Below are positions 1-37,614 of a stretch of 37,614 nucleotides of DNA, piece by piece (position 1 is the stretch's first letter; the number at the start of each line of letters is the position of its first letter). The position numbers were made by a program, and so were the translations under genes. The notes under the pieces were generated by a model that ran no database searches, was not told where the DNA came from, and saw only the letters and a program-made list of their open reading frames with translations. The stretch comes from a virus, in IMG/VR virus record IMGVR_UViG_3300034103_000711, positions 1 to 37,614 of that record; one strand, written 5' to 3'.

Positions 1-149
1 CCTGTATTAAATCTTACTACGTTTACAAGCCGATAGGTTATCAAGGTGGAACGTGGGTGTGGGATTATGTATTTCAATATTCCGAAGCTACAACACTCCC
101 AGCGACAAATGGTTATGTATTGATAAACAACTCGAATTATTATACTGTT
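1..149. repeat. Left copy of 149-bp near-terminal direct repeat
   Basis: Bases 1-149 equal 37273-37421 except for C/T at 128/37400. The two copies then diverge: the left continues into a ParB-like gene, the right into a small-terminase-like gene. A simple circular overlap would not diverge. Confidence 0.95.
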
Positions 150-161
150 TCATGCAATTAG
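1..161 (+). pseudogene. 3' fragment of lipoprotein gene (duplicate of 37065-37433)
   Basis: The window opens inside a reading frame (first full codon at 3) that ends with TAG at 159-161. It encodes the same C-terminal part as the lipoprotein at 37065-37433, but ends SCN instead of QCD. Bases 1-149 match 37273-37421 with one difference (128). The last 10 bases overlap the start of the ParB-like gene. It is either the 3' end of a full gene outside the window, a duplicated remnant, or the other end of a circular or variable genome. Confidence 0.7.
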
Positions 162-661
162 TAAAACTTTCAGAGGTTAAAGTAAACCCAAACAACCCAA
201 GACTTATCAAAGATGATAAGTTTAAAAAATTGGTGCAGTCTATTAAAGACTTTCCAGAAATGCTTAACATCCGCCCTATTGTAGTTAATCAAGATATGAT
301 TATACTCGGAGGCAATATGAGATACAAAGCGTGTAAAGAAGCTGGATTAAAAGAAGTGCCTATTATTATTGCGGACTTAACAGAAGAACAACAACGTGAG
401 TTTTTAATTAAAGATAATACAAGCGGTGGAGAATGGGATTGGGATATATTAGCGAATGAATGGGATGTTGAACAATTGGAAGCGTGGGGATTGGATATTC
501 CTACTTTTGATTTAGATAATCAAAATGAAGATAATGATTTGTCTGATAATTTAGAAACAAATTATAGAATTGAAGTAATTTTATCTGATGAAAAAACACA
601 AGAATTATTGTATAACGAATTAATAGAAAGAAATTACGAATGCCGACTTTTGACATTATAA
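152..661 (+). CDS. ParB/Srx-fold nuclease-like protein
   Basis: A 169-residue protein with a ParB N-terminal-like domain. After MQLVKLSEVKVNPNNPR come the typical proline/arginine segment (RPIVVNQD), the GGNMRYKACKEAG box (GG..R..A motif) near residues 60-72, and PIIIADLTEEQQREFLIKDN, usual for phage ParB-like proteins. The open frame extends upstream to 53, but ATG 152 starts exactly at the conserved domain. The 3' end overlaps the next gene by 22 bases, implying coupled translation. Such phage proteins often sit beside DNA-modifying enzymes and may act in DNA binding or nicking; that role is inferred from the neighbouring ABC-GNAT gene. The acidic C-terminus has no recognised domain. Confidence 0.85.
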   Translation: MQLVKLSEVKVNPNNPRLIKDDKFKKLVQSIKDFPEMLNIRPIVVNQDMIILGGNMRYKACKEAGLKEVPIIIADLTEEQQREFLIKDNTSGGEWDWDILANEWDVEQLEAWGLDIPTFDLDNQNEDNDLSDNLETNYRIEVILSDEKTQELLYNELIERNYECRLLTL

Positions 662-1728
662 AAAAACACGAACCAAAAAGCACTTTTAGAATAGAAAGTG
701 TTAAAGGTACTTTTGATTTATCTTCAAATATTATAGAAGAAAGATTTAAAGGAAATATTGACATTGATAATAATTGGCAAATAGGTTTAATTGTTGGTCA
801 TTCAGGAACTGGTAAAACTACAATAGCAAAAAAAATATTTTCAGATGTTTTAATTAATTCATTTGAATATAAAAGCGAAAGCATTTTGGATGATATGCCA
901 AAAAATAAATCAGTAGAAGAAATTTGTAAAACATTTAATTCAGTTGGATTTTCAAGTCCCCCAAGTTGGTTAAAACCTTATTCAGTTTTATCAAATGGTG
1001 AAAAAATGAGAGTTGATTTAGCAAATGGTATTTTATCAGATAACGAAACATTTGCTTTTGATGAATTTACATCTGTAGTAGATAGGGAAGTAGCTAAAAT
1101 AGGGTCTTTTGCTATGCAGAAAGCAATAAGAAAAACAAATAAAAAATTTATTGCAATTACTTGCCATCACGATGTAGAAGATTGGTTATTGCCTGATTGG
1201 GTTTTTAATACAAATGATATGACTTTCTATGATTATAGAGAGCAAAAAAAAAATAGACCAGAAATTGAATTTAAAATATACGAAACAAAAGAAAAATCAA
1301 AATATTGGTCAATGTTTAGTAAATATCATTATTTAAGCCATTCGCATAATAATGCTGCAAGAGTTTTTATAGGCACTATAAATGATAATATTTTTGGATT
1401 TTGTAGTGTTTTACCTTTTCCGCATCCAATTTTAAAAAATCATTGGAAAGAACATAGAACAGTAGTTTTACCTGATTATCAAGGTATCGGTTTAGGTCAT
1501 AAATTAAGTTGTAATATTGCAGAAATATTAAAACAAAATAATAAAGGATTTATTTCAACAAGTTCAAGCCCTGCTTTTATTAATTCAAGAAAAAATGATA
1601 AAAATTGGATTATAACAAGGATAGGCAGGACAAGTAGTGGTAGTGGTAGTGGTAAAATACAAAACAAAAATAAAAAAGGAAGTACAAGTTCAAATAGAAT
1701 AACGGTAAGTTTTAAATATATAGGATAA
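640..1728 (+). CDS. ABC-type ATPase fused to GNAT acyltransferase-like domain
   Basis: A 362-residue two-domain protein. Residues about 20-200 form a soluble ABC ATPase: Walker A GHSGTGKTT (53-61), signature SNGEKM (118-123), Walker B TFAFDE (137-142) and an H-loop CHH (175-177). Residues about 210-330 look like a GNAT fold, with the acyl-CoA loop YQGIGLG at 280-286 after a hydrophobic beta strand. A Ser/Gly-rich tract follows (about 329-340). There are no membrane segments, so it is not a transporter. Phage Mu Mom, which modifies adenine in DNA, has a GNAT-like fold, and ATPase and ParB partners have been proposed for Mom-like systems. With the ParB-like gene overlapping upstream, I infer a DNA base modification or protection role; the substrate is unknown. 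Confidence 0.8.
   Translation: MPTFDIIKKHEPKSTFRIESVKGTFDLSSNIIEERFKGNIDIDNNWQIGLIVGHSGTGKTTIAKKIFSDVLINSFEYKSESILDDMPKNKSVEEICKTFNSVGFSSPPSWLKPYSVLSNGEKMRVDLANGILSDNETFAFDEFTSVVDREVAKIGSFAMQKAIRKTNKKFIAITCHHDVEDWLLPDWVFNTNDMTFYDYREQKKNRPEIEFKIYETKEKSKYWSMFSKYHYLSHSHNNAARVFIGTINDNIFGFCSVLPFPHPILKNHWKEHRTVVLPDYQGIGLGHKLSCNIAEILKQNNKGFISTSSSPAFINSRKNDKNWIITRIGRTSSGSGSGKIQNKNKKGSTSSNRITVSFKYIG
1634..1654 (+). repeat. Short GTAGTG tandem repeat
   Basis: Three to four tandem GTAGTG-like units encode the Ser-Gly repeats near the end of the ABC-GNAT protein. This is a simple in-frame repeat that could vary in length. Confidence 0.6.
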
Positions 1729-1747
1729 TTATCCGTAAATTTACATT

Positions 1748-1930
1748 ATGAAATATAAAATCACAATCACCCAGTTAAATAGCAAAGGCATTGAAAAAAT
1801 TATTGATGTTAAACTTTGTGAAACAAGAGACGAAGCCGAGCAGTTTATAAAAGATTGTAAAGCATTACCAAAAGAATATAAACCAACAACGAAAGCACCT
1901 GATTGTTTTTATGAAATGGCACATAGATAA
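1748..1930 (+). CDS. Small hypothetical protein
   Basis: A 60-residue protein starting MKYKITITQL. It is charged, with alternating beta-like residues and then a helix rich in Glu, Asp and Lys. No family is recognised. It lies between the modification-like gene and the small terminase gene, and its TAA stop overlaps the ATG of the next gene by one base, so it is translated in the same unit. A TAAATTTA element just upstream could be a weak promoter. Confidence 0.75.
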   Translation: MKYKITITQLNSKGIEKIIDVKLCETRDEAEQFIKDCKALPKEYKPTTKAPDCFYEMAHR

Positions 1931-2307
1931 TGGCATACGACAGGATTAAAATATTTGAACAAGCTAAGGAAGTAATAGTTAAACATAAACTTTTCTTTAT
2001 AGAAGATATAGTTGCTTTTTTGCCTATTTCAAAACCTACTTTTTACGAATACTTTGATATTAATTCTAACGAATTTAACGAACTAAAAGAATTGTTAGAA
2101 ACTAATAGAGTTTCTTTAAAAGTTTCAATGCGTTCAAAATGGTACACATCAAATGCTCCAGCTTTGCAAATGGCATTAATGAAATTGATTGCAACGCCAG
2201 AGGAGTTAAAGAAATTGTCTATGCAGTTTATTGAAAGTGAAAACAAAAATACAAACTTCGATATTTCTAAAATTTATGATAAAGAAACACCCGAAGAATT
2301 GGAATAG
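1930..2307 (+). CDS. Terminase small subunit-like protein
   Basis: A 125-residue protein directly upstream of, and overlapping, the large terminase. Residues about 18-45 form a helix-turn-helix-like segment (FLPISKPTFYEYF), as in small terminases that bind packaging sites. The rest is helical (MALMKLIATPEELKKLS), and the C-terminus is acidic with the DKETPEELE end seen in Bacteroidota phage small terminases. The call rests on the HTH, size and position. A different small-terminase-like gene begins at 37448 after the second copy of the lipoprotein end. Confidence 0.75.
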   Translation: MAYDRIKIFEQAKEVIVKHKLFFIEDIVAFLPISKPTFYEYFDINSNEFNELKELLETNRVSLKVSMRSKWYTSNAPALQMALMKLIATPEELKKLSMQFIESENKNTNFDISKIYDKETPEELE

Positions 2308-3478
2308 ATTAGGTAATCAAACAAGGTACTTTGTAATTACAGGAGGTCGTGGAAGTGGTAAGTCATTTGAGGTTGGTAGGTTTACCAGCCTTTTATCTTT
2401 TGAAGCAGGGCATAGAATTTTATTCACCCGCCAAACGATGACCTCAGCGCACCTTTCAATTATTCCAGAATTTAAACAAAAGATTGATTTATTAGAACTA
2501 AACTCAAACTTTGAAGTTGGTAAATCAGAAATAAAAAACCTACAAAGCAATAGCGAAATAATATTTAGAGGCATACGAACTTCCAGCGGTGACCAGACCG
2601 CAAACCTCAAATCATTACAGGGCGTTACAACGTGGATTTTAGATGAAGCCGAAGAGTTAACCGATGAAACTACCTTTGACAAAATCAATTTATCAATTAG
2701 ACAAAAGGGCAAACAGAATAGGGTTATTTTAATTTTAAATCCAGCAACAAAAGAGCATTGGATTTATAAACGCTTCTTTGAAGATAGAGGCGTACAAGAG
2801 GGGTTTAATGGTATTAAAGATGATACAACCTACATACATACTACCTATTTAGATAATATAGACAATTTAGATGATAGCTTTATAAACGAGGTTAAAAGAA
2901 TTGAATTAACCAATCCCGAAAAGTACAAACATCAGATATTAGGTGGGTGGTTAAACAAAGCGGAAGGAGTTGTTTATTCTAACTGGCGAATAGGTGATTT
3001 TGAGGAACACAGCAAAGTAGTATTTGGACAGGATTATGGGTTCAGTATCGACCCAACTACATTAGACAAAGTTAGTATTGATAAAGTTAATAAAAGGATA
3101 TTTATCAAAGAGTGTTTTCATAAAACAGGATTGACAACAACAGAAATATATCACGAAAATATAAAGCATGTTCAAAAAGAGTTAATCGTTGCAGATAGTG
3201 CCGAGCCACGTTTAATAAGTGAGTTAAAGCAAAGAGGATTGAATATTAAAGGTATTGAAAAACCAAAGATAATTGATAGAATTGCTTTAATGCAAGATTA
3301 TGAATTAATAGTTGACCCAACCAGTATAAATGTTATTAAGGAATTGAATAATTATATTTGGCACGATAAGAAGTCGCAAACACCAATAGACGATTACAAC
3401 CATCATTTAGACCCAGTATGTTATGTGGTTTGGGATTTTATAGGCAAACCCAACAAAGGAAAATATTACGTCTATTAG
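2276..3478 (+). CDS. terL: Terminase large subunit (PBSX-like)
   Basis: A 400-residue ATPase-nuclease that packages DNA into the prohead. The ATPase has Walker A GGRGSGKS (23-30) and Walker B ILDEAE (121-126), followed by LILNPATKEHWIYKRF, typical of PBSX-type large terminases. The C-terminal nuclease has likely acidic residues in QDYGFSIDP (near 253), VADSAEP (near 307) and DDYNHHLDP near the end. The frame is open from 2231, but ATG 2276 gives an N-terminus that starts just before the P-loop domain, as in relatives, so I chose it. It overlaps the small subunit gene by 32 bases. Confidence 0.95.
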   Translation: MIKKHPKNWNRLGNQTRYFVITGGRGSGKSFEVGRFTSLLSFEAGHRILFTRQTMTSAHLSIIPEFKQKIDLLELNSNFEVGKSEIKNLQSNSEIIFRGIRTSSGDQTANLKSLQGVTTWILDEAEELTDETTFDKINLSIRQKGKQNRVILILNPATKEHWIYKRFFEDRGVQEGFNGIKDDTTYIHTTYLDNIDNLDDSFINEVKRIELTNPEKYKHQILGGWLNKAEGVVYSNWRIGDFEEHSKVVFGQDYGFSIDPTTLDKVSIDKVNKRIFIKECFHKTGLTTTEIYHENIKHVQKELIVADSAEPRLISELKQRGLNIKGIEKPKIIDRIALMQDYELIVDPTSINVIKELNNYIWHDKKSQTPIDDYNHHLDPVCYVVWDFIGKPNKGKYYVY

Positions 3479-3483
3479 AAAAA

Positions 3484-3508
3484 AATACTTTTTTTTCGTT
3501 ATAGTAAT
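3484..3508 (+). promoter_or_regulatory. Recurring promoter-like motif, copy 1
   Basis: The gap before 3509 carries an A/T run followed by TTTCGTTATAGTAAT directly before ATG. Close copies precede the genes at 10628 and 13172. It may be a phage-specific late promoter giving very short leaders. Confidence 0.5.
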
Positions 3509-4162
3509 ATGACGATAACAATCCCACAAAATTACAACGAGATAACCATCGAGCAAATGATACGATGGAATAAAGCAGTTGAGGAAAATCAAACCTCAAT
3601 ATTAGAATATCAAATGGTGTCAATCCTTTGTGATGTATCATTTGTTGATGTTCTAAATATCCCACTTAAAGAGTTTAGAGAAATATTGCACGACCTTACA
3701 AAGCTATTTGAAACCGAACCAGCGTTAATAGATAGATTTGAAATGAATGGCATAACGTATGGCTTTATTCCGAACTTTGATAACCTTACTACGGCAGAAT
3801 ACATCGATTTAGATACCTACGCTGAAACCGATATACTTCGCTTCTTAGCGGTAGCATACCGACCTATTCAAAACAAGTTTGGCAAACTTTATAACATTGA
3901 AGATTATAAAGGGACAGAGGATAATTATCTTAAAATGGCACACGCTCCAGCGATGGCTTTCTTAGGGGCAAAGGTTTTTTTTTGGGATTTAAGCAGAGAA
4001 TTGCTGAAACATTTACCGAGCTTTTTGGAGCAGGAACTAACGGCGGAACAGTCAACGCTTTTAGAGAAAAATGGAGTTGGTATGCATACATTGATGCAGT
4101 CGCTGGAAGAGATTACTTCAAACATTCCAAAGTTTACGAACTTACAATATTCCAATTTTTAA
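3509..4162 (+). CDS. Tail assembly chaperone-like protein, zero-frame product
   Basis: A 217-residue protein, mostly helical after an N-terminal beta segment. Residues 1-40 (NYNEITIEQMIRW) and the middle PNFDNLTTAEYIDLDTY resemble proteins of Bacteroidota phages found upstream of tail genes. Codons 156-158 are the run GTT TTT TTT, and the -1 frame from 3982 is open to 4227. Short and frameshifted long products are the pattern of tail assembly chaperones. Function is inferred from this layout and from the tail genes downstream; sequence identity alone does not prove it. Confidence 0.7.
   Translation: MTITIPQNYNEITIEQMIRWNKAVEENQTSILEYQMVSILCDVSFVDVLNIPLKEFREILHDLTKLFETEPALIDRFEMNGITYGFIPNFDNLTTAEYIDLDTYAETDILRFLAVAYRPIQNKFGKLYNIEDYKGTEDNYLKMAHAPAMAFLGAKVFFWDLSRELLKHLPSFLEQELTAEQSTLLEKNGVGMHTLMQSLEEITSNIPKFTNLQYSNF
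3976..3982 (+). promoter_or_regulatory. Probable -1 ribosomal frameshift site
   Basis: T TTT TTT lies in the correct phase (codons 3977-3979 and 3980-3982), inside a run of nine T. Slipping back one base continues at TTG 3982 into an 81-codon open frame. Confidence 0.65.
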
Positions 4163-4227
4163 CACATTGTGAATTTATAAACGATTGGGATAAAGAAAAT
4201 ACAAGAATTTTAAAAACTTTAAAATGA
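3982..4227 (+). CDS. Frameshift extension of tail chaperone-like protein
   Basis: An 81-codon frame beginning exactly at the slippery T run, without ATG. It overlaps the zero-frame gene by 181 bases and then runs alone to the ATG of the next gene (TGA overlaps ATGA at 4224-4227). The peptide has sensible composition (LGFKQRIAETFTELFG, WYAYIDAVAGRDYFKH). If the -1 shift occurs, the fusion is about 239 residues. Read as an independent gene it would need a TTG start in an odd place, so the fusion is favoured. Confidence 0.65.
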   Translation: MGFKQRIAETFTELFGAGTNGGTVNAFREKWSWYAYIDAVAGRDYFKHSKVYELTIFQFLTHCEFINDWDKENTRILKTLK

Positions 4228-4688
4228 GAAATCCGATATACAACTGCATAGAATTAATTGCTACTATTTTACAAAACGATAGCGACGTAAATACCATTAC
4301 TTTAATGGAAAGCGAAGATAGTATTGACTTTGATAAAAAGAACATTTACAATTTAGTAAATATCAATATCATATCAGCAAACTTTGAAACAAAGACAATA
4401 GGTTTTGAAATTACAGCTTTGGCACAAAGAGATGAGGTTAAGACTACGATAACAAATAAGTTTTTAGGCAACGATAACCGATTGGACAACTTCGCTTCAA
4501 TACACTCAATACTAAACAACCTCACAAAGAAGTTAAGATTAACAAGAAATGATTTTGATATTGAGTTTGAAAGTGCAACCGAGCCAACAATATTCAACAA
4601 AGCATTTACAAACGGATTAGATGGAATGACTTTGGATTTAGTATTAAGTTACCCTGATAACGATACAACTGTTTGCGATGGATGCTAA
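4224..4688 (+). CDS. Phage tail-completion-like structural protein
   Basis: A 154-residue protein starting MRNPIYNCIELIATIL, with mixed alpha/beta character. Its size, and its place between the chaperone-like gene and a gp10-like gene, suit a tail terminator or connector. No catalytic motif is present. It overlaps both neighbours (4 and 11 bases). The C-terminus ends CDGC. Function is inferred from position only. Confidence 0.6.
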   Translation: MRNPIYNCIELIATILQNDSDVNTITLMESEDSIDFDKKNIYNLVNINIISANFETKTIGFEITALAQRDEVKTTITNKFLGNDNRLDNFASIHSILNNLTKKLRLTRNDFDIEFESATEPTIFNKAFTNGLDGMTLDLVLSYPDNDTTVCDGC

Positions 4689-5217
4689 TTTAGATGCGAT
4701 ATTAAAGAAGTTCACGAAGTATGTAGTTAGCCAAGCTAAGTCAAACTTAACACGCAAAAAAAAGAATGTAAAAGGTAATCTTTACAACTCAATCAAGGGT
4801 GATACATTTGTAGGTAAAAACAGTATAGGTGTTTACTTTGAGATGGAAGATTATGGAGTTTTCCAAGATAGCGGAGTTAAGGGTAAATCAAGCGGTCAAA
4901 GTTTAGGCACGTTCAAAGATGGTGGATTTAGATTTGGAAGTAGAACAGGGCAAAGTGGTGGACTTACAAAAGCAATTAATCAATGGGTAAAAGATAGACG
5001 CTTTCAATTTAAAGATAAAGCAAACGGACAGTTTATGAGTTATGATGCTACGGCTTTTTTAATCACCCGAAGCATTTGGCAAAAAGGAATTAAGCCAACA
5101 CGATTTTTTAGTAAACCTTTTGAGGATGGCATTAAGAGATTACCCGATGAGGTTGTTGAAGCATACGCATTAGATACCGAAAATACAATAAGAAAATCAT
5201 TAGCACAATGGAAGTAA
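4678..5217 (+). CDS. HK97 gp10-like head-tail/tail joining protein
   Basis: A 179-residue basic protein. The N-terminal helix ends with AKSNLTRKKKNVKGNLYNSI, then Gly-rich beta segments (VYFEMEDYGVFQDSGVKGK) and a helical C-terminus. The pattern of a helix, N(L)xxSI, VYF..EDYG and DSG..GK is typical of HK97 gp10-like proteins that join head and tail. It overlaps its neighbours by 11 and 10 bases. Confidence 0.7.
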   Translation: MDANLDAILKKFTKYVVSQAKSNLTRKKKNVKGNLYNSIKGDTFVGKNSIGVYFEMEDYGVFQDSGVKGKSSGQSLGTFKDGGFRFGSRTGQSGGLTKAINQWVKDRRFQFKDKANGQFMSYDATAFLITRSIWQKGIKPTRFFSKPFEDGIKRLPDEVVEAYALDTENTIRKSLAQWK

Positions 5218-6287
5218 TACAGTCAAGAAGTCCTTACATAGTTACAATAAACGAAGCAGACCAAACAGCTACAAAGCTGGAGTTATACATTTGGCATAAG
5301 GGTGAAACCGAGCCGACCACTCCAATGTACACACTTACAGGAATTGCATCAAGTCCAACGCAAAGGGCAAACAGTTATAATATTGCACCATTTATAAAAG
5401 AGAATATTGATATTATTAATCCGCCGACTACTACTGTAATTGCAGAAGAAAATAATAATAATTGGTGCTATTGCAAAGTAAGTACCTATGCTACAGTTTC
5501 AGGTACTGAAAGTTTAGTTGAAACAACATATTACATAGGATTGAATGGCTATACAACGTACACAGGTGGATACAATCAAACGAATAATGATACAGTTCAA
5601 CTCCTTACAGATAGTCGCAAAAGGTATTACTATTTGACACCAAGCTATACCGATGAAAGTTATTTCAATTTGCTAATTCAAGAAAAAGTAACAACAGAAA
5701 CAATTAGTATAAAGTTTTATGATAGCACAAATACTTTAATTTCAACTACTCTTTATGATACTGACGACAATTTTTTATTAAGAGTTCGATTTTCGATTGA
5801 TGACCCTGACTTTGATAATGGTACTCGAATTGAAATAGTAAATGATACTACTGAAACTTTGCTTTATACACTATTTGCCGAGCCAGTATGTGAAACAAAA
5901 TATACGCCTGTAATTTGCTCATTTATAAATCGATTTGGTGGGTGGGAGTATATAACCTTTTTCAAAGCAAAATCAGAAACCTACGATGTGAAAAGTAAAG
6001 ATTATAGTTTACTTCCCGATGCCTTAGATTACAACCCACTTCGAGGGCAAAAGCAGAAATTCAACTTTGAAGGCAAAAGGGCTATTAAATTAAATACAGG
6101 TTGGGTTGCCGAAAGTATGTCAGATATTATTGAGCAGTTATTCAATAGCGAAACAATATTATTAGATAACGTTCCATCAATATTAAAGAGTAGTAACTTC
6201 CAAATTAAAACCCATTTAAAAGATAGGGTTATTAATTATGAATTGGATTTTGAATACAATTTCAACACTATAAACAACGTGCAGTAA
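5208..6287 (+). CDS. Phage tail structural protein
   Basis: A 359-residue, beta-rich protein (many Thr, Tyr, Asn). It begins with QSRSPYIVTINEADQTATKLELYIW, an immunoglobulin-like strand pattern seen in Bacteroidota phage structural proteins encoded before the large hub-like protein. The end is RDRVINYELDFEYNFN-like. There is no enzymatic motif. It starts 10 bases inside the previous gene, and its TAA overlaps the next ATG by one base. It is likely a baseplate or tail-tip part. Confidence 0.6.
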   Translation: MEVIQSRSPYIVTINEADQTATKLELYIWHKGETEPTTPMYTLTGIASSPTQRANSYNIAPFIKENIDIINPPTTTVIAEENNNNWCYCKVSTYATVSGTESLVETTYYIGLNGYTTYTGGYNQTNNDTVQLLTDSRKRYYYLTPSYTDESYFNLLIQEKVTTETISIKFYDSTNTLISTTLYDTDDNFLLRVRFSIDDPDFDNGTRIEIVNDTTETLLYTLFAEPVCETKYTPVICSFINRFGGWEYITFFKAKSETYDVKSKDYSLLPDALDYNPLRGQKQKFNFEGKRAIKLNTGWVAESMSDIIEQLFNSETILLDNVPSILKSSNFQIKTHLKDRVINYELDFEYNFNTINNVQ

Positions 6288-8599
6288 TGGTTGATATTTA
6301 TATTAAAATAGGTGAAGAGTACAGACGTATCGAGCAGTTTGACGACGAGAAAGTAAGCGTTACAAGTTCCGTTCAAAACTTCAACGATATAGGCAAACTA
6401 TTTACCGACTACTCGCAATCTTTTACTATTCCAGCATCAAAGATTAATAATAGTATCTTTTCGCATTGGTATAACAGCAATGTAGATGACGGCTTCGACC
6501 ACCGTAGAAGATACGACGCATATATAGAAGTTGATACTTTGTTTTTCAAAGCTGGAAAATTACAAATCGAAAAAGCAAATAAGAACGATGGGTACATTGA
6601 AAACTATCAAGTAACCTTTTATGGAAATTTAACTCAATTAAAAGATAAATTTAAAGAGGATAAGTTACAGGTTGTTTTTGGAACTGCTTTAGCATTGGCA
6701 TTAAATCATAATTACACTCCAGCCGAAGTTATAGATAGGATTTCACTATCTACTAATTATGATGTGCGCTATCCTTTGGTCGGTAACAATCGAAGATTAA
6801 CTTATAATGACGGAGGTTCAACCGATGTAACTACAAACGCTGGTGCTATTCCTTGGAATGATTTATTTCCAGCAGTAAGAGTTAACAAAATCTTTGAGAT
6901 GATTGAGCAATATTATGGTCTTGAATTTACAGGCACATTTTTCAATTATGTTCAAGTGAATGAATTATGGTTATTGTTGAAAAATGCCGAATTGCCGAGG
7001 GGTTACTCGCAAGGTCAAAGATTAAATTTTTTAGCAACTTCTGGATTTCTTTTTCTTGAATTAAATTTAACAACAGATATTATTACAACTAATTGGGATT
7101 ATGGATTTACAAATCCTACGCAAAGAAGATTAGTTATTGGAATAGATATAGCTCCAACAAGCGGAAGTATTGTTTATAAAGTGCAAGTATTTGTCGATGG
7201 TTTACTTTTTAATACTTTTGATAATTTGATTGGAAATAACTCTTTATTACTTTATGACCAAAATAGAGCAGATGACCCTTTAAACCATCAAATTTACTTT
7301 GTAATTTCATCTGTAGGAAGCACTACTTTTATTACTAATTTAATATATAAAAGGTATAGTCTTGGATTGTCTTATACTAGCAATGACAGTGCTGGTTTTA
7401 ATGCAACAGGACAAACTATTCCCTATCTTCAAAATTTATTTAACTACGTTCCCGACATAAAAGTTTCAGACTTCTTTATGGGAATAGTCAAAATGTTTAA
7501 TATGGTGGTAACTCCAACGAGTGAAACATCATTCCACTTTGAGCCGTTAGATTTATTTTACGAAAGCGGTCAAGTCAAAGAGGCATCAAGATACATTGAT
7601 GCAATGGAGATGGATATTGATAAACCAAAACTTTTTAAAGCAATTAATTTTGTTTATGAGAAATCAGAAAATATACTCAACAATAGTTTCAGAGGGTTAT
7701 TTAATCGTGAATATGGCGATTTGGTTTTTGACAATCCCGAAAGTTCAGAGAGTTCAAACTATGAAATTAAACTCCCTTTTGAAAATCCAATGTGGGAGCG
7801 AACTACGGGCTTTAAGTTTATGACAAACACATTTCTAAATAGTGCCTTAAGTCCGTACACTCCTAAGCCAGTCTTGATGTATCGTAACGGATTAGAATTA
7901 CTTGGAGCTTCCCACAGCGACCATATAAAAATTAAAGATGGCTCAACACATTATGACGTTTCACAATATCAAAGATTTTCAAATGAAATTAATACAGCGG
8001 GTACTGATTTGTCTTATTTAATGTCTTTAAATTGGGGTAATGAAATATCGCCTTGGTACTTAGTAAATGCACCTCAAGGACTTTACCGACGTTTATATGA
8101 AAACTATGTAAGCAATCTTTATAATCTCAAAACTCGTGTTTTAAAAGTCAAAGGAAAAGTTACATCGTTTTTTCTTAATTCTTTAAAGTTAAAAGACCGT
8201 TTAACTATTCGTGATAATCGATATATTATTAATACAATGACTACCGACCTTACTACCAACGAAGTTAATTTTGAGTTGATAACCGATTATCGAAGCGTAG
8301 CTGGATTTAATAATATAGGTTACAGATTTGCAAATATTAATAATTTGATAATTGACAACACAGCACAAAAAATAGAAGTTGTATTTTATCGTGGCGGTTA
8401 CGAAAGTATATTAGTGCCAACGAATACAGGATTTGTAACAAGTACAGGAACAGGAATAGTTTACGATGATGTTATAGTCGAATTAACAATAAGTGCAAAC
8501 GGAACAGCATCACCAAGAACACATATTGTAAACTCAAAATTTACAGACTTTCAAGGAAACGTAACAGATTTTAACATACCAATTTTACAAAATGCTTAA
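6287..8599 (+). CDS. Large tail tip/baseplate hub-like protein
   Basis: A 770-residue protein. The N-terminus (IYIKIGEEYRRIEQFDDEKVSVTSSVQNFNDIGKLFTDYSQSF) resembles the hub-like tail proteins of Bacteroidota phages, which recognise a first domain with FTDYSQSFTIPAS. The middle has long beta-rich stretches, and the C-terminus repeats beta strands (ISANGTASPRTH). Together with the gene before it and the tape measure after it, it forms the tail-tip region. No hydrolase motif is visible. Confidence 0.65.
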   Translation: MVDIYIKIGEEYRRIEQFDDEKVSVTSSVQNFNDIGKLFTDYSQSFTIPASKINNSIFSHWYNSNVDDGFDHRRRYDAYIEVDTLFFKAGKLQIEKANKNDGYIENYQVTFYGNLTQLKDKFKEDKLQVVFGTALALALNHNYTPAEVIDRISLSTNYDVRYPLVGNNRRLTYNDGGSTDVTTNAGAIPWNDLFPAVRVNKIFEMIEQYYGLEFTGTFFNYVQVNELWLLLKNAELPRGYSQGQRLNFLATSGFLFLELNLTTDIITTNWDYGFTNPTQRRLVIGIDIAPTSGSIVYKVQVFVDGLLFNTFDNLIGNNSLLLYDQNRADDPLNHQIYFVISSVGSTTFITNLIYKRYSLGLSYTSNDSAGFNATGQTIPYLQNLFNYVPDIKVSDFFMGIVKMFNMVVTPTSETSFHFEPLDLFYESGQVKEASRYIDAMEMDIDKPKLFKAINFVYEKSENILNNSFRGLFNREYGDLVFDNPESSESSNYEIKLPFENPMWERTTGFKFMTNTFLNSALSPYTPKPVLMYRNGLELLGASHSDHIKIKDGSTHYDVSQYQRFSNEINTAGTDLSYLMSLNWGNEISPWYLVNAPQGLYRRLYENYVSNLYNLKTRVLKVKGKVTSFFLNSLKLKDRLTIRDNRYIINTMTTDLTTNEVNFELITDYRSVAGFNNIGYRFANINNLIIDNTAQKIEVVFYRGGYESILVPTNTGFVTSTGTGIVYDDVIVELTISANGTASPRTHIVNSKFTDFQGNVTDFNIPILQNA

Positions 8600-8744
8600 A
8601 TTAATAATAGAACTTTTACAGTTACATAATTGGGAAGTAGGAAGCGAAAATATAGAAATCGCAAAGGGCAAAAATGAACTGCCTAAGAATTTCAAAGGTG
8701 CAATTAAAAAAAATAAAAGACAATGGCGATTAAGAAAGTTATAG
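8592..8744 (+). CDS. Small basic hypothetical protein
   Basis: A 50-residue frame starting MLKLIIELLQLHNWEVG and ending in a lysine/arginine-rich tail (KKNKRQWRLRKL). It overlaps the hub-like gene by 8 bases and the tape measure gene by 22, the tight packing typical of this block. The function is unknown; coupled expression with the tape measure is likely. Confidence 0.55.
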   Translation: MLKLIIELLQLHNWEVGSENIEIAKGKNELPKNFKGAIKKNKRQWRLRKL

Positions 8745-10588
8745 AAATTGATGTTGATGTATTAAATGCAAACGGCGGTCTTGATGCTTTGCAAAATCAA
8801 TTTAAAGAAACTGAAAAGCAAGGCGAAAGTTTACGCTCGGAATTGCGTAGATTAAAACAACAACTCGCAGAACTTCCAGAGGGCAGTGCAGAATATAATA
8901 AAATAGCACAAAGAGCTGGAGAGGTTTCAGATAAAATTAGCGACATATCTTCCCGAGTTAAAAACTTAGGAAGTGATACAAAAAATATAGATGCGGTTGT
9001 AGGTGGTGTACAAGCGTTATCGGGTGCATTTAGTATAGCCACTTCTGCAAGTGCTTTACTTGGAAGTGAGAATAAGGATTTGCAAGAAACAATGTTAAAG
9101 GTTGAAAGTGCTATTGGTTTAACAGTAGGTATTCAATCGGTAGCAAACGCATTGCAAAAAGAAACAGCATTATCAATAGGGCTTTCAACGGTTGCAACAA
9201 AAGCTCAAACAGTTGCACAAATAGCTTATGCAACCGTAGTAGGTACAACAACGGGAGCATTGAAAGCATTAAGAGTAGCATTAGTTAGTACGGGATTAGG
9301 TGCGCTTGTTGTTGGATTAGGATTTTTAATTGCTAAAATGACTGAAAGCACCGAAGCAACGGAAGACCAAGATGAGGCATTGAAAGCATTAACTGAAACA
9401 CAAAAGCGATATACAGATAGTTTAAAAAATGAAATATCTGGTATTGAGCGTTTAACTCAAACAAGAGTATTAAAAGCAAAAGTAGCGGGTAAAAGCGAAA
9501 AGGAATTAAGAGAAATTGAAAAGGATGGTGAAGCTGAAAGAGCAACTGCTTATAATAGTGAATTAAAAAGAATTGATAAAGAATTAGAAAACAGAAAACT
9601 ATCTGCAAAAGCATACGCTCAATTATTAGAAGAGCGTAACAAAATAGCAGATGAAAGTTTAAAATTAGCTTATGATAGGGATAATGCACAGTTGGAATTT
9701 GAAGTAGGAATAGCAGATAAAAGACGTGATGCGCAAAAAAAGTCAAGAGAAGATGCCGAAGCTCAAGAAAAAGCGGATAGAGAAAAAGCACGAAAAGAAA
9801 AAGAAGACTTTGATAAAAGTGTTGCACAAGGAGAAATAGATTTACAAATTGCAACTAATAACGCAAAGTTTGCAAATGATTTAGAAATAAAAAAACAAGC
9901 CGATGAAGTATTAAAATCTTTAGAACCAGCAGAAACTCCACTACAAAAATTAACAAGAGAATTTGAGGAAAAGAAATCAATTTTAGAATTAGCAAATGAA
10001 AGCACTTTAGAATTACAATCACAATTTATAACAGCATCCGAAGCATTAGACCAAGAGGCAAGAGACAAACAAAAAGCAAAAGACGATGAAGAATTAGCAC
10101 GAAAAAAAATAATTAAAGAACAAGAACTTGCTTTGGCTGGTGCTACATTCGGAAAGGTTGCCGAATTATTAGGCAAAAATAGTAAGGTAGGAAAAGCATT
10201 TGCAATTAGTCAAGCTTTGATGAATACATATCAAGGTATTACAGCCGAGTTAGCAACAAAGGCGGTTACACCTTTTGAGTTTGGAGTTAAATTAGTAAAC
10301 ATAGCTTCGGTTGCTGCAATAGGTTTTAAAGCAGTTAAAAATATTATTAGCACCAAAGCTGATGGCGGTGGTGGTGGCGCACCATCAATAGGCAGTGGCG
10401 GTGGCGGTGCTGGAAGCGGAGGCGCACAAGCTCCATCGTTCAATGTTGTAGGTAATAGCGGTGTTAATCAAATCGCTCAAACATTAGGACAACCACAGCC
10501 ACCAATACAAGCGGTTGTAGTAGCAAACAATGTGACTACTGCTCAAAGTGCAAATAGAAATATAGTTCAGAATGCAAGTTTAGGATAA
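8723..10588 (+). CDS. Tail tape measure protein
   Basis: A 621-residue protein that sets tail length. Residues 15-75 are coiled coil (KETEKQGESLRSELRRLKQQ). A hydrophobic central stretch follows with Ala/Gly-rich segments (about 90-210, including LVSTGLGALVVGLGFLIAKM), then a long charged coiled coil (about 215-470), a second hydrophobic part, and a Gly-rich tail (GGGGGAPSIGSGGGG) near 550. This coil, membrane-like, coil layout is characteristic. Its length predicts a short tail. The long opposite-strand open frames here come from its biased codons. Confidence 0.9.
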   Translation: MAIKKVIEIDVDVLNANGGLDALQNQFKETEKQGESLRSELRRLKQQLAELPEGSAEYNKIAQRAGEVSDKISDISSRVKNLGSDTKNIDAVVGGVQALSGAFSIATSASALLGSENKDLQETMLKVESAIGLTVGIQSVANALQKETALSIGLSTVATKAQTVAQIAYATVVGTTTGALKALRVALVSTGLGALVVGLGFLIAKMTESTEATEDQDEALKALTETQKRYTDSLKNEISGIERLTQTRVLKAKVAGKSEKELREIEKDGEAERATAYNSELKRIDKELENRKLSAKAYAQLLEERNKIADESLKLAYDRDNAQLEFEVGIADKRRDAQKKSREDAEAQEKADREKARKEKEDFDKSVAQGEIDLQIATNNAKFANDLEIKKQADEVLKSLEPAETPLQKLTREFEEKKSILELANESTLELQSQFITASEALDQEARDKQKAKDDEELARKKIIKEQELALAGATFGKVAELLGKNSKVGKAFAISQALMNTYQGITAELATKAVTPFEFGVKLVNIASVAAIGFKAVKNIISTKADGGGGGAPSIGSGGGGAGSGGAQAPSFNVVGNSGVNQIAQTLGQPQPPIQAVVVANNVTTAQSANRNIVQNASLG

Positions 10589-10597
10589 AAAAAAGGG

Positions 10598-10627
10598 CAA
10601 ATAAAAAAAAGATTTCGTTTATAGGTT
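10598..10627 (+). promoter_or_regulatory. Recurring promoter-like motif, copy 2
   Basis: GGCAAATAAAAAAAAGATTT followed by CGTTTATAGGTT and ATG. It is very close to copy 3 before 13172. The motif sits in the only sizeable gap before the head genes. Confidence 0.5.
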
Positions 10628-11617
10628 ATGGAAAGTATCGATACTTATTTAGTAGAATTTAATCCCGATGAAAAAAGAGGGGTATTCGGCTATGCTTTAG
10701 TCGAAAAACCAGCCATTGAAACTGATGCAATTTACTTAAGTAAAGAAGATGAGTTAATACTTTTAAAAGAAACTGAAAAGGGATTATTGGTAACGCCTGT
10801 ATTAATTCCAAATCAAAAAATTTTAAGAGTTGACCCTAAGACTGGCGAAAAGTATAATATACTTTTTCCAAAAGAAACAATCGAATTAGCACAAAGACAA
10901 TTTCATATTAATGGAAATCAAAGTAAGTCTAATTTAGAACATACCGATATTAAACTCGAGGGGGTTACGGTTGTTGAAAGCTGGTTAAAAGAGTTTGATA
11001 ATGACAAGTCAACAAACTACGGTTTTGATTTACCAATAGGCACTTGGTTTGTTACTATGAAAGTTGATAATGAAGAAGTGAAAGAAAAAATAAAAAGCGG
11101 TGCTATAAAAGGCATTTCTATTGAGGGCGAATTTAATATTAACACAAATAAAATGAGTAAAGAAAATGAATTTTTAAAATCACTCAAAGCACTTTTCACA
11201 AAAGAAGAAGTTGTTGAGTTGGCGGAAGAAACTCCAGCGGTTGTTGAAGAAACTCCAGCCGAAGTAGAAACTAAGTTAGCTTCTTTGGAAGTTGGCTCAA
11301 CTGTTCCTGATGGAACTTTTAGCGCAGAAGATGGGACTGTATTTACAGTTACCGATGGTACTATTTCAGAAATTATTATGCCAGAAGCTCCAGAAGAGGA
11401 AAAAGTAGAAGTTGATATGGCTACGGAATTATCAAAGATTAAAGAAGAATTGAAATTATCTTTTGATGCACAAATCGAAGCTATCAAAAAAGAATTTCAC
11501 GATAAGGAAGTTGCTACAATCGAGCTAAAAGCCGAAACAAAAGCAAAACCAAATTTTGAAATTAAAGAACCAAAAACATTTAGAGAGAAAATTTTTAACG
11601 AACTAATAAATAAATAA
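10628..11617 (+). CDS. XkdF-like prohead protease/scaffold
   Basis: A 329-residue protein. Residues about 1-175 match the XkdF-like phage serine protease family: EKRGVFGYALVEKPAIETDAIYL at the start, IELAQRQFHINGN, NLEHTDIKLEGVTVVESW (with a conserved HT/S pair), GTWFVTMKVD and IKGISIEGEF. The second half is acidic and Glu-rich (EETPAVVEETPAEVE), then helical, as in a protease fused to a scaffold. It precedes the major capsid gene by 4 bases, as expected. It probably matures the prohead. Confidence 0.8.
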   Translation: MESIDTYLVEFNPDEKRGVFGYALVEKPAIETDAIYLSKEDELILLKETEKGLLVTPVLIPNQKILRVDPKTGEKYNILFPKETIELAQRQFHINGNQSKSNLEHTDIKLEGVTVVESWLKEFDNDKSTNYGFDLPIGTWFVTMKVDNEEVKEKIKSGAIKGISIEGEFNINTNKMSKENEFLKSLKALFTKEEVVELAEETPAVVEETPAEVETKLASLEVGSTVPDGTFSAEDGTVFTVTDGTISEIIMPEAPEEEKVEVDMATELSKIKEELKLSFDAQIEAIKKEFHDKEVATIELKAETKAKPNFEIKEPKTFREKIFNELINK

Positions 11618-11621
11618 AAAA

Positions 11622-12536
11622 ATGCCAACAACAGTATCAGTAACATCAAACTATGCAGGAAGAGACGCAGGTGGTTTTTTCCTAAAAACATTTAAACAAA
11701 TCGGTGCTATCCAAAATGGAGCAGTTACCATTTATGATAATGTAAATTATGAACTATGGTTAAAAAAATTAGCCACAACAAATGGACGCAGAGCTTATAC
11801 TTGCGGTCACACTCCAGGCGGTTCAATTACTTTAACCGAGAAACTTTTAGCTCCTAAAAAATTCAAAGATGATTGGGATATCTGTAAAGAAGATTTTAGA
11901 GCAGAATGGGGTGAATTGTCAATGGGTGCATCAGCTCACAATAGAACAATGAACAAAGAAATCTTAGATGCAATTATTGCTAATAAGTTAGCAAACAATG
12001 TAGAGGATTTTAATTCATTAATTTGGAGCGGAGACAGTACAACTACATCTCAATTTGATGGTTTCTTGAAATTATTCTTAGCCGATGACGATGTAATCGA
12101 CGTTGATTTAGATACAGTAACGGAAGCTAACGTAGAAGCTCAAATCAAATTAGCTTTGGCTGCGGTGCCTATTGCTTTGAGAGGTAACAATAATTTGAAA
12201 GTATCAGTTTCTCCTGATATTGCTCAATTTTATAACTTCTTTTTAGCATCAAAAGGAATTGCAAACGGATTAGGTGGAAACGCAAACACTTCATTAGTGT
12301 TCGGTAACTATACTTTAGTAGTAGATTTAGGTTTACCAGCAAACACAATAGTAGTTGCAGACCCTAAAAATTTAGCTTTTGGAACAGGCGCAATGGCTGA
12401 CCACAATACTATTGACGTAGTAGATGAAGATAGTATCGGTTTACTTACTGGTAAAGTAAGAGGAACAATGGTTTACAATGCTGGTGTACAGTACGCTTAT
12501 GGTGCTGAAATCGTTTGGGCTCGTCCAATCGCTTAA
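11622..12536 (+). CDS. Major capsid protein
   Basis: A 304-residue protein starting MPTTVSVTSNYAGRDAGGFF, right after the protease/scaffold gene. AGRDAG...FLKTFKQIGAIQNGAVTIYDNVNYELWLKKLA near the N-terminus and the C-terminal VRGTMVYNAGVQYAYGAEIVWARP are typical of Bacteroidota phage major capsid proteins with an HK97-like fold. The length fits. It has its own A-rich leader (AAATAAAAAA), as expected for a highly expressed gene. Confidence 0.8.
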   Translation: MPTTVSVTSNYAGRDAGGFFLKTFKQIGAIQNGAVTIYDNVNYELWLKKLATTNGRRAYTCGHTPGGSITLTEKLLAPKKFKDDWDICKEDFRAEWGELSMGASAHNRTMNKEILDAIIANKLANNVEDFNSLIWSGDSTTTSQFDGFLKLFLADDDVIDVDLDTVTEANVEAQIKLALAAVPIALRGNNNLKVSVSPDIAQFYNFFLASKGIANGLGGNANTSLVFGNYTLVVDLGLPANTIVVADPKNLAFGTGAMADHNTIDVVDEDSIGLLTGKVRGTMVYNAGVQYAYGAEIVWARPIA

Positions 12537-12556
12537 CCCTTTAAAAATATAAAATT

Positions 12557-13090
12557 ATGGCTTGTGATTTAGCAAAAGGCAGAAAACTGCCATGTAAAGA
12601 CCAAAAGGGCGGAATTAAAAATCTATACTTTGCAAACTACGATGCTTATGGTATCGTAGTTGCAAATGATGTAGTGACTGGCTTAGGAACTTTGGCAGAC
12701 GTATTTAAGTGGGAATTGAAAGGCACAGCCAACACTTCCACTCAAACAATGACAGGGTCACGAGATAATGGTACTACATTTTTCAGCCAAGTTGTAGCGG
12801 GTACACTTCCACAATTAACACCAGAAGCTCAAAATGAATTGACGTTAATGGCTTATGGCAGACCGATAGTATTTGTTGAAGATTACAATGGTAACATTAC
12901 TATTGTAGGATTAGAGAACGGAGCGGAGTTGACTGGTGGAACAGTTGTAACAGGTGGCGCAAGTGGTGACTTAACAGGATTTACAATCGAGTTAACAGCA
13001 GAAGAAAAAAGAGGCGCACCATTTTTAAACAGCGCAATGAAAACAGCTTTATATGCTTTAGTAGTTGATAGTTATGTAGGTGAGGTTTAA
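12557..13090 (+). CDS. Major tail tube-like structural protein
   Basis: A 177-residue protein starting MACDLAKGRKLPCKDQKGGI, followed by beta-rich segments (NLYFANYDAYGI, TFFSQVVAGTLPQLTPEAQNELTLMAYGRP). It lies directly behind the capsid gene and before a strong terminator, so it ends a highly expressed head/tube unit. Similar Bacteroidota phage proteins are called structural or tail tube proteins. The assignment rests on family resemblance and position; a capsid decoration protein is the alternative. Confidence 0.6.
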   Translation: MACDLAKGRKLPCKDQKGGIKNLYFANYDAYGIVVANDVVTGLGTLADVFKWELKGTANTSTQTMTGSRDNGTTFFSQVVAGTLPQLTPEAQNELTLMAYGRPIVFVEDYNGNITIVGLENGAELTGGTVVTGGASGDLTGFTIELTAEEKRGAPFLNSAMKTALYALVVDSYVGEV

Positions 13091-13110
13091 ATTTAATATG
13101 TTTTGTTTTA

Positions 13111-13139
13111 AAAACACTCCAATCGGGGTGTTTTTTTTT
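13111..13139 (+). terminator. Rho-independent terminator
   Basis: AACACTCC and GGGGTGTT pair over 8 bp (one G-U) around a 4-base loop, followed by nine T. It ends the capsid/tube unit 20 bases after the stop codon. Confidence 0.9.
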
Positions 13140-13171
13140 GGCAAAAAATAAAAGATTTTCGTTATAAGAGT
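13140..13171 (+). promoter_or_regulatory. Recurring promoter-like motif, copy 3
   Basis: GGCAAAAAATAAAAGATTTT then CGTTATAAGAGT and ATG. It directly follows the terminator, which supports a promoter that restarts transcription for the portal unit. Confidence 0.55.
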
Positions 13172-13459
13172 ATGCAAGTGTTCAAACCATCAAACGAAAG
13201 TCATATTTTAAAGATAATTCCACGCTATAAAGTAGAGGAATGTACAGTAAATATACGCCACGAGCTTACCGATGTGCTTACAACACTCGAAAATAAAGCG
13301 GTTTTTTGCGAAAACGGGTACTCAATTATACCTTTTGACTACCAATTTAAAGAGGGTGGCTCATATCACATCGAAATAATAAGCGATATTCTAACTATTT
13401 GGAGAGGTAAAGCATACGCTACTAATGAAACAGACATCGAAAATTACAAATTACTATGA
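13172..13459 (+). CDS. Hypothetical protein upstream of portal
   Basis: A 95-residue protein starting MQVFKPSNESHILKIIPRY, with alternating beta-strand residues and YSIIPFDYQFKEGGSYHIEI in the middle. It is the first gene after the terminator and overlaps the portal start by 4 bases. Small genes of this type recur next to Bacteroidota phage portals. It is probably structural or assembly-related; no motif supports more. Confidence 0.6.
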   Translation: MQVFKPSNESHILKIIPRYKVEECTVNIRHELTDVLTTLENKAVFCENGYSIIPFDYQFKEGGSYHIEIISDILTIWRGKAYATNETDIENYKLL

Positions 13460-15048
13460 ATAAAGTAGAAATATTTAAACTCGAAAGTTATGTCAGACCC
13501 GATATTGTAGAAAAATATGGTACTGATTGGGTTTTAAACGGATATAATAACGAGTTTTTTCAATACATTATTGACCGATATAATGGAAGTCCAACAAACT
13601 CCGCTGTAATTGATGCGTATAGTCAAATGATTTACGGCTTAGGATTGAACATTCAAATCCCTTTACTTCCAAAAAAAGAAGTAAGACGCATTGTAAAGGA
13701 TTTTGAAATGTTTGGTATGGCTTCATTTGAGGTTATGTACTTACAAAATGCGCCTGTTAAAATAGTCCACGTGCCAACCGAAAAGATAGCACCCGAAAAG
13801 GCAAATGATGAAGGTAACATTACAGGATATTTCTATTCGTATGATTGGAATAATCAAATGAAGTATCCGCCAAAAAGAATGGATGCTTTTGGTTATGGCA
13901 AAGGTGCAAAGCGTAGCGAAATATTTGTTATTAAAGATTATCAAGTAGGGCAGTTCTATTTTTCAAATCCAAGTTATTTATCGGCTTTACCTTATGCAGA
14001 ATTAGAAGAAGAAATAGCAAACTTTTGTATCAATTATGTTAAGAATAAATTTTCAGTAGGCACGATTATAAATGTAAACAATGGCATTCCAGAAAGTGAA
14101 GAAGAACGAGGCAAAATAAGTCGACAATATAAAAGTACTGCAACAGGAACAGATAACGCTGGGGCGGTTGTAATTGCATTTAACGATAACAAAGAAAATG
14201 CAACGACAGTAGAGCAAATCCAAATAGTTGATGGTTATCAGCAATACGAGTTTGTTTCAAAACACGCTCAAGATAATATTTGTACTGCTCACAAATTAGT
14301 AAGCAAGTCTATGATAGGTATTTCAACAGGGAGCGGATTTAGTTCGACTGCCGATGAAATCCAAATGGCTTTTGATGAAAGTATGATGAACGTTATCCAA
14401 CCAAAACAGGAAATAATTTTAGATGCGTTTCAACAAATTGCATCGATGGTGGGTGTTCAAACTAATTTAGAGTTTTTGAGTTTACGACCAAAAGTTGAGG
14501 CAGTACAGCCAAGCGAACAGTTATCTTTATCAGCTCAATTATTAATCGACTTAGGTGAAGATATAGACATCGATGGTTACGAATTAGAAAGCGTTAAACC
14601 AGTTGATTATGCTGAAGAAGATGCAATTAAATTAGCCACAAGTACAGGTGTAGCTTTTCCAAATAGAAAATCAATTTACGATACTGAATATAATTTGGTG
14701 CGTTACCGATACGCTGGGAATATTGCACCCGAGAGAGAATTTTGTGTAAAGATGATGAAAGCTAATAAGATTTACAGACGTGAGGACATTGAAGCGATGG
14801 GAAGCGTAGTTGTTAACCCCGGCTTTGGAATGCACCCCAACCCTGATAATCCTTATTCAATTTGGTTATACAAAGGTGGTGGATTATTAAGCGCAAACCA
14901 TCCTGGTGGAACTTGTAAGCACTATTGGGAAAAATTAATTTTCAGAAAAAAAGATATTAAAGTAGATACAAAATCACCAATCGCTATTGATGATGCTAAA
15001 AAATTACCAGCATCAGGAATAGCGGGGCAAACACCACACTCGAGATGA
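13456..15048 (+). CDS. Portal protein with C-terminal extension
   Basis: A 530-residue protein. The N-terminus (YVRPDIVEKYGTDWVLNG..., DAYSQMIYGLGL) and the middle (SAHKLVSKSMIG-like segment near 285, with GSGFSSTADEIQMAFDES) are typical of phage portals of the SPP1/HK97 kind in Bacteroidota phages. The last ~90 residues (FCVKMMKANKIYRREDI, LYKGGG, HPGGTCKHYWEKLIF) are a separate module often seen with MuF-like minor head sequences, so this may be a portal/minor-head fusion. It overlaps both neighbours by 4 bases. Confidence 0.8.
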   Translation: MNKVEIFKLESYVRPDIVEKYGTDWVLNGYNNEFFQYIIDRYNGSPTNSAVIDAYSQMIYGLGLNIQIPLLPKKEVRRIVKDFEMFGMASFEVMYLQNAPVKIVHVPTEKIAPEKANDEGNITGYFYSYDWNNQMKYPPKRMDAFGYGKGAKRSEIFVIKDYQVGQFYFSNPSYLSALPYAELEEEIANFCINYVKNKFSVGTIINVNNGIPESEEERGKISRQYKSTATGTDNAGAVVIAFNDNKENATTVEQIQIVDGYQQYEFVSKHAQDNICTAHKLVSKSMIGISTGSGFSSTADEIQMAFDESMMNVIQPKQEIILDAFQQIASMVGVQTNLEFLSLRPKVEAVQPSEQLSLSAQLLIDLGEDIDIDGYELESVKPVDYAEEDAIKLATSTGVAFPNRKSIYDTEYNLVRYRYAGNIAPEREFCVKMMKANKIYRREDIEAMGSVVVNPGFGMHPNPDNPYSIWLYKGGGLLSANHPGGTCKHYWEKLIFRKKDIKVDTKSPIAIDDAKKLPASGIAGQTPHSR

Positions 15049-15590
15049 TAATACTTTTAAACGATAACGATATTACAAAGAATACCTTATTAGGTGGGAA
15101 TATTGACGTTGACAAATTACGTCAATGTACACTTGACGCACAAGCCACAAGGTTGGAAGAATTATTAGGTGAAACTTTGTACGCTAAAATAGAAACTGAC
15201 TTTGAGAATGACGATTTAAGCGGACTTTATCTAACTTTGTACAATGACTATATTAAACCTTTTTTAATCCGACAGAGCGCAACAGAATATCTTAAAATCG
15301 GTGCTTTTGCAATAGGTAACAATGGTATTACAATGCCAACACCAGCCAATACAACTGCACCAAGTGAAAAGATGCTATCAACTTTAACAAATGAAATGCG
15401 ATTGAAAGCTGATATGTACGCTGAGAGAATGAAAAAATGGCTTTGCAAAAATGATTTACCCGAGTATGTAAGCAGTTCAGATAATATAGTCAATCCACAA
15501 AGAGCGAGTAATAGCGGTTGGTATATGCCAAGCCAAGTAATAACCGAAGATGAATACGTATTATGGCAAATGAGAAGAAACCGAATGTAA
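15045..15590 (+). CDS. Head-tail adaptor-like protein (DUF6712-like)
   Basis: A 181-residue, mainly helical protein. It starts with MIILLNDNDITKNTLLGGNID, then helices with LEELLGETLYAKIETDF, a second YIKPFLIRQSATEYLK, and an aromatic C-terminus (SGWYMPSQ). This pattern matches the DUF6712-type adaptor proteins encoded next to portals in Bacteroidota phages. ATG overlaps the portal stop (ATGA). Confidence 0.75.
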   Translation: MIILLNDNDITKNTLLGGNIDVDKLRQCTLDAQATRLEELLGETLYAKIETDFENDDLSGLYLTLYNDYIKPFLIRQSATEYLKIGAFAIGNNGITMPTPANTTAPSEKMLSTLTNEMRLKADMYAERMKKWLCKNDLPEYVSSSDNIVNPQRASNSGWYMPSQVITEDEYVLWQMRRNRM

Positions 15591-15691
15591 AAGAGGTTAA
15601 AAACAGTAAATTATTAGAAGTTTATTTAAAAAAACAAGAGCAAGATGATAGGCAAATTGAACATACAAGCGTTAAGGGGCGACACATTTAA
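15563..15691 (+). CDS. Small charged hypothetical protein
   Basis: A 42-residue frame starting MANEKKPNVKEVKNSKLLEV, rich in Lys, Glu and Gln. It overlaps the previous gene by 28 bases and the next by 47. It fills the gap in the packed block and has a normal start, but the long overlaps make it uncertain. Confidence 0.45.
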   Translation: MANEKKPNVKEVKNSKLLEVYLKKQEQDDRQIEHTSVKGRHI

Positions 15692-15986
15692 TGAATATCC
15701 TTTTGAGATATTAATTGATAACGTGGCTTTGAATTTAACGGGAGCGGTTATCAAAATGGATATTAAAAAAGATGCCTGTTCACTTCCTGCCTTGACTTTA
15801 ACAAGTGTTGCAAGTGCTGGAATAACCATAACCAATGCGGTTAATGGACAGTTTAAAATTAACGAGCAAATTATTTCTATTCCTGCAGGAAATTATCAAT
15901 ACGACATTCAAATCACTTTATCAGATAATACTGTTAACACTTGGGTTGGTGGTTTATTTCAAGTCATTAATACCATTACGCAATGA
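15645..15986 (+). CDS. Baseplate upper protein (BppU N-terminus)-like protein
   Basis: A 113-residue beta-rich protein: LNIQALRGDTFNEYPFEI, DNVALNLTGAVIKMDIKK, ISIPAGNYQYDIQITLSDN and TWVGGLFQV. The RGDTF start, GAVIKMDI and YDIQI order is that of BppU-type N-terminal domains, which anchor receptor-binding proteins. It overlaps the next tail-fibre gene by 4 bases. Confidence 0.75.
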   Translation: MIGKLNIQALRGDTFNEYPFEILIDNVALNLTGAVIKMDIKKDACSLPALTLTSVASAGITITNAVNGQFKINEQIISIPAGNYQYDIQITLSDNTVNTWVGGLFQVINTITQ

Positions 15987-16999
15987 GTACAATAATAGAC
16001 ATAAACGTAACACCGACCATTCAAGAAGTAACGATTAATACAGTTGATAATATAACTGTAATTAATGTCAATACTCAAAGCGGGGGCGGTTCGCAAAACC
16101 TTCAACAAGTAACGGATGAAGGTAATGAAACTACCCAACACATAAAAGTAAAAATTATTGATGAAACTGATGAGTATATAAGTGAAATTACTCCAAATTA
16201 TATAGAAGTTAGCAAGAGAGATATTGCTTCATCTGATATTATTAGAAATGCTTTTGATGTAAATTCCATAACAAGATTTAATACTTTAGAGGGTAGTTAT
16301 TCAATAAACCTTACACAAGCTTCTGATGCAGTACCAACTTTAGTACAAAGAGTTTTAAAAGCTCCAATATTAACAGCAGATGCTATTATTGCAACTACTG
16401 ACGATATTCCAACCATCGATGCAACCCCTACCGATGGCAGTAGCAATGCAGTAAGTAGTAATGGTGTGTTTGATGCTTTGGCTACTAAAGAACCAACAAT
16501 TACAGCAGGGACAACAGGACAATATTATAGAGGTGACAAAACCTTTCAAACTTTAGACAAATCAGCAGTTGGATTAGGTAACGTTGATAACACAAGCGAT
16601 GCGAATAAGCCAGTTTCAACCGCTACTCAAACAGCATTAAATTTAAAGCAAAACAGTTTAGGTTTTACTCCAGAAGATAGCGCAAACAAATCCACTTCAA
16701 CGAGTGACAGCGCAAGTAGTGTAAAGTTTCCTGTTTGGAGTGTAATTTTATCTTACTTTGATGTTACACGAATAAAAACCATTTTAGGAATTACAACTTT
16801 AAGTGGAAATAATACAGGCGATGATGCAACAAATAGTCAATACAGTGGATTAGCAACTTCCAAACAAGATACTTTAGTAAGTGGCACAAACATTAAAACA
16901 ATAAACGGAAATAGCATTTTAGGAAGTGGCGATATAGTAATATCGGGCAGTGGCATTACAGCAGAAGAAGCAATAGGGTACTCATTAATTTTCGGATAA
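15983..16999 (+). CDS. Tail fibre-like protein
   Basis: A 338-residue protein. After a short N-terminal beta domain come VTDEGNETTQHIKV-type strands, then fibre repeats: YYRGDKTFQTLDKSAVGLG-type and VDNTSDANKPVSTATQTALN (about 190-225), the classic phage tail fibre repeat. The C-terminal part has NGNSILGSGDIVISG. It sits between the BppU-like and receptor-binding genes, so it is probably a host-contact protein. Confidence 0.8.
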   Translation: MSTIIDINVTPTIQEVTINTVDNITVINVNTQSGGGSQNLQQVTDEGNETTQHIKVKIIDETDEYISEITPNYIEVSKRDIASSDIIRNAFDVNSITRFNTLEGSYSINLTQASDAVPTLVQRVLKAPILTADAIIATTDDIPTIDATPTDGSSNAVSSNGVFDALATKEPTITAGTTGQYYRGDKTFQTLDKSAVGLGNVDNTSDANKPVSTATQTALNLKQNSLGFTPEDSANKSTSTSDSASSVKFPVWSVILSYFDVTRIKTILGITTLSGNNTGDDATNSQYSGLATSKQDTLVSGTNIKTINGNSILGSGDIVISGSGITAEEAIGYSLIFG

Positions 17000-17011
17000 A
17001 AATAAAAAAAT

Positions 17012-17557
17012 ATGAAATCATTTATAACACCAAATTACATTTTTACTCCAGGAGCTTCTGGAGTTGGAACTATCAATTTATTAGATATTCAAAAATTTGA
17101 TATTAAAAGATTGGTAGCAATTATCAATATCAATAGCAATGTCATTATTTACAATGTAGCAAATCCATTAACAGGATTTACAGCGGTTAATAATACCATT
17201 ATTACATTAGATTATAACACAAGTGCAATGTCATCAAATGATTTATTACAAGTCATTTATGATAATGATGATGCTATAACTAATAATGAGCTAATTCAAG
17301 CTATACAAGCTATGAGAATGGGTATTCAATCGCTTAATAGAACTATTGGATTAGCGCAAGTAAACCCTGTAAATGGTAATTTGTTTGTTGATGGGTCAAG
17401 GGTAACTCAACCCGTATCGGGCAGTTTATCAACAGTATCAACAGTAACGACAGTAACTAATATGGCGCAATTAGGAGGGCAAAATGCTAACTCAGCAATT
17501 ATATCACTTGAAAGAAACACAGCAGATAATTTAAGAAGAAATATAAACGTAACATAA
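17012..17557 (+). CDS. Tail structural protein
   Basis: A 181-residue protein starting MKSFITPNYIFTPGASGVGT. The first 100 residues form a beta module (INLLDIQKFDIKRLVAIININ, ITLDYNTSAMSSNDLLQVIY) common in phage appendage proteins. The C-terminal part has helical then low-complexity Ser/Thr-Val sequence. It lies between two fibre-type genes. Function is inferred. Confidence 0.65.
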   Translation: MKSFITPNYIFTPGASGVGTINLLDIQKFDIKRLVAIININSNVIIYNVANPLTGFTAVNNTIITLDYNTSAMSSNDLLQVIYDNDDAITNNELIQAIQAMRMGIQSLNRTIGLAQVNPVNGNLFVDGSRVTQPVSGSLSTVSTVTTVTNMAQLGGQNANSAIISLERNTADNLRRNINVT

Positions 17558-17564
17558 CATAACA

Positions 17565-18995
17565 ATGGCAACAACAAACGGGAATAGAAAATTATTAGAT
17601 TTAAAAAGATGGGAGCAATTAACACCAGCACCAGTAGCAACAGTAGCAGGTTCATTTATTGCTTCATCAAGACACTTTAGACAGCAACAGTTGTATGTTC
17701 AATCCCTAACGGTTGCATATCTTTACAGTCCTTTAGAGGATGGGTGGATTCAACTTCCATCTCCATCACTTGCGGGTACATTAGCAGCAGGTGCATCAGG
17801 TGTAGCAAGTTCATTTGGAGCAGGGACAGCAGTAGCTTCATCATTAACTGCAACGGGTGGAACGACATCTACTATTATAACCAATCAGACTTTGGCTCGT
17901 TCTTTAGCAGGTTATTCTGTTCATATCTTATCAGGACCAAACGCAGGTGTAACGCTTCCAATAGTTAGTAATACAGTAGGAGCAAACGCAACTATCACAG
18001 TAGCAACACAAGCATCAGCATTTACATCGTCAACAGTTTACAGACTTTGTACGCCTGTTTGGTATGTTGTAGGTTCGGGAACAATCGCATCGGGTTCATT
18101 TAAAAAATATGACTTTGCTACAAACACTTGGGTAACTCTTCAACATACAGGATTACCAGCTTCACTTGCATCAGACGGAAAATTGATAAGCACACCAAGT
18201 TGGTTAAATACCGATTATAAAGCGTTTGCAACAGGAACAGCAACGGCAGGAGGCGCGTCAACCCTTACTAATATCGGTAAAGCGTGGGCAACAAATCAAT
18301 GGGCAAATAGTCAAGTTAGAATTGTATCGGGGACTGGCGCAGGACAAATTAGAACTATTGCATCAAACACAGCAACGGTTCTAACAACAAGTGTAGCTTG
18401 GACTACTCAGCCCGATGTAACGTCTGTTTATTCTATCGAGGGTAATGATGATTTTCTTTATTATATGGGTAACAACGCAGTTACAATGTATCGCTATTCA
18501 ATTTCAGCTAATACTTGGAGTACATTAGCACCAACGTCGGCAAGAGCAGGCGCACCTATCGCTGGTATGTCAGCTCATTGGGTATATGGTGTTACAAATA
18601 GTGCGTGGACTGCCGAAAATGCAATCATTAACGGACAAAGGATTTACTCATTTAGAGGGAATGGTGCGGTGCTTGATTACTACGATATTGCTTTGAACAC
18701 TTGGGTGTCGGGGGTGCTTTATTCTCCCGCAGTTGAGGCATTTGGTACAGGAAGTAAGTACACTTACATAGGTGATAAATTATACATACAAATCAACAAC
18801 AATAATCGTTGGTTTGAGTACGATATTGCTGGTCAAAATATGATGGGTTGGACAACAATGCCAGTCGTGCAAGGTGCTGGTGTAGTAGGTGATACCGCTT
18901 TTGATGCATGCTACTACGATGGAGCAACAGAAATACACTATGTGTATATGCTAATCAACTCATCTACACTTATGTACCGACAAATGGTAATCTAA
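17565..18995 (+). CDS. Kelch-like receptor-binding/tail appendage protein
   Basis: A 476-residue protein. Repeated beta-propeller-type blades with an NTW(V/S) turn are visible: YDFATNTWVTLQHTGLP, YSISANTWSTLAPTSARAG, YDIALNTWVSGVLYSPA and YDIAGQNMMGWTTMP. Between the early blades two ~65-residue modules have the same order (insert about 95-165 and about 220-280: SGPNAGVTLPI / SGTGAGQIRTI). This suggests a propeller with duplicated inserted domains for host recognition. It is the last appendage gene before the lysis group. Confidence 0.7.
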   Translation: MATTNGNRKLLDLKRWEQLTPAPVATVAGSFIASSRHFRQQQLYVQSLTVAYLYSPLEDGWIQLPSPSLAGTLAAGASGVASSFGAGTAVASSLTATGGTTSTIITNQTLARSLAGYSVHILSGPNAGVTLPIVSNTVGANATITVATQASAFTSSTVYRLCTPVWYVVGSGTIASGSFKKYDFATNTWVTLQHTGLPASLASDGKLISTPSWLNTDYKAFATGTATAGGASTLTNIGKAWATNQWANSQVRIVSGTGAGQIRTIASNTATVLTTSVAWTTQPDVTSVYSIEGNDDFLYYMGNNAVTMYRYSISANTWSTLAPTSARAGAPIAGMSAHWVYGVTNSAWTAENAIINGQRIYSFRGNGAVLDYYDIALNTWVSGVLYSPAVEAFGTGSKYTYIGDKLYIQINNNNRWFEYDIAGQNMMGWTTMPVVQGAGVVGDTAFDACYYDGATEIHYVYMLINSSTLMYRQMVI

Positions 18996-19012
18996 CTTTA
19001 ATACTTAAAAAA

Positions 19013-19171
19013 ATGATACAGAAATTAATTAAGCAATGCGAAACAAGGTTAAACTACCTTAAAAGTTATCGAAATTCTAATATTGAGTTGGGGAACGATG
19101 AAATAGTAAACAAGGTAGATACTGAAATATTGGAAATAGAAGAAACTATTGAAAAATTGAAAACTATTTAA
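19013..19171 (+). CDS. Small coiled-coil hypothetical protein
   Basis: A 52-residue, helical, charged protein starting MIQKLIKQCETRLNYLKSYR. The frame is open from 18908, but the start at 19013 follows an A-rich leader, avoids a long overlap, and yields a compact coiled coil ending ETIEKLKTI. It sits 1 base before the membrane protein gene. Function is unknown. Confidence 0.65.
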   Translation: MIQKLIKQCETRLNYLKSYRNSNIELGNDEIVNKVDTEILEIEETIEKLKTI

Positions 19172-19172
19172 T

Positions 19173-19532
19173 ATGAAAACAATCTACCATCAATTTAGAA
19201 ACGTAATGCACGTAGTGGGGTTTTTAACACTTGCATACAAAGGTTTAGGATTACTTGACTTGGACTTATGGACTTGGCAAAAGATAGTCTTAGGATTTGT
19301 ACTAAGTGCGATTGGCTTCGGATTAGGTCACGGTTACGAGGGATTGCGTAATATATTTTTTGGTGACAAAGTAAGCAATTCAGACGGTAATTTATCTTGG
19401 ATTGGATTTACTGCTGGGACTTTCTTAATTTTATTTATTCCAAACATAATTTTTATAAATACTCATTTATTCTATTTCTGTTTGAGTTTGTTTGTTTTGG
19501 ATAATGTTTACGCTTTTAAAAATAAAAAATAA
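19173..19532 (+). CDS. Holin-like membrane protein
   Basis: A 119-residue protein with three or four hydrophobic segments: about 8-27, 36-52 (IVLGFVLSAIGFGLGHGY), 75-93 (GFTAGTFLILFIPNIIFI) and 95-112. Its position just before the coiled-coil membrane protein and the amidase suits a holin, but no family signature is seen. Stop and start overlap by one base with the next gene. Confidence 0.55.
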   Translation: MKTIYHQFRNVMHVVGFLTLAYKGLGLLDLDLWTWQKIVLGFVLSAIGFGLGHGYEGLRNIFFGDKVSNSDGNLSWIGFTAGTFLILFIPNIIFINTHLFYFCLSLFVLDNVYAFKNKK

Positions 19533-20041
19533 TGGGTTGGTTGTTAGAAAATTGGGTTGCGCTTGTAAGTACTTTATCTATTCCAATAGCTTGGATATTT
19601 GGTGGAAAACAAGCTAAGAAAGTAGAATTGAAAAAAGGAGAAATTGAAGTACAAAAAGACCAAATTGATTTAGCAAAAAATACTCGTGAATTTCTTTTAT
19701 TAAAAGAAGCTGATTTTAAAACCGAAAGAGAAGAATATAGAAAAGAATTAGAAACTATTAAAAATGAAGTAAAGTCTGAAAGGCAGTATTATCGGGAAAA
19801 AGTAAACGGATTAAGAAACTCCATTGATAATCTTCAAAACAAGTTTGACCAAATTTCTGTAAATTATGCTTTAGAAGTAGAGAGGTCAGACTCTTGGATG
19901 AAAAAATATTTTGAAATTGAAAAAGAAAATCAACAACTAAAAGAGCAAATTTCAAAAGTTGAAAAAAGATGTAAAGATTTAGAAGTACATATTAAAAAAT
20001 TAGAAAAAGAATTGATTGAATATAAAAACTTGAATAAATGA
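19532..20041 (+). CDS. Single-span membrane protein with coiled coil
   Basis: A 169-residue protein. Residues 5-24 (LENWVALVSTLSIPIAWIFG) are one membrane segment; the remainder is a long Lys/Glu-rich coiled coil. It may belong to the lysis group or be a holin partner; no known family is recognised. It overlaps the amidase start by 4 bases. Confidence 0.6.
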   Translation: MGWLLENWVALVSTLSIPIAWIFGGKQAKKVELKKGEIEVQKDQIDLAKNTREFLLLKEADFKTEREEYRKELETIKNEVKSERQYYREKVNGLRNSIDNLQNKFDQISVNYALEVERSDSWMKKYFEIEKENQQLKEQISKVEKRCKDLEVHIKKLEKELIEYKNLNK

Positions 20042-20448
20042 GAAAAATAGATTACATAGTTATTCACTGCACGGCTACTCAGCCAAACGCAACGAAACAA
20101 TCAATATTAAATCATTGGAAAAATACGCTTAAATGGAAAACAGTAGGGTATCATAGATTAATAGATGCAAATGGTGTTATTCACGAATTAGAGAAATACG
20201 AAAACCCTACAAACGGAGTAAAAGGTTTTAATGCTAATAGCATTCATTTCAGTTATATTGGTGGTGTAGATGCTTTGGGAAAAACAAAAGACACAAGAAC
20301 TATCAAACAAAAAGAAAGTCTTGAACAGCTAATAAAACAAGCTAAACAACAATTTCCAAATGCTATTGTTCAAGGTCATAAAGATTTTAAAGGTGTTGTA
20401 AAAGCTTGTCCTTCATTTGATGCTAAATTTGAATATAAAAATTTATAA
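20038..20448 (+). CDS. N-acetylmuramoyl-L-alanine amidase (endolysin)
   Basis: A 136-residue amidase_2/PGRP-type enzyme that cuts the bond between muramic acid and the peptide in peptidoglycan. It starts MRKIDYIVIHCTAT; likely zinc ligands are His10 in VIHCTAT, His114 in QGHKDF and Cys124 in KACPSFD. YHRLIDANGVIHE is the conserved core. There is no signal peptide, so it relies on a holin. It fits the T7 lysozyme-like size. Confidence 0.92.
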   Translation: MRKIDYIVIHCTATQPNATKQSILNHWKNTLKWKTVGYHRLIDANGVIHELEKYENPTNGVKGFNANSIHFSYIGGVDALGKTKDTRTIKQKESLEQLIKQAKQQFPNAIVQGHKDFKGVVKACPSFDAKFEYKNL

Positions 20449-20453
20449 AATCC

Positions 20454-20475
20454 TTTCCCTTATCAATGAGGGAAA
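20454..20475 (+). other. Perfect 7-bp hairpin before spanin gene
   Basis: TTTCCCT and AGGGAAA pair around an 8-base loop. No T run follows, so it looks like an RNA structure or stability element between amidase and spanin rather than a terminator. Confidence 0.45.
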
Positions 20476-20519
20476 CAAATGTTAAAAAATTTAAAACCAA
20501 CACATTAAAGTACTTAAAA

Positions 20520-21014
20520 ATGACAACAACACCAAACAGAAACGATAACATCATTATTATATTTATTATAGCAATAATTATAGTAGTTTGTTTAACTTCT
20601 TGCTCCAGCCGAAAAGTAAACAAATCAGAAACTAAAATAGAAACAGTTTCAGAAACTACCAAAGTAGATACTTCCAAGACTGTTACAAAAGTTGATATGA
20701 ATACTAAAATAGTTGACAGTTCAACAAGTAATGAAATCGAGTACATTCCAATCGATAACACTTTACCTTTTATAGTAAATGGTCAAACGTTCAAAAACGT
20801 TAAAATAAAGCACTCAAAAAAGAAAAACAATATAATTGTTGACAAAACTAATAAAGTGTCGCAAATCGAACAGAAATACGTTAAACAAGGCACTAAAGAT
20901 AAAACTTCTAAAACAGTTGAGGTGAAAGTAACGGAAAAGCAATCTTTCAATTTTTTGTGGTTGCTATTGCTTTTAATTCCAGCTTACTTTTACTTTAGAA
21001 AATACTTTGTTTAA
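20520..21014 (+). CDS. One-piece spanin (u-spanin)-like lipoprotein
   Basis: A 164-residue protein with a hydrophobic N-terminal segment (10-26) and a lipobox ending LTSC (Cys28), a Lys/Thr/Val-rich periplasmic part, and a C-terminal membrane span (FLWLLLLLIPAYFYF). An outer-membrane lipid anchor plus an inner-membrane anchor in one chain is the layout of unimolecular spanins such as T1 gp11, which fuse the two membranes after lysis. An upstream ATG (20466) gives 18 extra basic residues; 20520 gives a better signal peptide. It lies directly after the amidase. Confidence 0.75.
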   Translation: MTTTPNRNDNIIIIFIIAIIIVVCLTSCSSRKVNKSETKIETVSETTKVDTSKTVTKVDMNTKIVDSSTSNEIEYIPIDNTLPFIVNGQTFKNVKIKHSKKKNNIIVDKTNKVSQIEQKYVKQGTKDKTSKTVEVKVTEKQSFNFLWLLLLLIPAYFYFRKYFV

Positions 21015-21207
21015 AACTATCTTTCAAATCTTGGATTGTATATTTTTTTCTTTTGTCTTGGATTAAAATATTTTCCTTTGCCAACTTTTCATTAACAGCA
21101 TCTCTTATAAACTTACTTACATTTACCTTATTTTTTCTAAGCTGATTTAACTGTTGTTTCTGAAAATCATCAGTTGTAAATGTTTGTATTTTGTCATATA
21201 ATTTCAT
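20995..21207 (-). CDS. Small ribbon-helix-helix-like protein (left flank of cassette array)
   Basis: A 70-residue protein: MKLYDKIQTFTTDDFQKQQL, then KVNVSKFIRDAVNEKLAKE. The NVSKFIRDAVNEKL helix is what one expects of Arc/CopG-type ribbon-helix-helix DNA-binding proteins. It lies just left of the last cassette and is the final gene of the leftward block, ending 20 bases inside the spanin gene. A second RHH-like gene (28876-29016) borders the other side of the array. It may be a repressor; targets are unknown. Confidence 0.65.
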   Translation of the reverse strand: MKLYDKIQTFTTDDFQKQQLNQLRKNKVNVSKFIRDAVNEKLAKENILIQDKRKKYTIQDLKDSFKQSIF

Positions 21208-21250
21208 AGTTCACAAAGGAAAATATTATTTTTTATGCGTATATTACGTA

Positions 21251-21259
21251 GTTAGTGGC
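21251..21259 (-). other. Truncated attC core at the left end of the array
   Basis: GTTAGTGGC matches, inverted, the GCCACTAAC at 21511, so the C18 cassette is bounded on both sides. The arms and loop expected to its left are missing. The C18 stop codon TAA lies inside this core. Confidence 0.75.
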
Positions 21260-21563
21260 TATTTTTGGAAAACTTAATAGTATCGCCAATTTTTAAACCT
21301 AAATCACCGCCTATTCTACAAGAAAAACTTTTGTTTGTAGAATCAACTACGACTATATTAATCTTTGCGTAACTCATTGAGCCAGCTATTTCGCTTATAC
21401 CAATAACAACAGTTTCTCCTTTGCATTGGTTAAACATAGCTGAAAATGTTTTGTATTCCCCGCTATCATAAGTTAAATTTTCTTTTGTATCGCACCCGAC
21501 AAATAAAACAGCCACTAACATCAGCTTGGCAAGATTGCGGGTTAATTTTGTGTTTGAAATCAT
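21252..21563 (-). CDS. Cassette C18: small lipoprotein
   Basis: A 103-residue protein with a type II signal peptide: MISNTKLTRNLAKLMLVAVL then VGC (lipobox Cys24). The mature part is small and beta-rich (TVVIGISEIAGSMSYAKINI, SCRIGGDLGLKIGDTIKF). No family is recognised. The start codon lies inside the attC of the neighbouring cassette, and the junction GTTA falls between Met15 and Leu16, at the start of the hydrophobic core, so the signal peptide is composed across the recombination point. The stop codon TAA is part of the truncated end core. Confidence 0.8.
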   Translation of the reverse strand: MISNTKLTRNLAKLMLVAVLFVGCDTKENLTYDSGEYKTFSAMFNQCKGETVVIGISEIAGSMSYAKINIVVVDSTNKSFSCRIGGDLGLKIGDTIKFSKNSH

Positions 21564-21649
21564 TCTTTTTAAATTTAAAGTTAATTTTGTGTTTGCGTGT
21601 TCAGTCTTAAATCGTCCGCAACCTCGCCAAGCTGACGGACGTTATAACC
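21511..21649 (-). other. attC site of cassette C17
   Basis: Arms CAGCTTGGCAAGATTGCGGG (left) and CCGCAACCTCGCCAAGCTG (right) pair with two mismatches. Cores are GCCACTAAC and GTTATAACC. The loop holds the C18 start codon and two copies of GTTAATTTTGTGTTTG. Confidence 0.88.
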
Positions 21650-21653
21650 AATG

Positions 21654-21869
21654 CTATGCGACACATACATCAACAACAATTGCGGTTTTAGTATGGTAAA
21701 CAACAAATCTATATTCAGTTTGTGTTCCTTTCTTAATCCACAAAGCACAGTTATAAATACCTTCTTTTCGGTCTTTCATTAAAGTTTCTTCGTACTCGAT
21801 AGCTTTTGAAACGGCTTCTGTTCTTAAAAAACCGCAATGTTTGTCTGTTTTGATAATTATTTTTTTCAT
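21654..21869 (-). CDS. Cassette C17: hypothetical protein
   Basis: A 71-residue protein starting MKKIIIKTDKHCGFLRTEAV, with a helical middle and C-terminal beta strands (YRFVVYHTKTAIVVDVCV). No family is recognised. It has its own start 32 bases inside the cassette, after an AT-rich leader. The cassette is bounded by GTTATAACC and its inverse GGTTATAAC. Confidence 0.75.
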   Translation of the reverse strand: MKKIIIKTDKHCGFLRTEAVSKAIEYEETLMKDRKEGIYNCALWIKKGTQTEYRFVVYHTKTAIVVDVCVA

Positions 21870-21900
21870 CTTAATTTATTTAGTTTGTAAAAAAGCACTG

Positions 21901-21987
21901 GTTATAACAGCACATAAGCAAAAGCCCAAATCCCTCGCTAAAGCCAACGCTATTTGTGCCTTCGCTTATCTGCAAAACGTTATCACT
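21901..21987 (-). other. attC site of cassette C16 (short form)
   Basis: Cores GGTTATAAC and GTTATCAC enclose arms CACATAAGC and GCTTATCTG. There is no long AT-rich loop. It is nearly identical to the site at 22747-22835 over about 80 bases. Confidence 0.88.
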
Positions 21988-22228
21988 CAGCTTGGGCAAC
22001 TAACTTAAAATCGAGTAAAATACATTGTTTTAGCATTTCAAAATATTTTCCATTAATACGGTCATCCCCCAATATGTATCTAACATTTTCTGCTCTTTTC
22101 ACCAGTTCATCAATCGTTGTTTCACTGTGATATAAAAAAGGAATAGCAGTTTCATAAATACCTTCGTTCAATCTATTTACGTCAACATATCTACTTGCGT
22201 AGGTTAGAATTTTAAAATTTGTTTGCAT
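21983..22228 (-). CDS. Cassette C16: hypothetical protein
   Basis: An 81-residue, largely helical protein starting MQTNFKILTYASRYVDVNRL. It has ETTIDELVKRAENVRYILGDD in the middle and LKQCILLDFKL near the end. No family is recognised. It starts 22 bases inside its cassette, and the TGA stop abuts the attC core (GTGATAAC). Confidence 0.75.
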   Translation of the reverse strand: MQTNFKILTYASRYVDVNRLNEGIYETAIPFLYHSETTIDELVKRAENVRYILGDDRINGKYFEMLKQCILLDFKLVAQAE

Positions 22229-22249
22229 TGTTTTCAGAATTAAGCCGAA

Positions 22250-22385
22250 GTGATAACAGCAGGTAATCGCTATTGTGGCTTCGGGGTTGATTTATAATTT
22301 ATTTTGTACTTTTGTGTTTATTGCTTAACCGAAAGTTATGGAGTACTAAACCACAACAGCCGTTTACCTGCAAAACGTTATCGGC
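22250..22385 (-). other. attC site of cassette C15 (long form)
   Basis: Arms GCAGGTAATCGCTATTGTGG and CCACAACAGCCGTTTACCTG pair with bulges; cores are GTGATAAC and GTTATCGGC. Its left 60 bases match 28801-28860 at 52 of 60 positions. Confidence 0.88.
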
Positions 22386-22389
22386 AACC

Positions 22390-22701
22390 TTATCGAACGA
22401 CATCTCCGTATGCCTTTTTGATAGCATTATTAAGTTCATTTTCCATAAGAATATATCCGTGCTTACCTTCTGCAATAAGTTGAGCGTTTAACTTGTGTAT
22501 ATCTCTTAAAGCGTTTTCACAAGCAATAAGTAATTCAGGTGCAGCGGCTATTAAATCAGCATCCGACCTTTCGTAAACGTGGTCTGTTACACATTCGCCA
22601 TCGTCTGACCAATGTATTTCAAAACCTTTTACGCCATTAGTTTCTCGGTTATCTACTTTCCAACCGATTGTACCATCTTTAAATTTCCCTTTTGTAATCA
22701 T
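22390..22701 (-). CDS. Cassette C15: phage-type protein with DLIAAAPELL motif
   Basis: A 103-residue protein. It opens MITKGKFKDGTIGWKVDN, then NGVKGFEIHWSDDGECVTDH. Near residue 48 comes DADLIAAAPELLIACENAL, a helix typical of many small Bacteroidota and other phage proteins. Its biochemical role is unknown. It has its own start 46 bases into the cassette, behind a leader with TTAACAATTAAA. Confidence 0.82.
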   Translation of the reverse strand: MITKGKFKDGTIGWKVDNRETNGVKGFEIHWSDDGECVTDHVYERSDADLIAAAPELLIACENALRDIHKLNAQLIAEGKHGYILMENELNNAIKKAYGDVVR

Positions 22702-22746
22702 TTTTTTATTTGTTTAATTGTTAATAATTCGTTTGAAAGAAGGGCA

Positions 22747-22835
22747 GCCGATAACAGCACATAAGCAAAAGCCCAAATTCCCTCGCACAAGCCAACGCTA
22801 TTTGCGCCTTCGCTTATCTGCAAAACGTTAGTGGC
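22747..22835 (-). other. attC site of cassette C14 (short form)
   Basis: Cores GCCGATAAC and GTTAGTGGC with the same CACATAAGC/GCTTATCTG arms and nearly the same loop as 21901-21987. Confidence 0.88.
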
Positions 22836-23046
22836 AATCTTTAACAGCACCTTGCTCTAAATCTTTTAAAAAAGAAGCTGTAACTGTAACTTCTTTTTCT
22901 TTCCACTCGTTATCGTAATCTAAAAATAAACATTTTACCCTTTTACCATATTTAGCAGCTACTTCTTGTATAGTAAGACTGCCACTAACATCGGTTTTAT
23001 TCAATGCCTTTGCTTGGTTATTATCGGGAGTGTTTTCGCTATTCAT
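22828..23046 (-). CDS. Cassette C14: hypothetical protein starting in attC
   Basis: A 72-residue protein: leader MNSENTPDNNQAKALNKTD, then VSGSLTIQEVAAKYGKRVKC, which looks like a small DNA- or RNA-binding-type helix, then KEKEVTVTASFLKDLEQGAV. No family is assigned. The first 19 codons lie in the attC of the upstream cassette C13; the junction is at Val20 (GTT AGT GGC). The TAA stop is part of its own core (CACTAAC). Confidence 0.75.
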   Translation of the reverse strand: MNSENTPDNNQAKALNKTDVSGSLTIQEVAAKYGKRVKCLFLDYDNEWKEKEVTVTASFLKDLEQGAVKDCH

Positions 23047-23119
23047 AAGTTTTGTGTTTATTTGTTAATTTCAGTTTTGAATTACGGCACTGAAATAAAG
23101 CCGACGGACGTTATGTGAG
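22981..23119 (-). other. attC site of cassette C13 (long form)
   Basis: Arms TCGGTTTTATTCAATGCC and GGCACTGAAATAAAGCCGA pair; cores GCCACTAAC and GTTATGTGAG. The loop encodes the start of the C14 protein. Confidence 0.88.
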
Positions 23120-23122
23120 ATG

Positions 23123-23353
23123 CTAAGAAACGCCTGTATATTGAGATTTTAATTCATAATAAAACTTGCCCTTGTCAATATCTTGACCATTTGACTTTAA
23201 AGACAATTCTCTGATATGTTCATTCGCAAACCAAATTTGAGTTAATGGATATTGCTTTTTATTGTTTGCAATCTCATTCCAAAGATTGATTAAGCCTTGC
23301 AAATCTTTTGTTGCATCAGCTTCTTTTAGTATTTCTGTTATTGTTCTTGACAT
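23123..23353 (-). CDS. Cassette C13: phage-type hypothetical protein
   Basis: A 76-residue helical protein starting MSRTITEILKEADATKDLQG, then LINLWNEIANNKKQYPLTQIW and FANEHIRELSLKSNGQD. Such small proteins recur in Bacteroidota phages, but no function is known. It starts 33 bases inside its own cassette. The boundary tags GTTATGTGAGATGCT and AGCACCTCACATAAC are inverted with one difference. Confidence 0.78.
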   Translation of the reverse strand: MSRTITEILKEADATKDLQGLINLWNEIANNKKQYPLTQIWFANEHIRELSLKSNGQDIDKGKFYYELKSQYTGVS

Positions 23354-23385
23354 ATTATTGTTTTTAAATTGTTTGAAAAAAGCAC

Positions 23386-23520
23386 CTCACATAACAGCAT
23401 ATTTATGAAATGGCGGGTTTAGTGCTAAATTGATACTTCTTGCATCAAATAAAGTTTTGTACTAATTGAAAAAATCGTTTTCAAAATCCGCCACTTCATA
23501 AATATGCAAAACGTTAGCGG
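23386..23520 (-). other. attC site of cassette C12 (long form)
   Basis: Arms GCATATTTATGAAATGGCGG and CCGCCACTTCATAAATATGC pair almost throughout; cores CTCACATAAC and GTTAGCGG. Confidence 0.88.
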
Positions 23521-23802
23521 TCATTGCAGACCAACCAACAAATTAGCAATCATTGTTTCACGGACAATTCCATCAGATTCAGAAATTATCATTTGTTGCC
23601 TCCGTTCAATTTCAGCAATCAATGTATCTCTTGACCATTTTGCCCCAACCTGCAACGGCTCAAACCATCTACTATCTTCTACGTCATGATACTTTTCAAA
23701 GGCATATTCCTCAATATCCTTATCGGAAAGCAACGAACCGCTAACAGCACCTACCAAAAAGGCGGGGTTCTGTGTTTCATTGATATTTTCGTTTTCTAAC
23801 AT
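23521..23802 (-). CDS. Cassette C12: hypothetical protein starting in attC
   Basis: A 93-residue protein: MLENENINETQNPAFLVGA leader, then VSGSLLSDKDIEEYAFEKYH, then KWSRDTLIAEIERRQQMIIS, a helix-rich body. The SDKDIEEYAFEKY pattern is common in small phage proteins. The recombination junction is in Val20 (GCT GTT AGC). TGA follows LLVGLQ, just before its own attC. Confidence 0.78.
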   Translation of the reverse strand: MLENENINETQNPAFLVGAVSGSLLSDKDIEEYAFEKYHDVEDSRWFEPLQVGAKWSRDTLIAEIERRQQMIISESDGIVRETMIANLLVGLQ

Positions 23803-23873
23803 AATTTTATTTTTAAATTGATAATTTCGTTTTCTAAATCCCGCCCTTCTGGTAGCTGAAAAACGTTAGTGGC
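23737..23873 (-). other. attC site of cassette C11 (long form)
   Basis: Arms GCACCTACCAAAAAGGCGGG and CCCGCCCTTCTGGTAGCTG pair; cores ACCGCTAAC and GTTAGTGGC. The C12 start codon lies in the loop. Confidence 0.88.
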
Positions 23874-24262
23874 TATGTTGACAAACTCTCGGTTAAAGAG
23901 CCATCAATATCTAATCGACCACTATTCCAATAGTTGCCTAAACCAAACCACCATCCGTTTTTTGTTCTTGCAAATACTCCTTTTGGCTCATTTTTAAATT
24001 CAGTGCTTGTGAATTTAATAAAATAATCAGTTTTTTCAAATAACCAATCGCTTGGCAATCCTTCTTCTTCCCATAATTTTAACAATTCATTATTAGCTTT
24101 TTCAAATGGTATAATCTCGTCAATTGTAACTTGATACATTCTACTTTCTCTAATTTTTCCATCGTCAAAGCAATTATAAGTTTTTCCAATTTCGGGTAAT
24201 CCTGAAACACAGCCACTAACATCGGCTTGGCAAGATTGGGGGTTTTGTTCTAAATTGTTCAT
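23873..24262 (-). CDS. Cassette C11: hypothetical protein starting in attC
   Basis: A 129-residue protein. After the leader MNNLEQNPQSCQAD the body begins VSGCVSGLPEIGKTYNCFDD, followed by RMYQVTIDEIIPF, a helical LLKLWEEEGLPSDWLF and aromatic GWWFGLGNYWNSGRLDIDG near the end. IGKTYNCFDDGKI... proteins are found in Bacteroidota phages and genomes; function is unknown. The junction is in Val15 (GAT GTT AGT). Confidence 0.8.
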   Translation of the reverse strand: MNNLEQNPQSCQADVSGCVSGLPEIGKTYNCFDDGKIRESRMYQVTIDEIIPFEKANNELLKLWEEEGLPSDWLFEKTDYFIKFTSTEFKNEPKGVFARTKNGWWFGLGNYWNSGRLDIDGSLTESLST

Positions 24263-24347
24263 TTATTCTATTTATTAAAGTTTGTAATTAATTTGAGCGA
24301 TTGTGCTTTTAAGTCCCCAACCTCGCCAAGCCGAGAACCGTTGTGCG
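24212..24347 (-). other. attC site of cassette C10 (long form)
   Basis: Arms ATCGGCTTGGCAAGATTGGG and CCCCAACCTCGCCAAGCCGA pair; cores GCCACTAAC and GTTGTGCG. The core is GTTG rather than GTTA, shared with the C6 site. Confidence 0.88.
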
Positions 24348-24352
24348 AGATG

Positions 24353-24679
24353 CTAGTATAAGTCTTCAGAAAATAATCTATTACCTCTGATTTGTGAAAT
24401 ATCTTTAACTTGATTTTCACGTAAAGCAATAATTAATGCTTCTTCACGAGTAACAAAATTATTTTTATTGGTTAAAAATCCTTGAATGCTTTCACCACTT
24501 TCTATTTCCCCATCATTCCAACCAGTAATTGAACATTTAGTGTAAATACATTGTGCATGTCGATAGCCGCAAAAAACCAATCCTCTATCGCAATTAGCTG
24601 GTAAAACATTGTAAGGAAATACTTTTTGCAGAATTATATTAGGATACCAAACTGCTGAACATATTATTTTTTCATTCAT
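24353..24679 (-). CDS. Cassette C10: phage-type protein with SEDLY end
   Basis: A 108-residue Cys-rich protein starting MNEKIICSAVWYPN, with GLVFCGYRHAQCIYTKCSI, then GFLTNKNNFVTREEALIIAL and RLFSEDLY at the end. FLT..N.FV.REEA..IA..RLFSEDLY is a widespread phage protein family of unknown function, here carried as a cassette. It has its own start 39 bases into the cassette after a TTAACAATTAAA leader. Confidence 0.85.
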   Translation of the reverse strand: MNEKIICSAVWYPNIILQKVFPYNVLPANCDRGLVFCGYRHAQCIYTKCSITGWNDGEIESGESIQGFLTNKNNFVTREEALIIALRENQVKDISQIRGNRLFSEDLY

Positions 24680-24717
24680 AATATAAAAATTTAATTGTTA
24701 ATATTTAAAAGCACCAT

Positions 24718-24852
24718 CGCACAACAGCGGTTACACGCTATTGCCACTCTTGGCTTGATTTAATGTTTGTTTTGTATTTGTTTTATTCATTGCTTAACCA
24801 AAACTTAATTTTGTATATTTGGCAAAATCGTGTAGCCACAAAACGTTATAAC
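24718..24852 (-). other. attC site of cassette C9 (long form)
   Basis: Arms GCGGTTACACGCTATTGCCA and TGGCAAAATCGTGTAGCCAC pair; cores CGCACAAC and GTTATAAC. The loop contains a 19-codon mini-ORF. Confidence 0.88.
24731..24790 (-). CDS. attC-embedded leader mini-ORF
   Basis: A 19-codon frame MNKTNTKQTLNQAKSGNSV inside the attC loop, ending TAA before the recombination point. It shares the TK-TLN-A--GN pattern with the attC-encoded N-terminus of cassette C2. It may be a decayed or non-fused leader; translation is untested. Confidence 0.4.
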   Translation of the reverse strand: MNKTNTKQTLNQAKSGNSV

Positions 24853-24857
24853 TCATT

Positions 24858-25169
24858 TTACCGAGTGCTAACAGATAGATTATTTCCTGTAATTACAATT
24901 TGTTCTTTTTTAGTTGAATTATATTTGTGCTTAAACAATAATCTTTCTGCATAATTAATTAATGCATTTAAATAATTTTTCCTATTGTACTCTTCGCTTG
25001 TCATATCGAATAGATTAATAAAAGATAATTTAAAACTTTCGCTTTCCCAATCTTCTTTTTTATTTTTTAAATTTACCATCAAAGTATTATAAGATAATTT
25101 TGATTTTTCTATAACACCATCAATAAAATTTTTAGCTCTTATTTCGTGTTCTTGTGCTTTTGAAATCAT
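24858..25169 (-). CDS. Cassette C9: hypothetical protein
   Basis: A 103-residue, highly helical charged protein starting MISKAQEHEIRAKNFIDGVI, with MTSEEYNRKNYLNALINYAE in the C-terminal half. No family is recognised. It starts 12 bases inside its cassette. Boundary tags GTTATAACTC and GAGTTATAAC are perfectly inverted. Confidence 0.75.
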   Translation of the reverse strand: MISKAQEHEIRAKNFIDGVIEKSKLSYNTLMVNLKNKKEDWESESFKLSFINLFDMTSEEYNRKNYLNALINYAERLLFKHKYNSTKKEQIVITGNNLSVSTR

Positions 25170-25180
25170 AATAAAAACGA

Positions 25181-25317
25181 GTTATAACAGCAATTACACG
25201 CTATTGCTACATTGTGATTAATTTAGTGATTGTTTTGTACCTTTCAATTCCGTGTTAAACTGAAAGATGGCTTTGTGTTTTTACGCAACAGACGTGTAGT
25301 TGCGAAACGTTACCGGC
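25181..25317 (-). other. attC site of cassette C8 (long form)
   Basis: Arms GCAATTACACGCTATTGC and GCAACAGACGTGTAGTTGC pair; cores GTTATAAC and GTTACCGGC. The loop includes AACACAAA on the coding strand but no start codon in use. Confidence 0.86.
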
Positions 25318-26017
25318 AAGCGAACCGACCCCACTGCAATGCGATAGCCTCTGCGACACCCTTAAATGTCTTTGACCGGAGTTTTGCTCGTTCTGGTCCA
25401 GGTGGCAAGTAGTGAAGTCTTTGTGCTTCGTTTTTCGGTAATCGTTTCCATTCATCTTTTACGTCTTTTGTTGGTTTCAGTTTTGGCAATCCTTTCAGCC
25501 AAAAACAAGTTGCCTTGCTTTCAGTATGCCCAAACTGATAAGGTTGTATGCACTGGTCGTATTTTCTGCCTATCAATTCCACTGCATATTTGTGTGGTAT
25601 AGGGTTTTCAATAGCTATCAATGGTATTGGAGCATTTAATAAGGCTTTGAAAAATTCAGCACCTTGTTTTAAGTTTTTCCACCTTTCTTCATTCCTGCTT
25701 CCGTCTTTATTCCACAACCAGCACACACCACTATTTGTAAGATAGGTGCAAGTCGGGTGTCCTATCATCATATCCCAGCCGTCATTTAATACTTTCAAAA
25801 CATCGCCTTTTATGTGCCATTCAGGGTGTCCGCCGCTGCAATCTTGCAAGTCGCAGCTATAAGCATCAAAACCAAGTTTACGCAGTTCTATTGTTGTGGC
25901 CTGACTTTCCTCACAAGCAACAAGAACACGAACGCCAGCCGGTAACACTGCATTGGCAATATTGCCGCTGACGTGCATATCCTGGTCATTTGTAAATAAA
26001 TCAAACTGTGTACTCAT
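25310..26017 (-). CDS. Cassette C8: cytosine-C5 DNA methyltransferase-like protein
   Basis: A 235-residue protein. RVLVACEESQATTIELRKLG (30-49) is a SAM-binding start, DAYSCDLQD (51-59) gives the acidic ligand, WDMMIGHPTCTYL (81-93) stands where C5 methyltransferases have the catalytic PC loop, and IAIENP (134-139) matches the ENV-type motif. The PC loop here is GHPTCT, so activity is uncertain; related phage proteins are common. The first 24 codons come from the attC of C7, and the junction is between Val24 and Leu25 (GTG TTA). The gene is clearly richer in G+C than its neighbours, suggesting recent arrival. Confidence 0.85.
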   Translation of the reverse strand: MSTQFDLFTNDQDMHVSGNIANAVLPAGVRVLVACEESQATTIELRKLGFDAYSCDLQDCSGGHPEWHIKGDVLKVLNDGWDMMIGHPTCTYLTNSGVCWLWNKDGSRNEERWKNLKQGAEFFKALLNAPIPLIAIENPIPHKYAVELIGRKYDQCIQPYQFGHTESKATCFWLKGLPKLKPTKDVKDEWKRLPKNEAQRLHYLPPGPERAKLRSKTFKGVAEAIALQWGRFACR

Positions 26018-26072
26018 ACTGAACTTTAGTTTTTCAAAATCGGCAACATCGCCAATGCTTTTACGTTACCAG
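25938..26072 (-). other. attC site of cassette C7 (long form)
   Basis: Arms GCATTGGCAATATTGCCG and CGGCAACATCGCCAATGC pair; cores GCCGGTAAC and GTTACCAG. It encodes the first 24 residues of the methyltransferase-like protein. Confidence 0.88.
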
Positions 26073-26077
26073 TAATG

Positions 26078-26371
26078 TTATTTAGCAACATCGCTAAAAA
26101 AACTCGGACAAATAACTTGTATCATTTCTTTAGCATCATTTTGCATTTTAGTTCCTTTCACGGAAATCCATAAAGCATTTGACAAGTAAGACAAATAATC
26201 AACGCTACCTGTTGAAAGCGGACTATTTAAACTTTGAAATTCGTGATTAAGATTAAACATCTTTCCTTCTTTTGTCTTATTAAACTTCAATAACCAGTTT
26301 TCGTGAGAAACACTACTGGTAACATCGGTTTTGGGTTCAGCTTTTTCGCTTGGGTTAATTTCTTTAGTCAT
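26078..26371 (-). CDS. Cassette C7: hypothetical protein starting in attC
   Basis: A 97-residue protein: leader MTKEINPSEKAEPKTD from the attC of C6, then VTSSVSHENWLLKFNKTKEG and STGSVDYLSYLSNALWISV, ending FFSDVAK. It is helix-rich with no recognised family. The junction is in Val17 (GAT GTT ACC). An AACACAAAATG start context is visible. Confidence 0.75.
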   Translation of the reverse strand: MTKEINPSEKAEPKTDVTSSVSHENWLLKFNKTKEGKMFNLNHEFQSLNSPLSTGSVDYLSYLSNALWISVKGTKMQNDAKEMIQVICPSFFSDVAK

Positions 26372-26454
26372 TTTGTGTTTGTTTTTTAATTGTTAATCCG
26401 AAAATTGGTTTTGTACTTTCACAAGCCGAAACCAAAGCCGAGAACCGTTGTGCG
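26316..26454 (-). other. attC site of cassette C6 (long form)
   Basis: Arms ATCGGTTTTGGGTTCAGCTT and AAGCCGAAACCAAAGCCGA pair with a bulge; cores CTGGTAAC and GTTGTGCG. The right end is identical to that of the C10 site over more than 20 bases. Confidence 0.88.
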
Positions 26455-26492
26455 AGATGCTAGGAAACCGCATCAGAAACGACTAATTCTTA

Positions 26493-27008
26493 TCAAAAAA
26501 TAGCACCACATTTGCAGTATTTCTTTTCTGATTGTATTGAATTTTGCATCCAACTATCTCCATTGCAAGTAGGGCAATTTAAACATGAAACAGTGTTTTG
26601 TTGTAAAGTTTCATTTACAATATCAGAAACAACTAATTCTTCTCCAGTTAGAGCAAAATAAAGGTTTTGAAGTTGGTGAACGTATTTAATATGACCGTTT
26701 TTAAAAGCATAATACTTACCATCTTGAACCAAATCGCATTCAGCACTATTCCAATTAAAAAATCCTATTTTTGCCCTTGTTGGTATTTTAATTTCTGCCC
26801 AATCACCATTTTTTTTAAACCCAAACTTAACCAGCCATTCCTCTGTTAGTGGGATTGGATTAAAAATTCTTAATGCAAAACAGCCAAAGGTATCTGTTTT
26901 ATCATTATTAAAAATCCTAATTGTACTGTCTGAATGAATAGATGAAACTTCGCATATTTCATTATTTTTATCTATTAAATTCCCAATTCTTAATTCTTTT
27001 GCAGTCAT
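26493..27008 (-). CDS. Cassette C6: phage-type protein with Cys-rich tail
   Basis: A 171-residue protein. MTAKELRIGNLIDKNNEICE at the start, NPIPLTEEWLVKFGFKK in the middle and KYVHQLQNLYFALTGEEL near 120-137 define a family common in Bacteroidota phages and prophages. The C-terminal 35 residues add a Cys cluster (CLNCPTCNG, KYCKCGAIF) that could bind zinc. Function is unknown. It has its own start after a leader with ATATTAACTTATAAAT. Confidence 0.88.
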   Translation of the reverse strand: MTAKELRIGNLIDKNNEICEVSSIHSDSTIRIFNNDKTDTFGCFALRIFNPIPLTEEWLVKFGFKKNGDWAEIKIPTRAKIGFFNWNSAECDLVQDGKYYAFKNGHIKYVHQLQNLYFALTGEELVVSDIVNETLQQNTVSCLNCPTCNGDSWMQNSIQSEKKYCKCGAIF

Positions 27009-27045
27009 AATTTTTTATTTATAAGTTAATATTTAAAAGCACCAT

Positions 27046-27187
27046 CGCACAACAGCCGTTTGCATCAATGGCTTTGCTTGCGTAATGTTTGCAATGGCAC
27101 AGGTTTTTAATTTAAAGTTTTGTTTATATTTGTAATCGTTTGTGTTTTAGGCACGCCACTAATGCAAGCGGGCGAAACGTTATAAGC
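27046..27187 (-). other. attC site of cassette C5 (long form)
   Basis: Arms GCCGTTTGCATCAATGGC and GCCACTAATGCAAGCGGGC pair with mismatches; cores CGCACAAC and GTTATAAGC. The coding-strand loop carries AACACAAA but no used start codon. Confidence 0.85.
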
Positions 27188-27191
27188 AACC

Positions 27192-27380
27192 CTAAAAACC
27201 GCCTTCTTCGACAAATTCCTGAACTGACTTATCTGTATAACTTGCTAAATCATTTACGACATTTAACAGGTGGTTAATCATATCCTCCATTTCTTTTGGA
27301 CTTGATTTAAAAATAGTTGTTTCAATTTCATCAACCTTTAATTCTACAAAGGCGTGTGTTCTTCTTACTTTAATTTCCAT
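27192..27380 (-). CDS. Cassette C5: hypothetical protein
   Basis: A 62-residue protein starting MEIKVRRTHAFVELKVDEIE, with a helical MEDMINHLLNVVNDLASYTD and acidic end VEEGGF. No family is recognised. It has its own start 43 bases inside the cassette, preceded by TTAACAATTAAA. Confidence 0.78.
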   Translation of the reverse strand: MEIKVRRTHAFVELKVDEIETTIFKSSPKEMEDMINHLLNVVNDLASYTDKSVQEFVEEGGF

Positions 27381-27422
27381 TTTGTTATTTATTTAATTGT
27401 TAATAATCATTCAATAAGGGCA

Positions 27423-27498
27423 GCTTATAACAGCACATACACGCTATTTTCCCTCCCTCAATCCAACGCTCACAGCGTGTATCTGCAAAACGTTAGGC
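27423..27498 (-). other. attC site of cassette C4 (short form)
   Basis: The shortest site, 76 bases. Arms GCACATACACGCT and AGCGTGTATCTGC pair; cores GCTTATAAC and GTTAGGC. Confidence 0.88.
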
Positions 27499-27702
27499 AC
27501 AATAAAAAGCATTATAAAGTTCATCTGCTAAATTCAATCCGTTTTTTAAAGCATTATATGTTACATCTGCAACATCGTCAGGGTCGCAACCCTTAGCTAC
27601 ATAAATTGCACCTATTAAAGCAATCGGTAAAGGCTTTTTACTGATGCCTAACAGCACATTTGCGTCAGTGGCGGTTTCGTGTTTCAAATTATGTTCTGTC
27701 AT
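27493..27702 (-). CDS. Cassette C4: hypothetical protein starting in attC
   Basis: A 69-residue protein: leader MTEHNLKHETATDANVL from the attC of C3, then LGISKKPLPIALIGAIYVAK and GCDPDDVADVTYNALKNGL, with a hydrophobic segment and acidic helix. The frame is open further upstream (to 27831), but that would overlap the stop of C3; ATG 27702 matches the other cassettes. The junction lies between Leu17 and Leu18 (CTG TTA). TAA lies in its own core. Confidence 0.75.
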   Translation of the reverse strand: MTEHNLKHETATDANVLLGISKKPLPIALIGAIYVAKGCDPDDVADVTYNALKNGLNLADELYNAFYCA

Positions 27703-27778
27703 ATCATTAAGTTTAGTGTTTAAAATCAACTGTGGTGGTTCAATGCGCCACCGAACGCAAATCTGCAAAACGTTAGCA
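27646..27778 (-). other. attC site of cassette C3 (long form)
   Basis: Arms GCACATTTGCGTCAGTGGCG and GCGCCACCGAACGCAAATCT pair; cores GCCTAAC and GTTAGCA. It holds the C4 start codon. Confidence 0.88.
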
Positions 27779-27805
27779 AACAGCTTAGGACTTAGATTGA
27801 AATAA

Positions 27806-28222
27806 TTAAGGTTTTTCGTAAATGTTGCCAATTATTTCTAAATATGGCATTTCTTGATATAATTGACAATTAAAATGCTCATTATCATTAATAATAAAAG
27901 AAGCTGTTTTTTTATGAAACTTAACTACACCCATTTTTCCATAATTAGTTTTTACAATATCGCCTTCATAAATTTCTTTACCATTTTTATCAATTAATCC
28001 AGTAAATTGCATAACTTGAAAATTTCTACAAGCAAACAAATCGTTTATAGGTTCGCTTTCAAAAAAGCAAAATCTATCTCCATAAAGCATTTCCATTTCA
28101 CAAATATCTTCTTCATAGTTAAGTTCGCCAAAATTGCCCCAAAACCTAAATTTTAAAAGCCGATTTGCTAACAGCGGTTTCACAAGATTGTTGCTTTCCG
28201 CATTTTTTGAAAGTTCAGTCAT
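27806..28222 (-). CDS. Cassette C3: YopX family protein starting in attC
   Basis: A 138-residue protein of the YopX phage family: LKFRFWGNFG after the leader, QVMQFTGLIDKNGKEIYEGD (74-93), GKMGVVKFHKK and a terminal LEIIGNIYEKP are its classic elements. YopX proteins are common phage genes of unknown biochemical role. The leader MTELSKNAESNNLVKPL is encoded by the attC of C2; the junction is between Leu17 and Leu18 (CTG TTA). Confidence 0.9.
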   Translation of the reverse strand: MTELSKNAESNNLVKPLLANRLLKFRFWGNFGELNYEEDICEMEMLYGDRFCFFESEPINDLFACRNFQVMQFTGLIDKNGKEIYEGDIVKTNYGKMGVVKFHKKTASFIINDNEHFNCQLYQEMPYLEIIGNIYEKP

Positions 28223-28300
28223 AATTTTATAGTTTAGTTATTATTTATTAAGTTTGTTTTTAAATCGGCAACAACCTCGTGAAGCCACATACGTTATATA
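28164..28300 (-). other. attC site of cassette C2 (long form)
   Basis: Arms GCGGTTTCACAAGATTGTTG and CAACAACCTCGTGAAGCCAC pair; cores TTTGCTAAC and GTTATATA. The loop holds the start of the YopX protein. Confidence 0.88.
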
Positions 28301-28527
28301 ATAGCATACAACCTGTCGTTGCAACAACCATTTAAACAAGAAATACCACTTCCACCATTATCATATTTAACATAGATATTATAGATATTTTCTATTTCTG
28401 TTATCGTTCCTTTATCGCCATCTTTATCAATAACTTTCTGTCCTACAAAAATGCCATCACATAACAGTGGTTTTGACTTATTGCCGTTTTCGGCTTCATT
28501 TAATGTTGGTTTTGTGTCTTTAAGCAT
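28294..28527 (-). CDS. Cassette C2: small hypothetical protein starting in attC
   Basis: A 77-residue protein. Leader MLKDTKPTLNEAENGNKSKPL comes from the attC of the tRNA cassette, then LCDGIFVGQKVIDKDGDKG and a beta-rich SH3-like body (TITEIENIYNIYVKY), ending with CLNGCCNDRLYAII. A GTG start at 28581 would add 18 residues; ATG 28527 follows AAAACT and matches the other leaders. The junction is CTG TTA. TAA is part of its own core (ATATAAC). Confidence 0.72.
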   Translation of the reverse strand: MLKDTKPTLNEAENGNKSKPLLCDGIFVGQKVIDKDGDKGTITEIENIYNIYVKYDNGGSGISCLNGCCNDRLYAII

Positions 28528-28612
28528 AGTTTTAAATTTAAGATTAGTTTGTACTTGGTTATTTAGTTTTTGGCTCGCCACAACGACGACAAAGCCGAAA
28601 ACCGTTATGGTT
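28453..28612 (-). other. attC site of tRNA cassette C1 (long form)
   Basis: Imperfect arms AGTGGTTTTGACTTATTGCC and GACGACAAAGCCGAAAACC; cores CACATAAC and GTTATGGTT. Pairing is weaker than in the other sites. Confidence 0.75.
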
Positions 28613-28621
28613 AATAATTTG

Positions 28622-28693
28622 TAGCGGGAGAAGGAATCGAACCTCCGACCTTTAGGAAATCAGCCTAACAAGCTACCTCTGCTCTATCCCGCA
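28622..28693 (-). tRNA. tRNA-Ile(GAU)-like, alone in cassette C1
   Basis: The minus strand folds as a full cloverleaf of 72 bases: acceptor TGCGGGA/TCCCGCT (first pair T-T mismatched), TA at 8-9, D stem GAGC/GCTT with AGAGGTA loop, anticodon stem TTAGG/CCTAA with loop CTGATTT, variable AGGTC, T arm GGAGG-TTCGATT-CCTTC and discriminator A. The anticodon is GAT. T at position 37 and the mismatched first pair are unusual. CCA is not encoded. It is bounded by GTTATGGTTA and TAACCATAAC, so it forms a complete cassette without an ORF. Confidence 0.8.
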
Positions 28694-28796
28694 ATTTATA
28701 AGATTCTATTTTAAGCGGAATCTTAAACGCTTTTTGAGTATTCTATTTTTTTACTTTTTAATTCGGCAACTTCTCCTTTCTTTTAAATATTACTAA

Positions 28797-28860
28797 CCAT
28801 AACAGCAGGTAATCGATATTGTGGCTTTTGGTTTGATTTATAATTAATTTTGAACTTGTA
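28797..28860 (-). other. Half attC at the right end of the array
   Basis: The core CCATAAC and the left arm plus loop match the left half of the C15 site (52 of 60 bases), but the right arm and right core are absent; the RHH-like gene follows. This marks the truncated upstream border of the array. Confidence 0.8.
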
Positions 28861-28875
28861 AAAAATCTTTACAAG

Positions 28876-29016
28876 TTAATTCATAACTTCATTAACAGCT
28901 TTCCTACTTATTTCTCTAATCTTTTTCTTGCCTAATTTTTTAATCGTTTCCAATTCAAAAAATATAGTTACACGCTCTTTTACTTTTTCTCTATTCTCAA
29001 ACTTCGGTCTTGCCAT
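28876..29016 (-). CDS. Small ribbon-helix-helix-like protein (right flank of cassette array)
   Basis: A 46-residue protein starting MARPKFENREKVKERVTIFF, followed by ELETIKKLGKKKIREISRKA and VNEVMN. A beta strand (VTIFF) then two helices, the second with an ISRKAVNE pattern, resembles CopG/Arc-type repressors. It ends 16 bases from the half attC, and the corresponding left-flank gene is also RHH-like. It is the last gene of the conserved early block before the array. Confidence 0.6.
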   Translation of the reverse strand: MARPKFENREKVKERVTIFFELETIKKLGKKKIREISRKAVNEVMN

Positions 29017-29078
29017 ATCTTTTTTTTACAAAAATAATAATTAAAATGACACTAAAACTATTATAGTGTAATTTATAA

Positions 29079-29330
29079 TCATTCTAAATTAACTTTACTT
29101 TGGTAAATTATAAACACCTCTTCATTTTCAAGGTCAAAAGAAATATGTTTATTACTTGCCTGTTGTAAAGATTTCTGAATAATAAATATCTGGTGAAAGG
29201 TGTAAGCTTTTTTCAAGTATTTATCACCGTATAATGGCGTTGATTTTAAGTTGTGGAATTTTACAATTCTGCTTATAGTGTCATAATTTACCCCACATAC
29301 TTTTGCTATATCGTTTATCGTGTACATCAT
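29079..29330 (-). CDS. MerR/excisionase-like HTH protein
   Basis: An 83-residue protein starting MMYTINDIAKVCGVNYDTIS. YTINDIAKVCGVNYDTISRIVKFHNL is a winged helix of the MerR/excisionase type; the remainder has a helix (FHQIFIIQKSLQQ) and an acidic tail. It overlaps the ATPase gene by 4 bases, so it is co-transcribed with the replication genes. It could be a regulator or helicase-loader partner. Confidence 0.72.
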   Translation of the reverse strand: MMYTINDIAKVCGVNYDTISRIVKFHNLKSTPLYGDKYLKKAYTFHQIFIIQKSLQQASNKHISFDLENEEVFIIYQSKVNLE

Positions 29331-30166
29331 AATTTAAAGTTATCAAGTAAATAAGGCAAAGCATGTTTATTAATATCAAAAGCAAATTCATCAAATTGGT
29401 AACCTCTGGAGTAGGGATTATTAACTTTAACAGTTCCATCAGCTTCAACTTCTAAATTAATAACTGTTTCTGCTTTTTTCAAAACATAAGTTCCCAAATG
29501 CCCTAAGGGTTTACCAGTTAAACCGCTCTTGTGAATAATTGTAGTAATGTGTAAATTGTACTCATAAGACCATTTTAAGATATAATCAGAAGCTTCTTTA
29601 CTCATAACAATATCATTCGTATTTTCAACTAAATCAGCTATTCCATCAATAGAAAGCAGTTTTATATCTTCGGTAAAATAACGTTTCTGATTTTTCAAAA
29701 GTGTATCAATCATAAACAACCGCTCTTGACTTGATTTATGTCGTGTTGCAAATCCTTTATAGTTTACATATTTTGCGCCAGTCATATCCTGTATACGTCT
29801 AAAAGTCCTTTGAGTATAGTATTTTCCCTGTTCAGTATCAAAGTCCGCAATACCAAATTCTTTATGTCGATGGCTTTTTATATTTGGAAATAACAAATTA
29901 GCTTTTCCACCAATGTAGCACCCAAGTAAAGCGGATTTTAAAAATGATTTCTTTGCTTTTGATTGTGCTATAATAGCTGAAAATTCTCCCTCTGTCATTA
30001 CAGGTGTTGGGTACATATTACCTTTGTATTCGTGTTCACCAACTGAAAGCAGTATTTTTGGCTTTTCGATTTCTAAATCTAAATCCACATAACACTCATC
30101 CAGCATAGATAAATAATCTACATTTTCTGTTTTTAAAACATCCTCAAATTTTGGTATTTCAATCAT
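29327..30166 (-). CDS. RecA-fold ATPase / RepA-like replicative helicase
   Basis: A 279-residue ATPase. The P-loop region reads SAIIAQSKAKKSFLKSAL (about 83-100), a variant lacking the usual Gly residues but keeping KKS. IADFDTE (about 126) and LLSIDGIADLV (about 190) supply acidic residues, the latter as Walker B. HLGTYVLKKAETVINLE resembles the sensor part of KaiC/RepA-type helicases. Such proteins serve as helicase in Bacteroidota phages and plasmids. It overlaps its neighbours by 4 bases on each side. Confidence 0.72.
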   Translation of the reverse strand: MIEIPKFEDVLKTENVDYLSMLDECYVDLDLEIEKPKILLSVGEHEYKGNMYPTPVMTEGEFSAIIAQSKAKKSFLKSALLGCYIGGKANLLFPNIKSHRHKEFGIADFDTEQGKYYTQRTFRRIQDMTGAKYVNYKGFATRHKSSQERLFMIDTLLKNQKRYFTEDIKLLSIDGIADLVENTNDIVMSKEASDYILKWSYEYNLHITTIIHKSGLTGKPLGHLGTYVLKKAETVINLEVEADGTVKVNNPYSRGYQFDEFAFDINKHALPYLLDNFKL

Positions 30167-30651
30167 TGTAAATTATTAAAATTGTTTATGCTTTCAGTTA
30201 TTGTTGCATCTAAAGATTTGGTAACTTCTTCTAAAGTCCATTTGTTTACGTTTTTAAAAAAATCAGTACATTCTTTTAGCTTTTCGATTTCATCAGGATA
30301 TTCAATGTAGTGTTTGCTTTCAGGATTAATGCCTTTTGAATAAAGATATTTATTAAATTCTAAATCGTTTAATTTTTGCGCAAACTTTTCATAATGTAAA
30401 TCTAAAGGAAATTTCAAAATATCATTCATTCTTTTTTTTGCGAAAGGAATATCTTTATAATGGTTAATTTCTTGTATAAAAACATAGCAGTATAATTTAG
30501 CAAATAATACATTTTGTTGCTTATTAATTTGCTTTTGCCTATTTACCCATTCTGCTAAAAATGTGATACATTCAAAATCAAATTTACAGGGTTTTATTTG
30601 AGTAGATTTAAACCTGTTAAACAACCACTCGAAAGATTTTTCTATTGTCAT
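30163..30651 (-). CDS. Hypothetical protein of replication operon
   Basis: A 162-residue helical protein starting MTIEKSFEWLFNRFKSTQIK, with FAKLYCYVFIQEINHYKDIP in the middle and NKWTLEEVTKSLDATI near the end. It sits between initiator-like and helicase-like genes with 4-base overlaps, where helicase loaders are often encoded. No loader motif is visible, so the role is unknown. Confidence 0.6.
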   Translation of the reverse strand: MTIEKSFEWLFNRFKSTQIKPCKFDFECITFLAEWVNRQKQINKQQNVLFAKLYCYVFIQEINHYKDIPFAKKRMNDILKFPLDLHYEKFAQKLNDLEFNKYLYSKGINPESKHYIEYPDEIEKLKECTDFFKNVNKWTLEEVTKSLDATITESINNFNNLQ

Positions 30652-31295
30652 ATTAATGGAATAAATTTAGGCTTATCTTTTACTTCTTTTGCTAATTCAA
30701 TCGGTAGCCATCGGGCAAAGTGGGATTGATATTCTCGCTTATTATTTTTTTTTTCGCCTTGTGCTATTAAGTTGTTATTGAATTTAGTTAAATATAGCTT
30801 TACTTTATCAGGAGTAGTTCGATTGTTTTTTGCGTTTATTTCAATCCAACTTTCAGAAATAAACAACTCATTAAAAATCTCTTTATTTATTTCTATTTTA
30901 GTTTCTATTTCTCTTTCTATTTGTTTCGAGGTAGGTTTCGATATAGGTTTCGAGGTAGGTTTCAATAAATTATTTAAAGAGGTTTCAGTAGGGCTTCCTT
31001 TTTTACCACCTCTAGACAAATTTAAACGACTTTCACAGCTAGGAATAAACAAATCGTTACCTTTAATTATAATTAAATCAAAATGCATTAAACGCCCTAA
31101 AATTGCTTTTAATTCATCAACACTAATTGCAAATTTTCTGCTCCATACTTCAAGTTTAATATCTGTTTTATTATCGTTTAACATTGCTAAATCAATTAAT
31201 TCACGATATAAACCACGTTCCGATAAATTAAGTTCAAAAACACTTTCTGAATTTCCCCAATCTTTAGGGTACCAAGTATATCCAAGTTTAGCCAT
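30648..31295 (-). CDS. Replication initiator-like protein (phage, DUF1376/DnaD-type N-terminus)
   Basis: A 215-residue protein. MAKLGYTWYPKDWGNSESVF...LNLSERGLYRELIDLAM is the N-terminal winged-helix type found in phage replication proteins, followed by KLEVWSRKFAIS and LGRLMHFDLIIIKG. Residues near 113-123 are the repeat KPTSKPISKPTSK, then a charged hinge and a C-terminal helical domain with HFARWLPIEL. The frame is open to 31325 without a good start; MAKLGY fits the family. The repeat codons form 12-bp iterons. Confidence 0.78.
   Translation of the reverse strand: MAKLGYTWYPKDWGNSESVFELNLSERGLYRELIDLAMLNDNKTDIKLEVWSRKFAISVDELKAILGRLMHFDLIIIKGNDLFIPSCESRLNLSRGGKKGSPTETSLNNLLKPTSKPISKPTSKQIEREIETKIEINKEIFNELFISESWIEINAKNNRTTPDKVKLYLTKFNNNLIAQGEKKNNKREYQSHFARWLPIELAKEVKDKPKFIPLI
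30924..30963. repeat. 12-bp tandem repeats in initiator gene (candidate origin)
   Basis: TTTCGAGGTAGG, TTTCGATATAGG, TTTCGAGGTAGG and a partial fourth unit lie in tandem. A pyrimidine/AT-rich stretch is next to them (30885-30922). The arrangement resembles lambdoid origins, where iterons lie inside the initiator gene. Confidence 0.6.
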
Positions 31296-31318
31296 AATAT
31301 AAATATAAATAAATACAA

Positions 31319-31401
31319 AACCCAATATTTTACTAAGGGCTTCGACTTCCTTTTCAAATACTGGGTTGTATAAAATCTTAATGTTACTATAATGTCGAAG
31401 C
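31319..31401 (-). ncRNA. Interleaved inverted repeats, possible pseudoknot in leader of initiator gene
   Basis: Arms AACCCAGTATTT and AAATATTGGGTT pair over 12 bp (one G-U) in the minus-strand transcript (31367-31356 with 31330-31319). The loop contains GTCGAAGC (31346-31339), complementary to upstream GCTTCGAC (31401-31394). The order a, b, a', b' can form a pseudoknot or two alternative folds. It ends 24 bases before the initiator ATG. Confidence 0.55.
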
Positions 31402-31424
31402 GTAACTTTTACAAAGATAAAAAA

Positions 31425-31688
31425 TTAATCGAATAAATCAACTAAATTTTTGATTTTTTCATAATCAGAATTTTTTAAGGAATATTCAAAATACCATCCA
31501 TCAGAATAAGCATCCTTCCAGGTTATAGTTTTTCGATTTAATTCAACTCCGAAAGGTATTTCAAAGTTTCTGCGGATTTCACGTGAACAGTTGGAAGCTT
31601 TAATTAGCCAAATGTTCTTGATGCTTAAAGGCGTTCCTGATAAGAAGTGCTTAATAAGTCTTTTTTGAATAGGTGATGTAATTTTCAT
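31425..31688 (-). CDS. Hypothetical protein
   Basis: An 87-residue protein starting MKITSPIQKRLIKHFLSGTP, then SIKNIWLIKASNCSREIRRN and FEIPFGVELNRKTITW. The start has HTH-like features and the SREIRRNFE segment suggests a nucleic-acid-binding role, as in phage regulators. No family is confirmed. It lies before the structured leader. Confidence 0.6.
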   Translation of the reverse strand: MKITSPIQKRLIKHFLSGTPLSIKNIWLIKASNCSREIRRNFEIPFGVELNRKTITWKDAYSDGWYFEYSLKNSDYEKIKNLVDLFD

Positions 31689-31691
31689 AAT

Positions 31692-32078
31692 TTAAGTTTT
31701 TAAATATTTATCGATTTCTTTTTTTATTGTTTCAAAATCCCAAGCGAAAAATGATTTATATCCCTTTTCGTTTAGTTTTAAAATAGTTTCAAGTTGGTTT
31801 TTTAAATGGTCTTTTTGTGATGCTTTAATCTCGCCATTACGCTTGTATGGTGTTGTTATCTTTAACTCAATAAACAATCCTTTATAAACGCTATTTGGCT
31901 CTAAAATTAGCAAATCAGGGCAATGAAAACCACTCTTTTGTATTGCTTTGTTTCTCTTTTGTTGTGCTGGTGTTAAGCTTAAACTTGCTACCGTATCGGA
32001 CAAATAAAATACATTTGGATATTGATAATTTAAGTATTGACAAACTGCTTTTTGCAGATGGTATTCTTGATGTTTCAT
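31692..32078 (-). CDS. VRR-NUC domain nuclease
   Basis: A 128-residue protein. GFHCPDLLILEPNSVYKGLF (about 49-68) and IELKITTP contain the D...(E)xK core of the VRR-NUC family, and KASQKDHLKNQLETILKLNE with GYKSFFAWDFE completes it. Phage VRR-NUC proteins process branched DNA in recombination or repair. It overlaps the NinB-like gene by 4 bases. Confidence 0.88.
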   Translation of the reverse strand: MKHQEYHLQKAVCQYLNYQYPNVFYLSDTVASLSLTPAQQKRNKAIQKSGFHCPDLLILEPNSVYKGLFIELKITTPYKRNGEIKASQKDHLKNQLETILKLNEKGYKSFFAWDFETIKKEIDKYLKT

Positions 32079-32506
32079 AATTTTAAAATTAAATCTTCAT
32101 TTGGAAGCGGTGCATCTACATTAAACCATTCTTTTAAATGTTCTCTAATTTCAGTATGATAGACTTCCATTTCGGTTGTTGTATTTTCGGTTGTGCTTTT
32201 TGGAACTTTGATAATTTGCCCTGTACTTTCATTTACCTTTTCGTTAAAGCAAAAATTTTCTTTTAAGTAGGTATGAGTTTTTTCAATACTCCATACTTCG
32301 CCCCAAGTGTCTAAAATTGCGTTTTGTGTTAATGGAATTAAAACACTCCAGTAATACCTATTTTGTTGATTAGAACGTTTCTTTTTTGGCTTCTCAAAAG
32401 CTATAACAACCTCTTTACCCTCAAATGATTTAATCGCCTGAATAACAGTATTTCTATTTCTTTTGAATAAACCATTAAGGATTGAGGTTGTTATTTCTAT
32501 TTTCAT
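32075..32506 (-). CDS. NinB-like recombination protein
   Basis: A 143-residue protein. KKRSNQQNRYYWSVLIPLTQ near 42-61 is typical of NinB-type recombination mediators, which bind single-stranded DNA. EKTHTYLKENFCF and a C-terminal PNEDLILKL fit the family. It lies between the SSB-like and nuclease genes. Confidence 0.78.
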   Translation of the reverse strand: MKIEITTSILNGLFKRNRNTVIQAIKSFEGKEVVIAFEKPKKKRSNQQNRYYWSVLIPLTQNAILDTWGEVWSIEKTHTYLKENFCFNEKVNESTGQIIKVPKSTTENTTTEMEVYHTEIREHLKEWFNVDAPLPNEDLILKL

Positions 32507-32553
32507 ACTTCTAAATCAAAAAGTTCAATTAATAGTTTAAGGTTTTTATTTTC

Positions 32554-32913
32554 TCAAAAGGGTAAATCGTCGTGTTCTTCTTCTTTAAATTCTGTTGTTG
32601 TAGCAAAAGGTGCTGTATCGTTTGCAATATTTTGACCGTTTGCAATATCGGTTTTCTCAATTTTCCAACCATTTAAACTACAATAGTATTTTCCATTGTA
32701 TTCGTTACCTCGAATATTGATACTAACTTTTACCTCTTGCCCGATTTGATACTTGTCAAGAATATCTGTTTTGTCCTGAACAAAATCAATCGGGATTTTT
32801 TGGCTGTATTGCTCATCGGTTGCAATTACAATTGTTCTTTTTTTGAAAGTTCCAGCACTTCCTACTACTTCTGTTTGTCCAATAAAATGGATTTTTCCGT
32901 TTACTTCGCTCAT
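32554..32913 (-). CDS. Single-stranded DNA-binding-like protein (DUF3127-like)
   Basis: A 119-residue OB-fold-type protein: KIHFIGQTEVVGSAGTFKKR at the N-terminus, PIDFVQDKTDILDKYQIGQE in the middle, WKIEKTD near 80, and an acidic tail ending DDLPF like the partner-binding tip of SSB. DUF3127 proteins fill this slot in Bacteroidota phages. Its role is likely binding to single-stranded DNA in replication and recombination. Confidence 0.82.
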   Translation of the reverse strand: MSEVNGKIHFIGQTEVVGSAGTFKKRTIVIATDEQYSQKIPIDFVQDKTDILDKYQIGQEVKVSINIRGNEYNGKYYCSLNGWKIEKTDIANGQNIANDTAPFATTTEFKEEEHDDLPF

Positions 32914-32914
32914 C

Positions 32915-33142
32915 TTAATTGTTTTTTAAATTATGTCGTTTGTTAAATAAATATTCTTGTAAATCTTTAGTAGCTTTCTTTTTAGCTTTGTAAAGCATCC
33001 TGTAATTAGCATCGTCTTGGTTTTCTTGCCATTCGTTGGCTTCCCTAACTTCTATTGATAAAAGTTTGTTTCTAAATTCGGGAGAGAGTTCGTTGAACTC
33101 CTGCTCCCGCATTATTGCAAATATTTCTTTTGACGCTCCCAT
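32915..33142 (-). CDS. Small charged hypothetical protein
   Basis: A 75-residue helical protein with MREQEFNELSPEFRNKLLSI and KAKKKATKDLQEYLFNKRHN. It touches the Erf gene (one shared base) and lies next to the SSB-like gene. It may belong to the recombination group; its function is unknown. Confidence 0.7.
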   Translation of the reverse strand: MGASKEIFAIMREQEFNELSPEFRNKLLSIEVREANEWQENQDDANYRMLYKAKKKATKDLQEYLFNKRHNLKNN

Positions 33143-33747
33143 TATTTTGTTGGTGTTAATTTTTCTTTTAATTCATTTTTTAAAGTTTCAGTAGCTTGTT
33201 TTTCACTTGCAGTAAATGATAAATAAGTTTTACCTAATTCATCTATTGTAGTACAAGCGGTTAAACGAGTTTCTAAACGTGCAATGTCTAACATCGGTTG
33301 TACTTGTTTTACTTGAACAGGTGCGCTTGTTTTGCGCTGGTCGTTATCAATATCATCTTCATCTGTAGCAATGTGAAAGTATTTTAATAAAAAATATCTT
33401 TCAGCATACGTTAAGGCACTTCCTAAACCTTTCTCCCAATCGTTTTGACCGTTTGCACCAAATAGATTAACATCGGTTTCACCTGTTTCACAATCAATCC
33501 AAGTAAATTGCATCATTACTTTAGAAAGTATTTCGGACTTACTGCCATTTTTGGTTTCGTAGTCTTGTCTTGTGTTTTCAATGCTTAATACTTCTTGTTT
33601 TAAAATCAAACCTAAATCATTCATCATAGGTTTGATTTCTCCTAGTAATTTGTCACCTGTAACATACTTGTAATTGTAGGTTGCTTTGTCTTTTCCTAAA
33701 CCATTAATCTTTTGTTGGATGGTTAGTAATTTTTTGTAAATTTTCAT
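33142..33747 (-). CDS. erf: Erf-family single-strand annealing protein
   Basis: A 201-residue protein of the ERF superfamily, which anneals complementary single strands. KLLTIQQKINGLGKDKATYN at the start, LGLILKQEVLSIENTRQDYE, and LGSALTYAERYFLLKYFHIA with DEDDIDNDQ (about 110-137) form the typical core. It leads the SSB, NinB and nuclease set. Such an enzyme could also support gene exchange in the cassette region, but that is speculation. Confidence 0.92.
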   Translation of the reverse strand: MKIYKKLLTIQQKINGLGKDKATYNYKYVTGDKLLGEIKPMMNDLGLILKQEVLSIENTRQDYETKNGSKSEILSKVMMQFTWIDCETGETDVNLFGANGQNDWEKGLGSALTYAERYFLLKYFHIATDEDDIDNDQRKTSAPVQVKQVQPMLDIARLETRLTACTTIDELGKTYLSFTASEKQATETLKNELKEKLTPTK

Positions 33748-33772
33748 AATGTTTTGTTTTTAGTTTTAATTA

Positions 33773-33991
33773 TTAATACATATTCTTAAAAATTTTATCT
33801 AATTGTTCGATTGGACTTTGAAAATCATTATCGAGTAAATTTAACTCAACTACTTCTGCCTCGTTTACTTCCCAGTCGTTAATAAGGTCTTGAAAAATCT
33901 GTTTAGCTTGTTTAAGCTCGTTTTCTAAATACTCGTTTCTCTTTTGTAACGCTTGTATTTGTTCGTTTTGAAATTTGATTAAATCATCCAT
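33773..33991 (-). CDS. Small coiled-coil hypothetical protein
   Basis: A 72-residue protein starting MDDLIKFQNEQIQALQKRNE, a coiled coil with an acidic end. The frame is open to 34063, but that overlaps the gene before it by 68 bases; ATG 33991 is better placed. Function is unknown. Confidence 0.7.
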   Translation of the reverse strand: MDDLIKFQNEQIQALQKRNEYLENELKQAKQIFQDLINDWEVNEAEVVELNLLDNDFQSPIEQLDKIFKNMY

Positions 33992-33995
33992 TGTT

Positions 33996-34229
33996 TTATT
34001 TTTTAAAAGTTTCTTTGTTGTATTGTTCCCAAGACTCCCACACAGGAGGCATACCAATTTCAAATATTTTTGCTTTTCTTGATTGTTTAAATGTTTCTTT
34101 ATGTTGCTCCTTTTCTATTTCTTTTGCTTTTAAAACATCTTCAAAACTTATTCTTGGATAAAGATAAAAATCCGTTTCTGTCTTTTTTAAAGTGATTTTT
34201 TCGATAAATAAATCTAATGCTGTTTTCAT
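33996..34229 (-). CDS. Small hypothetical protein
   Basis: A 77-residue protein starting MKTALDLFIEKITLKKTETD, with DFYLYPRISFEDVLKAKEIE and IGMPPVWESWEQYN at the end. Its start overlaps the previous stop (TCAT). It is a packed early gene of unknown function. Confidence 0.72.
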   Translation of the reverse strand: MKTALDLFIEKITLKKTETDFYLYPRISFEDVLKAKEIEKEQHKETFKQSRKAKIFEIGMPPVWESWEQYNKETFKK

Positions 34230-34336
34230 AATATAAAGATTAAAGTTAATATTAAAAATACTATTGATAAGGCAATCAATGCCTCTGCTCCTGCTTTGAG
34301 AATAAATCTCAATTCCTTTTTGTCTTGTGGTGTCAT
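34226..34336 (-). CDS. Small membrane protein
   Basis: A 36-residue frame: MTPQDKKELRFILKAGAEAL then IALSIVFLILTLIFIL, one membrane span reaching the C-terminus. It shares its stop and the next start, as other genes of this operon do, which supports it. Its role is unknown. Confidence 0.6.
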   Translation of the reverse strand: MTPQDKKELRFILKAGAEALIALSIVFLILTLIFIL

Positions 34337-34530
34337 GATTTCTCGATTTTTTGTTTTACTTTGCTATAATAATCTATTCTTCCAATTAAATTATAATCTG
34401 TATCAGAAAAATGCAATTCTTCCAACACTAACTCGACTGCTATTAATGCATTATATTTACAATCATCAAATGTAAATCCAGTCATTTTATTTACTAATTC
34501 TTTTGCTTTGTCTTTTGGTGGTGGTATCAT
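34333..34530 (-). CDS. Small phage early protein
   Basis: A 65-residue protein starting MIPPPKDKAKELVNKMTGFT, with a helical LIAVELVLEELHFSD and YYSKVKQKIEKS. Proteins with the same PPP...KA.EL start and the VE.VLEE helix recur in Bacteroidota phages. Function is unknown. It overlaps both neighbours by 4 bases. Confidence 0.78.
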   Translation of the reverse strand: MIPPPKDKAKELVNKMTGFTFDDCKYNALIAVELVLEELHFSDTDYNLIGRIDYYSKVKQKIEKS

Positions 34531-34658
34531 AGTGTTTGTATATAAATTTCTAAAAGTTCTTTTGAAGACTTGCCTATATATTTTTTATCCAAAATAGGAC
34601 TTATTTTTTTATACCAATCTAAAACCTCAATAACTATTTGCTTTTCTTGTGCTGTCAT
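34527..34658 (-). CDS. Small hypothetical protein
   Basis: A 43-residue frame starting MTAQEKQIVIEVLDWYKKIS, with a KSSKELLEIYI helix. Start and stop overlap neighbours by 4 bases each in the ATGA manner. It is an early gene of unknown function. Confidence 0.6.
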   Translation of the reverse strand: MTAQEKQIVIEVLDWYKKISPILDKKYIGKSSKELLEIYIQTL

Positions 34659-34822
34659 AACTCTTTAATTATTTGGTTAACTTCAATCTGCAAATTTGCT
34701 AGTTTTACTTCCTGTTCAAACAATAACCCGAAAGCAATATTGCAATCTTGTAACTCTTCGATTTCCTGTACTAACTGTTTCAATCTCGAAACGACATTAG
34801 TTTTGATTACTGTATCATTCAT
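34655..34822 (-). CDS. Small coiled-coil hypothetical protein
   Basis: A 55-residue frame starting MNDTVIKTNVVSRLKQLVQE, then IEELQDCNIAFGLLFEQEVK and LANLQIEVNQ: a coiled-coil helix. Its TGA overlaps the next ATG. Function is unknown. Confidence 0.65.
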   Translation of the reverse strand: MNDTVIKTNVVSRLKQLVQEIEELQDCNIAFGLLFEQEVKLANLQIEVNQIIKEL

Positions 34823-34824
34823 AA

Positions 34825-35049
34825 CTACTTATTTAAAGCCATTAATATTTGAGAACCATTTAATCCAGCGGTTGATTTTAAGAAGTTTGAAAACTCCGCA
34901 TTTTTACGTCTATTTTCAGCTTGTACCTTTGTCATTTCATCTTTGATAGCGTAAAGAACTTTAAAGTATCTATCAACTTTATCCGAATAGACATAATTTT
35001 TATTTACTATTCTTTCGTATCGGTTGTGCAATGTTTCTAATCTACTCAT
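34825..35049 (-). CDS. Small helical hypothetical protein
   Basis: A 74-residue protein starting MSRLETLHNRYERIVNKNYV, charged and helical (DEMTKVQAENRRKNAEF), ending SQILMALNK. It is an early gene without a recognised family. Confidence 0.72.
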   Translation of the reverse strand: MSRLETLHNRYERIVNKNYVYSDKVDRYFKVLYAIKDEMTKVQAENRRKNAEFSNFLKSTAGLNGSQILMALNK

Positions 35050-35053
35050 TTTA

Positions 35054-35206
35054 TTAATTATTTAAAGTTTTTACTAAATACTCCGCAAAGTCAAAAGCAT
35101 CATAATCATTTTCAAAATTAGCTTTATTAATAGAAGCTACTAATTGGTTGTTTTTATAAATGCTAATTTCATTTTTTAATACTGGATTTTGTTCAAATTT
35201 ATACAT
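35054..35206 (-). CDS. Small hypothetical protein
   Basis: A 50-residue frame starting MYKFEQNPVLKNEISIYKNN and ending FAEYLVKTLNN. It overlaps the gene before it by 8 bases. Beta and then helix. Function is unknown. Confidence 0.6.
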   Translation of the reverse strand: MYKFEQNPVLKNEISIYKNNQLVASINKANFENDYDAFDFAEYLVKTLNN

Positions 35207-35396
35207 CTTGTTTACTTTTTAATGCCTCATTTGCGCACTTTGTAAGCGCATCCGCTTGAAGCTGGTTAATTTTATCTATCAACTCTTTTTTTAAAGGCGT
35301 TGCTTTACCTTTTGGAACTATCTTCCTAACGTGCAATATTTCTGTTTCATTATTTGGAAACTTCTTTTTTGCACCAGCGTTTCTGTCATTTGCCAT
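35199..35396 (-). CDS. First gene of leftward early operon, small basic protein
   Basis: A 65-residue basic protein starting MANDRNAGAKKKFPNNETEI, then HVRKIVPKGKATPLKKELID and QADALTKCANEALK. Similar N-terminal AGAKKKF proteins occur in Bacteroidota phages. It may bind DNA. It follows the leftward promoter by about 25 bases. Confidence 0.75.
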   Translation of the reverse strand: MANDRNAGAKKKFPNNETEILHVRKIVPKGKATPLKKELIDKINQLQADALTKCANEALKSKQDV

Positions 35397-35421
35397 ATTG
35401 TTATGTTTTAATATTATGGTA

Positions 35422-35429
35422 CAAATATA
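35422..35429 (-). promoter_or_regulatory. Leftward promoter -7 element
   Basis: On the minus strand it reads TATATTTG, an exact TAnnTTTG as in Bacteroidota promoters, 26 bases before the first early gene; an AT-rich TTTA box is upstream. Confidence 0.65.
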
Positions 35430-35506
35430 AAACTATTTTTTAAATAAAGATACATTTTATTAATTATTTATACAATTTATATTGATTATAAATAAGTAGT
35501 CAACAA

Positions 35507-35532
35507 AAAACCCCCGCATTTCTGCGAGGGTA
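35507..35532 (-). terminator. Leftward-pointing terminator-like hairpin
   Basis: On the minus strand CCCTCGCA-GAAA-TGCGGGGG is followed by six T. On the plus strand the hairpin lacks a T run. It would stop leftward transcripts inside the divergent promoter region. Confidence 0.7.
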
Positions 35533-35588
35533 ATTAACCAAAATCAAAACTTATTATATGAAAGTGTAAATGTAATAATTTTTTTTTA

Positions 35589-35596
35589 TAAGTTTG
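35589..35596 (+). promoter_or_regulatory. Rightward promoter -7 element
   Basis: TAAGTTTG fits TAnnTTTG exactly and lies 25 bases before ATG 35621. It would drive the rightward block that begins with the 35621 gene and the sigma-like gene. Confidence 0.65.
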
Positions 35597-35620
35597 TTAA
35601 AAATTTAAAATATTTATACT

Positions 35621-35833
35621 ATGGAAGTAAAAGTAATTAGAAGTTACACCGACAAAGAATTGAACCGCAATATGCAAATCGGTGACGTTATCGATGTAAC
35701 AAACGAAAGAGCAAAGTTATTAATTGAAAAGGATTATGTAGTAGCTTTGCAAGTTGAAACAACTGAACCAATAGATGGCGGAAGTTCAATAGAAAGTTTC
35801 GGCAAACCAAAAAAACCAAGAGCTAAAAAGTAA
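35621..35833 (+). CDS. Small phage hypothetical protein
   Basis: A 70-residue protein: MEVKVIRSYTDKELNRNMQI, IGDVIDVTNERAKLLIEKDY and a basic tail KPKKPRAKK. The VTNERAKLLIEKDYV form is common in phage small proteins encoded near head genes or morphogenesis starts. Its role is unknown. Its stop is one base before the sigma-like gene. Confidence 0.78.
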   Translation: MEVKVIRSYTDKELNRNMQIGDVIDVTNERAKLLIEKDYVVALQVETTEPIDGGSSIESFGKPKKPRAKK

Positions 35834-35834
35834 T

Positions 35835-36314
35835 ATGCTCCAGGAACTTGTGAAACATCAAGACCAACTTTTGAAAATGGCAATCTCTATTTGCAAGTCA
35901 GAGGAAGTTGCTCAAGATGTTTTGCAAGATACTTATATTAAATTACACGATAGTGGTAAAAAGTTTGAGGAAGTAAACACTGGTTACATTTACTTTACAA
36001 TGAAGTCTATCTTTTTAGATAGCGTTAAGCAATCAACAGGTAAAAATAGATTTATACCAACTGATAACTTTATAAATTTAGTTGAAGATATTGAACCAGC
36101 AAAAGTAATCGTTTACAAAAATTTAAGTAATTTTGAAAAAAGATTAATCGATGCTTTATTTGGCAGAGAGATTACAAACGATAAAAATGAAATTGTAAAA
36201 ACTTTTGAGGGAAGTAATAAACTTAAACTAAGTCGTGATACAGGAATACCCTATAAAACAATTTGCAAAAGGTTTAATATTTTAAAAAATAAAATATATT
36301 TTGAAACTATTTAA
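35835..36314 (+). CDS. RNA polymerase sigma factor-like protein
   Basis: A 159-residue protein. LLKMAISICKSEEVAQDVLQ and DTYIKLHD (about 12-38) match region 2 of ECF-type sigma factors, with TGYIYFTMKSIFLDSVKQ following. The C-terminal part with KLSRDTGIPYKTICKRFNIL (about 130-150) is an HTH in the region 4 position. Its place at the head of the rightward operon suits a phage late-gene activator that could recognise the recurring motif near 3490, 10610 and 13155; that link is inferred. Confidence 0.75.
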   Translation: MLQELVKHQDQLLKMAISICKSEEVAQDVLQDTYIKLHDSGKKFEEVNTGYIYFTMKSIFLDSVKQSTGKNRFIPTDNFINLVEDIEPAKVIVYKNLSNFEKRLIDALFGREITNDKNEIVKTFEGSNKLKLSRDTGIPYKTICKRFNILKNKIYFETI

Positions 36315-36450
36315 ATACACAAATCATCATCTAAATTATACTATTATTTTATTTAATAAGTTTTTTATTTATTATGTAAAAAAAGCTGGTGTTAAATATT
36401 GGTATAAAGATGCAGTGCCTTTTATTAGATTACATTGTTCTAAATTTTAA
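36301..36450 (+). CDS. Possible small protein with TTG start
   Basis: A 49-codon frame beginning TTG inside the end of the sigma-like gene, with LKLFKYTNHHLNYTIILFNK and CSKF at the end. It fills the gap to 36456, but lacks an ATG, so it may be non-coding. Confidence 0.35.
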   Translation: MKLFKYTNHHLNYTIILFNKFFIYYVKKAGVKYWYKDAVPFIRLHCSKF

Positions 36451-36455
36451 AAAAT

Positions 36456-36788
36456 ATGCTTGGAGATGCAATAGCAAAAGTAACTCACGCTTTAGGAATT
36501 GAACAATGTGATGCCTGTAAGGAACGACAGCAAAAGCTAAACCGATTATTTGGTTTCAAAAGTCCATCTCCTATGACTGAAAAGGACAAAGAGTTTATGG
36601 CACGTTTTTTGGAATGGTACAACGATATTCCAATCCCGATTGATAAAGTTAACGATATGCTGAAAGCGGAGCAAATGTGGTTAAGACTATTTAAAGTTAA
36701 CACAGGGCAATGCCGAAGCTGTGGCGTACACTATCAAAGAGCATTTATTAATGATTTAATTAAATTATATGAAAGTTACTCAAACTAA
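36456..36788 (+). CDS. Phage hypothetical protein with two CxxC motifs
   Basis: A 110-residue protein. GIEQCDACKERQQKLNRLFG holds CDAC (near 18-21) and the C-terminus has CRSCGVHYQRAF, together four Cys and a His that may bind zinc. DAIAKVTHALGIEQCDAC is typical of a small Bacteroidota phage protein. Function is unknown. It overlaps the next gene. Confidence 0.78.
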   Translation: MLGDAIAKVTHALGIEQCDACKERQQKLNRLFGFKSPSPMTEKDKEFMARFLEWYNDIPIPIDKVNDMLKAEQMWLRLFKVNTGQCRSCGVHYQRAFINDLIKLYESYSN

Positions 36789-36909
36789 TACAGGTCTTTA
36801 TTTTCACGAGATGAAAATAGGTAAATTATACCATAAATTATTATCTAAAGACAAACACACAAAAGAAAAATTTATAAAAGCAATAAAAATATATGAAAGT
36901 AGTATTTGA
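36769..36909 (+). CDS. Small hypothetical protein
   Basis: A 46-residue frame starting MKVTQTNTGLYFHEMKIGKL, then YHKLLSKDKHTKEKFIKAIK. It overlaps both neighbours by 20 and 17 bases. The strong ATG and normal composition support it. Confidence 0.55.
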   Translation: MKVTQTNTGLYFHEMKIGKLYHKLLSKDKHTKEKFIKAIKIYESSI

Positions 36910-37051
36910 AAAGATAGAAGTAGTTGATAATATTTATTGCATTATTTTTACCGATGGAATTACAAAGCAAAAATGGGATGGTGAGTTTGGTAAAAACTAC
37001 GATAAATTAGAAGATGTAATTAACGAAATTTTAAAAGAATATCAATTTTAA
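36893..37051 (+). CDS. Small hypothetical protein
   Basis: A 52-residue frame starting MKVVFEKIEVVDNIYCIIFT, beta-rich, then GKNYDKLEDVINEILKEY helix. It overlaps the previous gene by 17 bases and ends 13 bases before the lipoprotein gene. Confidence 0.6.
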   Translation: MKVVFEKIEVVDNIYCIIFTDGITKQKWDGEFGKNYDKLEDVINEILKEYQF

Positions 37052-37064
37052 AAACAATAAAACA

Positions 37065-37433
37065 ATGAAAAAACTATTAAACAAATTAGGACTATTTACC
37101 GAAAGAGATTTGGTAAAATTTGGCAATCAAATGTCAGAAAAAAAAGGAAACGAAAACACAAAAAAAGTTTGGCATTCCGACATCGAAAATTTTAAACGCA
37201 CACTTTTAATTTTACTTGTAACAATCTTTACAAGTTGTTCAGCCGAAGAGGTTGTAGAGCCACAAGGTAACACCTGTATTAAATCTTACTACGTTTACAA
37301 GCCGATAGGTTATCAAGGTGGAACGTGGGTGTGGGATTATGTATTTCAATATTCCGAAGCTACAACACTCCCAGCGACAAATGGTTATGTATTGATAAAT
37401 AACTCGAATTATTATACTGTTCAATGTGATTAA
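37065..37433 (+). CDS. Chimeric small phage protein/lipoprotein
   Basis: A 122-residue protein. Residues 1-44 (LFTERDLVKFGNQMSEKK and KVWHSDIENF) resemble a small phage protein family with FTE.D.V.FGN...SE. Without a break follow KRTLLILLVTIFTSC, a lipobox-type signal (Cys near 58), and a short mature domain with IGYQGGTWVWDYVFQYSEA. A signal so far from the start is odd, so an in-frame fusion or an internal start is likely. Its 3' third is duplicated at window position 1. Confidence 0.7.
   Translation: MKKLLNKLGLFTERDLVKFGNQMSEKKGNENTKKVWHSDIENFKRTLLILLVTIFTSCSAEEVVEPQGNTCIKSYYVYKPIGYQGGTWVWDYVFQYSEATTLPATNGYVLINNSNYYTVQCD
37273..37421. repeat. Right copy of 149-bp near-terminal direct repeat
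   Basis: It matches 1-149 with one difference. After it the sequence differs from the left copy. Confidence 0.95.
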
Positions 37434-37447
37434 TCAACTTTTTTCAG

Positions 37448-37614
37448 ATGGAAGAAAAAAAACAAAATGGTGGTAAAAGAGAGGGAGCTGGTAGAAAACC
37501 AAAGATTGATGAAATAACATTAATCGAAAGTATGGATGCCGTTTTAGTTCCTAAGGTAGCTTGGGAAAAGTTGGCAGTTAAAGTAAAAGAAAACGATGTA
37601 CAAGCTATTAAGAC
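37448..37614 (+). CDS. Small-terminase-like or DNA-binding protein, partial
   Basis: A 5' fragment of 55 codons cut by the window edge: MEEKKQNGGKREGAGRKPKI, DEITLIESMDAVLVPKVAWE and KLAVKVKENDVQAIK. GGKREGAGRKPK followed by helices is common at the start of Bacteroidota phage small terminases. It replaces the ParB-like gene found after the other copy of the repeat. Identity is tentative because the C-terminus is missing. Confidence 0.6.
   Translation, partial: MEEKKQNGGKREGAGRKPKIDEITLIESMDAVLVPKVAWEKLAVKVKENDVQAIK

Follow-up and report, generated by a model that had tools for sequence, protein, structure and literature searches.

Organization of the cassette array

The analysed window, the whole 37,614-nt stretch of the virus record IMGVR_UViG_3300034103_000711 (a Bacteroidota phage), carried at positions 21251-28860 an array of 18 cassettes, delimited by 17 complete attC-type hairpins and one truncated hairpin. 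All 17 complete AAC...GTT hairpins were located on the minus strand, which was also the strand of the cassettes, and each cassette contained one ORF, the last one a tRNA-Ile, as the first-pass annotation had described. The lipoprotein-like ORF (21252-21563) and hairpin S1 (21516-21644) formed cassette 1 (21252-21641), followed by cassettes 2 (21642-21979; ORF 21654-21869, S2 at 21905-21982), 3 (21980-22377; ORF 21983-22228, S3 at 22254-22380), 4 (22378-22827; ORF 22390-22701, S4 at 22752-22830), 5 (22828-23110; ORF 22828-23046, starting within its hairpin S5 at 22986-23113) and 6 (23111-23513; ORF 23123-23353, S6 at 23392-23516). Cassettes 7 (23514-23865; ORF 23521-23802, S7 at 23742-23868), 8 (23866-24340; ORF 23873-24262, S8 at 24217-24343), 9 (24341-24845; ORF 24353-24679, S9 at 24722-24848) and 10 (24846-25309; ORF 24858-25169, S10 at 25185-25312) preceded cassette 11 (25310-26065), in which a DNA methyltransferase gene (25310-26017; phrog_757) started within hairpin S11 (25943-26068). 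Further on were cassettes 12 (26066-26447; ORF 26078-26371, S12 at 26320-26450), 13 (26448-27179; ORF 26493-27008, phrog_10066, S13 at 27050-27182), 14 (27180-27492; ORF 27192-27380, with the short hairpin S14 at 27428-27495) and 15 (27493-27772; ORF 27493-27701, S15 at 27649-27775). Cassette 16 (27773-28293) encoded a YopX protein (27806-28222; PF09643, E-value 2.1e-18), again with the start inside the hairpin (S16, 28169-28296), and cassette 17 (28294-28604) an ORF at 28294-28536/28581 with a weak match to DUF4314 (S17, 28462-28607). The terminal cassette 18 (28605-28860) consisted of a tRNA-Ile(GAT) gene (28621-28693), detected by both ARAGORN and Rfam, and the truncated distal hairpin (28800-28860), a half-site 90% like S3. 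A lone core was present at 21250-21254.

Four known phage families had been named for these cassettes in the first-pass annotation: YopX, the methyltransferase and DLIAAAPELL (the ORF of cassette 4, phrog_1273) were recovered, while SEDLY had no Pfam match. Only the tRNA was matched in the Rfam search, and megablast of window positions 1-25000 against annotated phages gave no match. In 98 viral and 77 chromosomal arrays, a script looking for tRNAs located between two hairpins found none, a test which the tRNA cassette of the window escapes by its truncated boundary.

Structure of the hairpin sites

The hairpins shared a consensus fold of 14 pairs, 7 of them with compensatory double changes, while the AAC/GTT cores were invariant in 17/17 sites. 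The features of the attC sites of IntI integrons were all present: imperfect palindrome, AAC/GTT cores, spacers, L boxes and a variable loop. The fourth L-box pair was recurrently mismatched, both in the viral (109/146) and in the chromosomal (102/134) sites. Most hairpins followed the pattern TAACGTTTTGCAG...TGCTGTTA with a length of 126-127 nt, which several of the window sites fit. A scanner applied at a score above 10.5 recovered 16 of the 17 window hairpins, with a background of approximately 0.3 hits per 100 kb in shuffled DNA; single-sequence folding was weak, near the shuffle mean, for S5, S9, S12 and S13. The hairpin loops also contained a promoter-like TAnnTTTG motif, running antisense to the ORFs, in excess over shuffles (60 against 14, of 301).

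The ends of the cassettes were self-complementary in all 18 cassettes examined. The two ends of the same cassette agreed at 6.3 of 7 positions beyond GTT, compared to 2.6 of 7 with the neighbors, a difference reached in none of 100000 permutations; cassettes 2 and 18 had 10/10 and cassette 17 had 8/10 complementary own-end positions, and cassette 15 an own-end run of 8.

Fixed site and cassette exchange among related phages

In addition to what had been noted before, an attI-like site was found at the left, proximal end of the array, as in integrons (21220-21254; recombination point G|TTA at 21251/21252; TAAC|TACGTAATATACGCA when read on the minus strand). It was not a hairpin and had only TAAC in common with the hairpin sites. 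The site was common to the sibling phages, in which three different first cassettes adjoined it, and the homology of four of them (L002, L071, L072 and L144) to the window stopped exactly at this point (21254). A similar sequence adjoined chromosomal recombinases, with 14 of 18 nucleotides matching the attI next to a chromosomal recombinase in L397.

Cassette content varied even between the closest relatives. L002, with a backbone 99.9% identical to the window, lacked cassettes 5, 6 and 11 and differed in its first cassettes; cassettes 4, 7-10 and 12 were 100% identical in it, cassette 4 being placed directly before cassette 7 and cassette 10 directly before cassette 12, and the junctions at the missing cassettes 5 and 11 were exactly at the cores. 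Cassettes 13 and 14 were 100% identical in L399, which represents the end of the L002 record. In L144, whose backbone is only 93% identical, the entire 390-nt cassette 1 and the 398-nt cassette 3 were present at 100% identity in a changed order. Overall, 156 of 347 breakpoints fell within 15 bp of core A against 16 of 347 for core B (random expectation 4.6%), and the difference persisted after exclusion of the window family (137/316 against 16/316). The breakpoints lay close to one core, clustering within 5 bp, but were at chance level at the other, which defines the moving unit, exchanged between cores, as a body plus its attI-distal hairpin. An idea that the ORF starts sit in the hairpin of the neighboring cassette was dropped, since the breakpoints place the hairpin in the same unit as its ORF. 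The IMG/VR contigs are metagenome assemblies, in which repeats such as S2 and S4 (95% identity over 80 bp) may give rise to misjoins at just these places. On the evidence of these contigs, the siblings differ by gain, loss and reordering of whole cassettes at exact recombination points, the cassette-wise exchange at GTT cores that the first-pass annotation had proposed as a check. These viruses, therefore, seem to exchange their accessory genes in modular form.

Orientation of the cassette genes

The phage ORFs pointed towards attI: the hairpin was located 5' of the gene in 77 of 83 viral contigs, compared to 2 of 60 Bacteroidota chromosomal contigs (5':3' ratios of 77:5 and 2:50, respectively; Fisher 2e-28). 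The arrangement characteristic of integrons, with attC 3' of the cassette gene, was found in the host chromosomes and not in the phages. The ORF start was within its own hairpin in 112 of 251 viral and 27 of 146 chromosomal cassettes. A Pc promoter at attI would be unable to transcribe ORFs that face this site, and the flipped polarity would explain how the cassettes could be expressed in a phage without such a promoter. It also suggests that the host and phage gene pools are separate.

Recombinases associated with the arrays

No integrase was detected in the 37.6-kb record by searches including TIGR02249, consistent with the first-pass annotation. A recombinase was missing from all ten records of this lineage, nine of them siblings or relatives of the window, although the window record is labelled "linear" and may be incomplete, so that the whole phage might still encode one. 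With 17 clustered sites and no integron integrase, the record corresponds to a CALIN, defined by at least two clustered attC sites. A model built from the window hairpins (R1) retrieved related arrays, and the hairpin family was present in at least 119 viral and at least 119 genome contigs, nearly all from Bacteroidota. An IntI-like recombinase was located on the attI side of the array in each of the 15 chromosomal loci that had both, and also adjoined arrays in other phages. The array-side recombinases scored 145-219 bits against the TIGR02249 cut-off of 265 and lacked profile positions ~180-237, while true IntI controls matched the profile along its entire length, with scores of 394 and 494; the IntI-specific extra domain was present in L497 and L498 and absent from the array-side proteins. 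Membership in the IntI integrons is, therefore, not established. The original proposal of an integron-type cassette cluster was partly supported: the cluster itself stood, but with attC 5' of the ORF, opposite to integron cassettes, and with domain-less recombinases beside such arrays elsewhere. In a tree including Xer proteins, the array recombinases branched apart from those of Bacteroidota (100/100). The best sequence matches of the host recombinase among solved structures were the XerA-type PDB 4a8e and 5hxy, with shared catalytic residues; a single-sequence AlphaFold model of a phage recombinase was of too low confidence to be used (mean pLDDT 35). In the Bacteroidota chromosomes examined, the recombinase gene was transcribed towards attI, in the same direction as the cassette ORFs, while in phages both were inverted relative to the att sites. 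It is by position alone that this recombinase clade is linked with the arrays. With no recombinase in the phage lineage, the enzyme presumably acts in trans.

It is very unlikely that this enzyme is a canonical, extra-domain IntI coming from a host integron. IntI1 does accept attC sites from a number of virulent phages, among them one site in the Bacteroidota phage P12002L (PMC9892861), but none of 19 array-bearing Bacteroidota genomes had a TIGR02249 match above the cut-off, the best matches lacking the extra domain. Moreover, the model of the hairpins described here matched neither P12002L nor canonical attC sites from Vibrio and Shewanella.

Proposed mechanism and alternative explanations

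The segment is very probably an array of cassettes belonging to a site-specific, integron-like recombination system that circulates among Bacteroidota and their phages. The units, their junctions, the fixed site, the polarity and the recombinase association are shown by sequence comparison, on which all of the evidence is based; the single-strand mechanism, the supply of the enzyme in trans and transcription from the early operon are what we infer from them. Each cassette comprises a body and a single attC-type hairpin. A tyrosine recombinase would fold this hairpin on one strand and recombine its outer core (plus-strand CG|TTA) either with a further hairpin or with the attI-like site at 21251, which would allow circular cassettes to be inserted, excised and reshuffled as whole units. 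The phage retains attI and the array without encoding a recombinase in its record, the enzyme most likely being the chromosomal IntI-like recombinase of the host or that of a co-infecting recombinase-carrying phage. With the cassette ORFs aimed at attI, the hairpin lies 5' of the gene and often contains its start codon, and all cassette ORFs share the reading direction of the operon of the phage replication genes.

Exchange by homologous recombination between similar hairpins, with no site-specific recombinase, is very unlikely, even though genes for an Erf-like annealing protein and an SSB lie right of the array and pairs such as S2/S4 offer the necessary similarity: breakpoints would then be expected at both hairpin ends instead of at one core, three different cassettes joined a non-hairpin site sharing just TAAC, and the own-end complementarity would be unaccounted for. 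Even less probable is an inert remnant, i.e., a piece of a host chromosomal integron captured once and merely inherited. Prophages with such captured pieces have been described (Qi et al., PMC9892861) and a recombinase is absent from the record and its siblings, but the cassettes vary between nearly identical backbones and are identical in divergent ones, the ORF polarity is opposite to that of host cassettes, and a DNA search of 395 Bacteroidia genomes found no window cassette body, the only matches being hairpin and tRNA-like. The least credible explanation is that the hairpins serve transcription, as terminators, processing sites or promoters, and have spread by duplication, with the cassette appearance being secondary. 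It is favored by the loop motif enrichment and the many ORF starts in hairpins but leaves unexplained the end complementarity, the attI-like site, the exact one-core junctions and the adjoining recombinase.

Beyond the integron-like array itself, it is reasonably likely that Bacteroidota phages have their own integron class, with a recombinase clade lacking the IntI domain, its own attI and a private cassette pool with genes in flipped orientation to the hairpin; expression would then fit the phage operon, the host and phage pools would be functionally separated, and phages like this one would use the system without encoding its enzyme. The array itself shows a concrete mechanism for the mosaicism of phage accessory genes, exchanged whole, as cassettes, at fixed points, identical cassettes occurring despite a 7% difference between the phage backbones. 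The findings also indicate that an integron-like system is widespread among Bacteroidota and the phages infecting them, with a recombinase lacking the domain considered necessary for integron integrases; what this domain does and how integrons arose thereby become testable questions.

Comparison with known systems

Integrase-less attC cassette clusters, including methyltransferase cassettes, are known in virulent and temperate phages, among them the Bacteroidota phage P12002L of Polaribacter (Qi et al., 2023; PMC9892861). Those arrays are small (three attC in TJE1, at least two being required), in contrast to the 18 cassettes described here, to which are added the attI-like site, the gain, loss and reordering among siblings, the reversed ORF polarity and the related phages carrying a recombinase. 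No report of the reversed polarity, of this recombinase or of cassette shuffling was found in the literature. The system resembles the class 1 and Vibrio integrons (IntI1, IntIA) in the attC hairpins with AAC/GTT cores, the insertion at a fixed attI, the proximal turnover and, presumably, the circular cassettes, but attC is on the 3' side of the ORF in those integrons and on the 5' side in the phages, and the additional domain of their IntI is absent here. In the chromosomal integrons of Treponema (PMC3607928), intI is transcribed towards attI, similarly to the Bacteroidota chromosomes examined; the differences are the array recombinase without the IntI-specific domain and, in phages, the inversion of ORFs and recombinase relative to the att sites. 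Finally, the catalytic residues of the host array recombinase are shared with XerA-type recombinases (NF040815), while the array recombinases differ in branching apart from the Xer proteins of Bacteroidota and in adjoining cassette arrays.

Hairpin sites and cassette boundaries

The viral record (37,614 bp, classed as linear in IMG/VR) carried 17 complete TAAC(G)...GTTA sites on the minus strand at 21251-28860, 68-146 nt and mostly about 127 nt long. This strand further has a single isolated core (21250-21254) and one truncated site (28800-28860). In a MAFFT alignment of the window sites AAC and GTT were invariant, and the consensus fold comprised 14 pairs, seven of them changed on both sides. 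Folding of single sites was less convincing: several were far below their shuffles, while others, such as hairpins S5 (22986-23113) and S13 (27050-27182), were not. A simple scanner scored 16/17 sites above its threshold of 10.5, at which the background in shuffled sequence was about 0.3 hits per 100 kb; hairpin S17 (28462-28607) scored 8.3, under one non-site at 21093 (8.9). The Bacteroidota promoter-like motif TAnnTTTG occurred in the loops of 60 of 301 viral sites against 14 in shuffles (for example, at 22290-22315), on the strand opposite to the phage ORFs, i.e., sense for host-type cassettes.

An integron cassette circle brings both cassette ends together, so the ends of one cassette are expected to match each other and not those of its neighbors. 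Over the seven positions beyond GTT the mean agreement was 6.33/7 for own ends, compared to 2.63/7 over every other pairing; neighboring ends agreed at 2.65/7, and the observed sum was reached by none of 100,000 permutations, confirming the first-pass count of 18 cassettes and 17 repeats. A tRNA-Ile(GAT) formed a separate cassette, the distal one of the array (28604-28803); no other tRNA was present between complete sites of the scanned arrays.

Cassette exchange and the mobile unit

Gain, loss and reordering of cassettes with breakpoints at the cores, the check proposed in the first pass, were observed among sibling phages (L002, L071, L072 and L144). L002 was 99.92% identical to the window over 10736-21254, with divergence starting at the core. 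With units cut core to core, cassettes 4, 7-10 and 12-14 were found in L002 at 100% identity, 5, 6 and 11 were missing with exact junctions, and 1-3 were replaced by different cassettes. The flank TATGCGTATATTACGTAG followed by TTA was common to L002, L071, L072 and the window; the first cassette of L071 was that of L002, and L072 had a different one. In L144, belonging to the L072 lineage, the backbone was ~93% identical to the window, while cassettes 1 (390/390 nt) and 3 (398/398 nt) were without any difference and in changed order; cassette identity exceeding that of the backbone is direct evidence of transfer.

Among all related viral contigs, 156 of 347 alignment ends in arrays were located within 15 bp of core A, the hairpin core facing away from the cassette body, and 16 within this distance of the opposite core B, with 4.6% expected for each at random positions. 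Exclusion of the window family gave 137/316 and 16/316, respectively, and Bacteroidota chromosomes 251/671 and 66/671. The breakpoints thus define the mobile unit as a cassette body together with its hairpin, with the cut at core A, and the sharp asymmetry between the cores argues against exchange by homologous recombination within the hairpins. Metagenome assemblies may be misjoined at repeats, but three points argue against this as the whole explanation of cassette variation: records assembled from separate metagenomes agree (L002 with L071, L072 with L144), the attI junction is not a repeat, and the statistics cover many contigs. The comparative evidence that the cassette system is active is strong.

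Some matches of ~150-160 bp extended over a hairpin and roughly 30 bp of leader but no further, the shared hairpin-leader preceding different ORFs (for example, L214:715-862 with L236:6469-6617; L222:2834-2984 with L234:2857-3007), which hints at a way new cassettes may arise. A 401-bp array stretch of a large viral contig of 362 kb (L177:4264-4664) recurred at 99.75% identity in a small one (L130:8025-8425), suggesting cassette exchange across very different phages. Arrays of the same hairpins were also present in two sets of distant relatives, one with matches to window 29327-30166 (L085, L099, L113, L116 and L122) and one with a portal ~45-49% identical (L034, L036, L041, L049 and L069), indicating that the array habit is old in this phage group.

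The attI-like site and the recombinase

The attI-like site at the left array end (21220-21254; TAAC followed by TACGTAATATACGCA) was identical at 14/18 positions to the site beside the recombinase in the chromosomal locus L397 (TAAC followed by TCCCTAATATACGCA); other chromosomal and phage attI sites had a looser common pattern, TAAC followed by TA.TATAT. Directly beyond it, a small minus-strand ORF (20995-21207) resembled a small DNA-binding or antitoxin protein and had no Pfam match. No recombinase was found in the window or in nine sibling or related records, and the integron integrase (IntI) profile TIGR02249 had no match in the window: the phage possesses attI and array without the enzyme. 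The enzyme would most simply be provided in trans, either from the host or from a second phage infecting the same cell.

Across the 19 Bacteroidota genomes analyzed, no match to TIGR02249 exceeded its cut-off for integron integrases. The array-adjacent recombinase aligned to profile positions 3-179 and 238-315 without the intervening part, which a direct comparison with IntI from Vibrio and from Shewanella identified as the IntI additional domain; as controls, these two IntI matched the full profile (494 and 394 bits). This domain is described as needed for integron integrase activity (Messier and Roy, 2001, as cited in PMC9668308), so domain-less array recombinases would be an informative exception; from their position we infer that they act on these arrays. 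The chromosomal recombinases had N-terminal extensions of ~80-320 residues; those of L364, L365, L369 and L372 (~590-610 aa) contained repeated modules of the 'ARWSxTxKCWYVDY' type N-terminal to the recombinase core, and the L364 extension matched no Pfam family. A shorter relative (~270-300 residues) was located at the attI end of arrays in many viral contigs, up to 170 and 362 kb. An array with an IntI-like recombinase, mostly at the attI end, was present in L157/L423 (IMGVR_UViG_3300043411_001575, 170 kb), L177 (362 kb), L153/L431, L428, L430, L432, L438-L440 and L445; such viral contigs apparently represent complete phage-borne integrons. In the tree, array recombinases and IntI split from Xer (100/100), IntI branched separately, and the majority of the array recombinases from phages fell into one clade (97/94).

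Polarity and comparison with known integrons

Qi et al. (2023; PMC9892861) found 17 CALINs (attC clusters without integron integrase) and few integrons in phages and showed phage attC sites to be usable by IntI1; the isolated Polaribacter phage P12002L was among the phages whose sites they tested. In this phage (L415) our scanner gave hits at 32223 and 38879, where the covariance model remained below significance. A literature search, weak evidence given that subscription papers and preprints were mostly outside its coverage, returned nothing more recent or wider in scope than that study, nor any paper describing such integrons in Bacteroidota. One review names Bacteroidota among integron-bearing phyla without detail, and the 11 taxa modelled in PMC8352920 do not include them.

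With one scanner used for both groups, the hairpin was located 5' of the gene in 77 of the 83 viral contigs where a pair could be measured (5 reverse, 1 tie) and in 2 Bacteroidota chromosomal contigs (50 reverse, 8 ties; Fisher 2e-28 for untied contigs), all collected by one sequence pattern and thus giving no prevalence estimate. The recombinase gene occupied the core-A end in 15/15 chromosomal loci having both parts, adjoining the sequences that close the last cassette; its position independently fixes the chromosomal attI side. The ORF started within its own hairpin in 112/251 viral and 27/146 chromosomal cases, and viral arrays were denser (median spacing 473 vs 832 bp). The window array ORFs have the same direction as the replication genes on the right (SSB, Erf-like), with which they are probably co-transcribed.

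The first-pass reading of an integron-type array was sound in observation and kind, while its implied polarity was wrong and its account of the enzyme incomplete. Judged by sequence, the system is of the integron kind in a new form: the host chromosomal arrays are like known integrons, with genes reading away from attI and attC 3', whereas the phage arrays differ, with genes reading towards attI and attC 5'.
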